Below are positions 1 through 64,000 of a stretch of DNA of 64,000 nucleotides, piece by piece. Numbering within the stretch: position 1 is the stretch's first letter; each line of letters opens with the position of its first letter. The notes beneath the pieces are model-generated. The model was not told the origin of the DNA and searched no databases. It saw nothing but the letters and a program-made list of their open reading frames with translations. Made by a program: the position numbers and the translations under genes. The DNA comes from Cinnamomum chago (Eukaryota; Streptophyta; Magnoliopsida; Laurales; Lauraceae), in contig CP142452.1 in NCBI GenBank assembly GCA_038049695.1, forward strand, positions 28,012,501-28,076,500. Reading direction: 5' to 3'.

Positions 1-2289
1 AGGATGCGAGACCATCTGATGGTATGGACAGTACCGAGGATCGTTGGTTTTGCCAACATCTCCTGGTCTTTTGGGGTCAGGCAAGGTGAGTTTACCATTT
101 GCGAGAAGTGCCTCAAAGATTTCTTCAACATCTTCATCGAACGGGTATTTCTTCTCTACTTGTTCTTTGAAGGCATCAGAGAGTTCAGGCTTTTTTCCTG
201 CAGCTTTGTTTTCAGCTTTCTTTGGCTGCTGAGGAGCTGACTTGGTTTGCACATTGAGAACCTCCTTTTTCTTTGGTTTTGAGGTTGCAATGGCAGTCGG
301 CTCTTTCTTTGATGATTTCTGACTGTTGAGGTCTTTGATCACCGTTTCAGCTTCCATAGCTGCTTCCAGGAGTTCTCCCAGGTTCTTTGATTTGTTGCCG
401 ATGATCATGGAGCGGATTCTTGCTCTCATGTTGTTTCGGCAGATGTCGACCAGTGACGCTTGTGGCAGTACATCGGAGCATTTGTATGACATTGCCTTCC
501 ACTTGTGAATGAAGTCATATGTTGACTCATTCTCTCCCTGTTTTAGGCTGCAGAGCTGAGCCATAGTAACAGGATGATGCTCACCTTTGAAGTGGGTTAG
601 GAAGCGTGTCTCCAGCATGGCCCAATTTTGAATGGAGTCCTCCGGCAGAGTGGAGTACCAATCAAAGGCCGTACCTTTTAGGGTACTTGTAAAGAGGCGG
701 ATTTTGAGGGCATCTTGATCCGCAATAGCTCCCGTCAGGATCTTGAAATGGATGACGTGTTGTTTGGCTGAACCTTTCCCCGTATATGTTTGGAGAGTAG
801 GTTGCTTGAATTTTGTAGGGAACGGGACCGAGTCCATCCACAAGGGATATGGTGGCTTGATCCCATGCTCTTTTAGTGTATCCTCTTCTTTTGCTTTGGC
901 GAGGATATCGTCAACGTCCTTTTTGGTAAGGGCGCGTGACTCACTGTTTTCCGCATTTTCCTCGTCGCCTTGATGGCTCGGAGGAGCTTCATTGTTTGGC
1001 GGACGTTGGATAGTGAGAAGGAGGTTTTCCATTAGGGCCTCTATTCTCTGCTGTCCTTGTTCCAGCTGCTGGATGCGTGCAGCTACGTCATCATGTGGCG
1101 GAGGTTGCTCAGCATTTGTGACCAAGATGTTCACTCTTCGAGAGTCGAAAGAGGATACAGTCTTGGTGACTGAGCTGGAGCTCATTCTTTTAGATGAAGA
1201 GCTCGAGGAGTGATTACTCCGGTGTCCTTGACTTGAAGGAGCGGGAGAATCTTCTTGATGTCTTCTTGTCCGAGTGACGCTGCGAGTCACCGGTCGTTTG
1301 ACATGGATTTTAGTTGCCGACTTTTGATGTCTTCTGGTTTTTCCAACCATATGGACAACAACAACTTGATTGGGTCTTTCTTTTTCAACCCATTTTTTGG
1401 AGACTTGAAGTGCAGAATGCTGGGTTCTTTGCTTCTCTAGTCTCTTTTGTCGATATGCCACGCGGCGGCGCATGCGACGAGCGATTTGAGCTTCAGTTAG
1501 CTCCGGCTGTGCTCTGGCAATGAAGGACGTAGTCCCTGGTGCGCAGCAGCCGAGCTTGTCTTCTTTGAAGACTGGCAGGGACAGGATCTGGACGCGGTCC
1601 TTTGCCTGCCGGAGCGAAGCTTTGAATTTGGCGAGTTCGGCTCCTGTTGAGAGGAAGGGTCGACTCGCAGGTGTGCAGGCCTTGGCAGGTTCTTGCGGAG
1701 GCCTGATGATGCATGACTTGATTTTGGGCTTGTAGGAGCAAGCCGGCTCGTGCTGAGTTGGTTTTGTTTGGCGGAGGGTAGGTTTCTACTCTTTCATGTA
1801 AGCAAGAGGGTAGAACCGGTTCTCCTTGAGAGGGGCTAAGTAGGCTAGCTTTGCAGATTTTTTTGACCTTCTTTGTTTGGGTGAAGGTCTTGGGGACCAA
1901 GTCTTTGAGCAGACCTGGTTTCTTGCAGGTTGAGGCTTTGCAGGAGCGCTACGGGCAGGCTTCTTGGTGATCGCCGTTGCTATCACTGTAGTGATACGTT
2001 GAGGGGCGGTTCTTTGCTTCTTGGCAGGTGCAGTTTCTTCTGCGGGTAGTGGGAATGGTCCCAATGACCCGAAGACAATGGTCCAGGGAGTAGAGTTTGA
2101 CCCGGTGTCTTCTGAGTTGCCGAGGGAAATGACGCTTCGGCAGCTGGCAGGGCGCTTGTAAGTGCGCTTGGTTTGTTTGTCTTGAAGCATGAGCTGGTAC
2201 TTGTTCTCATCAAAGGTGATGGTTAATGAAGCTGCCATTGTTAGTTTTTGGAAAACTTCTGAAACAAGACCATATCCATTAGTAATCAC
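1..2289 (-). pseudogene. gag: Gag polyprotein of element A, one in-frame stop, cut by window edge
   Basis: One reading frame runs on the minus strand from an ATG at 2289 to position 1, about 763 codons, with a single TAG at 1786-1788. A second ATG at 2238 (MAASLTITFDEN) is an equally good start. The retrotransposon Gag capsid region lies near residues 500-635 and contains W-x-M-L-E-T-R-F, the motif LTHFKGEH and QGENESTYDFIHKW. A lysine-rich linker follows, then YCPYHQMVSHP at about residue 755. Gag would package the element RNA in cytoplasmic particles. The N-terminal 480 residues are low-complexity and basic and I do not recognise them. The stop may be a disabling mutation or a suppressible codon; no Met follows it until about 1184, which favours a disabling mutation. 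Confidence 0.85.
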
Positions 2290-2649
2290 AAGAATATGGT
2301 GATCATAAATGAAAAATACTATGGTTTCGCCTCTTCAAGTTGCCCGAGGGGACATGGCCCAGCCCAAGCAACATGAGGAAGGCAGAAAAGCCATAGAGGG
2401 CACAATTGTTCTAAACGCAGGTAGGGTCAGCTTAGAATGAGCGTCCCAGTGACTGCTAGAAGCAATTGTGATCCTTAATTCAAATTACTGAGACGCAAAG
2501 CTCACTCAAGGTAAAATGATATAAGGTTGAGATACAAATGTGTCGGTTGCGAATACAGTAGACCCGAAAGGGCGTACTAGCACCGCTAGGCACAAATGTT
2601 GCAAATCGCATCCTTGGAAAGGACACAAGATGAGATTTTTTGAAAGGTC

Positions 2650-3830
2650 AAGATTGGATTCATAAAAGAGAGCAAATGGTAATCCAATCCGAAAATGAGC
2701 TCAACATTTCTGCGAGCTCTAAAGTCCGAAAAGGAAGGAACCAGGATTTCTCAAATGTGAATCCAAAAGTGACAGAAGGTTTTTTTTTTTTTTTTTTTTG
2801 AAAGTGTCAAGATTGGACTTTATAGAAGAGAGCAAATGGTATTCCAATCCGAAAATGAGCTCAACATTTCTGCGAGCTCGAAAGTCCGAAAAGGAAGGAA
2901 CCAAGATTTCTCAAATATAAATCCAAAAGTGATAGAAGTTTTTTTTTGTTCTTTTTTTTTTAGAGATTTTTTTTTTAGAGTTCACATAGATCTCCAATTC
3001 GATCTTATGAAACCTCAGTTGATAGATCAGCCCCCAGGTAAGGGTAGGATTACTTAATGAACCCGTTTGGAGGACCCTTGCTTAGAACAGTCTAGCTGTC
3101 TCCACACTCTGGACAAGGCTTTTCTTAGATCCACTTTGGTCAAAGAACGCAATTGGTGCAACCTTAGTGGTTTTTTTTTTTTTTTTTTTTTTTTTTTGAA
3201 AGATTTTTTTATGGATTCATAGAAGAGAGCGAATGGTGTTCCATTCCAAAAATGAGTTCAACATTTCTGCGATCTCGAAGTTCGAAAAGGAAGAAGCCAA
3301 AGTTTCTCAACTTAAAACCAAAAAAAGGAAAATCTGGAATTTTTTTTTTAAATCAGATTTTTTTTGTGGATTCATAGAAGAGAGCGAATGGTGTTCCATT
3401 CCGAAAATGAGTTCAACATTTCTGCGATCTCGAAGTCCGAAAAGGAAGAAGCCAAAGTTTCTCAACTTAAACCCAAAAGAGGAAAATCTGAAAAAAAATT
3501 TGTAAATCAGATTTTTTTTTTTTTTATGGATTCATAGAAGAGAGCAAATGGTGTTCCATTCCGAAAATGAGTTCAACATTTCTGCGATCTCGAAGTCCGA
3601 AAAGGAAGAAGCCAAAGTTTCTCAACTTAAACCCAAAAGGGAGAAATCTGAAGTTTTTTTTTTAAAATCAGATTTTTTTTTGTGGATTCATAGAAGAGAG
3701 CGAATGGTGTTCCATTCCGAAAATGAGTTCAACATTTCTGCGATCTCGAAGTCCGAAAAAGAAGAAACCAGAGTTTCTCAACTGTGAATCCAAAAGAGGG
3801 AAATCCGAAATTTTTATAAATCAGATTTTG
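2650..3830 (-). repeat. Leader tandem repeat, period about 157-166 bp
   Basis: The phrase around GAATGGTGTTCCATTCCGAA recurs near 2666, 2832, 3232, 3386, 3546 and 3703, with steps of 166, 154, 160 and 157 bp between adjacent copies. Each unit ends in a poly-T tract of variable length. Copies at the right are closest to one another. The array is non-coding in the element's sense direction. Confidence 0.85.
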
Positions 3831-4265
3831 TTTCTTTTTGAGAATTTTTTTTTAGAAACAAGAAAGACTGGAAATAAACTCAAAAGAAGAAATTTCCAAG
3901 AATCCCATCTCATGTGTTTTTTTTAGATGCAAGATCCAACATAGGCCACCAACTAAAAAGGAGCCAAAGAACCCAAGCATTGTGTTCTCAAATGAACAGG
4001 GTCCCACCGGGTGTGCCAGCTTGATGGTCCCGGCTTTTCTCTTTTTCCAAAGCTGCCTCCGCCCCGGGGCTCACGGGGTACGGTGGAGGGAAAGCAAGGA
4101 AAAGCGGGCATCAGTTATTTTTTTGTACGGGTATGCCAATTTCTCTTTTATACTTGGAATTTAGAAATGGTGATCCGGAGATTCACCTTCACAAGTAAAA
4201 AGGGAAATGAAAATTTTTTCTAGTTTTCCATTGCAAATATACTTTAATGAAAGAGACAATTTTTT

Positions 4266-4392
4266 GAATGCCATGAGAGGCGTTTTCATTTGTTTGCCGT
4301 GAAAGGCATATTTTGTGCCGTGAAAGGCGGTTTGATGCCGTAAAAGGCATTTTTTGTGCCGTGAAAGGCATTTTTGTGCCGTGAAAGGCGAT
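4266..4392 (-). repeat. Cluster of GCC-GTGAAA-GGC mini-hairpins
   Basis: Six units of the form GCCGTGAAAGGC (variants GCCATGAGAGGC and GCCGTAAAAGGC) recur about every 20-28 bases. Each can form a 3-bp GCC/GGC stem. In the sense RNA (minus strand) the loop reads UUUCAC. Confidence 0.75.
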
Positions 4393-4740
4393 TTACAAAT
4401 CTCATCAAAATGAAAAGACAAGAATTGTGATTTTTTTTGTCTCTAAAAAAAATACAATTTACAACAGAAAAGTAAGAAAAAGGAATCTAACTTCTCATGC
4501 GATTGTGGGAGGGCTCGTTCAGATCGACGGTCGCGAGTCATGTATGGACTCCGCCATCGTCCTTCAGATGAGAACTTTGATGCTTGATTTCTTGTCTTGG
4601 CTCCAACCTCAGATTTTTAGAGGATAAGGACCAAGGTAAGGTCATATATCCTGTAAAAAGCTGAGTAAACGGGCTGAAAAGCCGCATCTAGCCATGTTGG
4701 ATAGAAGGAGAGGTGGCCTTGGGGGGGGGGGGGGGCAAGG

Positions 4741-4754
4741 GGCTCTGATCACCT
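4741..4754 (-). promoter_or_regulatory. Probable primer-binding site of element A (imperfect initiator-Met type)
   Basis: Directly inside the LTR the minus strand reads AGGTGATCAGAGCC. The canonical plant initiator-Met site is TGGTATCAGAGCC, so this is that motif with an extra base and a changed first base. Its position right after the LTR end is what supports the call. Confidence 0.6.
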
Positions 4755-4880
4755 TGTAGTGCTTGTTGTAGCAGAGTTTTCTTGAAGGAGCAGAGGAGCA
4801 GAGTTGTAGAGATTTCTCCGAGGACTTTTGAATGATTTTCTGGCGATTTTTCTGGCTCTGTTTCCCTTGGAATGACCCTC

Positions 4881-4894
4881 CTATTTATAGGCCT
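4881..4894 (-). promoter_or_regulatory. TATA box of element A LTR
   Basis: The minus strand reads GGCCTATAAATAGG, a strong plant TATA box, about 130 bases before the LTR end. Transcription should start about 30 bases downstream, near 4850, giving a short R-U5. Confidence 0.75.
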
Positions 4895-5849
4895 TTGGTA
4901 GCCATTTAGGAGAGTTTATGAGCATTTATGGTATTAATACTCATGATGGGAGGAGTTACAAGTTTTTATTTACTTGTTTTGTAACTCCTTTTTCCTTGAA
5001 TTTGATTGGCCGATGGAGAGTGATGGGTATTTAATCGCCTTTAATCTCCATGATGATGGGAGTTTCATGATTTTAATGTCATGATTACTTGGACTTGTAA
5101 CTCCCATTTGCTTGATTTTGATTGGGCCGTTCGAAATAATGAGTTAATGACTACATTAACTTGCCATAAACGGGTCATTTAACTTCATTAATTGATTGCC
5201 CGGGCGCTTGAAGAGTCGCGGGCCATGCCGCATCCTTTGGGATTCTTCTTGCGATGATCACCAATGGACCCACATACCATTTGATGTCAGATGGTGATCC
5301 AATTTCAGACATTGGTTGATATTAGCGGGCCAGTAACATCTGTCCAGTCAATTTCGCGATCGGGCGGGCAGAAAGTGTGCTTTCTTGGTCAGCCGTTTGA
5401 CGATCTTGAGGCGTCCGATGATGATCTAATGATTCCAGTGATGGATCCGTGATGTTGATGAAGATCGACGGATATCATGCACAAAAAATCAGATTTTGGA
5501 AAAATCACAGGGGCCAATCAACTCGAAACGCGAAATGTACCCGAAAAACGGGGTTTTTGGGCGAGGTCCGGCGGCCCGGACCTCCATGGTCGCCGGCGAC
5601 ATGGGGTTTGTGCCCCATGGTCGGCCGTCTTCCGGTCGCCTTTTCTTCGCCGTTTTTCGTCCGTTTTCGCTTCTGTTTTCTCCTGCATTTTTCTTGGAAT
5701 TTCCTCTCATTTATTGGCTGGATTTCCCTCAAGAAAACCTGACGAGAAGCCGTGCAAATCGGATCGCAAAGTTTCCCATTTTCTGAAAAGCCGAAGACTT
5801 TGCTGTGGAGAACTGCCGATTTTTTGTCAAGCGTCGAAACTAGGTCAAA

Positions 5850-6700
5850 CGATGTCGGAATGATCTGAAATTCGACGTGTAGCTTCTTGAGCAGTAGACG
5901 AGACCAACCATAAGCTTTTGTTCAGGTTTTGAAGCCGTTTGGGGGCCCGCAAATGCTTGACTTGATTTCACCGCGAGGGAAATGCCGAGCTTTGACTTTC
6001 GGTCAAATGATGTCCGATTGACCTGAAATTTGATGTGTGACTCCCTCATCAGTAGATAAGACCAACCATAGGATTTCGTTTGAGTTTTGAATCCATTTGG
6101 AGTCATGCAAACGCTTGCCTTTATTTCACTACGAGGGAAATGCCGAGCTTTGACTTTTGGTCAAACGATGTCCGATTGACCTGAAATTTGATGTGTGACT
6201 CCCTCATCAGTAGATAAGACCAACCATAGGCTTTAGTTTGAGCTTTGAAGCTGTTTGGGGTCAGGCAAACGCTTGACTTTGATTTCACTACGAGGGAAAT
6301 GCCGAGCTTTGACTTTTGGTCAAACGATGTCCGATTGACCTGAAATTTGACGTGTGACTCCCTCATCAGTAGATAAGACCAACCATAGACTTTCTTTTGA
6401 GTTTTGAAGCCATTTGGAGTCATGCAAATGCTTGACTTTGATTTCACTACGAGGGAAATGCCGAGCTTTGACTTTTGGTCAAACGATGTCCGATTGACCT
6501 GAAATTTGATGTGTGACTCCCTCATCAGTAGATAAGACCAACCATAGGCTTTCGTTTGAGTTTTGAAGCCATTTGGAGTCATGAAAATGCTCGCCTTTAT
6601 TTCACCGCAAGGGAATTGCCGAGCTTTGACTTCTGGTCAAACGATGTCCGATTGACCTGAAATTTGTTGTGCAGGCCTTTGGAGGTATGTAGAAGCCGCC
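5850..6700 (-). repeat. U3 tandem repeat, period 159 bp
   Basis: The marker AGTAGATAAGACCAACCAT recurs at 6051, 6209, 6368 and 6527 (steps 158, 159, 159), with a diverged copy at 5892 and a further decayed one near 6670. Each unit carries a short inverted repeat TTTGAC...GTCAAA. Tandem repeats in U3 are often enhancer-like; that role is inferred. Confidence 0.88.
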
Positions 6701-7120
6701 CATGTGCTCTGTTTGATGAGTGACGATCTCGGTAGTTCTCGCTACCTAAGGGCTTGATTTTGCTGCTCGAGAGTTGACGGAGGGTCAAACGGTGTCGGTT
6801 TGACTTGAAACTTGACATGTAGCCTTTCGGAGGTATTTTGAGATCATCCGTAGGCTCTGATCGAAGATTTGGGGTCTTCGACACTGTCGCCTCCGGGAGC
6901 TGCTGCTTAGCTGTTGGAGAAGTGAAGCTAGGCCAAATGATGTCAGAATGGCCCGAAACTTCATGTGTACCTCTCTTTTGGTTGTTTTGAATGACCTTGC
7001 AGTTTTTGTTTGATTCTGACAAGATCTGATGCTTGAAGTGGCGCCTGCCTATTTTTGGTAGGATGCGGCTCCATGTAGCTTTTGGTGTGAAGAGGCAAAG
7101 TGACATTTTTGGTGTCAACA

Positions 7121-7798
7121 TTGAGTACTGACCATTATCTCTTGTTTCTGTAAATGGTCAAGTACTTAATGATCATTGTACTGAACCTATCAAGTTAAAT
7201 CAATGAAAGTATAGTTTTATATTTAATCTTGTTTTCTCCTTTGTGATTCTCCTTAATGGATGCTTTATGTTGTTTTGGAGCTTTAATATGATTAAAGCAA
7301 TTCATATCTATTATTGTAGCTTCATTCAAACATGCTTACACAAATCTATATACATGATAACCTGTTTATACTCTACTTTTACAATTTCATTAGGTAACAG
7401 GTGCTACTGAAAGGTATATGTTTTCTCATGTATACAGGTTCCTTTGCAATTCGATGACAAAAGGGGAGAAAGAGATCTGATCTATCAGATCCATGCAATG
7501 TCTCAGGGGGAGAGAAGACTAGAAGATCTAAAGATCAGACAGAAAGAAGGTCAGATCTAACAAAGGGGGAGATCTGCTTCAAGAGCTGAGGAAGACTGCT
7601 TGGTTTCAAAGAGCAAAGGAGAGCTCTAACCAAGGGGGAGAAATCAGCTTGAAAAAATTATAGTCAAAAGCCCTCGACGAATCGGTCATGAGGTCGAAGC
7701 TTCATTCAAGTGATTTCCAGTTCAGAGACATCAAGAAGATCCAAAGTCCGTTTAGTGTGAGATCATAGTAGTTGCCATCAAATTGCAAAGGGGGAGAT
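7121..7798 (+). mobile_element. 3' internal end of Sirevirus-like copia element B
   Basis: This is the 3' end of the internal region of element B, cut off on the left by element A. It begins with a hairpin AGTACTGACCATT/AATGGTCAAGTACT, carries the block found upstream of the other copia 3' ends here (ACCTGTT...AACAGGTGCTACT, then GTTCCTTTGCAATT), and then several purine tracts of the type AAGGGGGAGA. No coding domain remains. The last tract, AAAGGGGGAGAT (7787-7798), abuts the LTR and is the expected polypurine tract. Confidence 0.8.
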
Positions 7799-8270
7799 TG
7801 ATAGGTCCTTGTTTGTTGCAAGTTTGATGGATTCACTCACTTTCACTATCACATTATCACACACATGAGCTCTTAGTTTTTGGCTTTTGGATCTTGGATT
7901 CTTTCTTGCATTTGCACATGTTTTTTAAATGAATTTGATTCATGCATGTTTTAGAATCCAAACTCTTTTGAAAACCTAATTCTTTGTGCAGTACTTTTGA
8001 GAAATCAAATTGAGGATTTAGGTTTGTGCCTTGCATACATTCATCATTTTTAGAATCACTTTTGTATGCATTCATATGTGAAAAGAGTTTTTAGAAATCA
8101 AGCAAGCCATTAATTTTAAAGTTTCGAATCATTTTAAGGCTTTTTGTGTTTCATGTTTTTAATCATCTTAGTTTCATTTAAAACATGTTTTTCAAGCTTG
8201 ATTTAGTGGCCAAAAGTTCCCCCAAGAAATACTTTGAAATGTGAGATTTTTGGGATTTTTGGTCCCAAGT

Positions 8271-8453
8271 GGTCGACCAGCAGTGTGGCCGGTCGACCGG
8301 CCCAGGGGACCCGGTCGACCGGCCACACTGCAGGCCGACTGGGTTCCTGAAGCACCAATGGTCAGAAATATGACTGTTGTGTGCACCCGGTCGACCGAGA
8401 CCTGTTTCCAGGTCGACCGGGGACTAGCCGTTGGACTGTTTTTTCCTATAAAG
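8271..8453 (+). promoter_or_regulatory. Palindrome-rich promoter of element B LTR
   Basis: Five GGTCGACC motifs lie at 8271, 8291, 8313, 8389 and 8411. Two of them sit in a 20-bp perfect inverted repeat (8281-8300 with 8311-8330). A TATA box (TATAAAG) follows at 8447-8453. Palindromic, CpG-containing motifs upstream of the TATA box are a known Sirevirus LTR trait. Confidence 0.75.
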
Positions 8454-9080
8454 TCCATTCTATTCCAACCTTTTTAGGTGCTTGACTAATAAATCTTTGA
8501 GACCCTATTGGAACCAAAGGAAAGGGAAAAAGCCAAGAAGGCTAGAAGACCATTGGAAATCAAATGTTGAGTTTTTAAATAGGTATATCTTACTTGTTAT
8601 TTTGATTTTCATTCAAATTAGAATCTATGCATGCTTAAATCTTTGTATTTTCATTTATGCATGATTTCTAGCTTTTAAAGAGATGTTTAGCAAACTCATT
8701 ATCATCTTTGGAACATTAGAATGATTTGCAAACTCTTTTGTCTAAATCACATGCATTCTTAGTCTTTATTAATCATACAACTTGTTTAGTTCATTTCCAT
8801 AAGTTGTTTGAATCTTTCATGTGATTAGCATTTATCTTCAATCATCTTTTTCTAAGCTTTGATTTTAAATTGCATCAAGCAAACATTTAAGAGCTTCATT
8901 GTTGAAATTGATTGAAGAAACCCATTCATACACTTGCACACACATTAGCATATTTTAGTGTATGTTTGTAATTTGAATTACACTTTCACATCAGCCTATT
9001 TAGAGGCAATTTATTTGTGCTTAAATTGTATCTCTTAGAGTGTTCTTGAAGAGACACCTTCTTAGAGAAAAATCTTCTTT

Positions 9081-9220
9081 TGTAAAGGTTATTGCTTAGC
9101 CTTAGAAAAGCACTTTGTAAAGGTTATTGCTTAGCCTTGAAAAGCATCTTGTAAAGGTTGTTGTTGAGCCTAGGAAAAACAACATTGTAAAGGTTATTGC
9201 TTAGCCTAGTAAAAAGCATA
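9081..9220 (+). repeat. U5 hairpin array of element B
   Basis: Four units of about 32 bp of the form TAAAGGTTAT-TGCTT-AGCCTTGAAA-AGCA follow one another. One unit has the variant stem GTTGTTG/ACAAC around GAGCCTAGGAAAA. The loop is conserved while the stem sequence changes. Confidence 0.75.
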
Positions 9221-9478
9221 ATTAGTGGAAATCCGGTGGGGTGATTGGATCACAAGCCGGTAGTGGACGTAGGCATTGAGGCCGAATCACTATAAATCCT
9301 TGTGTAGTGGTGTTTATTTGTGGTGTTTGTCTTCTTAGCTTCCGCATCTTGTCTGGTAAATCATCTTATGTAACTAGTTTACCTTAAAGTATTAAATTTG
9401 GTTTTAATTGGTCATATTTGTAGGACACCCTATTCACCCCCCCCCCTCTAGGGTTAGGATCCAAGGACTTTCAACGTA

Positions 9479-10704
9479 TTGGCGAGATGCAAAAAGTTGT
9501 TTGAAACTAAAGAGAAATGGGACAGGTTTATTATGAGCTGGAATATGTTAGTGTCTTCATCAACAGAAGAGGAGTTTGGTGAACAACTACGTAAGCTAAA
9601 TCAGGAATTCAATACGTATCCTGATGCACTCAATTACGTGAAGGGTAATTGGTTAGATCCTTACAAGGAGAGATTTGTTTCCGCATGGACAGACAATAGT
9701 ATCCATTTTGGAATACTACTTCGAACAGGTACTTTTAAAAAGATACCAATTATTTGATTTATGCCTATTAATTACTATGTCTCACCTCTTAACAATCATA
9801 TGCAGGGCTGAGAGTTCACATGCACAGCTTAAGAGGCAGCTGGGATCAAGTCAAAGAAATTTTGAAGCGGTTTGGACTAAAATCCACAATTTGCTTGAGT
9901 TGCAGCATACCAGTATCAAAGCTTCATTTGAGAAAAGTAAGACAATTGTGCAACATAATTTCAAGCCGGCCGAATACAACGAGCTTCGTGGTAATGTCTC
10001 TAAGAATGCACTTGAGAAAATCTTAACAGAAACCAAGGGAACCAACCTAGATGGAATTGACACCAGTGTTTGCGGTTGTGTTATTCGACGCACACATGGA
10101 TTACCCTGTGCGCATGAGATTGCAGAATATATAAGTCAAGGGCGGCCTATTCCTCTAAGTTGCATACATCCGCATTGGTGTAAGCTTGATATGTTGCCTA
10201 CTGCCCCGTCAACAAGTTCTTCTATGGGCCTGGATTGTAAGGCAGATTTGCAGTTACTGGAAAAACGGTTCAATGAATATGATTCCACAAGAAAACTGCA
10301 ACTTCTAAAGAAGATACGATAACTATCAAAACCAAAAAGTACTCATTTGATAGAACCTGAAGTAAAATCAAGAACAAGAGGTAGACCAAGTATGAAAGTT
10401 GACACCTCAACTCGACGAGATCCAAGTGCATTTGAGTTGGTATCGTCTGCACAGGATAGCTACTCTCCTAAATCAGTTGCAATGACAGAAGTTACATATA
10501 AAGGACGGCTAGAATGCAAACCAAAGAGAAGAGAAAAGATTAGTGCGATTCGTACGAGGTCAAGGAGCATTAATAATTATGTTCTCTCATTTCCCATGGG
10601 GTTGAGGCCTTACATTCGACATGTAAAGGATGTCGCAGCTGATGGTAACTGTGGATTCAGAGCCATCGCTGGTTTGGCTGGTCTAGCCGAGGATGAATGG
10701 AGAC
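9479..10704 (+). pseudogene. MULE transposase with SWIM finger and OTU start, 5' piece (broken)
   Basis: This is the C-terminal half of a Mutator-like transposase, beginning ARCKKLFETKEKWDRF just right of copia B; the DDE core lies beyond that insertion. A canonical intron (GT at 9729, AG at 9805) joins ..SN to RAESSHAQLKR. A one-base deletion near 9710 (GGAATACT where the family frame needs GGAAATACT) shifts the frame before the intron. The SWIM zinc finger CGCVIRRTHGLPCAHEI follows (about 10069-10120). A TAA at 10320 stops the frame, after which the GRPSMK linker and the OTU protease motif DGNCGFR (10641-10661) continue in the same frame until the LTR at 10705. The family mobilises MULE transposons in the nucleus; this copy cannot be expressed intact. 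Confidence 0.88.
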
Positions 10705-13700
10705 TGTTAGGAATTTTCTAGATTGCAATTTGATGGATGCATTATCATTCAAAGCATCATTTGATTTACACACTTGCATTGGTTTTAAATAAACTTGAAA
10801 TCTTGTTTTATTCATGCATTGCTTTTAAGATTTGTAAAAGTATTGATTTATGCATGATTTGTTTTTTCATCTTGGATGCATTTGATTTAGAAAAGAGTTT
10901 TCAAGAAATCAAGCAAGCCTTTGTTTTAAAAGTTTTGAAACTTTTTAGGCTTTTTATGTCATGTTTTAAAAACCTTTAAAATCTTTAAAACATGTTTTCC
11001 AAGCTTGATTTAGTGGCCAAAAGGTCCCCCAAAGAAATAACTTTGAAAAGTGCAAAAGTTGGAAATTTTGCAAAAAGGGGGTTGTCCCGGCAGTGTCGTC
11101 GGTCGACCGAGAGGCAGGTCTCGGTCGACCGAGACAACTGCAGGCAAAAATTGCCTGGGAGCACCAACGGTCAGAAATATGACCGTTGTGTGTTCTCGGT
11201 CGACCGAGGCCTGTTTCTCGGTCGACCGAGAACTAGCCGTTGGCCACTTTTCCCTATAAAAATGTTTTTTTTTCCCTTGCCTCATTGCACCACTCTAAGT
11301 CTTTTCCAAGTTATATCTTCTAGAGTTGGTGAGTCCTCAAAGTGTTCTCTCATGGACAACCTTTTCAAGACCTTAGGTGTATTTTCAAAGGTAGACTATT
11401 TGAGTAACCTTAAGGCCTTGATACCCCTAGACCAACCTATTCTTTTTAGTTATATCTATTTGTTGGTCTTGATACATTTGCATTTTGTTTCTTTATAGTC
11501 ACATCTTTTAAAATGCAATGTTTCTTTGTGATCATTTGATTTTGTCTTCATGATCTTTTAAGTTATATCTCATGGTTTTCAAAATCCTTTGATTGCAATT
11601 CTTTCATGATGGATTTGCATGTTGTTCATTTAGTAATATCTCTTGTTGTGCATATCTATTCATGATCAATTGATTGTGATTACAAATGCTTTCATAGCTA
11701 GTTTTTCATGATCAATTGATGTTGGAAAATCATTTGATGATTGTCATAATTATATCCTTTTTGAATCAAATGATTTGAATCTATTTAAGTTTTCCATTGA
11801 TTTTCAAGTTATATCTCTTGATATGGAAATTTGTAAGTGTCTATTGTTTTTAGATATTGAAAACTTTACAATAGTACACTTCTTGTTTTTCAAAGTCACT
11901 TGCTCTTAATTCTATAAATGATTCTTTGTTGAAATTTCATACATTGAAGTGATTTGAAAAACTTTGGAAAATGTTCTAAGCTTTATTAGTTATATTTATA
12001 GAAGCATTTTCCTTGAATTTATTTCCTTGTGCCTAATTATGATTGTATCATTTGGAAGGAAATAATTTTTACAAACATTTTGCATCTTTGCTCATTGAGT
12101 TACATTCTTTATGCAAATTGATTTTGTTGTCTTACATTGCATGGTTGGATATGTTTTCATTGATTTGCATGTTTGTGCCTTAACTTGGTATATGTTTTCA
12201 TTAATGCAAATTGATGAGTGTTTATGTGCTTTATAGTAAAATCTTGTATTTGAGCTTTTTAAGTACATTTGTGATTTAATGTGCTAAGTTCATTTGGTGT
12301 AAACCCCATATCTTTTTCCATTGCATTGTAAGCTTAGTACATTTGCTAAGAGTGGAGATGTTACATGATAGCTTAATGGATCATTTTAGATGAATTGGAA
12401 TTAAACCATTGTTCTTAATAGGTATATCCATTTATGTGGTCCATCTTCATCTTTATGTGATCCATGATGTCTCTCTAACTTCATACCTTCTTGTGCTTAC
12501 ATAGTTATATTCTTTATTGATGATATGGTATGAGTTAGATCTTGAGTGTTGATTGATCCTCTCTATGCAAATGTCAAAGTGTTCTATGTATGGTTGTGAT
12601 CTTAGTTCTATTTGTTGAAACCATACTAGAACTCAAATCCATCCTCTATGCTTTATAGTCATTTCTTTTTGGATGGTTATGATGTTGATTCATGTATATG
12701 CTATAAGTGGTATCAGAGCGGGTTACTCCATTTTAGGGCTTAACAACCCGGAGTTGATCCTTGCTAGATTTGGACCCTAGTGTTGTGATTTATTGCATAT
12801 CTTTTTAAAGATTTCCACTATGTTTGAAAATGTTCTTTCCCTTGCCAAAAGTTGGGAATTTTTAACCCCTCCTTGAGAGGATTTGAGGCATATCAAAAGG
12901 GAAGAGAACCAAGGGATGAAGGGGAAGATTAGGAAAGCTAAAGCTTGGATTAATGAAGTTAAACCACCAAGTAGGCTCTTCCTTTCTTAATCATATGTTT
13001 GCATGCTTTTGTTTTATTTTTGGTAAATCATTTCTAGCATGTTAAACTATGTTTGTGTTGTGTCCTTAACATATTTTATGTTTTGAGTTGATTTATTGTT
13101 TTGGATACAACATCATATGATTCAATCCAAGTAGTACTTGAATTGGTAAATCAAAGTAGATCATGTTAATGAAAGAAACTTGGTAAATCATATGTAACAT
13201 GATTCCTATACTTGGTTGAATCTTTGGTTGTTGTTTTCCATCATAAGAAAATCACTTTCAAAAGTATCTTATGTTTTGGACTCAACTTCTTTACAAATCA
13301 TATGTTTTCATGTTTTGTTTTATCATTGGTAAATCTTAATAACATGTTAACCTATGATGTGTTGTATCCTTAGCATGTGTTATATTTTGAATAGATCTAT
13401 TGTTTTGGATACATCACCATTGATTCATCAAAGTAGTACTTTATCTTTGGTAAATCTAAGTAGATCATGTTAATGAAATATGTAACATGATTCATATACT
13501 TTGTTGAATCATTGGTTGTTGTTTTTCCATCATAAGAAAATCTCTCTCAAATGTATCTTATGTTTTGGATTCAACATCATTACAAATCATATGTGTATTA
13601 TTGTTTTAAAGTTTCACAACTTGCATCACTTTGATAGGTAAATCATTTTCAAGTTGTATTTATAATTACATATGATTTGTCCCCTCTTTTCAATCAAATC

Positions 13701-13806
13701 TATTTTTATGTTTTGAGCTTCATTGGTGATTTGATTGACATCCCTATGCATCACATGTTTAGAGCTAATCCATTTCATACAACTTGTGTAACTTTGATAT
13801 CATCCT
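10705..13806 (+). mobile_element. 5' LTR of element E, 3' end deleted
   Basis: It matches 15332-18433 almost base for base, then breaks at the sequence GATATCAT and continues with internal spacer sequence (CCTAATACATGTTTCAAC). The missing part is the LTR end, the primer-binding site and whatever followed. Promoter palindromes lie at about 11095-11235 and the TATA box at 11255. Four open frames inside it are repeated exactly in the 3' LTR and are not genes. Confidence 0.9.
11282..12846 (+). other. 1.56-kb insert inside the LTR of element E (first copy)
   Basis: Relative to the other copia LTRs, the sequence just after the TATA box is interrupted by about 1565 bp, bounded by the imperfect direct repeat AAAATGTT(C)TTTCCCTTGCC (ending 11282 and 12846). 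The first part is homologous to the hairpin spacer at 51926-52763. The last part begins at 12709 with TGGTATCAGAGCGGGTTACT, a primer-binding-site motif. The same insert is at 15909-17473, so it was part of the LTR before this copy inserted. Confidence 0.8.
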
Positions 13807-15331
13807 AATACATGTTTCAACTTCATAGTAGTGATCTTGATCATATGAAACTCTTTGAAATCCATTCCTCATATTTCTATGTGTTTGATGGATAACTTAG
13901 ATGTTGAATTCATATGATTTAGTCACTTTATAAATTGCATGCATTTCAAAGTCATATCTTTTTGCATTGCAATTTCTCTTGTTCATCACTATGCTCAATA
14001 GTTATATCTTTAAAAGTGATGAATATGCATTTATGATGCTTGATGGAATTTTGTCACATTCTTGCTCTTTATCATGTTATCAAATTCAATTGGTTTCATT
14101 TGGTATAATGTTTGATTGATTTGATTTCTTGTGAATGTGATAAATCTTGTGTGCATTGGATTGAACTTGATAAGTAATATGATTGTTCCATGTCACACAC
14201 CATTAGCATCATAATGTTCATGTTGCCACCTCTTTTGCTCTTATAGGTATATCTCATGACCACCATGTTTATGTGTTCATAATATTGGTTGGTTATTAGT
14301 TGAGGTTGGCTTCATGTTTGAATTTCTTTTCACTCTTTCATGCACCTTAATAAGTCATATTTATTGATTGAATGAAATGATTTTCAAAATCTTACATAGC
14401 ATATGATTTTCATAAGTAATATTGATTGATGCTATGTTTGAGTAAACCCCATATCATGGATAGCTCTAATTTGGATTTTTCCTAATAGGTATATTTTTAA
14501 ATCCATTTTAGAGTGATTGATTTAAATAGTCATATCCTAAATCTCAATTGGTATTCTTTGTCTTTCCAATTGATATCCATGATGGCTTTTCCCATAGACC
14601 TTGCTTTCTTTTGGCAATTTGATCATATGAGCTTGATAGTTAAATGAATCTAATCCTTTCTTTGAAGTTGACCCTCACTTGGTTAAACCATCTTCTTCTT
14701 GTACCTAATAGTTAAATCTTTGTCAAAAGTTTGACAAAAGAAGAGAATGGATTGAGGGGGAGTGTAAACCTTCATAGGAAGTATTAGTTGTGATCAAATT
14801 GACCCTAGGATTGCCTTTGAACCCTTAGAGACTACTACCTCACATGATAGCCTGTTATGTATTTCATTTTCGATTTCATTTGTTAACAGGTGCTACTAAA
14901 GGTATTTTCCTTATTTCATGTGTGTAGGTACCTTTGCAATTTAATGGCAAAGGGGGAGAAATTATGCAAGTTCTCAAAAGGGTGAAGAGAATGTCCAAGC
15001 TTCCTAAGGGGAGAGTTGTGTATGATCTTCTACAAAGGGAGAGAATGCATACCTTGCCAAAGGGAGAAAGAGGCATGGTCAAAGGGGGAGAGCAAATAGA
15101 AGAAAGAAAGCCTGGAGTTAAAGAAGATGCTTGGATAAAGAAAGAAAGAAGAAAGAAAGCTTGAAGGTTGATCAAGCTCCAAGCATCATGAAGATTGAAG
15201 TCCAAGAGCCCAAGCTATGAGAAGAAGCATCCAAGAAGATTTCAAGCCTTGTCCAGCTGAGGGGGAGCTGAAGACTAAGTGTGTATTGTCAGTGGTGAGT
15301 GTGTTTGCCATCAAATTGCAAAGGGGGAGAT
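13807..15331 (+). mobile_element. Internal remnant of element E: hairpin spacer and polypurine region
   Basis: 13807-14880 is homologous to the second half of the spacers at 52769-53870 and 55600-56720 and is full of inverted repeats, for example CTCTAA-TT-TGGATTT with AAATCCA-TT-TTAGAG (14464-14513) and ACATAGCAT with ATGCTATGT (14394-14437). 14881-15331 carries about seven purine tracts such as CAAAGGGGGAGA. The last of these, at 15318-15331, abuts the 3' LTR. No coding domain is present. Confidence 0.82.
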
Positions 15332-18300
15332 TGTTAGGAATTTTCTAGATTGCAATTTGATGGATGCATTATCATTCAAAGCATCATTTGATTTACACAC
15401 TTGCATTGGTTTTAAATAAACTTGAAATCTTGTTTTATTCATGCATTGCTTTTAAGATTTGTAAAAGTATTGATTTATGCATGATTTATTTTTTCATCTT
15501 GGATGCATTTGATTTAGAAAAGAGTTTTCAAGAAATCAAGCAAGCCTTTGTTTTAAAAGTTTTGAAACTTTTTAGGCTTTTTATGTCATGTTTTAAAAAC
15601 CTTTAAAATCTTTAAAACATGTTTTCCAAGCTTGATTTAGTGGCCAAAAGGTCCCCCAAAGAAATAACTTTGAAAAGTGCAAAAGTTGGAAATTTTGCAA
15701 AAAGGGGGTTGTCCCGGCAGTGTCGTCGGTCGACCGAGAGGCAGGTCTCGGTCGACCGAGACAACTGCAGGCAAAAATTGCCTGGGAGCACCAACGGTCA
15801 GAAATATGACCGTTGTGTGTTCTCGGTCGACCGAGGCCTGTTTCTCGGTCGACCGAGAACTAGCCGTTGGCCACTTTTCCCTATAAAAATGTTTTTTTTT
15901 CCCTTGCCTCATTGCACCACTCTAAGTCTTTTCCAAGTTATATCTTCTAGAGTTGGTGAGTCCTCAAAGTGTTCTCTCATGGACAACCTTTTCAAGACCT
16001 TAGGTGTATTTTCAAAGGTAGACTATTTGAGTAACCTTAAGGCCTTGATACCCCTAGACCAACCTATTCTTTTTAGTTATATCTATTTGTTGGTCTTGAT
16101 ACATTTGCATTTTGTTTCTTTATAGTCACATCTTTTAAAATGCAATGTTTCTTTGTGATCATTTGATTTTGTCTTCATGATCTTTTAAGTTATATCTCAT
16201 GGTTTTCAAAATCCTTTGATTGCAATTCTTTCATGATGGATTTGCATGTTGTTCATTTAGTAATATCTCTTGTTGTGCATATCTATTCATGATCAATTGA
16301 TTGTGATTACAAATGCTTTCATAGCTAGTTTTTCATGATCAATTGATGTTGGAAAATCATTTGATGATTGTCATAATTATATCCTTTTTGAATCAAATGA
16401 TTTGAATCTATTTAAGTTTTCCATTGATTTTCAAGTTATATCTCTTGATATGGAAATTTGTAAGTGTCTATTGTTTTTAGATATTGAAAACTTTACAATA
16501 GTACACTTCTTGTTTTTCAAAGTCACTTGCTCTTAATTCTATAAATGATTCTTTGTTGAAATTTCATACATTGAAGTGATTTGAAAAACTTTGGAAAATG
16601 TTCTAAGCTTTATTAGTTATATTTATAGAAGCATTTTCCTTGAATTTATTTCCTTGTGCCTAATTATGATTGTATCATTTGGAAGGAAATAATTTTTACA
16701 AACATTTTGCATCTTTGCTCATTGAGTTACATTCTTTATGCAAATTGATTTTGTTGTCTTACATTGCATGGTTGGATATGTTTTCATTGATTTGCATGTT
16801 TGTGCCTTAACTTGGTATATGTTTTCATTAATGCAAATTGATGAGTGTTTATGTGCTTTATAGTAAAATCTTGTATTTGAGCTTTTTAAGTACATTTGTG
16901 ATTTAATGTGCTAAGTTCATTTGGTGTAAACCCCATATCTTTTTCCATTGCATTGTAAGCTTAGTACATTTGCTAAGAGTGGAGATGTTACATGATAGCT
17001 TAATGGATCATTTTAGATGAATTGGAATTAAACCATTGTTCTTAATAGGTATATCCATTTATGTGGTCCATCTTCATCTTTATGTGATCCATGATGTCTC
17101 TCTAACTTCATACCTTCTTGTGCTTACATAGTTATATTCTTTATTGATGATATGGTATGAGTTAGATCTTGAGTGTTGATTGATCCTCTCTATGCAAATG
17201 TCAAAGTGTTCTATGTATGGTTGTGATCTTAGTTCTATTTGTTGAAACCATACTAGAACTCAAATCCATCCTCTATGCTTTATAGTCATTTCTTTTTGGA
17301 TGGTTATGATGTTGATTCATGTATATGCTATAAGTGGTATCAGAGCGGGTTACTCCATTTTAGGGCTTAACAACCCGGAGTTGATCCTTGCTAGATTTGG
17401 ACCCTAGTGTTGTGATTTATTGCATATCTTTTTAAAGATTTCCACTATGTTTGAAAATGTTCTTTCCCTTGCCAAAAGTTGGGAATTTTTAACCCCTCCT
17501 TGAGAGGATTTGAGGCATATCAAAAGGGAAGAGAACCAAGGGATGAAGGGGAAGATTAGGAAAGCTAAAGCTTGGATTAATGAAGTTAAACCACCAAGTA
17601 GGCTCTTCCTTTCTTAATCATATGTTTGCATGCTTTTGTTTTATTTTTGGTAAATCATTTCTAGCATGTTAAACTATGTTTGTGTTGTGTCCTTAACATA
17701 TTTTATGTTTTGAGTTGATTTATTGTTTTGGATACAACATCATATGATTCAATCCAAGTAGTACTTGAATTGGTAAATCAAAGTAGATCATGTTAATGAA
17801 AGAAACTTGGTAAATCATATGTAACATGATTCCTATACTTGGTTGAATCTTTGGTTGTTGTTTTCCATCATAAGAAAATCACTTTCAAAAGTATCTTATG
17901 TTTTGGACTCAACTTCTTTACAAATCATATGTTTTCATGTTTTGTTTTATCATTGGTAAATCTTAATAACATGTTAACCTATGATGTGTTGTATCCTTAG
18001 CATGTGTTATATTTTGAATAGATCTATTGTTTTGGATACATCACCATTGATTCATCAAAGTAGTACTTTATCTTTGGTAAATCTAAGTAGATCATGTTAA
18101 TGAAATATGTAACATGATTCATATACTTTGTTGAATCATTGGTTGTTGTTTTTCCATCATAAGAAAATCTCTCTCAAATGTATCTTATGTTTTGGATTCA
18201 ACATCATTACAAATCATATGTGTATTATTGTTTTAAAGTTTCACAACTTGCATCACTTTGATAGGTAAATCATTTTCAAGTTGTATTTATAATTACATAT

Positions 18301-19110
18301 GATTTGTCCCCTCTTTTCAATCAAATCTATTTTTATGTTTTGAGCTTCATTGGTGATTTGATTGACATCCCTATGCATCACATGTTTAGAGCTAATCCAT
18401 TTCATACAACTTGTGTAACTTTGATATCATTAACAAGTTGTTACTTTTAACATGTGATTGCATTATATCCTCAATCATAAATGTTTTTGAGCTAAAACTT
18501 TCAAAAGCCTTAGGCATACATTTATGAGCTTTCATTTTCAAAATGATTGAGGACCACACACACACACTTCATTTGTTTTCATCTTTGCATTCATAGTGTG
18601 AGTGTGTATTTGTATTTCACTTCCATATCCGCCTATTTAAGAGGCAATGTAATGAGCTTAATAGAATCTCCATCAAGTGTATGTAAGACACTAACTTAGT
18701 GAGATAACCAACCTTGTGGTTGAAGAGGTTATTGCTTAGCCTATGAAAGCATAATGGATAGGTTGATGTTAAGCCTTGAAAAACATCAATGTAAAGGTTA
18801 TTGCTTAGCCTTGGAAAGCATATTGTAAAGGTTATTGCTTAGCCTATTGAAAAGCATAAATAGTGGAAATCCGGTGGGGTGTTGGATCACAAGCCGGTAG
18901 TGGATGTAGGCATTGAGGCCGAACCACTATAAATACTTGTGTGATGGTGCTTGCTTTGTGGTGATTGTTTTTATTAGCTTCCGCATATTGTTTGATAATC
19001 ATCACTTATGACTAGTTTGTTTTAAAGAAGTTAAAATTGTTAAAATTGGTCATAAAAGAAGCTCACCCTATTCACCCCCCCTCTAGGGTTCGGATCCAGG
19101 TGGAATTACA
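15332..19110 (+). mobile_element. 3' LTR of element E (3.78 kb)
   Basis: It starts TGTTAGG directly after the polypurine tract and ends ACA at 19110 before the TSD. It is twice the length of the other copia LTRs because of the insert at 15909-17473. A TATA box is at 15882. The U5 hairpin array is at 18720-18860, including one unit with the stem TTGATGTT/AACATCAA. The final bases (CTCTAGGGTTCGGATCC) match the other copia LTRs but the very end differs. Confidence 0.9.
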
Positions 19111-19591
19111 GAGACAAGTTAGGAGAGATTTATTACAAGAGTTGCTTGCACATGTAGACCACTACAAACAATTATATGCGGTGGAGAACAGAGTTGAGGA
19201 ATTGGTGGAAGCATTATCATACTATGATGACAACCCATCGATGGACAAATGGATGACTATGCCTGACATGGGGCACCTCATAGCGTCTCGTTATAATTTG
19301 GTGTTATACCACTTGGGCATAGAACAGTGTCTGACTTTCCTCCCATTGCGGTCTGTGCCAGTGCCGACACCTTCTCGGAACGAGCGAACAATAGGTTTTG
19401 TTAATCGGAATCATTTTGTTCAATTATTCTTAGTACCTGGTCATCCAATTCCGCCTATTGCAAATAAGTGGAGACAATTTCATCACTCTTGTGCGAATGG
19501 TTGGGAGACTCCATACAAGGATCGGATTGTACAATTCAAAGAGCTCGTAACTCCAAATGTATCAACATGTGAGACAATTGATTTGGATTGA
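19111..19591 (+). pseudogene. MULE gene 3' piece: rest of OTU cysteine-protease domain
   Basis: Removing element E and one GAGAC joins DEWR to QVRRDLLQEL, the expected OTU sequence. The catalytic Cys motif DGNC is on the other side of the insertion (Cys codon 10650) and the catalytic His motif NHFV is here (His codon 19412). The frame ends with TGA at 19589. OTU proteases remove ubiquitin-like modifiers; the fusion of an OTU domain to a MULE transposase is inferred from the shared frame. The open frame appears to begin at 19037, but those first codons belong to the LTR. Confidence 0.85.
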
Positions 19592-20261
19592 ATAGAACTA
19601 CCTGGTCATCCAAGCGAGTTTATGTTGCATGTAATAACTATTTTTAAACATTTGATGGAGTTTGGATGTGTTTTAGTAGTTTCTTTTTATTGTATTTAAT
19701 GAATGCTTTGATGTATGTACAAATTTTAAAACTATTAGGATGTATTGGTTTTGCCGCCTATTATAGGTTTTTAAAGGTGATGGGAGTCACAGTTAATGTT
19801 CGGAAACACATTGCTGAACAAATGCCATTTGTTCGACACTGTGTTTTCGAACAAACTAGATTTGTTCGGAAACACAGGGCCGAACAGATACCATTTGTTC
19901 GGCCCTGTGTTTCCGAACAAATGTCCAGTTCGTACCTTTCGAAGATTTTCATATCCACATTTGAAGATTTATGGTTCTACATCTGTAACAATTCAAGCAT
20001 ATTCCCAACATAAAATCAAAGGTAACATAACCAAAATACCATTTGAATTAACTAAAAAAGTACAACCACTTTTCAAATAAAAAACTACTTAAAAGAGGAT
20101 CCAAGTCTTATAACAACCATCCACATTACAAAAATAAAAAGAAATACAAGCATTCATTTTTGTTAGTCAAACTTCTTCATATTTCGTTAGTTGTTCCTTC
20201 CCCTTGTTGACCTGCTGCCGGTGTAACTCTGTGATCTCATGTGGGGATGTCGAATGGTTCG
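19592..20261. other. Convergent intergenic gap with two large hairpins
   Basis: The MULE frame ends on the left and the plant-mobile-domain pseudogene ends on the right. The gap holds an imperfect hairpin at 19797-19852 and a perfect one at 19861-19921 (26-bp arms 19861-19886 and 19896-19921, 9-base loop). All arms contain the core CCGAACAA or TTGTTCGG. Confidence 0.85.
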
Positions 20262-22060
20262 TTAAGCCTTGGCAATTGACATTCCCCGTAAAACGTGGGC
20301 AACGTGATTCACATGGGTATATAGTCCCCGTGGATCTTCAACCCAATGGTCCTCACTCCTTTCCATCACTTCATCAAGAATGAATAGTGCATCCGAATTA
20401 CACTGCTCATAGTCCACCGTACTGCTTGACTGTGTTTCGTCGGGTCTGGGCGCAAAATTAGAGTGATGATTTGGGTTTTGTAATATCCTCCACGAGACTC
20501 GTTTATACCAATCCATATACCCGGGAACACAATCTGCAGGACGCCTTACTGGTTGACTACGGTTCAATGTAGACAGTAGGTGATTAGGCCATCCCACCTA
20601 AATTTGATTCATGTATTGATACGTGATATGGTAGTCACGTGCTGTCAAACCCCGCGTAGCGCGAATGAGGGATAATGGCGGTGGAGGAATAGTTTGTACT
20701 CACCCAAACTGTCTGAGCACCCTATCCGGATGATAAGGCTCAACAACATCCATGTACTTGATGCATCCACAGTAGTATGCAACCTCGTTGAAAGGGTGAT
20801 AGCGCCTAACATCACGATATGGGTCCCAAGTGACCTGAAAATAGTGAATCCAAGAGTATAAGATATGAAAATACATAATACAGAATAATAACTTCATGTG
20901 ATAGAAAATGAGTATAAAAATTTGCGTAATTACCAAGTCAGTGCTCATGGAATCAAGTCTCTCTCGTAATGCCTGTAAAGGCGCAGACTCCCTACGAGAG
21001 ACCCATCGATGAACCCGGAGGTGATCGAGCTAATAGTGGATGTTTGGAGTTGGAGACAAACATTCAAAGTGCTCGTACACCCAAGCTTCAAATATAGTCA
21101 GGTAACCGGCAATTTGTTTAACTTCACGCCGGGTTGCTAACCCCAACTGCCTGTATAAGTATGCCAGTGCAGCTGTACCCCATGCATATGAACGTACATG
21201 ATCCAAATCCACCAGATCTGTAAGAAATATGATCGGCATCCTTGTGCCACTCTTGTCTGTGAACAACATACATCCCAGTAAGTACAGAAGGTAAGCTCTG
21301 ACTGCACAGTCAACCATCTCCTCTCCATCATCGTTAGACATTCCACCAAACCTTTCCCGTAGCCACTCCAATCTAACAGATTGGCCCCGCACCTGGATCA
21401 GCTCACCATGTGCCTCTATGGGTTCTACTCCTAGTGCATCAATAAGGAGTGCTTGAGCTTCCTCATATGTCATTCTATCATTATACGAGACAGTCCGCCC
21501 CGTCACTGGGATGCCTATGATGGATGCAACATCATCTAAAGTGATGGTCATCTCGCCAAATGGCATGTGAAAGGTGTTAGTCTCAGGTTGCCACATTTCC
21601 ACAAAACCCGATACAATAATCTTATTGATAGAGCGGTATGATCAGTCCCTAAGGGAGCCAAACTGGACCTAGACATCCATCGCCTGAACCTATCAGACCC
21701 ATTCAATTGCCATTGCCACAATGACACTTTCTGACCATGGCTTAGACACTTCAGTGGTCCTCGATCCTGCAGTCAACAATTGATACATCATTATCAAATA
21801 AATTCACAACTTAATTAATCAATCAAACTTCATATGAAACAAACAAAACACACCTGTCCACTCTAAATAAACCCAACTATATGTGTATCAAAGCTCGTCA
21901 ATAACGACCTATCTCGTGGCCCTGGAGCTGGTTGCTCTTCCATCTCTACTTGTTCTTCAGCTAGCTCATCAGGGACCTCCGGTTCTTCTACGACATCTTC
22001 CACCTGGTGGCGTCGCCTCCTATTTGAGGCGGTAGGTCGCACCTTGGAAGAGCTTGGTCA
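20262..22060 (-). pseudogene. Plant mobile domain (MAIN/MAIL-like) protein, decayed
   Basis: Minus-strand exons encode GPRDRSLLTSFDTHI, GPLKCLSHG, EMWQPETNTFHMPFGEMTITLDDVA (split here as a motif from 21602), RRESAPLQALRERLD and TWDPYRDVRRYHPF, the order typical of the plant mobile domain. Two canonical introns are visible: 21767-21853 and 20835-20933. In-frame stops occur at 21863, 21642, 21030, 20700 and 20598, and a frameshift lies near 21680, so it is a pseudogene. The upstream limit is uncertain. Plant mobile domain genes are often carried by MULE and gypsy elements; together with the convergent MULE gene this looks like one composite element. Confidence 0.82.
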
Positions 22061-22257
22061 GTCTATATCTGAAATATAGAAATAAATTTTTTGAAGAATA
22101 ACAGAAAACTATGTTTTTAGAATAAGCAAATAATGCCATATAGATGAAAACAAAAATAAAAATCAATGTTTTATGTGGGTCACGAAATGTAACTGAAAAA
22201 ATAAAAACCACTCTATCTTTCAACATATTCATAAAACAAAAACCTTTGGAATGTTCA

Positions 22258-22378
22258 GACCTGAATGTCCGAACAAAAGGAACTTGTTCGGATATTAGTT
22301 TTCGAACAAATACATTTCGTTCGGACCTTAGTTTCCGAACAAATACCCTTTGTTCGGACATTCAGGTCCGAACAAAGG
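22258..22378. repeat. Nested CCGAACAA hairpins upstream of the PMD pseudogene
   Basis: A 20-bp perfect inverted repeat (22258-22277 with 22349-22368) encloses two further TTGTTCGG/CCGAACAA pairs. The core motif is the same as in the hairpins at 19797-19921 on the other side of the pseudogene. Confidence 0.85.
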
Positions 22379-22385
22379 GGATATG

Positions 22386-23500
22386 TTCAGTCTCACGGAG
22401 ACCGAACACATCGCGGGATTTGGGTTCAAAACCCGTGCGACAGTGGATAGAATGCAACCCAAATGCATTAAAAACACTCACATTGTTTGTAAAAATTTAC
22501 AATGAACAAGAATATAACCCCATAACAAGTTTTCATGGAAAAAAGGTAATCTAGAAAGGAAAAAATGGTAAAGAAGAGATGGGGAAAAAGAAGAAATGAT
22601 AGTTTTAGGGATCCATTTAATTACCTTTGAAAGAGGAGATTGATGGAAACGACGGGCAACGTCGGATGGATGCCGGAGGAACGCCGGAGAAATAGAGTCG
22701 TTTGTCGAAGTTCAGAGTCTGTGTACAGAAACGGCGACTTTGTGTGTGAGAAGAAAGAGATGACGATGTGGGTGGAAAGAAAGAGGGGAATGAAGGGATG
22801 GGTAGTATAGGAAATGTTGGTGTACGGGAAAAGAAATAATATAATCTTTAAATTTTATAAATGTGTGAAGATAGAAATGTTGTGGGAAAAGTAAAATCCT
22901 GTGTTCCAGTAGCAACTCCCTTGTGGAATTCATGTCCGGTTGCTGTCTCGATTTTTTAAATGCCGGAATTTTGAAATGATATTGAATTCTGTGATTTTCA
23001 CATCAGCTCATTATTCACGAAGAGATTAGAGACGTACATTGATTCCTGATTTTCCAATTATTCGAAATTCTAGCCCAATAAGATTTGCTCGTTTGGATTC
23101 TTATTTAGGCATAAATAAGAAGATGGGTTCGGGTCCTATTTTGGACTCCTGACCCAAACAAGTTCAGATCTGATTCTACCTCAGTTCCGACTCGTGGACA
23201 CAAGACCCAACATATTATCTCAATTCTCAAAAATCTCTCCTAAACACTAAGTTTTTTTTTCCGGATTATTTCTATCTAAATCTGCACGCAGACCCACCCC
23301 ATATGGTTCTGGTTCCATCTCCTCAATAACGATCCTGGTTTCGGAACCAAGTAGCCTGTTCAAAAACGGTTCTGTTTTAGGTAGGGTACTAACCGAACCG
23401 ACATGTTTACGTCCCTAAAAGAGAGAGATAAACAACTCAATGCAACCCTTTATTATTAATTCAAAACTGTTGCACACCTTTATTATGAACGAATTTATTT
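22386..23500. other. No gene seen
   Basis: This stretch includes a purine-rich part (22540-22800) that may be the upstream end of the MULE/PMD element, then ordinary AT-rich DNA. I found no convincing terminal inverted repeat, and the partner end lies outside the window. Confidence 0.5.
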
Positions 23501-24960
23501 GGGTGGGAACTAGTGGGAACTAATCCTCACCTATTATATGAGAACTTTCAATGGGGCCCAACTGTGGGTCCCATTTGGGGATGAGACTGGGGGATGGAAA
23601 GTTCTATATGAGACCACACTGAGTATCAAGTTTGCCCCTAACCCCTTCATTCGTGGCCCACAAGTTTAATAGCTTTGTCTTCAAAAAAAGATTCTGTAGG
23701 ATCTTACACCCTATTGAACTACCACTTATCCTAAAACCAATTGGTGATAGGAAACGACAAACAATAGTTTTATGGTGAGGGCGAGGGCTCGACCACAATT
23801 ATGACCGCTCAGGAGCGAGGGTGGACGTTGACCTCAACAATCCCTCCCTCAACGGCACACCCGCCACAACTCCTGTTGCGAACTCGCAAAACGCGTGTCC
23901 CGTGACTCGAACACCCGACCTACCAGGCTCTGATACCACTTGTAGGATCTTACACCCTATTGAGCTACCACTTATCCCAAAACCAATTGGTGATAGGAAA
24001 CGGCACAACAATAGTTTTATGGTGAGGGCGAGGGCTCGACCACAATTATGACCGCTCAGGAGCGAGGGTGGACGTTGACCTCAACAGATTCAACCCTCGA
24101 TCCAACGGTTCAGTCCATTCGGATGTGTGCCAATCTCTGGCAATAGTGACTACTAGGGGGGTCCTTATTTGTGCATGGTTTGGATGGGTTGCTAGGTGGG
24201 CCCCACCAATAGTTCTCATGGAAGCATATTCTCACCTGAATATTTCCGTATATCGGATTTATTCGGGTGATAACTATGAATTTTCAATGGGGCCAAATTG
24301 TGGGTTCCATTTGGGGATGTGAATAGGAGGGGTGGAAGGATCTATATGAGACCACATCAAGTATCAAGTTGACCCCAACCCTGTGCCCCTAACCCCTTCA
24401 TCCGTGGCTCACAAGTTTAATGGCTTCGTATTAACAAAAAGATTCAACTCTTGATCCAACGGTTCAGTTCATTTAGATGTGTGTCAATTCTTGGGATTAG
24501 TGACTACCAGAGCGTCCCTATTTGTGAATGGTTTGGATGATTGCTACGTGGGCCCCACCAATAGTTCTCACGGAAGCATGGTGAGAACCTAAATATTTTC
24601 CTTATATTGGGTTTATTCAAGTGAGAACTATATGAGAATTGTCAATGGGGCCGAACTGTGAGTCCTATTTCGGGATGAGACTAGGGGGGATGGAAAGATC
24701 TATATGAGACCACCTCAAGTATCAAGTTTAACCCTAACCCCTTCATCTGTGGGCCACAAGTTTAATGGCTTTGTATTAAAAAAAAGATTCAACCCTTAAT
24801 CCAACGGTTCAGTCCATTCGGATGTGTGCCGGTCCTTGGGATCATTGCCTACCATGGGGTACCTATTTGTGCATGGTTTGGATGGGTTGCTAGGTGGACC
24901 CCACCAATAGTTCTCACAGAAGCATGGTGAGAATTAAATATTTTCGTGTGTGTGTCTATA
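23500..24960. repeat. Tandem repeat, unit about 350 bp
   Basis: The marker GATTCAAC-x4-TxGATCCAACGGTTCAG recurs at 24087, 24441 and 24786 (steps 354 and 345). The companion marker TATATGAGACCAC recurs near 23607, 24342 and 24699. The leftmost unit is interrupted by the TRIM element at 23695-24086. The units are diverged and non-coding. Confidence 0.85.
23695..24086 (-). mobile_element. TRIM element, complete, with TSD GATTC
   Basis: Two 145-146-bp terminal repeats (23695-23839 and 23941-24086), both TGTAGG...CAACA on the plus strand, flank only 101 bp. On the minus strand the internal region starts two bases after the right LTR with a perfect initiator-Met primer-binding site, TGGTATCAGAGCC (23926-23938), and ends with the purine tract TTGAGGGAGGGAT (23840-23852). 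GATTC flanks both sides (23690-23694, 24087-24091). The two LTRs differ at about four positions. TRIMs are non-coding and move with enzymes from other elements. Confidence 0.93.
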
Positions 24961-25646
24961 TATATATATGAGTAGTCATGGGCACCTCAATGTGGGGCCC
25001 CACCTAGAACCGAGACCTAGGGGGATTGAAAGATCTCCCTGGGCCCTTCTTTCATGCAAAGAATCAATCCTACCGTTAAATCTTGTCATCTTCATGTGGG
25101 CCCCACAAGTTTAATGGAGTACAGTCCATTCGAATGTGTGTGCAGTCGACCCAATGGTCCGGTCCATTCAAATGACTGCCAAACTCAAGAGATGTTTGCA
25201 ATCCAGGAGTGGTGTGTGTGGGATCCAATCGAATGTAGCATAATGTGAGTCCCACCCCCAGTGCACAAGATGCACACTGGGTGTGCACATCTTAAATGAT
25301 CCTTTTAACATCAGGCCATAACAATATCCAAAGAGCCCATTTATTAAAATTTAAGCTACCCAAAATAAATTTCTCATTTTAATATTAATTATTAGCGAAG
25401 CAAGGTCATGATAAGTTTGAGCCGTAATTGAAAAAAAAGAAAAAACAAACCATATAAGTATCTAATATTGAAATATGAGCTCTTTCAGCTTGTTCGGGAA
25501 AAGGATGAAAAGTATTTTAATTGAATTATAAATTCTTCTTTGAATATTTTTAAATCATGACATCATAAATGGTTTTATCACATTTTCAGTTATTTAACTT
25601 CTTTACTAGATCCAATTTGGTGGGTCCCATATTTTGTATTGATTTT
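24961..25646. other. No gene seen
   Basis: A short TG/TA microsatellite lies at 24946-24970. The rest is single-copy-like AT-rich sequence with further diverged phrases of the preceding repeat (ATCTCCCTGGGCCC near 25036). Confidence 0.5.
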
Positions 25647-27843
25647 TGTAAGTCCTGGGGATCCGAACCCTAGAGGGGGGTTGAATAGGGTGAGCTTCAT
25701 TTATGACCAATTATAACCAATTATAACTTCTTTAAAACAAACTAGTCACATGTGATGATTAATCATACAAGATGCGGAAGTTAACAAAAGAATCACCACA
25801 AAGCAATCACCATCACACAAGGATTTATAGTGGTTCGGCCTCAATGCCTACATCCACTACCGGCTTGTGATCCAACACCCCACCGGATTTCCACTATTTA
25901 TGTTTTTCAATAGGCTAAGCAATAACCTTTACAATATGCTTTTCAAGGCTTAGCAATAACCTTTACAATGATGTTTTTCAATGCTCAACATCAACCTATA
26001 CACTATGCTTTTATAGGCTAAGCAATAACCTCTTCAACCATAGGTTGGTTATCTCACTAAGTTAGTGTCTATAATACACTTGATGGAGATTCAATTAAGC
26101 TCATTACAATGCCTCTTAATTAGGCAGATATGGAAGTGAAAAACTAACTCACACAAACACTTAATGAATGCAAAGATGTATGCTCATGATGTATGTGTGT
26201 GATGTCCTCAATCATTTTGAAAATGAAAGCTCATAAAGTATGCCTAAGGCTTTTGAAAGTTTTAGCTCATGAAAACATTTATGATTGAGGAAAGAATGCA
26301 AGTCACATGTTAAAAGTAACAACTTGTTAATGATATCAAAGATTCACTAGTTGTATGAAATTAATTAGCTCTAAACATGTGATGCATAGGGATGTCAATC
26401 AAATCAACAATGTAGCTCAAAACATAAAAATAGATTTGATTGAAATAAGGGGACAAATCATATGTGATTATAAATACAACTTGAATATGATATACCAATC
26501 AATGCAAAGCAAGTTGTAAAACTTTAAAACAAATTCACATATGATTTGTAAAGATGTTGAATCCACAACATAAGATATATTTTGAAAGAGATTTTCTTAT
26601 GATGAAAAACAACACCCAAAGATTCAACCAAGTATATGAATCATGTTACATATAATTTCAAAGATTCTTTCATTAACATGATCTACTTAGATTTACCAAA
26701 TAAAGTACTACTTGGATTGAATCAATGGTGATGCATCCAAAACAATAGATCAATTCAAAATACAAAACATGCTAAGGATACAACACATCATAGGTTAACA
26801 TGCTACTAAAGATTTATCAAAGATAAAATAAAACATGAAAACATATGATTTGTAAAGAAGTTGAATCCAAAACCTAAGATAGTTTTGAAAGTGATTTTCT
26901 TATGTTGGAAAACAACAACCAAAGATTCAACCAAGTATATGAATCATGTTACATCTAATTTCAAAGATGTTTCCATTAACATGGTCTACTTAGATTTACC
27001 AAAGATAAAGTACTACTTGGATTGAATCAATGGTGATGTATCCAAAACAATAAATCAATTCAAAACATAAAACATGTTAAGGATACAACACAACATAGTT
27101 TATCATGCTACAAATGATTTACCAAAAATAAAACAAAGCATGAAAACATATGATTAAGGAAAGTAGAGCCTACTTGGTGATATAACTTCATTAATCCAAG
27201 CTTTAGCTTTCCTAATGATCCCCTTCATCCCTTAGTTCATTTCCCTTTGATATGCCTCAAAACCCCTCAAGGAGGGCCTTAAAATTCCCAACTTTTGGCA
27301 AAGGAAAGAACTCATATTTATAGCAAAAGTGCCCAACGGCTAGTCCCCGGTCGACCTGGAAACAGGTCTCGGTCGACCGGGAACACACAACGGTCAGAAA
27401 TATGACCGTTGGTGCCCCAGGGCATTTTCTGCCTGTAGTGTTCTCGGTCGACCTGATACACTGCGTTTCTGGCCTGGGACCAAAATTCCCTAAAATCCAT
27501 TTTTCAAAGTATTTTTGGTTGGGAATTTTTTGGGCCATTAAATCAAGCTTAAAAACATGTTTTAAATCATTGTAAGGATTTTAAAACATGAAACACACAA
27601 AGCCTAAAATGATTCAAAACTTTAAAATCAAAGGGTAGCTTGATTTCTAAAACTCTTTTAAAAAACAAATGCATCCAAGATTTAAAAGCAAATCATGCAT
27701 AAATTGATACTTTTACAAATCTTAAAAGCAATGCATGAATAAAACAAGATTTCAAGTTTATCTAAAACAATGCAAGTGTGTAAATCAAATGATGCTAGAA
27801 TGATTATGCATCCATCAAATTGCAATCTACAAAATTCCTAACA
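25647..27843 (-). mobile_element. Solo copia LTR with TSD ATTTT
   Basis: The minus strand begins TGTTAGGAATTTTGTAG at 27843 and ends at 25647 with ACTTACA, matching the Sirevirus-like LTRs in the window. ATTTT flanks both sides (25642-25646, 27844-27848) and there is no internal region, so this is a solo LTR left by LTR-LTR recombination. It carries the GTCGAC promoter palindromes (27352-27455) and the U5 hairpin array (25905-26045). Confidence 0.92.
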
Positions 27844-27848
27844 ATTTT

Positions 27849-29737
27849 ATCTTGTGAAAATCAATTCTATAGTATAAAAACAAGACCGTGCTATATAAAC
27901 ATAATATTAAAATTTATAAAAAAAACTTTATGATCAATTTCTTTAAAATTAAATGCAAAAGGTTTTAGTCTGAGAGAGGAAAAAAAAAAGGAAAAAGAAG
28001 TCCATAAGAATTAAATACCTAATACCATATAATTTTAAAAAAAAAAGAGCCCATGAAAATTGAAAATTAATGACCAAGAAAACTGAAAAAAGAAAATCAA
28101 AAGAAACAAACAATATAAACTATGAATAAAATCCATTGAAATTTGAAAGCCACATAGAAATAAAACATATAGAAATTAAAATCCATAATCAACTCAATAA
28201 CATAAGCAATTTAAAAGAATCAAACGCTCATGAGAAAAAAAAACCCTAAAAAATGGAGCAAAAGGGCAAAGACAAAAGAACCCACAAATTCATTAAAAAT
28301 CATGATAAAAAAAATTAAAAACCCATCACAATTGAGAAATTATAATAAAAGAAATACAAATTTAATAAAATAAAATAAATTTTATTAAAAAGGCTATAAA
28401 TATACATATATATAAAAATAAAGATCCAGAGACAATACAATGATAAAAGAAACTTTGAAAAATCCAATGGAAATAAAATAAATAATTAACTCATAATAAT
28501 TAGCATTAAAAAATACAACAAAAAAATAAAAAAAAATACAACAAAAAAATGAGAATTCAAAGAAAATCCCATGATAAAAAGTGATTTAAAAGAAAAAAAA
28601 AAAACAAGGAGAACCCATTAATGCCCAAAAGTTGAAACAAAAAAAGGGAAAAAAGAAACTCACAATCTATGAAAACCATACAAATAAAAACCATAAAAAT
28701 ATTGCAAATCTATAGTAATTTTAAATTGATGATTCTTTTGTATAAATCATATTAAACTGACATATTTAAAATTGCTTAAATAAAATATGATGAACTCAAA
28801 AGTAAATGAATTAAAAAAGGTTTACCTTTCAAATTGAAACGTTTAATAATTGCATCAATTGTATCAAGATGCTTACCTTTTAAAATGGGTCGAACACTGA
28901 TCTAAACTAAGCATGCAAATAAGACCTAAGACGGTACTAAAAAGAGACATAAAGAAACAAAAGAATTATTGAAGTTGCTCCAATAAAATAGAATGAACTA
29001 AAAGTAAATGAATGGAAACAATGAAAGTTCACTTATTGACATAGAGAAATGGAATTATATTGAACAAAGTAGAAAATGATGATAATAATGAGAATGAGCT
29101 TAATTCTTTATTTAGATAGACCAATATTATTGGAGATTCTTTTTACCATTAATTCCGCATTCTTAAGAAAAAGTGTACGATCAAAATCAATAAATAAAAA
29201 AGAAACCAGACAACCCAAAACTGGGAGTGGATTAAGTAAAAAATACTAAGGATTAAACAAACGAGACAACTCAAAAATCGACATTTCACATTCTAAAAAA
29301 AAAGAAAAAAAATCATATAATCAGAACAAACAAAAATACTTGAAATTCTTAAGATTACTGGCACTTTGACACTGAGACCCATTAACACTCAAATGCTATT
29401 GCCTCGATAGAAATATGATGATATTGGGAGTTTCTTAATAGACCAAAGGCATGGTGGAGAGTCCAAATCATAGAAAAAAACTTTATTTGAAATGCTCCAG
29501 TATTTTGTATTTTTTTTATCAAAGGATCAATTTGACCGTGGAAATAACCTAGAATAGGGTGAAAATTTAAGGTATCCCACAAATAGCAAGGATGTTTGTC
29601 TTAATGATTGTGATTTTTAATAGATGGGGTCTATCGTAGTGTTCCACTCAATTTACATCACGATTTATAAAAGTTAAAGCCGCACATACAAAAAAGAAAA
29701 AAAAACCAAACTTCACCCTTTCTCCCTCGGCAAGCGT
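27849..29737. other. AT-rich intergenic DNA, no gene seen
   Basis: This region is strongly AT-rich with A-rich plus-strand composition and many short A tracts. I found no open frame with recognisable motifs and no clear repeat structure. Confidence 0.6.
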
Positions 29738-31446
29738 GCATGGTAGCACATCAGTTACATAGAAAGTTTCCTGCCTCCTCTTTAGCTCCATGCTATTGTC
29801 GCGAGTTTTTCTTTGTTCAATAATATTGTCATTTTCTTATTAATTATGGAACTTATTATTTTTGTTGATCAATTCCATATATATATATTATATATTTATT
29901 TGAGTTTAGTTTTTTTTTTTTTTTTGTAAAATGATTGTCATAGAAAATTAATGACTATATAGGAAATCATATCAAATAGTTATTTCAAAAGTTTGATCGC
30001 CTATGCTTAAAGGACAATACATAAATATGAAAATAATAACAACAGTATTATAGGGGTCGATATTCTAAAAATATAGTTATTTTTATAAATACGTAGTAGG
30101 TAAATTCCAACTCCAGGTCAATATTTCTGAAGTGGAGCTGTTGAGCAAGGGACGTACAGTGATCCCCCGATGTCTAGCTGTCGAGCACACGTTTTTAGTA
30201 TTAATCTTTTTGAAAATGGGTAACCCATATAGGTTGTATAGTTGTCATGGGTTTGGCATGATCCGGGTTTCGTATGATCCGGTCTGATGTGGTTATGCCC
30301 CATGAGTAAGGTTTTTTTTAGTGCCCACAAACACCGCTTGCTTTGTACTCCACTACATACCTCTTTCTTTTCATCCTAAAAAGTGTAATAAAGTATGGCA
30401 TCGTAAACTTTATGACAAAAATTGCTTTTAAGTCCACACTCCCTCCCGCGATAAGCTCGGGCCCAAAAATAAAATGATTTTTAATTTTAAAATATTTTCA
30501 AGATACTATTGAGAAAAAAAATCTAGAACAAACAAATATACCATTTTATTATTTTATTAGTAATAAAAATATCTTAGTAAGGACAAATATTCCATTTTAC
30601 CATTTTTAGAATTCCATTTATTAAAATTTATTAAAAGTAAAATGCCTAGAAAAATCACATAATTTGAAAATCAAACCTGAATTTATAAAATTTAATGTAT
30701 TTTGATTTTTCACGTAAGAAGTCTACATATTTTTTTTTTAAATACAAAAGAAGTTCTAACAAAAATATAACAATATCTCTTGAAAAGATAACCAAAAATT
30801 TTATATGAAATTGATGATTTGGTTTATGGATATCACATACTTATATATAATGAAGCGAACTGGTTTCAAATTGAAATCAATTCCAATTCGCTCCAATTGA
30901 TTTTGACTCATCCAATTTAATCTATTTTTGATCCAGGCAAACGGGCTGGATCGGGGTAAATCGGGTCGGGCCAGAGGTAGAGGACACCTTTTGGACCCGT
31001 GACCGACCCGCATCTGAAATTGATTTGCAAACCTACAACCCGTACCCATTAAGTTTCGGGTCGGGCTAACCCGTCTAGCCGACATTAGACCTGACCCGAC
31101 CTGTGTATATTTAATGATGTGGTAAAAATTAATCATGGTATGTGCTGAGACTCAAACTTAAAAAAATTTGGATTTTAAAGGGGCGACCCCGCCACTACAC
31201 CATAGAGAATCCTTCTACTAATAGTTATCAACAAAAACTTAAAATTAGTTAATGAGGAAGGGACCCAGCCTCACTTTGGAATATTGACCGAGAGTTGGAA
31301 TTTATCTATGAGGTGTTTATAAAAGCAATTAGTTTTTTAGAATATTGACCCCAATAAATAATATTTTAAAGAGACAAACTCACGACAATAGCGTGGAGCT
31401 AAAGAGGAGGTGAGAAATTTTCCATGTAACTGATGTGCTATCATGC
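29738..31446. repeat. Large inverted repeat
   Basis: The segment TGCATGGTAGCACATCAG...ATTGTCGCGAG (29738-29812) is matched in reverse at about 31375-31446. A second segment (30048-30125: GGGGTCGATATTCTAAAAA, then TAAATTCCAACTC) is matched in reverse at 31265-31350. The left arm has about 230 extra bases between the two segments. The right arm belongs to the decayed gypsy LTR that follows, so the left arm may be an inverted fragment of a related LTR. Confidence 0.75.
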
Positions 31447-31449
31447 ACA

Positions 31450-34400
31450 TTTCCACTTCTCCTTCTTCATTTTTCTGCTGTAGCTGAACCAAGGTGGACC
31501 CTTCTTCTTCTTCTTCTCCCTTCCAAGCCATTCTCTCTCTTTGCATGCCCCTATTAGTGTGCTCAAAGTGGAAATCTAATTACATCATCCTCTATGTCAA
31601 TCTTCAAGCTTTCCAAAGACATTGTTTTTGAAGGAATCCTGCTGGAACCCACCTATTCTTCAAGCCTTTCTTGCTGATTTCTGCACTTACAGGTAAGACC
31701 TGGTTTTCTTATCTTAAACATGGGTTCTTTAGACCCTTAAGAAGCTTTTCTTCATGCATGCAAGGAGGCTCTTTGAGAGCTCCTTCTTCTTTAAAAAATT
31801 TGGGGTTTTGAGGTGTTTTTATGGGTTTTTGTAGCATGAAGGTTGTGCTATAGAAAAGGGAGTACTTGAAGTGTTTTTAGGACATATTTGGAGTCAAGGC
31901 AAGTGAATAACCTGATTTCTGTGAATGCATGTGATGAAAATTAGTTTCTTACTAAATTTATGAGTTGAAAGTGTTGTTTCCTTCAATGGTTGTTTGGCTA
32001 TGGAAGCTGTGATTTCAGAATGATTTCTTATGTTTAGCTACACTCAACTTTCTTCAAGTTCTGTTTCAATAGCATGTCATTTAACAATTTCTATGGTTTA
32101 AATGTTGGGAACTCAGTAATTGCTGTATTCACTCTTGTTTAAATTCTGAATTTTGTTTATGTGCATTGGAATAGAATGTGGTGATTGTGGTTGAATGGAG
32201 GTTGTGTAATGTGCTGGGGAGTTCATAATGTTGTATGGAGGATAAGGGAAGCGAATGAAGGAAAAGTAGGGCTAGAATGCATGTAGAAGAGCAGAAATGC
32301 ATGCAAAAACGAGCCCAGATAGTAGCACAGTCCGCTCGAGGGGCCGCTCGAGCGAACCGGGCTATGTTTGGCGAAGGAGAAAACAGAGGCTCGTCCGCTC
32401 CGCTCGAGCGAACAAGCTTCTGGGAAGCTCCACTCGAGCGGTGGTCCACCCGCTTGACCGGACCTGGGCTCGGCCCCAGGGTTATTCCTACGCACTGTTT
32501 GGCCCTATTTAGATGTGTAGACCCCCTAAGGACCCCTGGATGCTAGGGGAAAAGAATGTGGAACTCAAAACACTTGATATGATGGAGAACAAGGGGGAAG
32601 AACGGGGATTGTTTGATAATTGAATTACCGGGTTTACTTCTAGCCTCGACATACACTTTATGTTCTCAAATGTCAGAGATCTTTAGAGGCACCAAATTCT
32701 TCGTTTATAGATCGACCTTCAGAAACTAAGTGCATGACGAGACGACCCTCAGTAATCCAGTCAACCACTACGCATTACCTTATTCCAAGTTAGTAGATTT
32801 ATACATCTTTCTTATAAATCGAATTGAGTTAGCTTTAAGTTGATCGCCACGTTTGAAAAACATCGGTAAGACTACTCGTTAGATTCGTTTCGAATTTTTC
32901 CGTTTGTGCTTTGTTCAGAGTAGTCCTTTTTATCAATTTGAAATGTACTTCGATGATTTGCTTTGTATCAATTCGGATTTTGCATCGGCACCATTAAGCT
33001 TTGGTTGCCTAGTCGGGCTGATCACCTAGCTTGGGATCCTCAACTCTTTCGCCAATTGCAGCTTGGACACTCTGTTTGTTTGTTATCCATTCCGCGGCGG
33101 ACTCTATTTGTTACCCATCTATATTGGGATATTATTGTATCTTTGTTTGCTCCGACCATTTTATATGGTAACGGTTATTGATTGCTCTTGTTACTTCGGT
33201 AGTAGGAGAATTGTTACACTCCGACCCAAACTAATCATGATTAAGGCTAATTAATTGAGATTAATGCTAATTAAGCATGGATAAATGGGTTAATGAAGAT
33301 TAATGACCAAAGAGAGACAAACGTTAACTTTCATAAGAGACACGACTCCATTTGACCTCAAATGGAGCAAATGAGGCTTCATTTGACTCAAAATGTAATT
33401 ATACTCAATGAAAGGGGGTTTTAGTGTGAAAAATCCTTATATTAGAATGAAATGAGCTTTTGCATCCATTTCACTTTAGAGCAAACCCTAGACACCAATT
33501 CTTCCTCCTTTCTCTTCCATTCCTCTTCATCAAGGGGGGAGACTAGGAGTGGTTGGGTGGCTTTGAGTGAGAGGACTCCATCTCCATCTTCTTCCTCAAG
33601 CCTTTTTCCCCATTGTTGAAGTGTAGAGCTTGAGAAAGATCTCAAGGTTTCTCTCATTGAGCTACAAGTAAGTACTTGGAACTTTTAATGAGTTTTCAAG
33701 TTATAATGAGCAATTAGGCATCGTTATTAGCATAGATAGCTTATGAGATGCATCTTTGTGTTTTCATGGAATTAGGGCTTGAAGTTTGAGGATTTTAATC
33801 TCATTCCAAGCTAGGGAAAAGAGGGTTTTTTGCCATTAAGCTTTATAAGAGGCAAGTATAAGCATTTCTTGTGGTTAGCATTACTTGTTGTAGAAATGCA
33901 TATAGTTTTCATGGACTTGTGCATTTTCCATTGATTTTGGAGTTGTTTATGGTTTGTATAAGATTGTTTAATGAATGATTAGAAGAGTGGTTTATGAATG
34001 GATGATGTATGAGGAGGGAACAGGAGGTTCCATTACTATTGTAGGTTGTGGATGAATAATGGAGAAAGGAGTGTAGAAGAAGAGAGAAAGAATCAGATTT
34101 TCGAAGTTGAACTCTGGACAGTTCGCTCGAGCGAACATGGAGTCGCTCGAGCGACCAAGGTTCTGTGATAGAGCGAATTAGTTTTGGAAAGTTCGCTCGA
34201 GCGAACATGGGGTGCGCTCGAGCGACCAACGTTCTGTGAGGTGTCCGCTCAAGCGAATTTTACTCGCTCGAGCGAACCTGATACAGGTACGAACATTGAC
34301 TGTAAGTGAAAATTTGGCCAATCGAACAGACCGAGCGGATTTTGGATTATCACACAAATTTGGAGTACTTCTTGTAAGTGTGAGTACTCTTTAAATTAGA

Positions 34401-36244
34401 TTTTGAGTTTAAACCTCCATGGGTGTTAATTATGGGGACCATGCAATGCACACATTAAATATAAATGTGATGTCCATCGAGAATAACTAGTGCATTTGGA
34501 AACCAATGGTTACAACCAAACGGTTGGTTTAGCTTGAGATAGAATTGAGTAGAGCTATAAATGAGTAGTAAGATCTCTCATTATATTGTATTTCACATTG
34601 TGGGGTCCCGATCTAGTGAGATTGGTACTACCGTTATTCTCTCCTAATGTTATGAAGAGAATTATTGAAATGAATTGAAATGATTATTAGAAAGGCGTTA
34701 ACCCTTAAGTTGGCATTACCTAGCTACTGTACTAGAACTCTAAATGGGTTCAATGAAGTAATAAATGAAATAATGACTAATCCTGCTGCAGCAGATGGAT
34801 TTGGGGACGTTCCGGAGCTCCGTGGTGATGCTAGTTGTCCCTGGCCAGGACACTAGTAAGTCCCACATATTCCGATCATATCTAGGGGTATTGATTGATG
34901 CCTTCCGTTTGGAAGATGATGGTAAATTAAATGAATCCTTCATTTGAGGGAAGATGGTAATGAAATAAAGTGAAATGAAATGAAACGAATGAATGAAAGT
35001 TATGGTGGTGACCATCCCGTTCATTGTCATTGTAGAAGTTATCTGGACTTATTAGAATTGGAATTGTTATTAAATAGATGAAATGAGGGTAGTATATGTA
35101 TTAACATGTGCTATTACTAGATTTGTTTATACATTGTTGAACCGTCGTGTTCATTAGTGTTATTGATGGCATTACATGCCCGATTGCCCCTACCGGTGCA
35201 GCAGCGCCCACGGCGCCAGCGGAGGAAACTGCTCCGGTTCCTCCAGGAGGAATGATCGAATGGAACGGGCGGGATGTCATTTGATATGGGCATCGGAGTG
35301 CGAGAAAGAACCCTAATATTTTGAGAAATGATTTGAAACGTTATTTTGTACATTCATTTATGGGATGTAATTAATTGTTAATGTATGGTGTTGGATATGC
35401 ACCAATTGATAAACTATGTTGGAAGTGATACATGTATAAGGACTTCATTTTGTATACATGTAAATCATAAATTGATTTTTGTCAATTATATATATTTCCG
35501 CAGTATTTGTGTAATTGACAGGTTTATTGAGAATGATATCCCTTGTGGGTTCCGTTTTAATTTCGATTAATTTGGAGTTTACGGGAGTAAGTATGGGCTC
35601 ACGGCTCAGGGTTATCGTAATTCGGGCCTGGGTCGTGACAAGAATATAGCTCAATGTGGGTTGCCAATGTATTGTTCGGTTTGTATCGCTGTTTCAAATG
35701 TTTCCATTGTAAATGATTGAACTAGGTATTCCTCTACTTCTTTTCATCGATACTTATGCTTAGACTTGCAAATGTATCTTTATTATTTTTAATATCTTTC
35801 CAACACTTGTTATTCTGTTATTTGCTTGCCAGACCGTCGTGTCTGATACTCTCTTGTTTGGTGCTAGATGTCGACCCCGCTGCTTTTGAGGCGGAGCTTG
35901 AGGAGGAGGCGGTTGAGTCGCCAATTGCTCGAGAGTGGCAGCCCAACGATGTCATCTAGACATCGGGTTGGGTGATGGGACGCGTACCACATTTTGGGAT
36001 GGGTGTTATTTTGGGGACTTGTTACTAAGCCTTTGTTGGCTTTTATGGGGATGTTCAACTTTAAACTTACTTTTGGTGATATGTAAAACTTGAACTAACT
36101 TGGGGGTTTGCTTTTGTTTACATTTCTCCTTTTGATGCAAGGCTTGGATGTCCTTATTTACTTTCGATTGTAATGGTGTGTTTGCTACATGCTTCTGCAT
36201 ATCTATTCATTCTATTTTGATTGATTGGTTTTGGATCTTGTGAA
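31450..36244 (+). mobile_element. Decayed gypsy (chromovirus-like) LTR, interrupted
   Basis: This sequence, resumed at 42172-42279 after the LINE, is related to the two gypsy solo LTRs. It shares CTCGAG palindromes (32333-32445), an ACTTACAGGTAAG-type junction (31687), and a short frame ending REWQPNDVI-stop (35873-35959). Its end is GGTTCGGGGGCGTGACA at 42279. I could not fix its start or a target duplication. It is interrupted by 33212-35640 and 36254-42162. Confidence 0.6.
33212..35640 (+). mobile_element. Solo gypsy LTR (chromovirus-like) with TSD AGAAT
   Basis: It starts TGTTACACTCCGACCC, ends GGGTCGTGACA, and is flanked by AGAAT at 33207-33211 and 35641-35645. It is 2429 bp with no internal region. 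Four or more GCTCGAGC palindromes occur at 34120-34280. A short frame ending IEWNGRDVI-stop lies at 35198-35284. The terminal sequences resemble Del/Tekay-type chromoviruses, which is a recollection of family style and not a database match. Confidence 0.9.
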
Positions 36245-36424
36245 TGCTCACCGCATCATACAAACCTCATCTCATTGATGACACAACTCTCATGACAACT
36301 CCAATCCCTAACCCCTAAATCCCAACGCCCCCAAATCCCAGTGGCCATTGTCGTCCCTTGCTTCAACCCATAGCTCCCCCTCAAATCCCAGTGCCACTCA
36401 CATCCCAGAGCCCGCTTTTGGCTA

Positions 36425-37960
36425 TTGCTCCTGCTCCAATCCTTAGTTCCCCCCCAAACCTCAGCTCCTGAATCTGCTGCTCTCTCCCTTCTGCCAGCCC
36501 AAATCCCTCTAGCTCCTGCTGTTCTCACTCCCACCCTCACTCCCTTTGCCCCAACCTCTATCCAGCTTAGTGAATTCCCTCCGCTCAGCAGGCTTCCCCT
36601 CCGTCGGAGTAATGTTGGAACCCGGGCTACCTCGACTCAGCATCAACCTCCGGAGCAACGCCTTGAGACTGCGTCAGATATGGTATCTTTCGCACCCCCC
36701 ACCCATTCTCCTTCCCCCATCCAATTCTCTGTCCTCCTATTTGGGACCATGCCCAGCTAGAGTTTCTGTATAATCATCTAGCTAGTCTTCTGCATCGAAC
36801 AAGTGTTCAGGTTTCTTCCCCCTTAGCTTCCCTTCCTCTCTACTATCCTTTCCAAACCACTCCTATCCTCCCTACCCCTGATCCCTCCTCAATCTCCACC
36901 CCCTTTGCCCTTGTACCACCCCCTGTACCTCCCCTGAAGCCTCTTGACCCTCCTTTTCTAGCCAACCAGCTGTGCTCTTTCTCTCCGGAGCAAATGATCC
37001 TCATCCGGCAGCTAGTCCCTCTCCTCCCTAGTCAGTCTCCTCCTAGTCATAGTAAGTGGTTAGATCTTTTCCAGGCTTCTAAACCCCTATCCCCCTCAGA
37101 ATATCCTCCCTCCACCGTTTCTGAAAGACAAGTCTACAATAAAGTCCCATCCTCCTTGATAGAACCAAGCAAAAATTCCTTTGCAAATGCAGCCATTGGG
37201 CGGTTCTTAGGTAAAAGACCTACTGTGGAATGGTTGACTCAACAAGCCAACTCCAACTGGAACCTTTCAAAACCTTGCTTGATCGTTTTAACTGATGGGG
37301 GCCATTTCATCTTCAATTTAGCTCCAAGGAAGACTTAGACATGGTTCTAAATAAATCTCCTATTCTCATCCAATCCAAAAGGCTTCATCTCCTACCTTGG
37401 TCCCCTGGCCAAGGTGATCCTGTTTGGCCCTCCCTTCACCCAGTTTGGATTCGTCTTCATGGCATTCCCTTCCATTGTTAGAGTAGTAATATCCTCCTCT
37501 CCTTAGCTAGCTCCATTGGCAAGCCCATTAAGCTGGATGATATCACTGGGTCTCAACGAATTCTTACCTTTGCCAGAATTCTAATCAACCCGGACCTTTC
37601 CAAACCCAAACCTCACCAGATTAAGGTGGATTTAGAAGGTGATTCTGTGATTCTAGTTTCCATTACTTATGAAAATCTGCCCTGTACAAATTATCTATCC
37701 ACTAACCACTCGGAGATCTCCTGCCAACCTGGCAACCCTGGCCCCATACTTCTAAGCTTCGATCAAAATTCAGTGATGGTATTCTAGGAAAAACCACCTA
37801 ACAAACCACCTATCCAGATTACTCCTCCTGCTACTATTCCTATCAGCAATCCAGAGTCCTCTGCCCAAACTCCTTCCATTGTCATCTACCTCCTAGGTAC
37901 CACGCCAAACTCAAACCTCAGTCTCTGCAACAATGTCTCTCTCTCAGTCCCAATATAGTC
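36425..37960 (+). pseudogene. LINE ORF1, DUF4283-type, broken
   Basis: The first part is a proline/serine-rich leader. From about 37195 the sequence reads GRFLGKRPTVEWL, then GHFIFNLA, then RLHLLPWSPGQGDPVWP and VWIRLHGIPFHC, the run expected for the DUF4283 domain of plant LINE ORF1 proteins. Frames change at 37337 and stops occur at 37480 and beyond. ORF1 proteins bind the LINE RNA. I did not find a clear CCHC knuckle before ORF2. Confidence 0.72.
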
Positions 37961-38458
37961 AACAATTCTACTCAACCTGACCTTGCTACTTCTAAGTCCC
38001 GTCCCTGTTCTCCTTCGCCCTCCTCCCCTCTAGGCCCCACTCCCTTGGATGAGTTACCAAAGGACATCTCGCTGGAAATTCTTAAATAGATCCCGGCCCT
38101 ACTGTAGAGACCTCTAACCAATTTTCCATCCTTGAAAATTTCTCCTTCATTGAACCGACTGTTACTACTCTTTTCTCTAATCTTCTCCCCCAAAATGACG
38201 CTGAAAGTGAGGTATACCCACCTCCTACCCCTGGCTGCAAGCACCCGTCTAACCCCCCCCCCCCCTCGCCCCTCGCCCCACCCCCTGTCCCCTCCCCACA
38301 GTCCCAGGCTTTGGTGTCTTCAATCCATTCTGATGGAATTGAATTGGTGATAGATCTCTCCCCCTATCCTAAGAATAAAAAAAATACCCTGCTTCCTCCT
38401 CTGGCCGTCCTAGCACTAGGAGTTCTAATGGTAACCCCCCTCCCCCAACTAGTTCCAA

Positions 38459-41400
38459 ATGATCAAAGCCCTATTTTGGAACTGCAGGGGGATAGCTAAC
38501 TCCCCTACTCTCAGAGCCCTCCACCATTTGATTTCTTCTCACCACCCAGATATCCTCTTCCTCTCACCTAAACCCCCCCCCCTCTAATTTGAAGTCTACC
38601 CTTGGGTATGATGACTTATTTTTAAATAATCATACTTCCTTAGGTTCGATTTGGTGCTTCTTCAAAGAAAACTCAAACCTCAGCTTTCCTCTCTTAGAAA
38701 CCTCTAGCCAATTTTTGACCGTCTCCTTCACCAACCTCTCCAATTGCAGCCAAAGCTTTATCACCGGTGTTTATGGCTCTACCAAGTATGTTCACAGAAG
38801 GGATCTCTGGGACTATATAGCTACCAAGGCAAATTCTAGTCTTCCTTGGTGTCTTCTGGGGGACTTCAACTCCACTCTCTCTTCTTCGGAAAAATTAAGC
38901 TTCCACCCGTTCCGTTTTGTCAAAGATTTTCAATTGATGATGCTCTCTTTTGGTATGCAAGACATGGGATTTTCAGGAAACAAATTTACTTGGTCGAATA
39001 ATCATAGGGGCTCTGCCTATGTTACGGCCAGGCTGGATAGAGCCATTTGTAACCCCCATTGGTATTCAGCTTTCTCAGATCCCCAATTATCCCACCTACC
39101 CAAATACTCCTCTGACCACTGCCCCTTACTCCTTTCTCACAACCAGAGGCTTCTCCCTGCCAATGTGCTTTTCAAGTTTGAATCTATGTGGATCCAGCAC
39201 CCAGATTTTCTAAACCTAGTTGCTGATCACTTGAGCTCTGAGTTAGCAGGCCACTCCCAATATGTTTTAGCTCAAAATCTAAAATCTATGAAGAGTATTC
39301 TTAAGACTTGGAACAAGTCCGTATTTGGGGACATCAAACTTAAAGTTCAACAAGCTGAATCAAATGTCCTTTCTATTCATGAGCTCCTCGATGCGGGCCC
39401 GACTGACTCTCTTCATCAAGACCTCTCTGTAGCTAAATCTTCTCTACATAATTGGCTTCAAATTCAAGAGACCCATTGGCGTCAAAAAGCTAGAACCAAA
39501 TGGCTAAGTGAAGCCGACAGAAACACGTCCTTCTTCCATGCTTCTGCCAAGTCTAGAGGGGTGATTAACCGTATATCCAAGATTATTTCAAATGGCAACT
39601 AGGTAGAGGCACCCAAATCAAATTCAACTCCTGGCCATTGACTACTTCTCTTCAGTAGCCCAATCTCCCACTTATGTCATGGATGAAAATCTATTTCAAG
39701 TGGATAGTATCAAAGTTTCCCTTGTGCAGAACGCCTTCCTGTGTTCTTGCCCTGATGCTGATGAGATCAAGAAGGCAGTGTTTGCTATAAACAAAAACAG
39801 TGCCCCAAGTCCTGATGGTTTTTCAGGCTCCTTCTTCACTTCAACGTAGTCCATTACCGGCGCCTCTGTGATCAAGGCAGTTCAGCATTTTTTCTCTTCC
39901 AGAAAGCTTTACAAAGCTGCCAACACTTACCTCCTCACCCTCATCCCCAAAATTCCTTCTCCCAGCTCTTTTGACGATTTCAGGCCAATTAGCCTTCTCA
40001 ATTTCTCTTATAAAATCATATCTAAAATTATGGCTTCCAGGTTTACAGGAATCCTCCCCACTATCATATCCCCCAACCAAGCAGCTTTTGTCAAAGGTAG
40101 ATCCATCCACCAACATATAGCTTTGGCTCACGAACTCTTTCAAAAGCTCAATAACAAGATTAGTGGTGGAGCTTTATGTTTGCAATTAGATATCTCTAAA
40201 GCTCTTGATAAGCTCAGCTTGGCTTTCCTTCTCAAGTCTCTTGCTTTCTTTGGCTTCTCTGAGCAATGGATCTCTCTCATCAAAGAGTGCATCTCTACAG
40301 CCAAGGGCTCTGTGCTTATTAACAGATCCCCCTATGGGTTTTTCCCTTCCTCCTGTGGTCTCAGACAAGGGGATCCCCTATCTCCTTACCTATTCATTAT
40401 TTCAAAGGAAACCCTTAGCCTCAACCTACATAAGCTGATAGCAAATGGCCTCATCTTCCCTCTTTCCAAAGTCCAATTCACCCCTTGCCACCTCTATGCT
40501 GATGATATTCTTCTATTTCTCAGAGGCTACGAACCTAGTTTGACTGCTCTAAATCAAGTCTTAGGCTCCTACCAATGCTGCTCTGGTCAGGCTATCAACT
40601 TAAGGAAAAGCAAACTCTTCCTTGGTAAATGCTCAACTAGGAAAAGAAGACAAACTTAGGAGCAGACTAACCTCCATGACTCCCCTTTCTTCGATGTATC
40701 TCGGCGCCCCTCTTGTTCTTGGCACGCTTAAGAAGCACCATTTTAACCAGTTGATCGATAGGTTCATTTCCAAGTTAGTTGGCTGGAAAACAAGGCTCCT
40801 TTCCTTTGCTAGTCGCAGAGTTCATCTCAGGCAGCCTTGCAACTCACATTGCTTTGGTCCTCCCAGTTCCTAAATCTTTGATTAATCACTTGCACCATCT
40901 GATGACGCACTCCCTGTGGTCTGCACACCCTACTCATTCCAAAAGGCACTCCATCCGCTGGCAGGTGGTTTGTCTTCCCACTGATGAAGGTGGCCTGGGC
41001 ATCAGGCGTCTTCAGGAGCAGAATAAGGCTTCTTTCAAGAAGCTTGGATGGCAGGTTGCCTCTTCTCAATCTCTCTAGGCGAGTTGGATGAGAAGCAGGT
41101 ACTTTCACAAGTCCTCTCTCTGGAGTCCCACTACCCTTACAACTGGTTCTTGTATCTGGCACAATATTAGGCAGGTAACCCACTTTATCCACTCCGGTTC
41201 CAGATGGATCGTTGGTGATGGTAGTCTTGTGGACATCTGGCATGATAGCTGGGCTGAGGACTCCTGCCTGGTATCCCTCTTCCCTTCCTTCTCGTTCCCT
41301 TTTAACCAGAGAATCAGCTCTCTCTATCAAGACAACAGATGACTGATCCCTAAAGATATCCCCCCTGATCCAGCTGAGTTTCTCAGGTTGCAACTGTAGG

Positions 41401-42130
41401 ATTTAGTCCTCCATCAGGACTCTGTTGACTCCATCAACTGGAAAACCTACCCAGGTAAGGATCTTTGTTTAAAGAAGCTTGGAATCTCCTTCGTTCAAGA
41501 GATGTGAAAGAAGCTTGGGCGCCTCTCATCTGGAACTCCCTGATGCCCCCCAGAATTTCCTTCTTCGCTTGGAGACTCTTGCATTGCAAAACTCCAACCC
41601 TGGACTAGCTTCAATCTGTGGGCTTTAGTCTTGCAAATCGTTGCTGCCTTTGCAAGACCAGTTCAGAATCTGCCCTCCACTTATTTTTCCACTATCACTT
41701 TGCTACTGCTATATGGTCTTGGACTCTTCAAGGAGCAGGTGTAAAATCTACTTTTCTTCCTTCCCCCACTTGGATCTGGCAGCATTTATCTGCTAGTCGT
41801 GACAAGCTGGCGATTCAAGGGGCTACTGCATTTTTCCTTTCTACTATTTTTGTCATATGGAAATGTAGGAATGATCTCTTATTCAGAAACTCCAGAGCCT
41901 CTCGGATGAAGGCCAAGATCCACTTGGCAGAGCTCCTCTCATTCTCTCTCAAGAAGTTGGATAAACCTTTCTCTGAAAGGTCTCTCCTTGAGTTTTGTAA
42001 GTTCCTTTCCATTCCCCAGCCTTGTGAACTTGGTGGAGTGGATTTCTTCCTATTTGATTCTTCCTCTGTAGTCTCTTTGGCTGTTTCTTTGGGGGCTCTT
42101 TGCCCTTGTTTTTTCTTCTTGCTCTTATAA
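38459..42130 (+). pseudogene. LINE ORF2: endonuclease, reverse transcriptase, zf-RVT, broken
   Basis: The start is ATG at 38459 (MIKALFWNCRGIAN). A frameshift in a C run near 38570 replaces the usual endonuclease motif with Glu (expected about 38560). Later endonuclease motifs GDFNS, TARLDR and SSDHCPL are present up to 39125. The linker KARTKWLSEADRNTSFFH follows. The RT has FRPISL, FVKGRS, LQLDISKALDKL, GLRQGDPLSPYLF and catalytic YADD (40495-40506). Stops or shifts occur at 39600, 39847 and 40658, and again before the zf-RVT region CCLCKTSSESALHLFFHY (41641-41694). No RNase H is seen. ORF2 nicks target DNA and copies the LINE RNA in the nucleus. Confidence 0.9.
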
Positions 42131-42171
42131 TACAATTACCTTTTAGTAAAAAAAAAAAAAATTGCTCACCG

Positions 42172-42279
42172 TGGAAACCTGTGGGAAAACAACAAGCGCG
42201 GGCAAAACTTTCTGGCTCGCTGCGCTGTGGCCCCGAATTAGGGACTTGGTCGACTCAGTCTCGGTTCGGGGGCGTGACA
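42172..42279 (+). mobile_element. 3' end of the decayed gypsy LTR
   Basis: This continues the LTR interrupted by the LINE at 36253 and ends GGGGGCGTGACA, the same style of end as the solo LTR at 35640. The following sequence is unrelated to LTRs. Confidence 0.65.
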
Positions 42280-42880
42280 CCCTTCATAAAAGGGGCCAAG
42301 GTAGATTAATTATCGTGAAATGTTTAAAACTACTGATTATGTAATTAAAAACAATATACAAGTGAAAACTTTCAAATATTACTTAGAATACACAGGGTAC
42401 CAATCCATGCAAACAAACAGGCCCATTTTTATTATAAAATTGATATTGGAATGTGATACATGAATTCCATCTGGTAAAATCTTCTCTCATAGCATACCAT
42501 TATAAGATCCATAAGTTTTCATAACATGAATCTAGTTATCAAGGTTTGCTCTATCGGATCTACCCAGTGGTAGGCTATGATACTTGTGGACACAAATCCG
42601 ATAAAAGGGGTAGTTTCACATCTCATTGCTGTTCGGATTGAATGTCTTTAAAAGGTCTGAAATTTGCTTTGTATCTAATGAATGTTGATTTTTGGTCGAT
42701 CTGCGATTTCTTCGTGTTTTACATTTGAGATAATCTCACACACAAGTAACACACATGACAGATTCCCTAAAATTATGTTGCCTCATGACTTGCAAATTAT
42801 TGTGTTTGATCATCGAGGATTTTCGATTTTTAGCCTGATGAGTTTTGCTCTTGTGCATTTTTTCTCGAGGATATAGATTA
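42280..42880. other. No gene seen
   Basis: AT-rich sequence without supported features. Confidence 0.5.
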
Positions 42881-44050
42881 TATGATTTAGGGGGAGTAAA
42901 TAGTTTGTCAATTATGAAAAAAATGGGGAGAAGCAGAGATAGCTTATGAGATTTCACGTGATGATTAGTGTTGTTGGTTAAGCTGATTATGGTGGTGAGA
43001 TTTCACGTGCTGATTAGTGTTGTTGGTTAAGAAGATTAAGGTGATGATTAGTGTTTTTGGTTCGACTGATTATAGTGCTGATTAAATTTCAGAATTAATT
43101 TTAATTTTTATGATTTCACGCTTGATCTTTTGTCAAATTTTCGTGAACTGGATATGCAGGGCTAAAGTGAAGAAAAGATATTTCAAGATAATGTTGAACT
43201 GAATCAAAATTTTCTTGAATTTTGCTAATCGGGTTATATCTGTATGGGTAGAGTTTTTCTTGTATTTAGGTGTTTTGTCCATGAATTTCTAAATGGGGAG
43301 ATTATAAGGATTATAATCCTATTATAATTAGTATTGGAAAATTCATTGAGTATATTGGACAAAATCTAAGATTTATTTACAATTGTATTTTTAGTAGGAC
43401 TACCCAAAAAAGATGGCTACAAGACCTATTCAACCAAAATTCTCAGGCTACATGGGTGCACCGTGTACAATTAAGTCAGTGCTGTGAAGTTTTCTATTAG
43501 CATCACATAGGACTTTTGTCATAATGACATCACATGAGAACTTTTGTCATGATGATATCATATGGGAAAGAAAAGAATTAAAGAAAGTCATATTGGCTCA
43601 GATCTTGTCTCTTTGTGTCTTGACATACAAGTAATATGAAGCATGCTAGTCATATTGGCTTGGGATCTGTGCATCAAGAAAGAAGCGCTTTTGAGCGAAG
43701 GCAGAACCTTCGCGAGCTCGAGCGCCTGGGTTACGGAAATTCAAATGCAGCTGACTCTGTTTCCTAATTTCTCTCCGCTTGTCAATTCGTGTTCTATCCA
43801 TCTTAAAAGACTTCATGCATGACCTAAAGGCTATATATTGAGGATCATAGAACCTAAAGAGTACCACTTATTCTTCTCTCCAATTCGTCTTGAAGAGGCA
43901 TTCAAGGTGGTTGGCTCTAAGCACGATGAAGGTGAACAATGAGTAGTCGGCAAGATCAAAGCAGTCCTTAGGTTGAGTTGCAACTGAAAAAGGGTTATGA
44001 GTTTTCTTATAACTTTTGATTTATAGTGTTGGTTGTCTGTTGGCCAAGAC
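42881..44050 (+). mobile_element. Decayed copia 3' end and LTR start
   Basis: GTTTAGGGGGAGTAAAT-like purine tracts (42886 and 42920) and AAATGGGGAGATTATAAGG (43290-43308) look like copia polypurine tracts next to an LTR start whose TG has become TA. A roughly 55-bp sequence (GATTTCACGTG-TGATTAGTGTTG) is repeated about three times at 42950-43085. The LTR is interrupted at 44051 by a solo gypsy LTR and resumes at 46813. Confidence 0.5.
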
Positions 44051-46807
44051 TGTCATGACCCCGGAACGGACCCCGGGCCCACGATGAGTTGGTTGCGTTG
44101 TTATGTTTTTCCCACAGGTTCCTGCGGTGAGGATTCCCAAAGACACGCGGAATCTGTCTCACATGATCAAGTTTGCGGAAGCGTGTAGCAAATCACATCA
44201 AGATAAGCACCAATAAATTGTTAAGTGCTATGACAATTAATAACAAGACTTAGTATCAAAGAAAGGAGTTAACATGGCATTCCCATCAGAATTCAAGTTA
44301 TGAGACTACACAAAGTAAGTTAAGTTTAGTTACATCCTATAAGAGGCTAACACAGGCCAATACAATTTTCAAAATAATAAAAGAACCCCATGACCAAAAA
44401 TGACGAAACTCAAGAACCCGCCTGACGTCTAATTGACATCGTCGGGCTACCACTCTCTAACTAGGGGTGGCTCAAGAGCCTCCTCCGGATGCTCCGCCTC
44501 AAAGGCAACGTCTCCTGCACCTGGGCACCAACATACAAGGGTCAAACACAACGGTTTGGCAGGAAATCAATTTAGGTGCAAGCATGAAACAATAAAAGTT
44601 TTAAGAAAACATATAAGCCAATCCCTGATTTGAAATACTACAATGACTGAGATACATTTCCGAGCTGAGATACTAAAACAAACTAGCATGAGTACATATA
44701 ATATCATGAATGGTTACAATCCACAAGGAGCTCATCCTTTCTCTATCATTTATAATGAAAAGAGCAAGCACGCATGACAAGCACGATATACATAATATAA
44801 TCACGACACAATTCCCACATATACGGGGATTCCGGCCGCGAAACCGGACACGCACGATGTGTAATAAAATACACGACCAGTCTACAGACAGTCCACATGT
44901 TTAAGGACCCTCAGACAGTGGATCAAACTGAAAGGGCAGTCCAAGCTCAGTGGTGTTCACTTAAATTCATGAATGCACAAAACACACGAAAAACCGTCTA
45001 AACATGTCAAGATAAAAGCGGAAATCACTTATCAAAACAAGACAAGGCACGACTAGCAAAAATGCATAATTATATGCATAACACGCTTACGAAGTGATCC
45101 TCATTTGATTCTTGAAACAAACCTTCAAACGAGCTTTTACTTGAAATCCAAAACGAGTGCACGATGGTACTTATCGTACCAAGACGGAAATTCAAATACG
45201 AAGTCTGTCAAGCATGTGTTAAGGCTATTAATTGACCTTTGTGTAATTGGGACTCCAAATGTCGGAATGTACAAGAATTGGTGTCCCCGAAGTTGAGTTG
45301 CATTTCTAAGCTCCATTTACACAATCTCAAGTCAAAACCCTTAACATAGTCTAGTTTTTCAACCTTCAAGAAAATACATAAATGGAACAATTCTTTATCC
45401 TGAATCTGGCAGGTTCGCTTGAGCGGAATTGACACTTCGCTTGAGCGAGATAGTTAGCTCGAGCGGACCATAAGGTCGCTCGAGCAAACAACTCTCTGTC
45501 TTGCTCCAGACTAGACAGTGGGCAGTTCGTTCGAGCGGACCATAAGGTCGCTCGAGCGGACGCCTCTCTGTATGCGTCCGGACCAAGCAGTGGCCTGGTC
45601 GCTCAAGCGGACCCAATGGTCGCTCGAGCGAACAGGCTTCTGCTTGTGCTCGCTAAGTGCAGAAAAAAACCTTTCTCTTGTACAACTTCCAATACATTTC
45701 TCTCCTTCTTCTCATCCTTAGGCCACATACAATCCCTTAAGCCTTCATGCTCACCAAGGGTTCATTTATTTTCACAATTTCAAACATTCAATCAAATGAA
45801 AACATGATCATGAAGCTTATAAACAAGTTTATATGCACAATTTCTAGAACAACAATGTAATCTAAAATACACATGCAACATAGAACCTATAGAGATTACT
45901 TGCCTTTGCCCAAATGCTAAACAATCCTCTTCAAACACTCTTACTCAAGAGCTAAGCCAACACTACAAGAATCCCAAGGAAAACCATTCAAAACTCAACA
46001 AAAATGAAAACAAGGAACCCATTTTCACATAAGGGTTTGCAATATGAAAAACAAGATCTTTAAGAACCAAAAAGACTTCATGAAAAATATGGGTTGAAGC
46101 TCTTACCTAGAAATGGCCAAACAAGAAGAGATGAGGAAAATGAAGAGCTTGTCCCACAAGAAACTCCAAGAAATTTGTATTAATAGAAAGCTTGCAAGGA
46201 GAGGAAGAAGATGATGGTCTTGGAATTCTATTTGGAGATCTCTAGCTAGAGCATGCAAGAGGAATAAAGTGGAAAGGAAAAAGGGGTTTTCAACCCTAAG
46301 TTAAGAAAGTTGCAGGATTTGGGAAAGTGAATGAAAAGAGATGAAGATAAGGTTTAAGTAATGCCAATGGGGCCCAAATGAATCTAATCCTAGCATTGAC
46401 AAAAACGTGATCATGCGGGCCTCGAATGAACTCGACGAAGAAGGATAAAACTATCCTCGAAATACCTAGTTTCTAAAAAGTATATTTTTGACATGGTTTT
46501 GAGATCTCGAAATTTATGTCCAAATTTGTGTATAAAAGACAACTTTACCCTTTTTGGGCCAGAACTTGGGTTTTTGGGCTTCAAACATGAATGGCTGAAA
46601 ACGAAAGTTGTAACACATAGAAAAATCATTCAAATGAATTCAAAATAACAATTACACGGAAACTGATACGATCCTCCCAAGCTTACACGTGCACTCAGGT
46701 CTTCCTGAGTGTGTCATTATTTCTAACCCAACTATAACTAAACCCACTTAGGACTAAACACACACTAATCGTATACTAATCGAATTAGTTTGGGTCGGGG
46801 TCTAACA
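44051..46807 (-). mobile_element. Solo gypsy LTR (chromovirus-like) with TSD AAGAC
   Basis: On the minus strand it starts at 46807 with TGTTAGACCCCGACCC and ends at 44051 with GGGGTCATGACA, matching the solo LTR at 33212-35640 end for end. AAGAC flanks both sides (44046-44050, 46808-46812). CTCGAG palindromes recur at 45415-45640. A short frame ending REW-stop-PDDVN-stop lies at 44430-44521 on the minus strand. Length is 2757 bp with no internal region. Confidence 0.9.
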
Positions 46808-46812
46808 AAGAC

Positions 46813-46955
46813 GGTAAGGCTTGTAGTTTTTTTCCCGAGTAGGGTTTTCCACGCATACATCGTGTGTCATTCTCATTGTGTGGTTGCTTGCTTTTGAATC
46901 TGGATTAGTATTAATTACTAGTTTAATCACTTGGTTTGGAAATCTAATAGAGATA
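46813..46955 (+). mobile_element. Copia LTR end (U5), resumed
   Basis: CCCGAGTAGGGTTTTCCACG at 46836 is the U5 phrase usual in plant copia LTRs. It continues the LTR interrupted at 44050. The exact end and primer-binding site are too decayed to place. Confidence 0.5.
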
Positions 46956-47481
46956 TTGTTATTGGAACCTAAGCCTGAGTCAAGGCTGATTTTTCATTTC
47001 TCATTGTTGTTATCTTCCTCTATTTTGGGGCAAAGCCAAATATCTCTCCACATGTCCACTGTTAGATTGATCACGGGTAAAATCAATTACAATACATAAT
47101 AACATATGATGAAACCTAGTGCATTGGTGGGCCCATGTGTGCAATGCACATCGCTCAAATGTCACTGTACTCAACTTGATGGAGTGGCCCAAATTTCACT
47201 TCCAATGGGGTTGAGCTCACTTTGGGAGTGAAATTATGTGGCAGCACACCATCAATCTGATGGTGGTCTCAACTTTATCTAGAGTGAAGGAATATCTCAT
47301 CGCTTATGCTAACCCTAGGTGATGCTATAGCACTATGAATTCCACTAGAGACCGGTTCAGCCCCCAAACAGAGTGTTTCAAGCTTTTTTGGGGGCATACT
47401 CCATGTGTTGTCTAAACATCAGTCTAGACTTCCTATGTAGTTGCATTTCAAGAGGTATCCTATAAAAGTGCCTTTAATTTT
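46956..47481. other. No gene seen
   Basis: Unassigned intergenic DNA without repeats I could recognise. Confidence 0.5.
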
Positions 47482-48109
47482 GGGAGCTTCTGTTGGCACC
47501 CAAGAAATTGCTCCCCCCATACCAAAAAAAAAAAAAAAAAGAAATTTCCTTACCTAAATTACCCTTCCTCCTTCCCCACCTTCCCCCCCTCCACCCTCCT
47601 CCCTCCCTCCCTCCCCTCCCACCCTCCCATTCGCCGACTAGGAGGGAGACCAACTGGCAGTCCCTGGTGGCAACCCCGTCCAGCCTCCTTACCTCCTCTT
47701 CCTCCCTCCTCCACCTTCCCTTTCCTCTTTTCTTCTTCTTCCTCCCTCCCTCCCTCTCTATTCTCTCTCTTCCTTCCTCCCTCTCTATTCTATCTCTCCC
47801 TATCTCTCCCTCCCTCTTCATCTCCCTCCCACAGCGACGTCCGAAAGGGCGGCCTTCGGATGTTGCTATGGGAGGGAGAGAGAAAAAGAGGAGGGAGGGA
47901 AGAAGAGAGAGAACAGAGTGGGAGAGAAGGGGAGGGAGGCCGTTCGGGACTGGCTTCCGGCTGGTCTCCCTCTCAGCCGGTGACTGGGATCGGGGGGAGA
48001 GGGAGGAGGGTGAAGGGGGCAAAGGAGGAAGGAGTAGGAGTAATTTAGGAAAAAAATGATTTTTTTCTGTATGTGAAAAGTATTTTTCGGTGTGCCAGTA
48101 GAATGTCCC
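47482..48109. mobile_element. Fold-back (MITE-like) element with long inverted arms
   Basis: The left end GGGAGCTTCTGTTGGCACC pairs with the right end, which in reverse reads GGGACATTCTACTGGCAC. The left arm is a long C/T tract with CTCC repeats and the right arm a G/A tract. The centre is the palindrome GCGACGTCCGAA...TTCGGATGTTGC (about 47834-47869). Flanks TTAATTTT and TTAGTTTT suggest an 8-bp duplication with one mismatch, compatible with a hAT-like origin. Two overlapping open frames (47474-48022 minus and 47493-48059 plus) are products of the simple sequence. Confidence 0.78.
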
Positions 48110-48638
48110 TTAGTTTTTTACTCCTAAGTAAATACTAGCTCTAATCTAATATTTGATTGCTCTCTTCTCTTATTTAATGAACACAAAAGGTAATGGGCAA
48201 AAGAGGGTATGATGGAACTTGAAAGTTGTAAAAATAAATCTAAGTGCAACTTATTCGAGGATTTGGCCCACGATAAAGTTGAAATGGGCGAAAAATCATT
48301 CATGTCACTAACCCAACACACACGGTTGGATTAGGCTTTCACGGTGATGATGATTAATGACAACATTTAATGGTATAAAAATTTTGTCCCACAAATAGTT
48401 CTACTCTACCGGGCAGGATCACAGAATTCTGGGATTATTTTGACAATAAAAATCAATCATTATCAAAGCCTTGTCCCAACTATGTTGAGGTCGGCTACAG
48501 GGATTCTGTTTCTCACAATCAATCATTATTTGACAATAAAAACCCGAAATAAAATAATTGGGATTTTAGACGATCCAAACGTTAGATGTTTCATTTAAAA
48601 ATTTATTAGTATAAGATGTTAAGCACACACCACTACAG
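48110..48638. other. Intergenic, holds a short SINE fragment
   Basis: Apart from the SINE fragment at 48464-48516, I see no gene or repeat here before the copia LTR. Confidence 0.5.
48464..48516 (+). mobile_element. 5'-truncated Au-like SINE with 13-bp TSD
   Basis: CCTTGTCCCAACTATGTTGA followed by GGTCGGCTACAGGGATTC matches the 3' part of plant Au SINEs as I remember it. The 53-bp piece is flanked by AATCAATCATTAT at 48451-48463 and 48517-48529. The long duplication fits LINE-mediated retroposition. Confidence 0.68.
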
Positions 48639-50412
48639 TGTTAGGAATTTTGTAGATTGCAATTTGATGGATGCATAATCATTCTAGCATAATTTGATTT
48701 ACACACATATGCATTGTTTTAGATAAACTTGAAATCTTGTTTTATTCATGCATTGCTTTTAAGATTTGTAAAGGTTTTGTTTTATGCATGATTTGCTTTT
48801 AAAACTTGGATGCATTTGTTTTTTAAAAGAGTTTTAGAAATCAAGCTAGCCTTTGGTTTTAAAGTTTTGAATCATTTTAGGCTTTTTATGTTTCATGTTT
48901 TTAAACATCTTAGAATGATTTAAATCATGTATTCAAGCTTGATTTAGTGGCCCAAAAAGTTCCACAAAGAAAACCTTCAAATATGCAAAGTTGGAATTTT
49001 TGGTGATCCCGGCAGTGTCGCCGGTCGACCGGCCCAGAGGTCCCGGTCGACCGGGAACACTGCAGGCAGAAAGTGGCCTGGCGCACCAACGGTCATATTT
49101 CTGACCGTTGTGTGATCCCGGTCGATCAAGACCTGTTTGCAGGTCGACCGGGGACTAGCCGTTGGGCACTTTTTGCTATAAAAATGAGTTCTTTCCTTTG
49201 TCAAAGGTTGGAGATTTTGAAGACTCTTTTGAGGAGCTTTGAGACAAGACAAAGGGGATGAACTAAGAGAGACCAAAGAGTCATTTGGTGAGCTAAAGCT
49301 TGGATTAATGAAGTTAAATTTCTAAGTAAGCTCTACCTCTCTTAATCATAGTTTACATGCTTTGTTTAAGTTATTGGTAAATGATTTTGAGCATGATAAC
49401 TATGATGTGATGAATTCATTCTTCTCTCAATCTTTGATCTAATTAAGATTGGATTCTTCACTTTGTTTTCATCCAAGTAGTTTTTAAAACTTTCTTAATC
49501 ATGCTTAGTCTAAATCTTTGATTTCTTTTATATAGCATGATTCTTTTTCTTGGTTGAAACATTACTTGTTGTTTTCATTCACTTAAACATTAGTAAAATT
49601 AATTTGGTTTTGAAAACAACATTGCACATGCATCACATGTTCTAAGTTAGTCATTTTCATACAACTTGTGAGTCTTTGATTTTCATGTCATTAACAAGTT
49701 GATGTTCATACATGTGATTTGCATTAGACTTCAATCAAATCTTTCATGAGCTTTAAACTTTGAAATGCTTTAAGCATATATTTGATTGAGCTTTCTTTTT
49801 AAACTTGATTGAAGTTATCACACACAAACATCATGAGCATGCACATTTTCATTCATTTAGTGTTTGTGTGAGTTTGTTATTCACTTTCATATCCGCCTAT
49901 TTTAGAGGCAAATACATTGTGCTTAATTTGTATCTCTTAGAGTGATCTTTTGTGAAGACACTTTCTTAGAGAAATCTTCATTTGTAAAGGTTATTGCTTA
50001 GCCTAAGAAAAGCATTGTGTAAAGGTTATTGCTTAGCCTAAGAAAAGCATCTTGTAAAGGTTATTGCTTAGCCTAGAAAAGCACATTGAGAGGTTGTTGT
50101 TTAGCCTAGAAAAACAACATTGTAAGGGTTATTGCTTAGCCTAGTAAAAAGCATAAATAGTGGAAATCCGGTGGGGTGATTGGATCACAAGCCGGTAGTG
50201 GACGTAGGCATTGAGGCCGAACCACTATAAACCTTGGTGTTGTGGTGCTTGCTTGTGGTGATTCATTTGTTAGCTTCCGCATCTTGTATGGTATATCATC
50301 ACATGTGACTAGTTTATGTTAAGAAGTTAAAATTGGTCTAAATTGGTTACAATTGTAGCTCACCCTATTCACCCCCCCCCCCCCTCTAGGGTTAGGATCC
50401 CAAGGACTTTCA
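48639..50412 (+). mobile_element. LTR1 of element C
   Basis: It begins TGTTAGGAATTTTGTAG and ends GGACTTTCA. Its U3 is like that of the solo LTR at 25647-27843. GTCGAC palindromes lie at 49022-49150, the TATA box near 49180, and the U5 hairpin array at 49983-50155. An imperfect primer-binding site follows. Confidence 0.9.
49983..50155 (+). repeat. U5 hairpin array of LTR1
   Basis: Five units follow one another. Three use the stem TGCTT/AAGCA, one uses GTTGTTT/AAACAAC (50096-50102 with 50112-50118), and the last returns to TGCTT/AAGCA. The loop stays close to AGCCTAGAAA. It lies in the transcribed leader just upstream of the primer-binding site. Confidence 0.8.
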
Positions 50413-50414
50413 AT

Positions 50415-50427
50415 TGATATCAGAGCC
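50415..50427 (+). promoter_or_regulatory. Primer-binding site after LTR1 (one mismatch)
   Basis: TGATATCAGAGCC lies two bases after the LTR end. The standard initiator-Met site TGGTATCAGAGCC, seen intact after LTR2, has G where this has A. Confidence 0.85.
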
Positions 50428-50512
50428 ACGTGCTCTATCTTTTAGGATCAAGTGTTTGGAACTCTTGATTAGGTGTAAAAACCTAGAGTCAAAACCCTAG
50501 AGTTGTCCTTGC

Positions 50513-51925
50513 ATGAAATTCATTAGAATGGACTCCACTATGCTAGACTTTGTAGATTCTTCTAGACCCCTCATTCTTCCTTCTATTGGAGATTCAAACC
50601 CTCAATTAAATGAATATCAATTTGATTCAAAAGAGGAAGAAAATGAGTATGATGAAGATGATCTTCAACAAGCCTATAATGAATTATATACATTATCTTC
50701 AAAGCTTGATAAGAGAAATAAAAGTTTAAAAGAAGAATCAAATAGACTAAACAAAGAACTAGTCTCTTCAAAAGATGAACTTAGAGAGAAAGAAGAAGTA
50801 ATAAATTGTTTAGAATCTAAGTTCATGATCTCTTTAAATAATCTATCTAACATTCAAGATGAACTAAAAGAATTAAAGATGGATTATGATAATGTCAATA
50901 AGGAAAATTTAAATCTAAGAGATCAAATAAAAAGGCAAGACAAAGACTTTAGCAATTTAGAAGCCAAGTTGATTAAAAGTAAGTTAAAAACCAAAGAACT
51001 TGGATCTAATGTTGTTAATGAACTAAAACTTGAATTAAAACTTGCCAATGAAGAGCTAAGCAAATATAAGGAAATTGAAAATGAACTTTCAAAAGTCAAA
51101 AATGAAAATTCAATCCTTATAACCAAAGTCACTCAACTTGAAGGGTATAAACAAAAGTATGAGTGCAAGTTTACCCAAAGTGAAGAAAGACTTGAAAAAT
51201 TATTTAAATTGGGTAAATCTCATGGAGATAGGACGGGTCTTGGATTTAATAGGAATATGTCATATGACCCTAAATTCACCAACACTTTTGTGAAAGGTGA
51301 GTCCTCCTTCTCTAGCACTCTTTCTCCAATGTCCAAAACTAAATGTCATTATTGTGGTAAAGTAGGACATTTCAAATTTGAGTGCAAACTAAGAAGAAGC
51401 CATGTGTCTAAACCCCTCCTTGAACCCAAAAAGGTAGAATCTAAATCTATGAAGGGTAAGACACTAAAAATCAAAGAAGACTCCAAAAAGACTAAACAAG
51501 TTAAATCATTTAAAATGGAGTCTCCTAAGATAGATTCTAAAAAGTTTAAACAAGGTAAACCAAGTTTCAAAGAATCTATAAACAAAAAGCATCTCAACCT
51601 ATCTCCCTTATATCAACCCATGAAAGAACTTTTGGATAAAGTAACAAAGTTAAATTTAAAATTCAAAAGTCAAGTAAAGGGAGAAAATAAGAAGAAGAGA
51701 AAAGTGAAACAATCCCCTAAGAAACAAACTCACCAACATCAAAAGACTAATCACCAATCTAAGTTAAATTTAGTGAAATCTAAATATCATGGTGATAAGT
51801 TTAAATTGAAAATTTATCAAGTCAAATCTCCTATAGTTGGTGAGAAGTCCAAACTAGACCTCAAAGTTCAACCCTCTCAAGACCTTAGGTGGATTCCTAA
51901 AGTTATTTACCTAGCCAAACCTTAA
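50513..51925 (+). CDS. gag: Gag-like protein: coiled coil, CCHC knuckle, basic tail
   Basis: This is an intact 470-codon frame beginning 86 bases after the primer-binding site, with in-frame Met at residues 1 and 6. Residues about 40-235 are Lys/Glu/Leu-rich and should form a long coiled coil. GDRTGLGFNRN (about 243) is the conserved block before the knuckle in Sirevirus Gag. The zinc knuckle CHYCGKVGHFKFEC is at 278-291. The remaining 180 residues are strongly basic (Lys/Ser/Gln) and end with DLRWIPKV, the type of segment that precedes protease in Sireviruses. The N-terminal capsid-like (UBN2/DUF4219) region of ordinary Sirevirus Gag is absent. It would bind RNA and self-associate through the coil. 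It stops where pol should begin and is followed by the hairpin spacer. Confidence 0.85.
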   Translation: MKFIRMDSTMLDFVDSSRPLILPSIGDSNPQLNEYQFDSKEEENEYDEDDLQQAYNELYTLSSKLDKRNKSLKEESNRLNKELVSSKDELREKEEVINCLESKFMISLNNLSNIQDELKELKMDYDNVNKENLNLRDQIKRQDKDFSNLEAKLIKSKLKTKELGSNVVNELKLELKLANEELSKYKEIENELSKVKNENSILITKVTQLEGYKQKYECKFTQSEERLEKLFKLGKSHGDRTGLGFNRNMSYDPKFTNTFVKGESSFSSTLSPMSKTKCHYCGKVGHFKFECKLRRSHVSKPLLEPKKVESKSMKGKTLKIKEDSKKTKQVKSFKMESPKIDSKKFKQGKPSFKESINKKHLNLSPLYQPMKELLDKVTKLNLKFKSQVKGENKKKRKVKQSPKKQTHQHQKTNHQSKLNLVKSKYHGDKFKLKIYQVKSPIVGEKSKLDLKVQPSQDLRWIPKVIYLAKP

Positions 51926-53870
51926 GGCCTTGAACCTCTTTGACCAACCTATTCTTTTTAAGTTAAATCACTTTGTTGGTCATGTTGCTTTGCATTTTGT
52001 TCTTTCTTAGTTACATTTATTAAAATGCATTGTTTCTTTATGATCAATTGATTTTGTTTACATGCACCATTCTAGTTACATATCATGGTTTTCAAAATCT
52101 TTTGATTATAATTTCATCATGTTTGATTTGCTTTTTGTACACATATGTCTTGCATTGCATTTCTTTACATGATTAATTGATTGTGTTTTTAAAAGCTTTC
52201 ATAGCTAATTTATTCATGATCAATTGTTGTTGAATCATTTGTGTAGATGTCTTGGTAAGATTATTTGAACAAATGATTTGAATCAATTCAAGTTTTTCCA
52301 TGGATTTCTAAGTTATACTTTTATATGGAAAATCATTGTTTTGAAAAATCAACTTGTACGTGTTTCATTTAAGTTATATCTTTTAAAATACAATGTTGAA
52401 AATTGATCTTCAAAATCATTCTTTTTATGCTCATTGTTGGATTTTGTTTATCAAAATGATTTGAAGATTGTATGAATGGAAATGCTCTATAACATCATTA
52501 GTTATATTCATCTAAGCATGTTCCATGTTCTCATTTCCTTTTCTTTTGGTTTCATTGTCTTAGAATTGGAAATGAATGTTGTTTGCATCTTTGCTTATTT
52601 AGTTATTCTTTTTATATGCAAATGACAATTGGTTCCATGTATGGTTGTGATCTTAGTAATATTTGTAGAAACCATACTAGAACCCAAATCCATCCTCTAT
52701 GCTTTCTAGTCATATTTTTTTTTGGGATGGTTATGATGTTGATTCATGTATTTTCTCTAAGTGATATCATCCTCATACATGTTTCAACTTCATAGTAGTG
52801 TTCTTGATCATATGAAACTCTTTGAAATTCATTCCTCATATTTCTATATGTTTGATGGATATCTTAGATGTTGAATTCATATGATTTTGACACTTTGAAA
52901 ATTGCATGCATTACAAAGTTATATCCTTTTGCATTGCAATTTATCTTGTTCGTCACTATGCTCATTAGTCATATCTTTAAAAGTGATGAATATCCATTTA
53001 TGATGCTTGATGGAATTTTGTGTTTGTCACATTCTTGCTCTTAATCATGTTGTCAAATTCAATTGGTTTCATTTGGTATAATTTAAGATTGATTTGATTT
53101 CTTGTGATTGTGATAGACTTTGTGTACATTGGATTGAGCTTGATAGTTACATATTTGTTCCATGTCACACACCATTAGCATCATAAATTTCATGTTTGCC
53201 ACCTCTCTTGCTCATATTGGCATATCTCATGACCACCATGTTTATGTGTTCATAATATTGGTTGGTTATGAGTTGAGGTTGGCTTCATGCTTGAAATTCA
53301 TTTCACTCTTCTTGCACATGATAGTCATATCTTTTGATTGATTGAAATGATTTCAAAACTTACATAGCATATGATTTTCATAGTAAAATTATTTAATGCT
53401 ATGTTGAGTAAACCCCATTGCATCATGGATAGCTCTAATTTGGATTTATCCTAATAGTTATATTTTTAAATCCAGTTTAGAGTGATTGTGTTTAATAGTC
53501 ATATCCTTAAATCTCAATTGGTATTCTTTGTTTTTCCAATTGGTATCTATGATAGCTTTTCTCATTGACCTTGCTTTCTTTTGGTAATTTGATCATATTG
53601 AGCTTTATAGTTAAATGAATCTAATCCTTCTCTTGAAGTTGACCCTCAATTGGTAAAACCATCTTCTTCTTGCACCTAATAGTTAAATCTTTGTCAATAT
53701 GTTGACAAAAGGAGAGAATGGATTGAGGGGGAGTGTAAACCTTCATAGGAAGAATTAGTTTTGATCAAATTCACCCTTGGATTGACTTTGAGCCCTTAGA
53801 GATAACTTCCATACATGATAGCCTGTTATGTATTTCATTTTTTATTTCATTTATTAACAGGTGCTACTAA
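51926..53870 (+). other. Hairpin-array spacer 1 replacing pol
   Basis: No coding motif is present. The sequence is a succession of inverted repeats 50-110 bp apart, most with a loop resembling AGTTATATCT. Examples are TGACCAAC/GTTGGTCA (51941-51982), AATCATTTGT/ACAAATGATT (52233-52278), TTCGTCACT/AGTGATGAA (52949-52990) and ACATAGCAT/ATGCTATGT (53362-53404). It is homologous to 54752-56720, to 11420-12708 and to 13807-14880. Confidence 0.8.
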
Positions 53871-53929
53871 AAGGTATTTTCCTTGTTTCATGTGTGTAGG
53901 TACCTTTGCAATTTAATGTCAAAGGGGGA

Positions 53930-54751
53930 AAATTCAATCCTTATAACCAAAGTCACTCAACTTGAAGTTTACAAACAAAAGTATGAGTGCAAGTTTACCC
54001 AAAGTGAAGAAAGACTTGAAAAATTATTTAAATTGGGTAAATCTCATGTAGATAGGACGGGTCTTGGATTTAATAGGAATATGTCATATGACCCTAAATT
54101 CACCAACACTTTTGTGAAGGGTGAGTCCTCTTTCTCTAGCACTCTCTCTCTCAAATGTCCAAAACAAAATGTCATTATTGTGGTAAAGAAGGACATTTCA
54201 AATTTGAGTGCAAACTAAGAAGAAGCCATGTGTCTAAACCCCTCCTTGAACCCAAAAAGGTAGAATCTAAATCTATGAAGGGTAAGACACTAAAAAACAA
54301 AGAAGACTCCAAAAAGACTAAACAAGTTAAATCATTTAAAATGGAGTCTCCTAAGATAGATTCTAAAAAGTTTAAACAAGGTAAACCAAGTTTAAAAGAA
54401 TCTATGAACAAAAAGCTTCTCAACCTATCTCCCTTATATCAACCCATGAAAGAACTTTTGAAGAAAGTTACAAAGTTAAATCTAAAATTCAAAAGTCAAA
54501 TAAAGGGAGAATATAAGAAGAAAAGAAAAATGAACAAATCCCCTAAGAAACAAACTCACCAACATCAAAAGACTAATCACCAATCTAAGCTAAATTTAGT
54601 GAAATCTAAATATCATGGTGATAAGTTTAAATTGAAAATTTATCAAGTCAAATCTCCTTCAGTTGGTGAGATATCCAAACTAGACCTCAAAGTTCAACCC
54701 TCTCAAGACCTTAGGTGGATTCCTAAAGTTATTCACTTAGACAAACCTTAA
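53930..54751 (+). pseudogene. Second, partial gag copy (duplicated, frameshifted)
   Basis: This repeats the gag sequence from 51105 to 51925 after a junction in AAAGGGGGAAAATTCAATCC. A one-base insertion near 54150 splits it into two frames (53883-54218 and 54155-54751). The second frame keeps the knuckle CHYCGKEGHFKFEC and the basic tail and ends IHLDKP. It lacks the coiled-coil part and has no promoter or initiation context of its own. Confidence 0.88.
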
Positions 54752-56720
54752 GGCCTTGAACCTCCTTGACCAACCTATTCTTTATAGTTAAATCATTTTG
54801 TTGGTCATGTTGCATTTGCATTTTGTTTCTATATAGTTACATCTATTTAAATGCATTGTTTCTTTATGATCAATTGATTTTGTTTTCATACACCATTCTA
54901 AGTTACACTTCATGGTTTTCAAAATCTTTTGATTATAATTTCATCATGTTTGATTTGCTTCTTGCACACATATGTCTTGCATTGCATTTCTTTATATGAT
55001 TAATTGATTGTGATTTTAAAAGCTTTCATAGCTAATTTATTCATGATCAATTGTTGTTGAATCATTTGTGTAGATGTCATAGTAAGATTGTTTGAACAAA
55101 TGATTTGAATCAATTCAAGTTTTTCCATAGACTTCTAAGTTATATTTTTATATGGAAAATCATTGTTTTGAAAAATCAACTTGTATGTGTTTCAAGTAAG
55201 TCATATCTTTTAAAATACAATGTTGAGAATTGATCTTCAAATTCATTCCTTTTATGCTTATTGTTGGATTTTGTTTATCAAAATGATTTGAAGATTGTTT
55301 GAATGGAAATGCTCTATAACCTCATTAGTTATAATCAACTAAGCATGTTCCATGTTCTCATTTCCTTTTCTTTTGGTTTCATTATCTTAGAAATGGAAAT
55401 GTATGTTGTTTGCATCCTTGCTTATTTATTTACATTCTTTTTATATGCAAATGACTATTGGTTCCATGTATGGTTGTGATCTTAGTTATATTTGTAGAAA
55501 CCATACTAGAACTCAAATCCATCCTCTATGCTATCTAGTGATATCTTTTTGGATGGTTATGATGTTGATTCATGTATTTTCTCTAAGTGATATCATCTTT
55601 ATACATGTTTCAACTTCATAGTAGTGTTCTTGATCATATGAAACTCTTTGAAATCTATTCCTCATATTTCTATATGTTTCATGGATATCTTATATGTTGA
55701 ATTCATATGATTTTGACACTTTGGAAATTGCATGCTTTTCCAAGTCATATTCTTTTGCATTGCAATTTACCTTGTTCATCACTTTGCTCATTAGTTATAT
55801 CTTTATAAGTGATGAATATCCATTTATGTTGCTTGATGGAATTTTGTGTTTGTCACATCCTTGCTATTAATCATGTTGTCATATTCAATTGGTTTCATTT
55901 GGTATAATTTTCCATTGATTTCATATCCAATTGATGTCTTATCTTGTGTATGTGATAGACCTTGTGTACATTGGATTGATCTTGCTAGTTATATGTTTTC
56001 ATTCAATGTCACACTCCATTAGCATCATAATTTTCATGTTTGCCACCTCTCTTGCTCATATAGGTAAATCTCATGACCACCATGTTTATGTGTTCATAAT
56101 ATTGGTTGGTTAATTGTTGAGGTAGGCTTCATGTTTGAACTTCATTTCACTCATCTTACACTTTAATAAGTCATATTTATTGATTGAGTGAAATGATTTC
56201 AAAACTTACATAGCATATGATTTTCATAGTTAAATTGTTTAATGCTATGTTGAGTAAACCCCATTGCATCATGGATAGCTCTAATTTTGATTTTTCCTAA
56301 TAGTTATATTTTTAAATCCATTTTAGAGTGATTGTGTTTAATAGACTTATCTTTAAATCTCAATTGGTATTCTTTGTTTTTCCAATTGGTATCCATGATT
56401 GCTTCTCTCATTAGACCTTGCTTTCTTTTGGTAATTTGATCATATTGAGCTTTATAGTTAAATGAATCTAATCTTTTCCTTGAAGTTGACCCTCAATTGG
56501 TTAAACCATCTACTTCTTGAACCAAATAGTTATATCTTGTCAAAAGTTTGACAAAAGAAGAGAATGGATTGAGGGGGAGTGTAAACCTTCATAGGAAGTA
56601 TTAGTTTTGATCAAATTGACCCTTGGATTGCCTTTGAACCCTTAGAGATAACTCCCATACATGATAGCCTGTTATGTTTTTCATTTTCGATTTCTTTTGT
56701 TAACAGGTGCTACTAAAAGG
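54752..56720 (+). other. Hairpin-array spacer 2
   Basis: Homologue of 51926-53870 with scattered substitutions and small indels. It keeps the same inverted repeats, for example TGACCAAC/GTTGGTCA (54767-54807) and a 12-bp perfect TCATTTCACTCA/TGAGTGAAATGA pair (near 56142-56202). Confidence 0.8.
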
Positions 56721-57194
56721 TATTTTCCTTATTTCATGTGTGTAGGTACCTTTGCAATTTAATAGCAAAGGGGGAGAGAGCATTCAAGTACTCAAAGATC
56801 TCCTACTCTTCAAAGGGGGAGAGAGCATTCAAGTTCTCAAAAGGGTGAAGAGAATGTCCAAGTTTCCTAAGGAGAGTTGTGTATGATCTTCTACAAGGGG
56901 AGAGAATGCATATCTTGCCAAAGGGAGAGAGTGGTCAAAGGGGGAGAGCTTATAGAAGAAAGAAAGCTTGGAGCTAAAGAAGATGCTTGGCCATAGAGAG
57001 GAAGATGAAAAGAAAGCTTGAAGAATGATCAAGCTCCAAGCATCAAGAAGATTGAAGAAAAGAGCCCAAGAGCCCAAGCTAAGAGGAGGAGCATCCAAGA
57101 AGATTTCAAGACTTGTCCAGCTTAGGGGGAGCTGAAGACTTGGTGTGTTATTTCAATGATGAGTAAGTTGCCATCAAATTGCAAAGGGGTAGAT
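56721..57194 (+). promoter_or_regulatory. Multiple polypurine tracts before LTR2
   Basis: AAAGGGGGAGAGAG-type tracts occur at 56767, 56813, 56937 and 57124, and the final one is GCAAAGGGGTAGAT (57181-57194) abutting LTR2. Repeated polypurine tracts near the 3' LTR are a reported Sirevirus trait. The last tract has one G changed to T compared with the other elements. Confidence 0.78.
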
Positions 57195-58945
57195 TGTTAG
57201 GGATTTTGTATTTGCAATTTGATGGATGCATTTTCACTTTAGCATCATTTGATTTACACACACTTGCATTGTTTTAGAAAACCTTGAAATCTGGTTTTAT
57301 ACATGCATTGCTTTTAAGATTTGTAAAAGTATTGTTTTATGCATGTTTTGTTTCTAAACTTGGATGCATTGGTTTTAAAATTCAAACTCTTTTGAAATCC
57401 TAATTCTTTGTGCATTACTTTTGAGAAATCATATTGAGAATTTAGGTTTGTGTCTTGCATACATTCATCACCTTCAGAATCATCTTTGTATGCATTTTCA
57501 TATGAGAAAAGAGTTTTATCAAATCAAGCTAGCCTTTGGTTTTAAAGTTTCAAATCATTTTAGGCTTTTTGTGTTTCATGTTTTTAAACATCTTCGTTTG
57601 ATTTAAAACATGTTACCAAGCTTGATTTAGTGGCCCAAAAATCCCCACAAAGAAACACCTTCAATTAAGCAAAATATGGGAATTTTTTATCCAGGGGGTG
57701 GTCCGGCAGTGTCGCCGGTCGACCGGCCCAGAGGTCCCGGTCGACCGGGAACATTGCAGGCCATCTGGGCCCCTGGAGCCCCAACGGTCATTTTTCTGAC
57801 CGTTGTGTGATCCCGGTCGACCGAGACCTGTTTGCAAGTCGATCGAGGACTAGCCGTTGGACTGTTTTCTTGTATAAAGTCCATTCATTTCCAACCCTTT
57901 TCAATGCTTGATACATGAACTTTTGAGACCATTTTGGAGCCAAAGAAAGGGGAAGAAGTTGGAAAGGCTAGAGGGCTATTTGGAAATCAAATACTTGAGT
58001 TTTAAAAAGGTACATCTTACTTATCATTTTGATTTCCATTAAAAGTAGAATCAATGCATGTTTAAATCTTTGTATTTTCATTGATGCATGATTTCTAGCT
58101 TTTAAAGAGTTGTTTTGCAAACTCATTATCATCATTGGTATATTAGAATGGTTTGCAATCACTCTTATCTAAATCACATGTGTTCTTAGACTTTAATATT
58201 CATACAACATGTTTTAGTTCATTTCTTTAAGTTGTGTGAATCTTTCATGTGATTAGCATTTACCTTCAATCATCATTTTATAAGCTTTGATTTTAAAATG
58301 CATCATGCATTCATTTAAGAGCTTCATTGTAGAAATTGATTGAAGTAAAGCATTCATACACTTGTGCACACACTTTAGCATATTTGAGTGTATGTTTGTA
58401 ATTTGTATTACACTTTCATATGAGCCTATTTAGAGGCAATACAATTGTGCTTAAATTGTATCTCTTAGAGTGATCTTTTGTAAAGACACCTTCTTAGAGA
58501 AATCTTTATTTATAAAGGTTATTGCTTAGCCTAAGAAAAGCATCTTGTAAGGTTATTGCTTAGCCTAAGAAAAGCATTGTGTAAAGGTTATTGCTTAGCC
58601 TATAAAAGCACATTGAGAGGTTGTTGTTTAGCCTAGAAAAACAACATTGTAAGGGTTATTGCTTAGCCTGGTAAAAAGCATAATTAGTGGAAATCCGGTG
58701 GGGTGATTGGATCACAAGCCGGTAGTGGACGTAGGCATTGAGGCCGAACCACTATAAACCTTGGTGTTGTGGTGCTTGCTTTTGTGGTGATTGTTTATAT
58801 TAGCTTCCGCATATTGTTTGATTAATCATCACATGTGACTAGTTTTTGTTAAGAAGTTAAAATTGTTTTTAATTGGTCACAATTGTAGCTCACCCTATTC
58901 AACCCCCCCCCCCCCCCTCTAGGGTTAGGGTCCCAAGGACTTTCA
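57195..58945 (+). mobile_element. LTR2 of element C
   Basis: It runs from TGTTAGGGATTTTG to GGACTTTCA. Its U3 has a block (57375-57500, CAAACTCTTTTGAAATCC onward) shared with element B's LTR but absent from LTR1. GTCGAC palindromes lie at 57717-57845, the loop-inverted palindrome at 57782-57805 and U5 hairpins at 58515-58680. Confidence 0.9.
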
Positions 58946-58947
58946 AT

Positions 58948-58960
58948 TGGTATCAGAGCC
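58948..58960 (+). promoter_or_regulatory. Primer-binding site after LTR2 (initiator-Met)
   Basis: TGGTATCAGAGCC follows the LTR end by two bases and matches the plant initiator-Met site exactly. Confidence 0.92.
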
Positions 58961-59046
58961 TCGTGCTCTATCTTATAGGATCAAGTGTTTGGAACTCTTG
59001 ATTAGGTGTAAAAACCTAGAGTCAAAAACCCTAGAGTTGTCCTTAC

Positions 59047-59538
59047 ATGAAAATCATTAGGATGGACTCCACTATGCTAGATCTTGTAGATTCTTCTAGA
59101 CCCCTCCTTCTTCCTTCTATTGGAGATTCAAACCCTCAATCTAATAAATCTCAATGTGACATAAAAGAAGAAGATTTTAATGAAAATGAGGAAGATCTTC
59201 AATAAGCCTTTGAGGAATTATATGAATTATCCTTAAAGACTGAACAGAAAAACAAAAAGTTAAGAGAAGAATCTAAAAGACTAAACAAAGAGCTAGTCTC
59301 TTCTAAAGATGAGCTTAGAGAGAAAGAAGAAGTAATACAATGTCTAGACTCTAAGTTCATGATCTCTTTGAATAACCTTCATAATATTAAAGATGATCTA
59401 AATGAATTAAAAATTGAAAATGATGATCTTAATAAGGAAAATTCAAATCTAAGAGATCAAATAAAAAGGCAAGACAAAGACTTTATCAATTTAGAAGCCA
59501 AGTTGATTAAAAGTAAGTTAAAAACCAAAGAACTTAGA
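59047..59538 (+). pseudogene. Third gag copy, N-terminal part only
   Basis: It starts MKIIRMDSTMLDLVDSS and keeps the coiled-coil region to KTKELR, then joins directly to LTR sequence at 59539. A CAA codon of the first gag copy is TAA here (near 59202), giving an internal stop. The knuckle, tail and spacer are deleted. Confidence 0.88.
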
Positions 59539-59790
59539 TAATCCGGTGGGGTGATTGGATCACAAGCCGGTAGTGGACGTAGGTATTGAGGCCGAACCAC
59601 TATAAACCTTGGTGTTGTGGTGCTTGCTTTTGTGGTGATTGTTTATATTAGCTTCCGCATATTGTTTGATTAATCATCACATGTAACTAGTTTTTGTTAA
59701 GAAGTTAAAATTATTTTAAATTGGTCACAATTGTAGCTCACCCTATTCACCCCCCCCCCCCCTCTAGGGTTAGGATCCCAAGGACTTTCA
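59539..59790 (+). mobile_element. LTR3 fragment (last 250 bp of LTR)
   Basis: The sequence from AATCCGGTGGGG to GGACTTTCA is nearly identical to 58689-58945, with a few single-base changes. The junction with gag shows short homology (AATCC). It is the right end of the composite. Confidence 0.9.
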
Positions 59791-61820
59791 ATGTTGTGGA
59801 GTATGCTCCCGAGGGGAGTATTGAAAGTATTTACGCAGTCTCTACTAATGCCTCGAGGTTTTGGTATGAATGATTAGCTAATCGGTCGTGAGTTCGAAAA
59901 CCAGGAAGAACAACTCAGCGCTTAAAAAGATTTTGTGTTGCCAAAAGTGCGACTACCTGGTTCCACCTGTGGGGAGTGTCGAGGAGTGGGGCTGTCTCTA
60001 CTAATGCCTCTAGGTTTCTGTAGGAAGGGTTATTTAAGGAAACCTCCTTTGCATAACCAAATCGTCATATGGGTAATTTTGTCCCAAAAACATGTATGAC
60101 ACCCTATGACATCCAATACTGGAATCCAATCTTGAAATTTATTTAATACGAACTGGTGCCCACTACTGGATCCATCCATTTGGGGAAAAAAAACTAAAAG
60201 GAGAGTAAAGGAGCAACAATTTGGATTTCATTCATCGGTAGGGCCCACAAAACATATTTAACATGAGACCCATTGATGATTGAAGATCAAGGAAAAGAAA
60301 ATAAACTGACTGTAAAGATTTGCTTATAATTTGGATAATGGCAAGAAATACGACTCAAATTCAAACGTTCATAAACGACACATTAAAACAATGTGGGTTT
60401 TCTTGTGCATATTTCTTTGAAAGGGGAGACCTTTTAAGGATGAGGTAGCACCCCTCACAGCCAACCTCCCCCTTGTTTTAATATATATAATTCCGTGACT
60501 TCTCATGGAATCAAGTTCTTTTAGAGATAATTAGCGAAAAGTCCTTAGAATTGAATCTATCCGGCCTCCAGTCCAGGCAAATTCTTTTTAAGAGCTCTCG
60601 TCCAAGCAGCTAGACTATTTGCAGTCAGAGGTCACTGGATACAATTTTCATGACTGATTTGCCATTTTCAATTGTTTAGGCATAAAATTTTGAATTTTAA
60701 AATTTCAAATCTTCCATTCTCCCTCTCAATCCCTGCTATCCAAAAGAGCCCTTCTCGTTCTCCTTCTTCCCGTATGAAACCCTCTCCTAATCGCAACAAT
60801 AGCTCGTATACAGACCATTGTTGTAGAAACCGCAATAGGAGAAGAAATCACAGAGGATTCTAATCTGGTTGTAGTTCTGCTTTTGTAGATCGAAGCCATA
60901 GAAGCCACAAGATGTTGACCTCCTTGATCTACGTTTTCTGAAGCAAACAGAGAGGACCTCTGCTTGTCCTGTTTTCTACAAGTCTCAAAAGGATTTGGTT
61001 TCTCAGATCCAGATTGAAATTCAGAGTGGGTCACGACTGCTTGATCGGAGAAGATGCACAGATCTCTGTGCAGTTCGAACCGGAGAAAACAGCCCATGAC
61101 CAAAGGAGATCATTGCAGAGATTTCTACGCCCAGTCCAAAGGAGGACAGCCCATGACGAACTCATTCTGAGTCCAATACCACCCTCAACTCGGTGGAATT
61201 CTCGTCGACGACACTTCTCTTTTCTTTCTCCCCCTACCGAACAATCCGTCTCCGAGTTTGATAGGCAGCAGCAACAGATTCTCCTTCTTTTGAGATCCGT
61301 AAATCAAAGGGCAGCATGGGTGTTTCAGGTTCTATCTCGGAACCTAGTCGATGAGGAAACAAATCTTGATCCTGCAATCGCAGATTCCTCATCGCTTTGG
61401 ATCCCTCACCCTTCGCTGCTGGAACCGAAGAAGGAAGACTTGGGTCGAACTGATTCGCACGTCACCGGATAGCAGTTCAAGCGGCCACCCCCATCCGAGA
61501 AGAAAGGCAGCAGGGCGGCCTTACAATTCCTGTTGCAATTGCTGTGAGATCAATGGAGTAGCAACATCAAAATGCAGAAGAGAAGAGAGAAGAAGCAGCA
61601 AGGGCGGTTGTCTCTGTTGCAGAAGTAGAAGGAAAAAGAAGAGCAATTGGGCCAGTGTCAAGTTCGGGTTAGGTCTCACCCAACCCAAAATGAGACCCCT
61701 TTTCTCCACTTGCATGTGGCCAACCGATCTCACAATCAGCAGTAGATCTAGGATGCATCTTTTTCAAGATCTGATCTGATCTCTTCCGTGCTCCATTGAT
61801 CCGATCTCCCTCGTCCTCCA
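59791..61820. other. Unassigned DNA
   Basis: A short duplicated phrase GTCTCTACTAATGCCTC occurs at 59840 and 59994. From about 60700 the composition is less AT-rich and has overlapping open frames on both strands (61014-61472, 61351-61779 plus; 60726-61103 minus). None shows a recognisable domain. I cannot say whether a gene remnant lies here. Confidence 0.45.
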
Positions 61821-61825
61821 TCGAT

Positions 61826-62620
61826 TTGTCAAATTTATCTAAGTTTTTATCAAGTTTATCAGAGTTTTGAGTATTTTTTTCAAATTGTTTTGAGTTTTGC
61901 ACAAATTTATCTGAGTTCTGGAACAAATTTATCTGAGTTCTGAACAAATTTAGCTGAGTTTTTAGCAAATTTATCTGAATTCTGAACAAATCTATCTGAG
62001 TTTTTTTGCAAATTTATCTGAGTTCTGAAATAAATTTCTTTACGTTCTGGATAAATCTATCTGAGTTTTGGCTAATTTATCTGAATTATGGAACAAATTT
62101 ATCCGAGTTTATGGCAAATGTATTTACGTTTGTCTAAATTTATTTACATTTTTTTGAAATTTATTTGATCTTTTGAAATTTATTTGGATCTTTTAAAATT
62201 GATTTTCATCTTTTGAAATTTATTTGGTTATTTTGAAAAATATTTGCGTCTTTTTAAATTGATTTTCATCTTTTAGAAATTTTTACATTTTTCGATATTT
62301 ATTTGCTTCTTTTTAAGTTTCTCTTTGTTCTTTTGATATTATAGCATTTTTTTTACATTTATTTGCGTTATTTCAAATTTATTTGTATTTTTTGAAAAAA
62401 AATTAATTTTTTTTAGAGTTTATTTTCTTTTTTTTAATTTTATTTACATCTTTTGAAATTTATTTACATTTTTTTAAATTTATTTTCGTCTTTTGAAATT
62501 TATTTGGATATTTTGAAATTGATTTTCATCTTTTGAAATTTAATTGCGTTTTTTTAAATTTATTTCATTTTTAGAAATTTATTTGAAATTTGTTTCCTAT
62601 TTTTTGATATTTATTTGAAA
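61826..62620. repeat. Two adjoining minisatellite-like arrays, about 21-bp units
   Basis: 61826-62110 repeats AAATTTATCTGAGTTCTGAAC with variants, and 62150-62620 repeats AAATTTATTTGCATCTTTTG with variants. Both share the core AAATTTAT(C/T)TG, so the second array looks like a diverged extension of the first. Confidence 0.78.
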
Positions 62621-64000
62621 ATCTCATTAGTGGAATTTTATTAATCGTGACTAATTTAATGGTGTTGACCATTATTAATGGCTTATCCCACTAATCATGG
62701 GATATGATTTGAAGAAAGGGTAAATTAGACATTTTAGGTTCTCAAATTTGGAAAAGGGACCTTTCACACTATAAAAAAAAGAGTGTGGACCTAGGGCAAT
62801 AAAGTGAAATGTTCAAAGACCTCTCGCTGAATCCCTATTTTTATAAGAACAATACTCATTGATTTTTCCAAGTCTAATGAGATGAATCCATCCAACGACC
62901 AATTTTGAAATCCTAACCGAGCACGAGCCTTATTCAATGGCACTCCAAATTCTTAAAATTCCACTAAAATAGTTTTTCAAAGTTCTCCCAACCAAACAGG
63001 CCTTAGGAAACAATTTCCTTTTTGTTTGAAGAAAGGAGAAGGAAAACAATAAACATGCACAAGAGTCTACAAGATTGAAATCATCGGGCGACCACAAAAA
63101 AATAAAATAAAGAGTTTGGTCATTAGGTGAGTACAAGATTTAAATTATATAGACACCACTGAAAATAAAGGGTACTTTGATCAAAATTTTATGGAGGAAC
63201 TCACCTGGATCCCAAATTCTAAAAATTCAATTTTTCAGAAGGAAGTCACCAGCATTACAAATTTTAAAAACTCAACCAGGTGTAATTTCTCAAACACCCT
63301 TCCAACAAGCAGCCTTTTAAAAAAAAATAACCACGTTTATTAGGCCTTGTTTGGTATCTCTACTCTTATTTCAAGCGAGCAAAAAAAAAAAAAAAAGAAG
63401 TATAAAAAAGGTGCTAAAGTTCTTATTTTACAAGCCTAGAAGGCCTTTCATTTTAAGAGGACCTGCCTCTAGATCTCTAAAATAGAAAAAGAGTAGAGCC
63501 GTGTGCTAAATGCTCTTATTTTCTAAACCTCTATCCATTTTAGTCATTCAAACAAATAGAGAAAGAGTTTGACAATCTAATACCTCTATTTTGAGACCAC
63601 CGGCCATTTAACAGAGTCCATGGAATCAGTGTCAAAGTGGGTTTTTTAAAATAAAAAAAGGGAAAAAAAAAGTAAAATCAGACAGGCCTCTTTGTTTGGG
63701 CAATCCCATTTACCATCCTAGAAGGCTATCTTATCAACAAACTAATTTTCTTTTTAGTGTTATTCGTCGATGCAAATTCACACCAACCAATAATCAAGGC
63801 TCGAACTTAGCTCTCGGCCTCACCTAGAGGGCTTTGATTGCCATTACGAGGTGAGCGCAACCCAATTTGTAGTATCCTGGTGCCATAGAACGGGAAATCT
63901 TCAAGGCAAGAAAGCATCCATCCATGGAAAGATTAACATAGTTTGAATACTATTTTGATCTTTTCCACATTACTTTAATTTGCCTCCATCTGTTGAAAGG
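62621..64000. other. Unassigned DNA with possible MITE ends
   Basis: CCAAACAGGCCTTA (62992) and TAGGCCTTGTTTGGTAT (63340) look like opposite termini of common plant MITE or hAT-type elements. The partner end near 63685 (CAGGCCTCTTTGTTTGG) is unclear. No gene is seen. Confidence 0.4.

Follow-up and report, generated by a model that had tools for sequence, protein, structure and literature searches.

An LTR retrotransposon in the 64,000-nucleotide stretch of Cinnamomum chago DNA analysed here (the window) carries many hairpins built to one plan: the arms differ from hairpin to hairpin, and a loop of roughly 20–30 nt holds an RGTNAWATC-like word. Computation showed that this plan is repeated on the sense strand only, that pairing is specific to each hairpin and that the arms are conserved between copies. 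The most likely reading is a selected sense-RNA structure that presents a repeated word to a putative RNA-binding protein.

The element that hosts the array (48639-58945, + strand) consists of a 5' LTR, a primer binding site (PBS), a Gag-like ORF, the hairpin array, a tail, a tandem duplicate, PPTs and a 3' LTR. The 5' LTR (TGTTAGG...TTTCA; 48639..50412) contains CGGTCGACCG palindromes, a TATA box, poly-C near its end and many inverted repeats, and the PBS TATCAGAGC follows at 50418..50426. The tandem duplicate (53928..56775, 93% to 51104-53929) includes the 3' part of gag, a second array (array 2, 54752-56550) and the tail. An inverted repeat, CCATCAAATTGCAAA / TTTGCAATTTGATGG, spans the PPT/3' LTR junction (57171..57225), where the terminal PPT is altered in this main copy. 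The 3' LTR (57195..58945) differs from the 5' LTR by large indels and matches it at 88.6, 85.1 and 84.9% over three blocks; because the two LTRs are of different subfamilies, the copy looks composite. Downstream of the 3' LTR, 58946-59792 holds a second PBS and the interrupted beginning of a gag, after which comes a final LTR piece; these are remnants of a tandem or recombined element. Tandem repeats of ~35 bp (TAAAGGTTATTGCTTAGCCTAAGAAAAGCAT...) lie near the LTR end at 49982-50155 and 58513-58669, and each can form a small TGCTT/AAGCA hairpin. Elsewhere in the window, there are two arrays of ~155–160-bp tandem repeats (3178-3856 and 5804-6671), and positions 7350-7470, ahead of a further related LTR (7770-9474), hold a tail resembling the post-array tail (77%). 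Since this array-type tail adjoins a related LTR, relatives of the element that lack the array may exist.

According to the available sections of Bousios et al. (2010; PMC2829016), Sireviruses are recognised by the PBS TATCAGAGC and by several PPTs, which have an AT/TG junction and, at the last of them, a surrounding inverted repeat; in their LTRs, CGG-CCG palindromes precede the TATA box and a poly-C stretch lies close to the end. The PBS occurs twice, at 50418 (after ATTGA) and 58951 (after ATTGG), the Sirevirus context being after CA/ATTGG. PPT copies AAGGGGGAGA lie at 56768, 56813 and 56938 in the main element and at 14950, 15082 and 15321 in a second element described below; the AT/TG junction is intact at PPT 15321, and the inverted repeat around the last PPT is present. 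CGG-CCG (RM) palindromes precede the TATA box at 49022, 49044, 57716, 57738 and 57814, among others, and poly-C lies close to the LTR ends at 50372 and 58903. Judged on its PBS, PPT and LTR sequences, the element carries the hallmarks of a Sirevirus (Ty1/copia, Pseudoviridae). It differs from Sireviruses in being without pol, in having a Gag-like ORF without a recognised capsid domain and in its internal hairpin array; as pol is absent, RT-based placement in the Sirevirus clade is impossible. The words 'hairpin' and 'stem-loop' do not occur in the available text of PMC2829016, and no such array is mentioned there.

The Gag-like ORF (50513..51925, + strand) encodes 470 aa with a zf-CCHC zinc knuckle that barely passes the Pfam cut-off (21.1 vs 20.8 bits). 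A Pfam search at E<=1 recognised no capsid domain in this ORF or in its two long relatives, P0001 and P0002, which are 53 and 56% identical to it by BLASTP. These were among four relatives found in 7994 scored candidates; they start at a similar place and, like the ORF, end at ...LRWIPKxxxLxK(P/Y). Synonymous and nonsynonymous substitutions between the gag copies in the window numbered 14:18 and 26:37 (the second comparison also has a stop); these counts hint mildly at past constraint on the ORF. A degenerate pol in 51926-53870 was rejected on the ORF listing, which had no ORF of at least 100 aa there. The initial annotation had described the array as replacing pol, and this holds for its position only: the array may be a linker domain left over or expanded after pol loss, and the LTR leaders and gag have similar hairpins. 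LARDs have a long internal region without coding domains, and conserved RNA structure has reportedly been proposed for them; the element departs from this class by its 470-aa Gag-like ORF. TR-GAG elements are defined in the accessible part of PMC6022998 by LTRs plus gag only; the ORF here has a zinc knuckle and showed no capsid domain at E<=1. Unlike both classes, the element has 1.8 kb of structured non-coding sequence after a gag without a recognised capsid domain.

A second element (10705..19110, + strand) carries further copies of the array. It is flanked by a GAGAC target-site duplication (10700-10704 and 19111-19115), and within 10705-13803 a single position distinguishes its LTRs, the other listed difference (10704) belonging to the flank; the insertion is therefore recent. 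The first part of the array is copy A (11414..12712, + strand), which lies within the LTR after the TATA box and is repeated at 16041-17342, and the second part is copy B (13795..14740, + strand), which is internal. The 5' LTR is cut short and fused to the array, with no PBS or gag in between. The two array-piece junctions (12705-12715 and 13795-13803) coincide with a single loop word, at 52760 in array 1. At one of them AGTG is joined to the PBS word GTATCAGAGC, and at the other TGATATCAT is shared. These junctions are possible template switches at a loop.

Within the 1.8-kb array 1 (51926..53720, + strand, as are all hairpins below), the hairpin TGACCAAC/GTTGGTCA (51941..51982) presents the word AGTTAAATC, TGCATTTT/AAAATGCA (51991..52029) the word AGTTACATT and TTTTCCAT/ATGGAAAA (52294..52332) the word AGTTATACT. 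The hairpin AATCATTTGT/ACAAATGATT (52233..52278) has a weak word, GGTAAGATT, and one compensating change relative to copy A; ATCTTCAAA/TTTGAAGAT (52406..52468) is without a word and has three such changes, its adjoining inner helix included. Further along, GTATGGTT/AACCATAC (52639..52677), CATGTAT/ATACATG (52745..52781, the site of both junctions of the second element) and AAATTGCA/TGCAATTT (52899..52942) carry AGTAATATT, AGTGATATC and AGTTATATC, respectively. The word AGTCATATC is found both in TTCGTCACT/AGTGATGAA (52949..52990), which contains one G-U pair, and in TCATTTCA/TGAAATGA (53298..53350); ACATAGCAT/ATGCTATGT (53362..53404) and TGGATTTA/TAAATCCA (53441..53474) have AGTAAAATT and AGTTATATT. 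A word hairpin of the gag ORF, AGACTCCA/TGGAGTCT (51478..51523), holds AGTTAAATC at 51499, and two LTR-leader hairpins, ATCATGTTA/TAACATGAT (13160..13203) and ACAACTTG/CAAGTTGT (13616..13657), hold TGGTAAATC and AGGTAAATC.

We counted inverted repeats with perfect arms of at least 8 and a loop of 3–50, with 100 dinucleotide shuffles as the control. Array 1 (51926-53720) contained 14, against a shuffle mean of 3.2 and maximum of 7; the corresponding values were 11, 2.8 and 8 for array 2 (54752-56550), 9, 1.9 and 7 for array A (11414-12710), and 6, 1.5 and 5 for array B (13800-14740). Perfect inverted repeats were thus about 4–5 times as dense as in shuffles in all four copies, and the initial annotation's description of a spacer filled with consecutive inverted repeats was borne out. 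Its confinement of the chain to 51926-53870 did not hold: the 5' LTR was equally rich (16 vs 2.1 in shuffles), gag had 5 vs 1.9, and the same word and geometry occur in the LTR leaders and gag. When the window was scanned in 1500-base segments, the excess largely tracked the element family, with exceptions in both directions that count against the reading. High-scoring non-element segments lay at 19501-22500 (z 6.5, 6.8), 33001-34500 (z 4.4), 46501-48000 (z 3.9) and 3001-6000 (z 3.4, 3.5), and low-scoring element segments at 25501-27000 (z 1.2) and 58501-60000 (z 0.7). Two self-inverted stretches, palindromes of ~124 bp at 19797-19919 and 22252-22374, partly account for the high counts outside the element.

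The array was rejected as a tandem repeat: Tandem Repeats Finder returned four rows for 48500-60000, and the sole array row was a 20-nt, 2.3-copy repeat at 55662-55708. Two matches to the RNA family mir-341 (E 0.06 and 0.33) fell in GC palindromes of the 3' LTR, far under the gathering score, and were judged to be chance. Across the arms of 20 hairpins, the mean longest common word was 2.98, compared with 2.53–2.93 in letter-shuffled arms, and three arm pairs had six or more letters in common. As the arms share slightly more than letter-shuffled arms, some hairpins may be old duplicates.

The word itself was then compared with chance. In array 1, 9 of 14 loops held a word with at most 2 mismatches to AGTNATATC (two nested repeats having one word in common), compared with 31% of length-matched random stretches of the array. 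The earlier claim that words fall in most loops therefore holds for array 1, with the qualification that five of the 14 repeats are without one, which we counted against the best explanation. Loop six-mers derived independently of the word had TTCTTT, AGTTAT and GTTATA at the top. For a flank-swap test, word sites were chosen by a fixed rule (19, 22, 14 and 10 sites in arrays 1, 2, A and B), and right flanks were exchanged among sites. Swapping destroyed the pairing: the real value was reached in 0 of 20,000 swaps in arrays 1, 2 and A, the results for the related arrays 1 and 2 not being independent, and in 70 of 20,000 in B. Under a strict geometry (7–14 nt ahead of the word, 2–9 behind, score at least 16), hairpins were detected at 10 of 19 word sites in array 1, 11 of 20 in array 2, 8 of 14 in A and 4 of 11 in B, while shuffled flanks gave expectations of 0.67, 0.51, 0.36 and 0.43, respectively. 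The same geometry applied to 3 of 8 sites in gag (0.12 with shuffled flanks) and to 4 of 14 in two LTR leaders (0.73), where the shuffle maximum was also 4 and the association is weak. Permutations reached the real value 216, 395 and 345 times in 5000 in three leaders; leader L8 showed no association between word and hairpin (2557 of 5000), and leader L57 offered one site only.

Run on both strands of the window, the strict detector returned 57 sense and 0 antisense hairpins in the element copies (23,466 bases) and 4 elsewhere (40,534 bases), with the pattern and geometry set after the arrays had been seen and the 57 including duplicated copies. Some of the sense hairpins are in LTR leaders, and three are in the gag ORF. 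Two other origins of the word were dropped: a tRNA primer site, on comparison by eye, as LTR variants are PBS-like (TGGTA...) and the array form AGTTATATC is unlike the PBS, and splice-site mimicry.

Folding energies counted against the reading. In 70-nt windows on the sense strand, the four arrays had mean z values of −0.31 to −0.58, and two non-element controls had 0.05 and −0.12. General folding was thus only slightly stronger than in shuffles, and the signal lies in the specific arms. When whole regions were folded, allowing pairs of up to 90 nt, in a comparison covering the arrays, gag and 5' LTR of the element, the arrays had z −5.4 to −11.1 in sense, with antisense alike, and values were also low for gag (−5.3) and the 5' LTR (−10.6). 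With folding at 25 C and 100 nt of flanking sequence per side, 13 of 14 array-1 hairpins averaged a pair probability of 0.8 or more in sense (the first had 0.19) and 11 of 14 did so in antisense; two of the three leader hairpins tested did so in sense. This near-equal antisense folding was counted against the best explanation, as was further loop closure in some best folds of twelve single hairpins, whose z values ranged from −1.25 to −4.64. The words were unpaired more often than AT-matched 9-mers: of 5000 draws, the observed mean was reached by 44 in array 1, 5 in array 2, 245 in A and 43 in B.

Array 1 was aligned with copies A and B, the pool being defined on array-1 hairpins, with hairpin 52582 outside the pooled stretches. 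The arms were identical at 206 of 216 positions, other loop positions at 138 of 168, the word at 83 of 99 and the sequence between hairpins at 883 of 1030 (arm vs between, Fisher p 3.9e-5). Judged by these alignments, the arms are constrained. Site by site, the word was no more conserved than the rest of the loop, a further point against the best explanation; by eye, its drift was mostly at its degenerate positions. The covarying pairs proposed earlier, TGACCAAC/GTTGGTCA (51941) against AGACCAAC/GTTGGTCT and AATCATTTGT/ACAAATGATT (52233) against AAATCATTTGAT/ATCAAATGATTT, are in the sequence, as is the 52949 hairpin TTCGTCACT/AGTGATGAA with its G-U pair. An automatic count from array 1 to A gave 23 unchanged, 1 compensating and 2 broken pairs; from A to array 1, 28, 2 and 8, the broken ones being mostly in hairpin 11632, which is missing from array 1; and, from array 1 to B, 53 unchanged pairs, 3 broken pairs and 1 with a one-sided change that preserved pairing. 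In 15 helices registered by hand between array 1 and A, with the diverged middle included and 13 positions left out because neither copy paired them, 102 pairs were unchanged, 7 had compensating changes, 4 had a one-sided change that preserved pairing, and 15, close to the ends of helices, were broken. In these hand-registered helices, changes on one side were associated with changes on the other (p 2.2e-4). Covariation between the arms is suggestive, resting on two copies and hand registration, with few compensating changes in the automatic count. Single mismatches in arrays 1, A and B included 4 G-T (1.9 expected from 12 shuffles) and 0 A-C (1.9 expected), array 2 had neither, which counts against the reading, and element-wide there were 22 G-T vs 7.8 and 10 A-C vs 5.2 (12 shuffles).

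Template-switch (quasi-palindrome) mutation during reverse transcription could keep the arms complementary in place of selection. It would likewise yield compensating changes, and switching seems to happen at the loop word where both junctions of the second element lie and brief stretches are shared (TGATATCAT; TATCA of the PBS). This origin leaves unexplained the common loop word, its one orientation, the fixed word–arm distance and the smaller change in the arms than in the remaining sequence, and we regard it as quite unlikely. The initial annotation's interpretation found partial support, a hairpin chain under structural selection being supported by the flank swap, arm conservation, the compensating changes (two copies, by hand) and the sense-only word hairpins.

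A role at the DNA level was also considered, in which the repeats would be palindromic cis-regulatory sites of the Sirevirus type. Palindromic RM boxes, clustered in Sirevirus LTRs (PMC2829016, available sections), are of the same lineage and are found in the LTRs here too. They are, however, a single GC-rich repeated sequence ahead of the TATA box, whereas the array hairpins are AT-rich and mutually different, with a large loop, lie in the transcribed region and carry the word in one orientation; such a role is very unlikely.

The earlier suggestion of a Dicer substrate is unlikely, since the stems are mostly 7–12 bp, with loops of 18–45 nt, and such stems are short for plant Dicer-like enzymes. 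Small RNAs are in excess on palindrome clusters of maize Sirevirus LTRs and on structured Copia regions (PMC10760457, accessible part); a small-RNA production substrate is nonetheless extremely improbable here.

Selected RNA structures could serve another role, helping to stabilise, export or dimerise the RNA or to translate it beyond the gag stop, and may be an amplified gag/pol-boundary inverted repeat. The first array hairpin starts 16 bases past the gag stop, the LTR leader has hairpins too, and Bousios et al. (2010; PMC2829016, available sections) mention that the gag/pol boundary of Sireviruses has a conserved inverted repeat. A single boundary repeat would not require dozens of copies with one loop word, and we consider this family of roles possible but doubtful.

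Our best guess, by analogy, is that the candidate word hairpins would act in packaging through Gag. The dispersed packaging signals of HBV are many stem-loops with different stems and a common -RGAG- loop motif (PMC7612645, in the part available), and a like claim has reportedly been made for enterovirus-E. The element RNA resembles these signals in its multiple stem-loops, unlike stems and common loop motif; it differs in its much larger loops and in being a retrotransposon rather than a virus with its own coat protein. In such viral systems the coat protein binds the loop motif, and assembly depends on it; any protein contact of the loops here is putative. In barley, the parasitic copia element BARE2 is packaged by others' Gag and keeps packaging and dimerisation signals (PMC3735527, accessible text). 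BARE2 is without Gag, unlike the element here, and the same text mentions no array of this kind. We ranked Gag packaging above other RNA roles, and these above template-switch mutation, because HBV signals have this anatomy and BARE2 keeps packaging signals without Gag.

On this reading, the sense-strand hairpins lie in the LTR leader, gag ORF and 1.8-kb array of a pol-less element that would depend on a helper. Their loop words would be repeated RNA binding sites, most likely for a Gag/nucleocapsid, which could be the helper's Gag or the element's own capsid-less zinc-knuckle protein acting as an adaptor. Binding may select for packaging an RNA unable to make its own particles, and unlike arms would stop the hairpins from pairing with each other and from being lost by between-repeat recombination. 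That the element is a pol-less, helper-dependent Sirevirus type whose words are putative protein sites for selective packaging seems to us a serious possibility that falls short of probable. More tentatively, a hairpin scaffold along the whole RNA, from the leader through gag to the 3' part, may be a retroelement form of dispersed packaging signals, with the capsid-less Gag-like protein linking the RNA to helper particles. The available part of PMC7765848 poses as an open question whether normal Gag and TR-GAG proteins interact.

No relatives were found in the viral contig, genome contig or plasmid collections searched. Our literature search, which most subscription papers lay outside, found no description of such an array, so that its absence from print is unproven. 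To our knowledge, little is known in plants of how non-autonomous LTR elements get their RNA selected for the particles of other elements. A short word shown many times on one RNA makes this question testable, since experiments can bind the word, delete it or place it in a different RNA. A pattern that proves true genome-wide would also be a clear example of selection for structure over an element's entire RNA, part of its coding region included.
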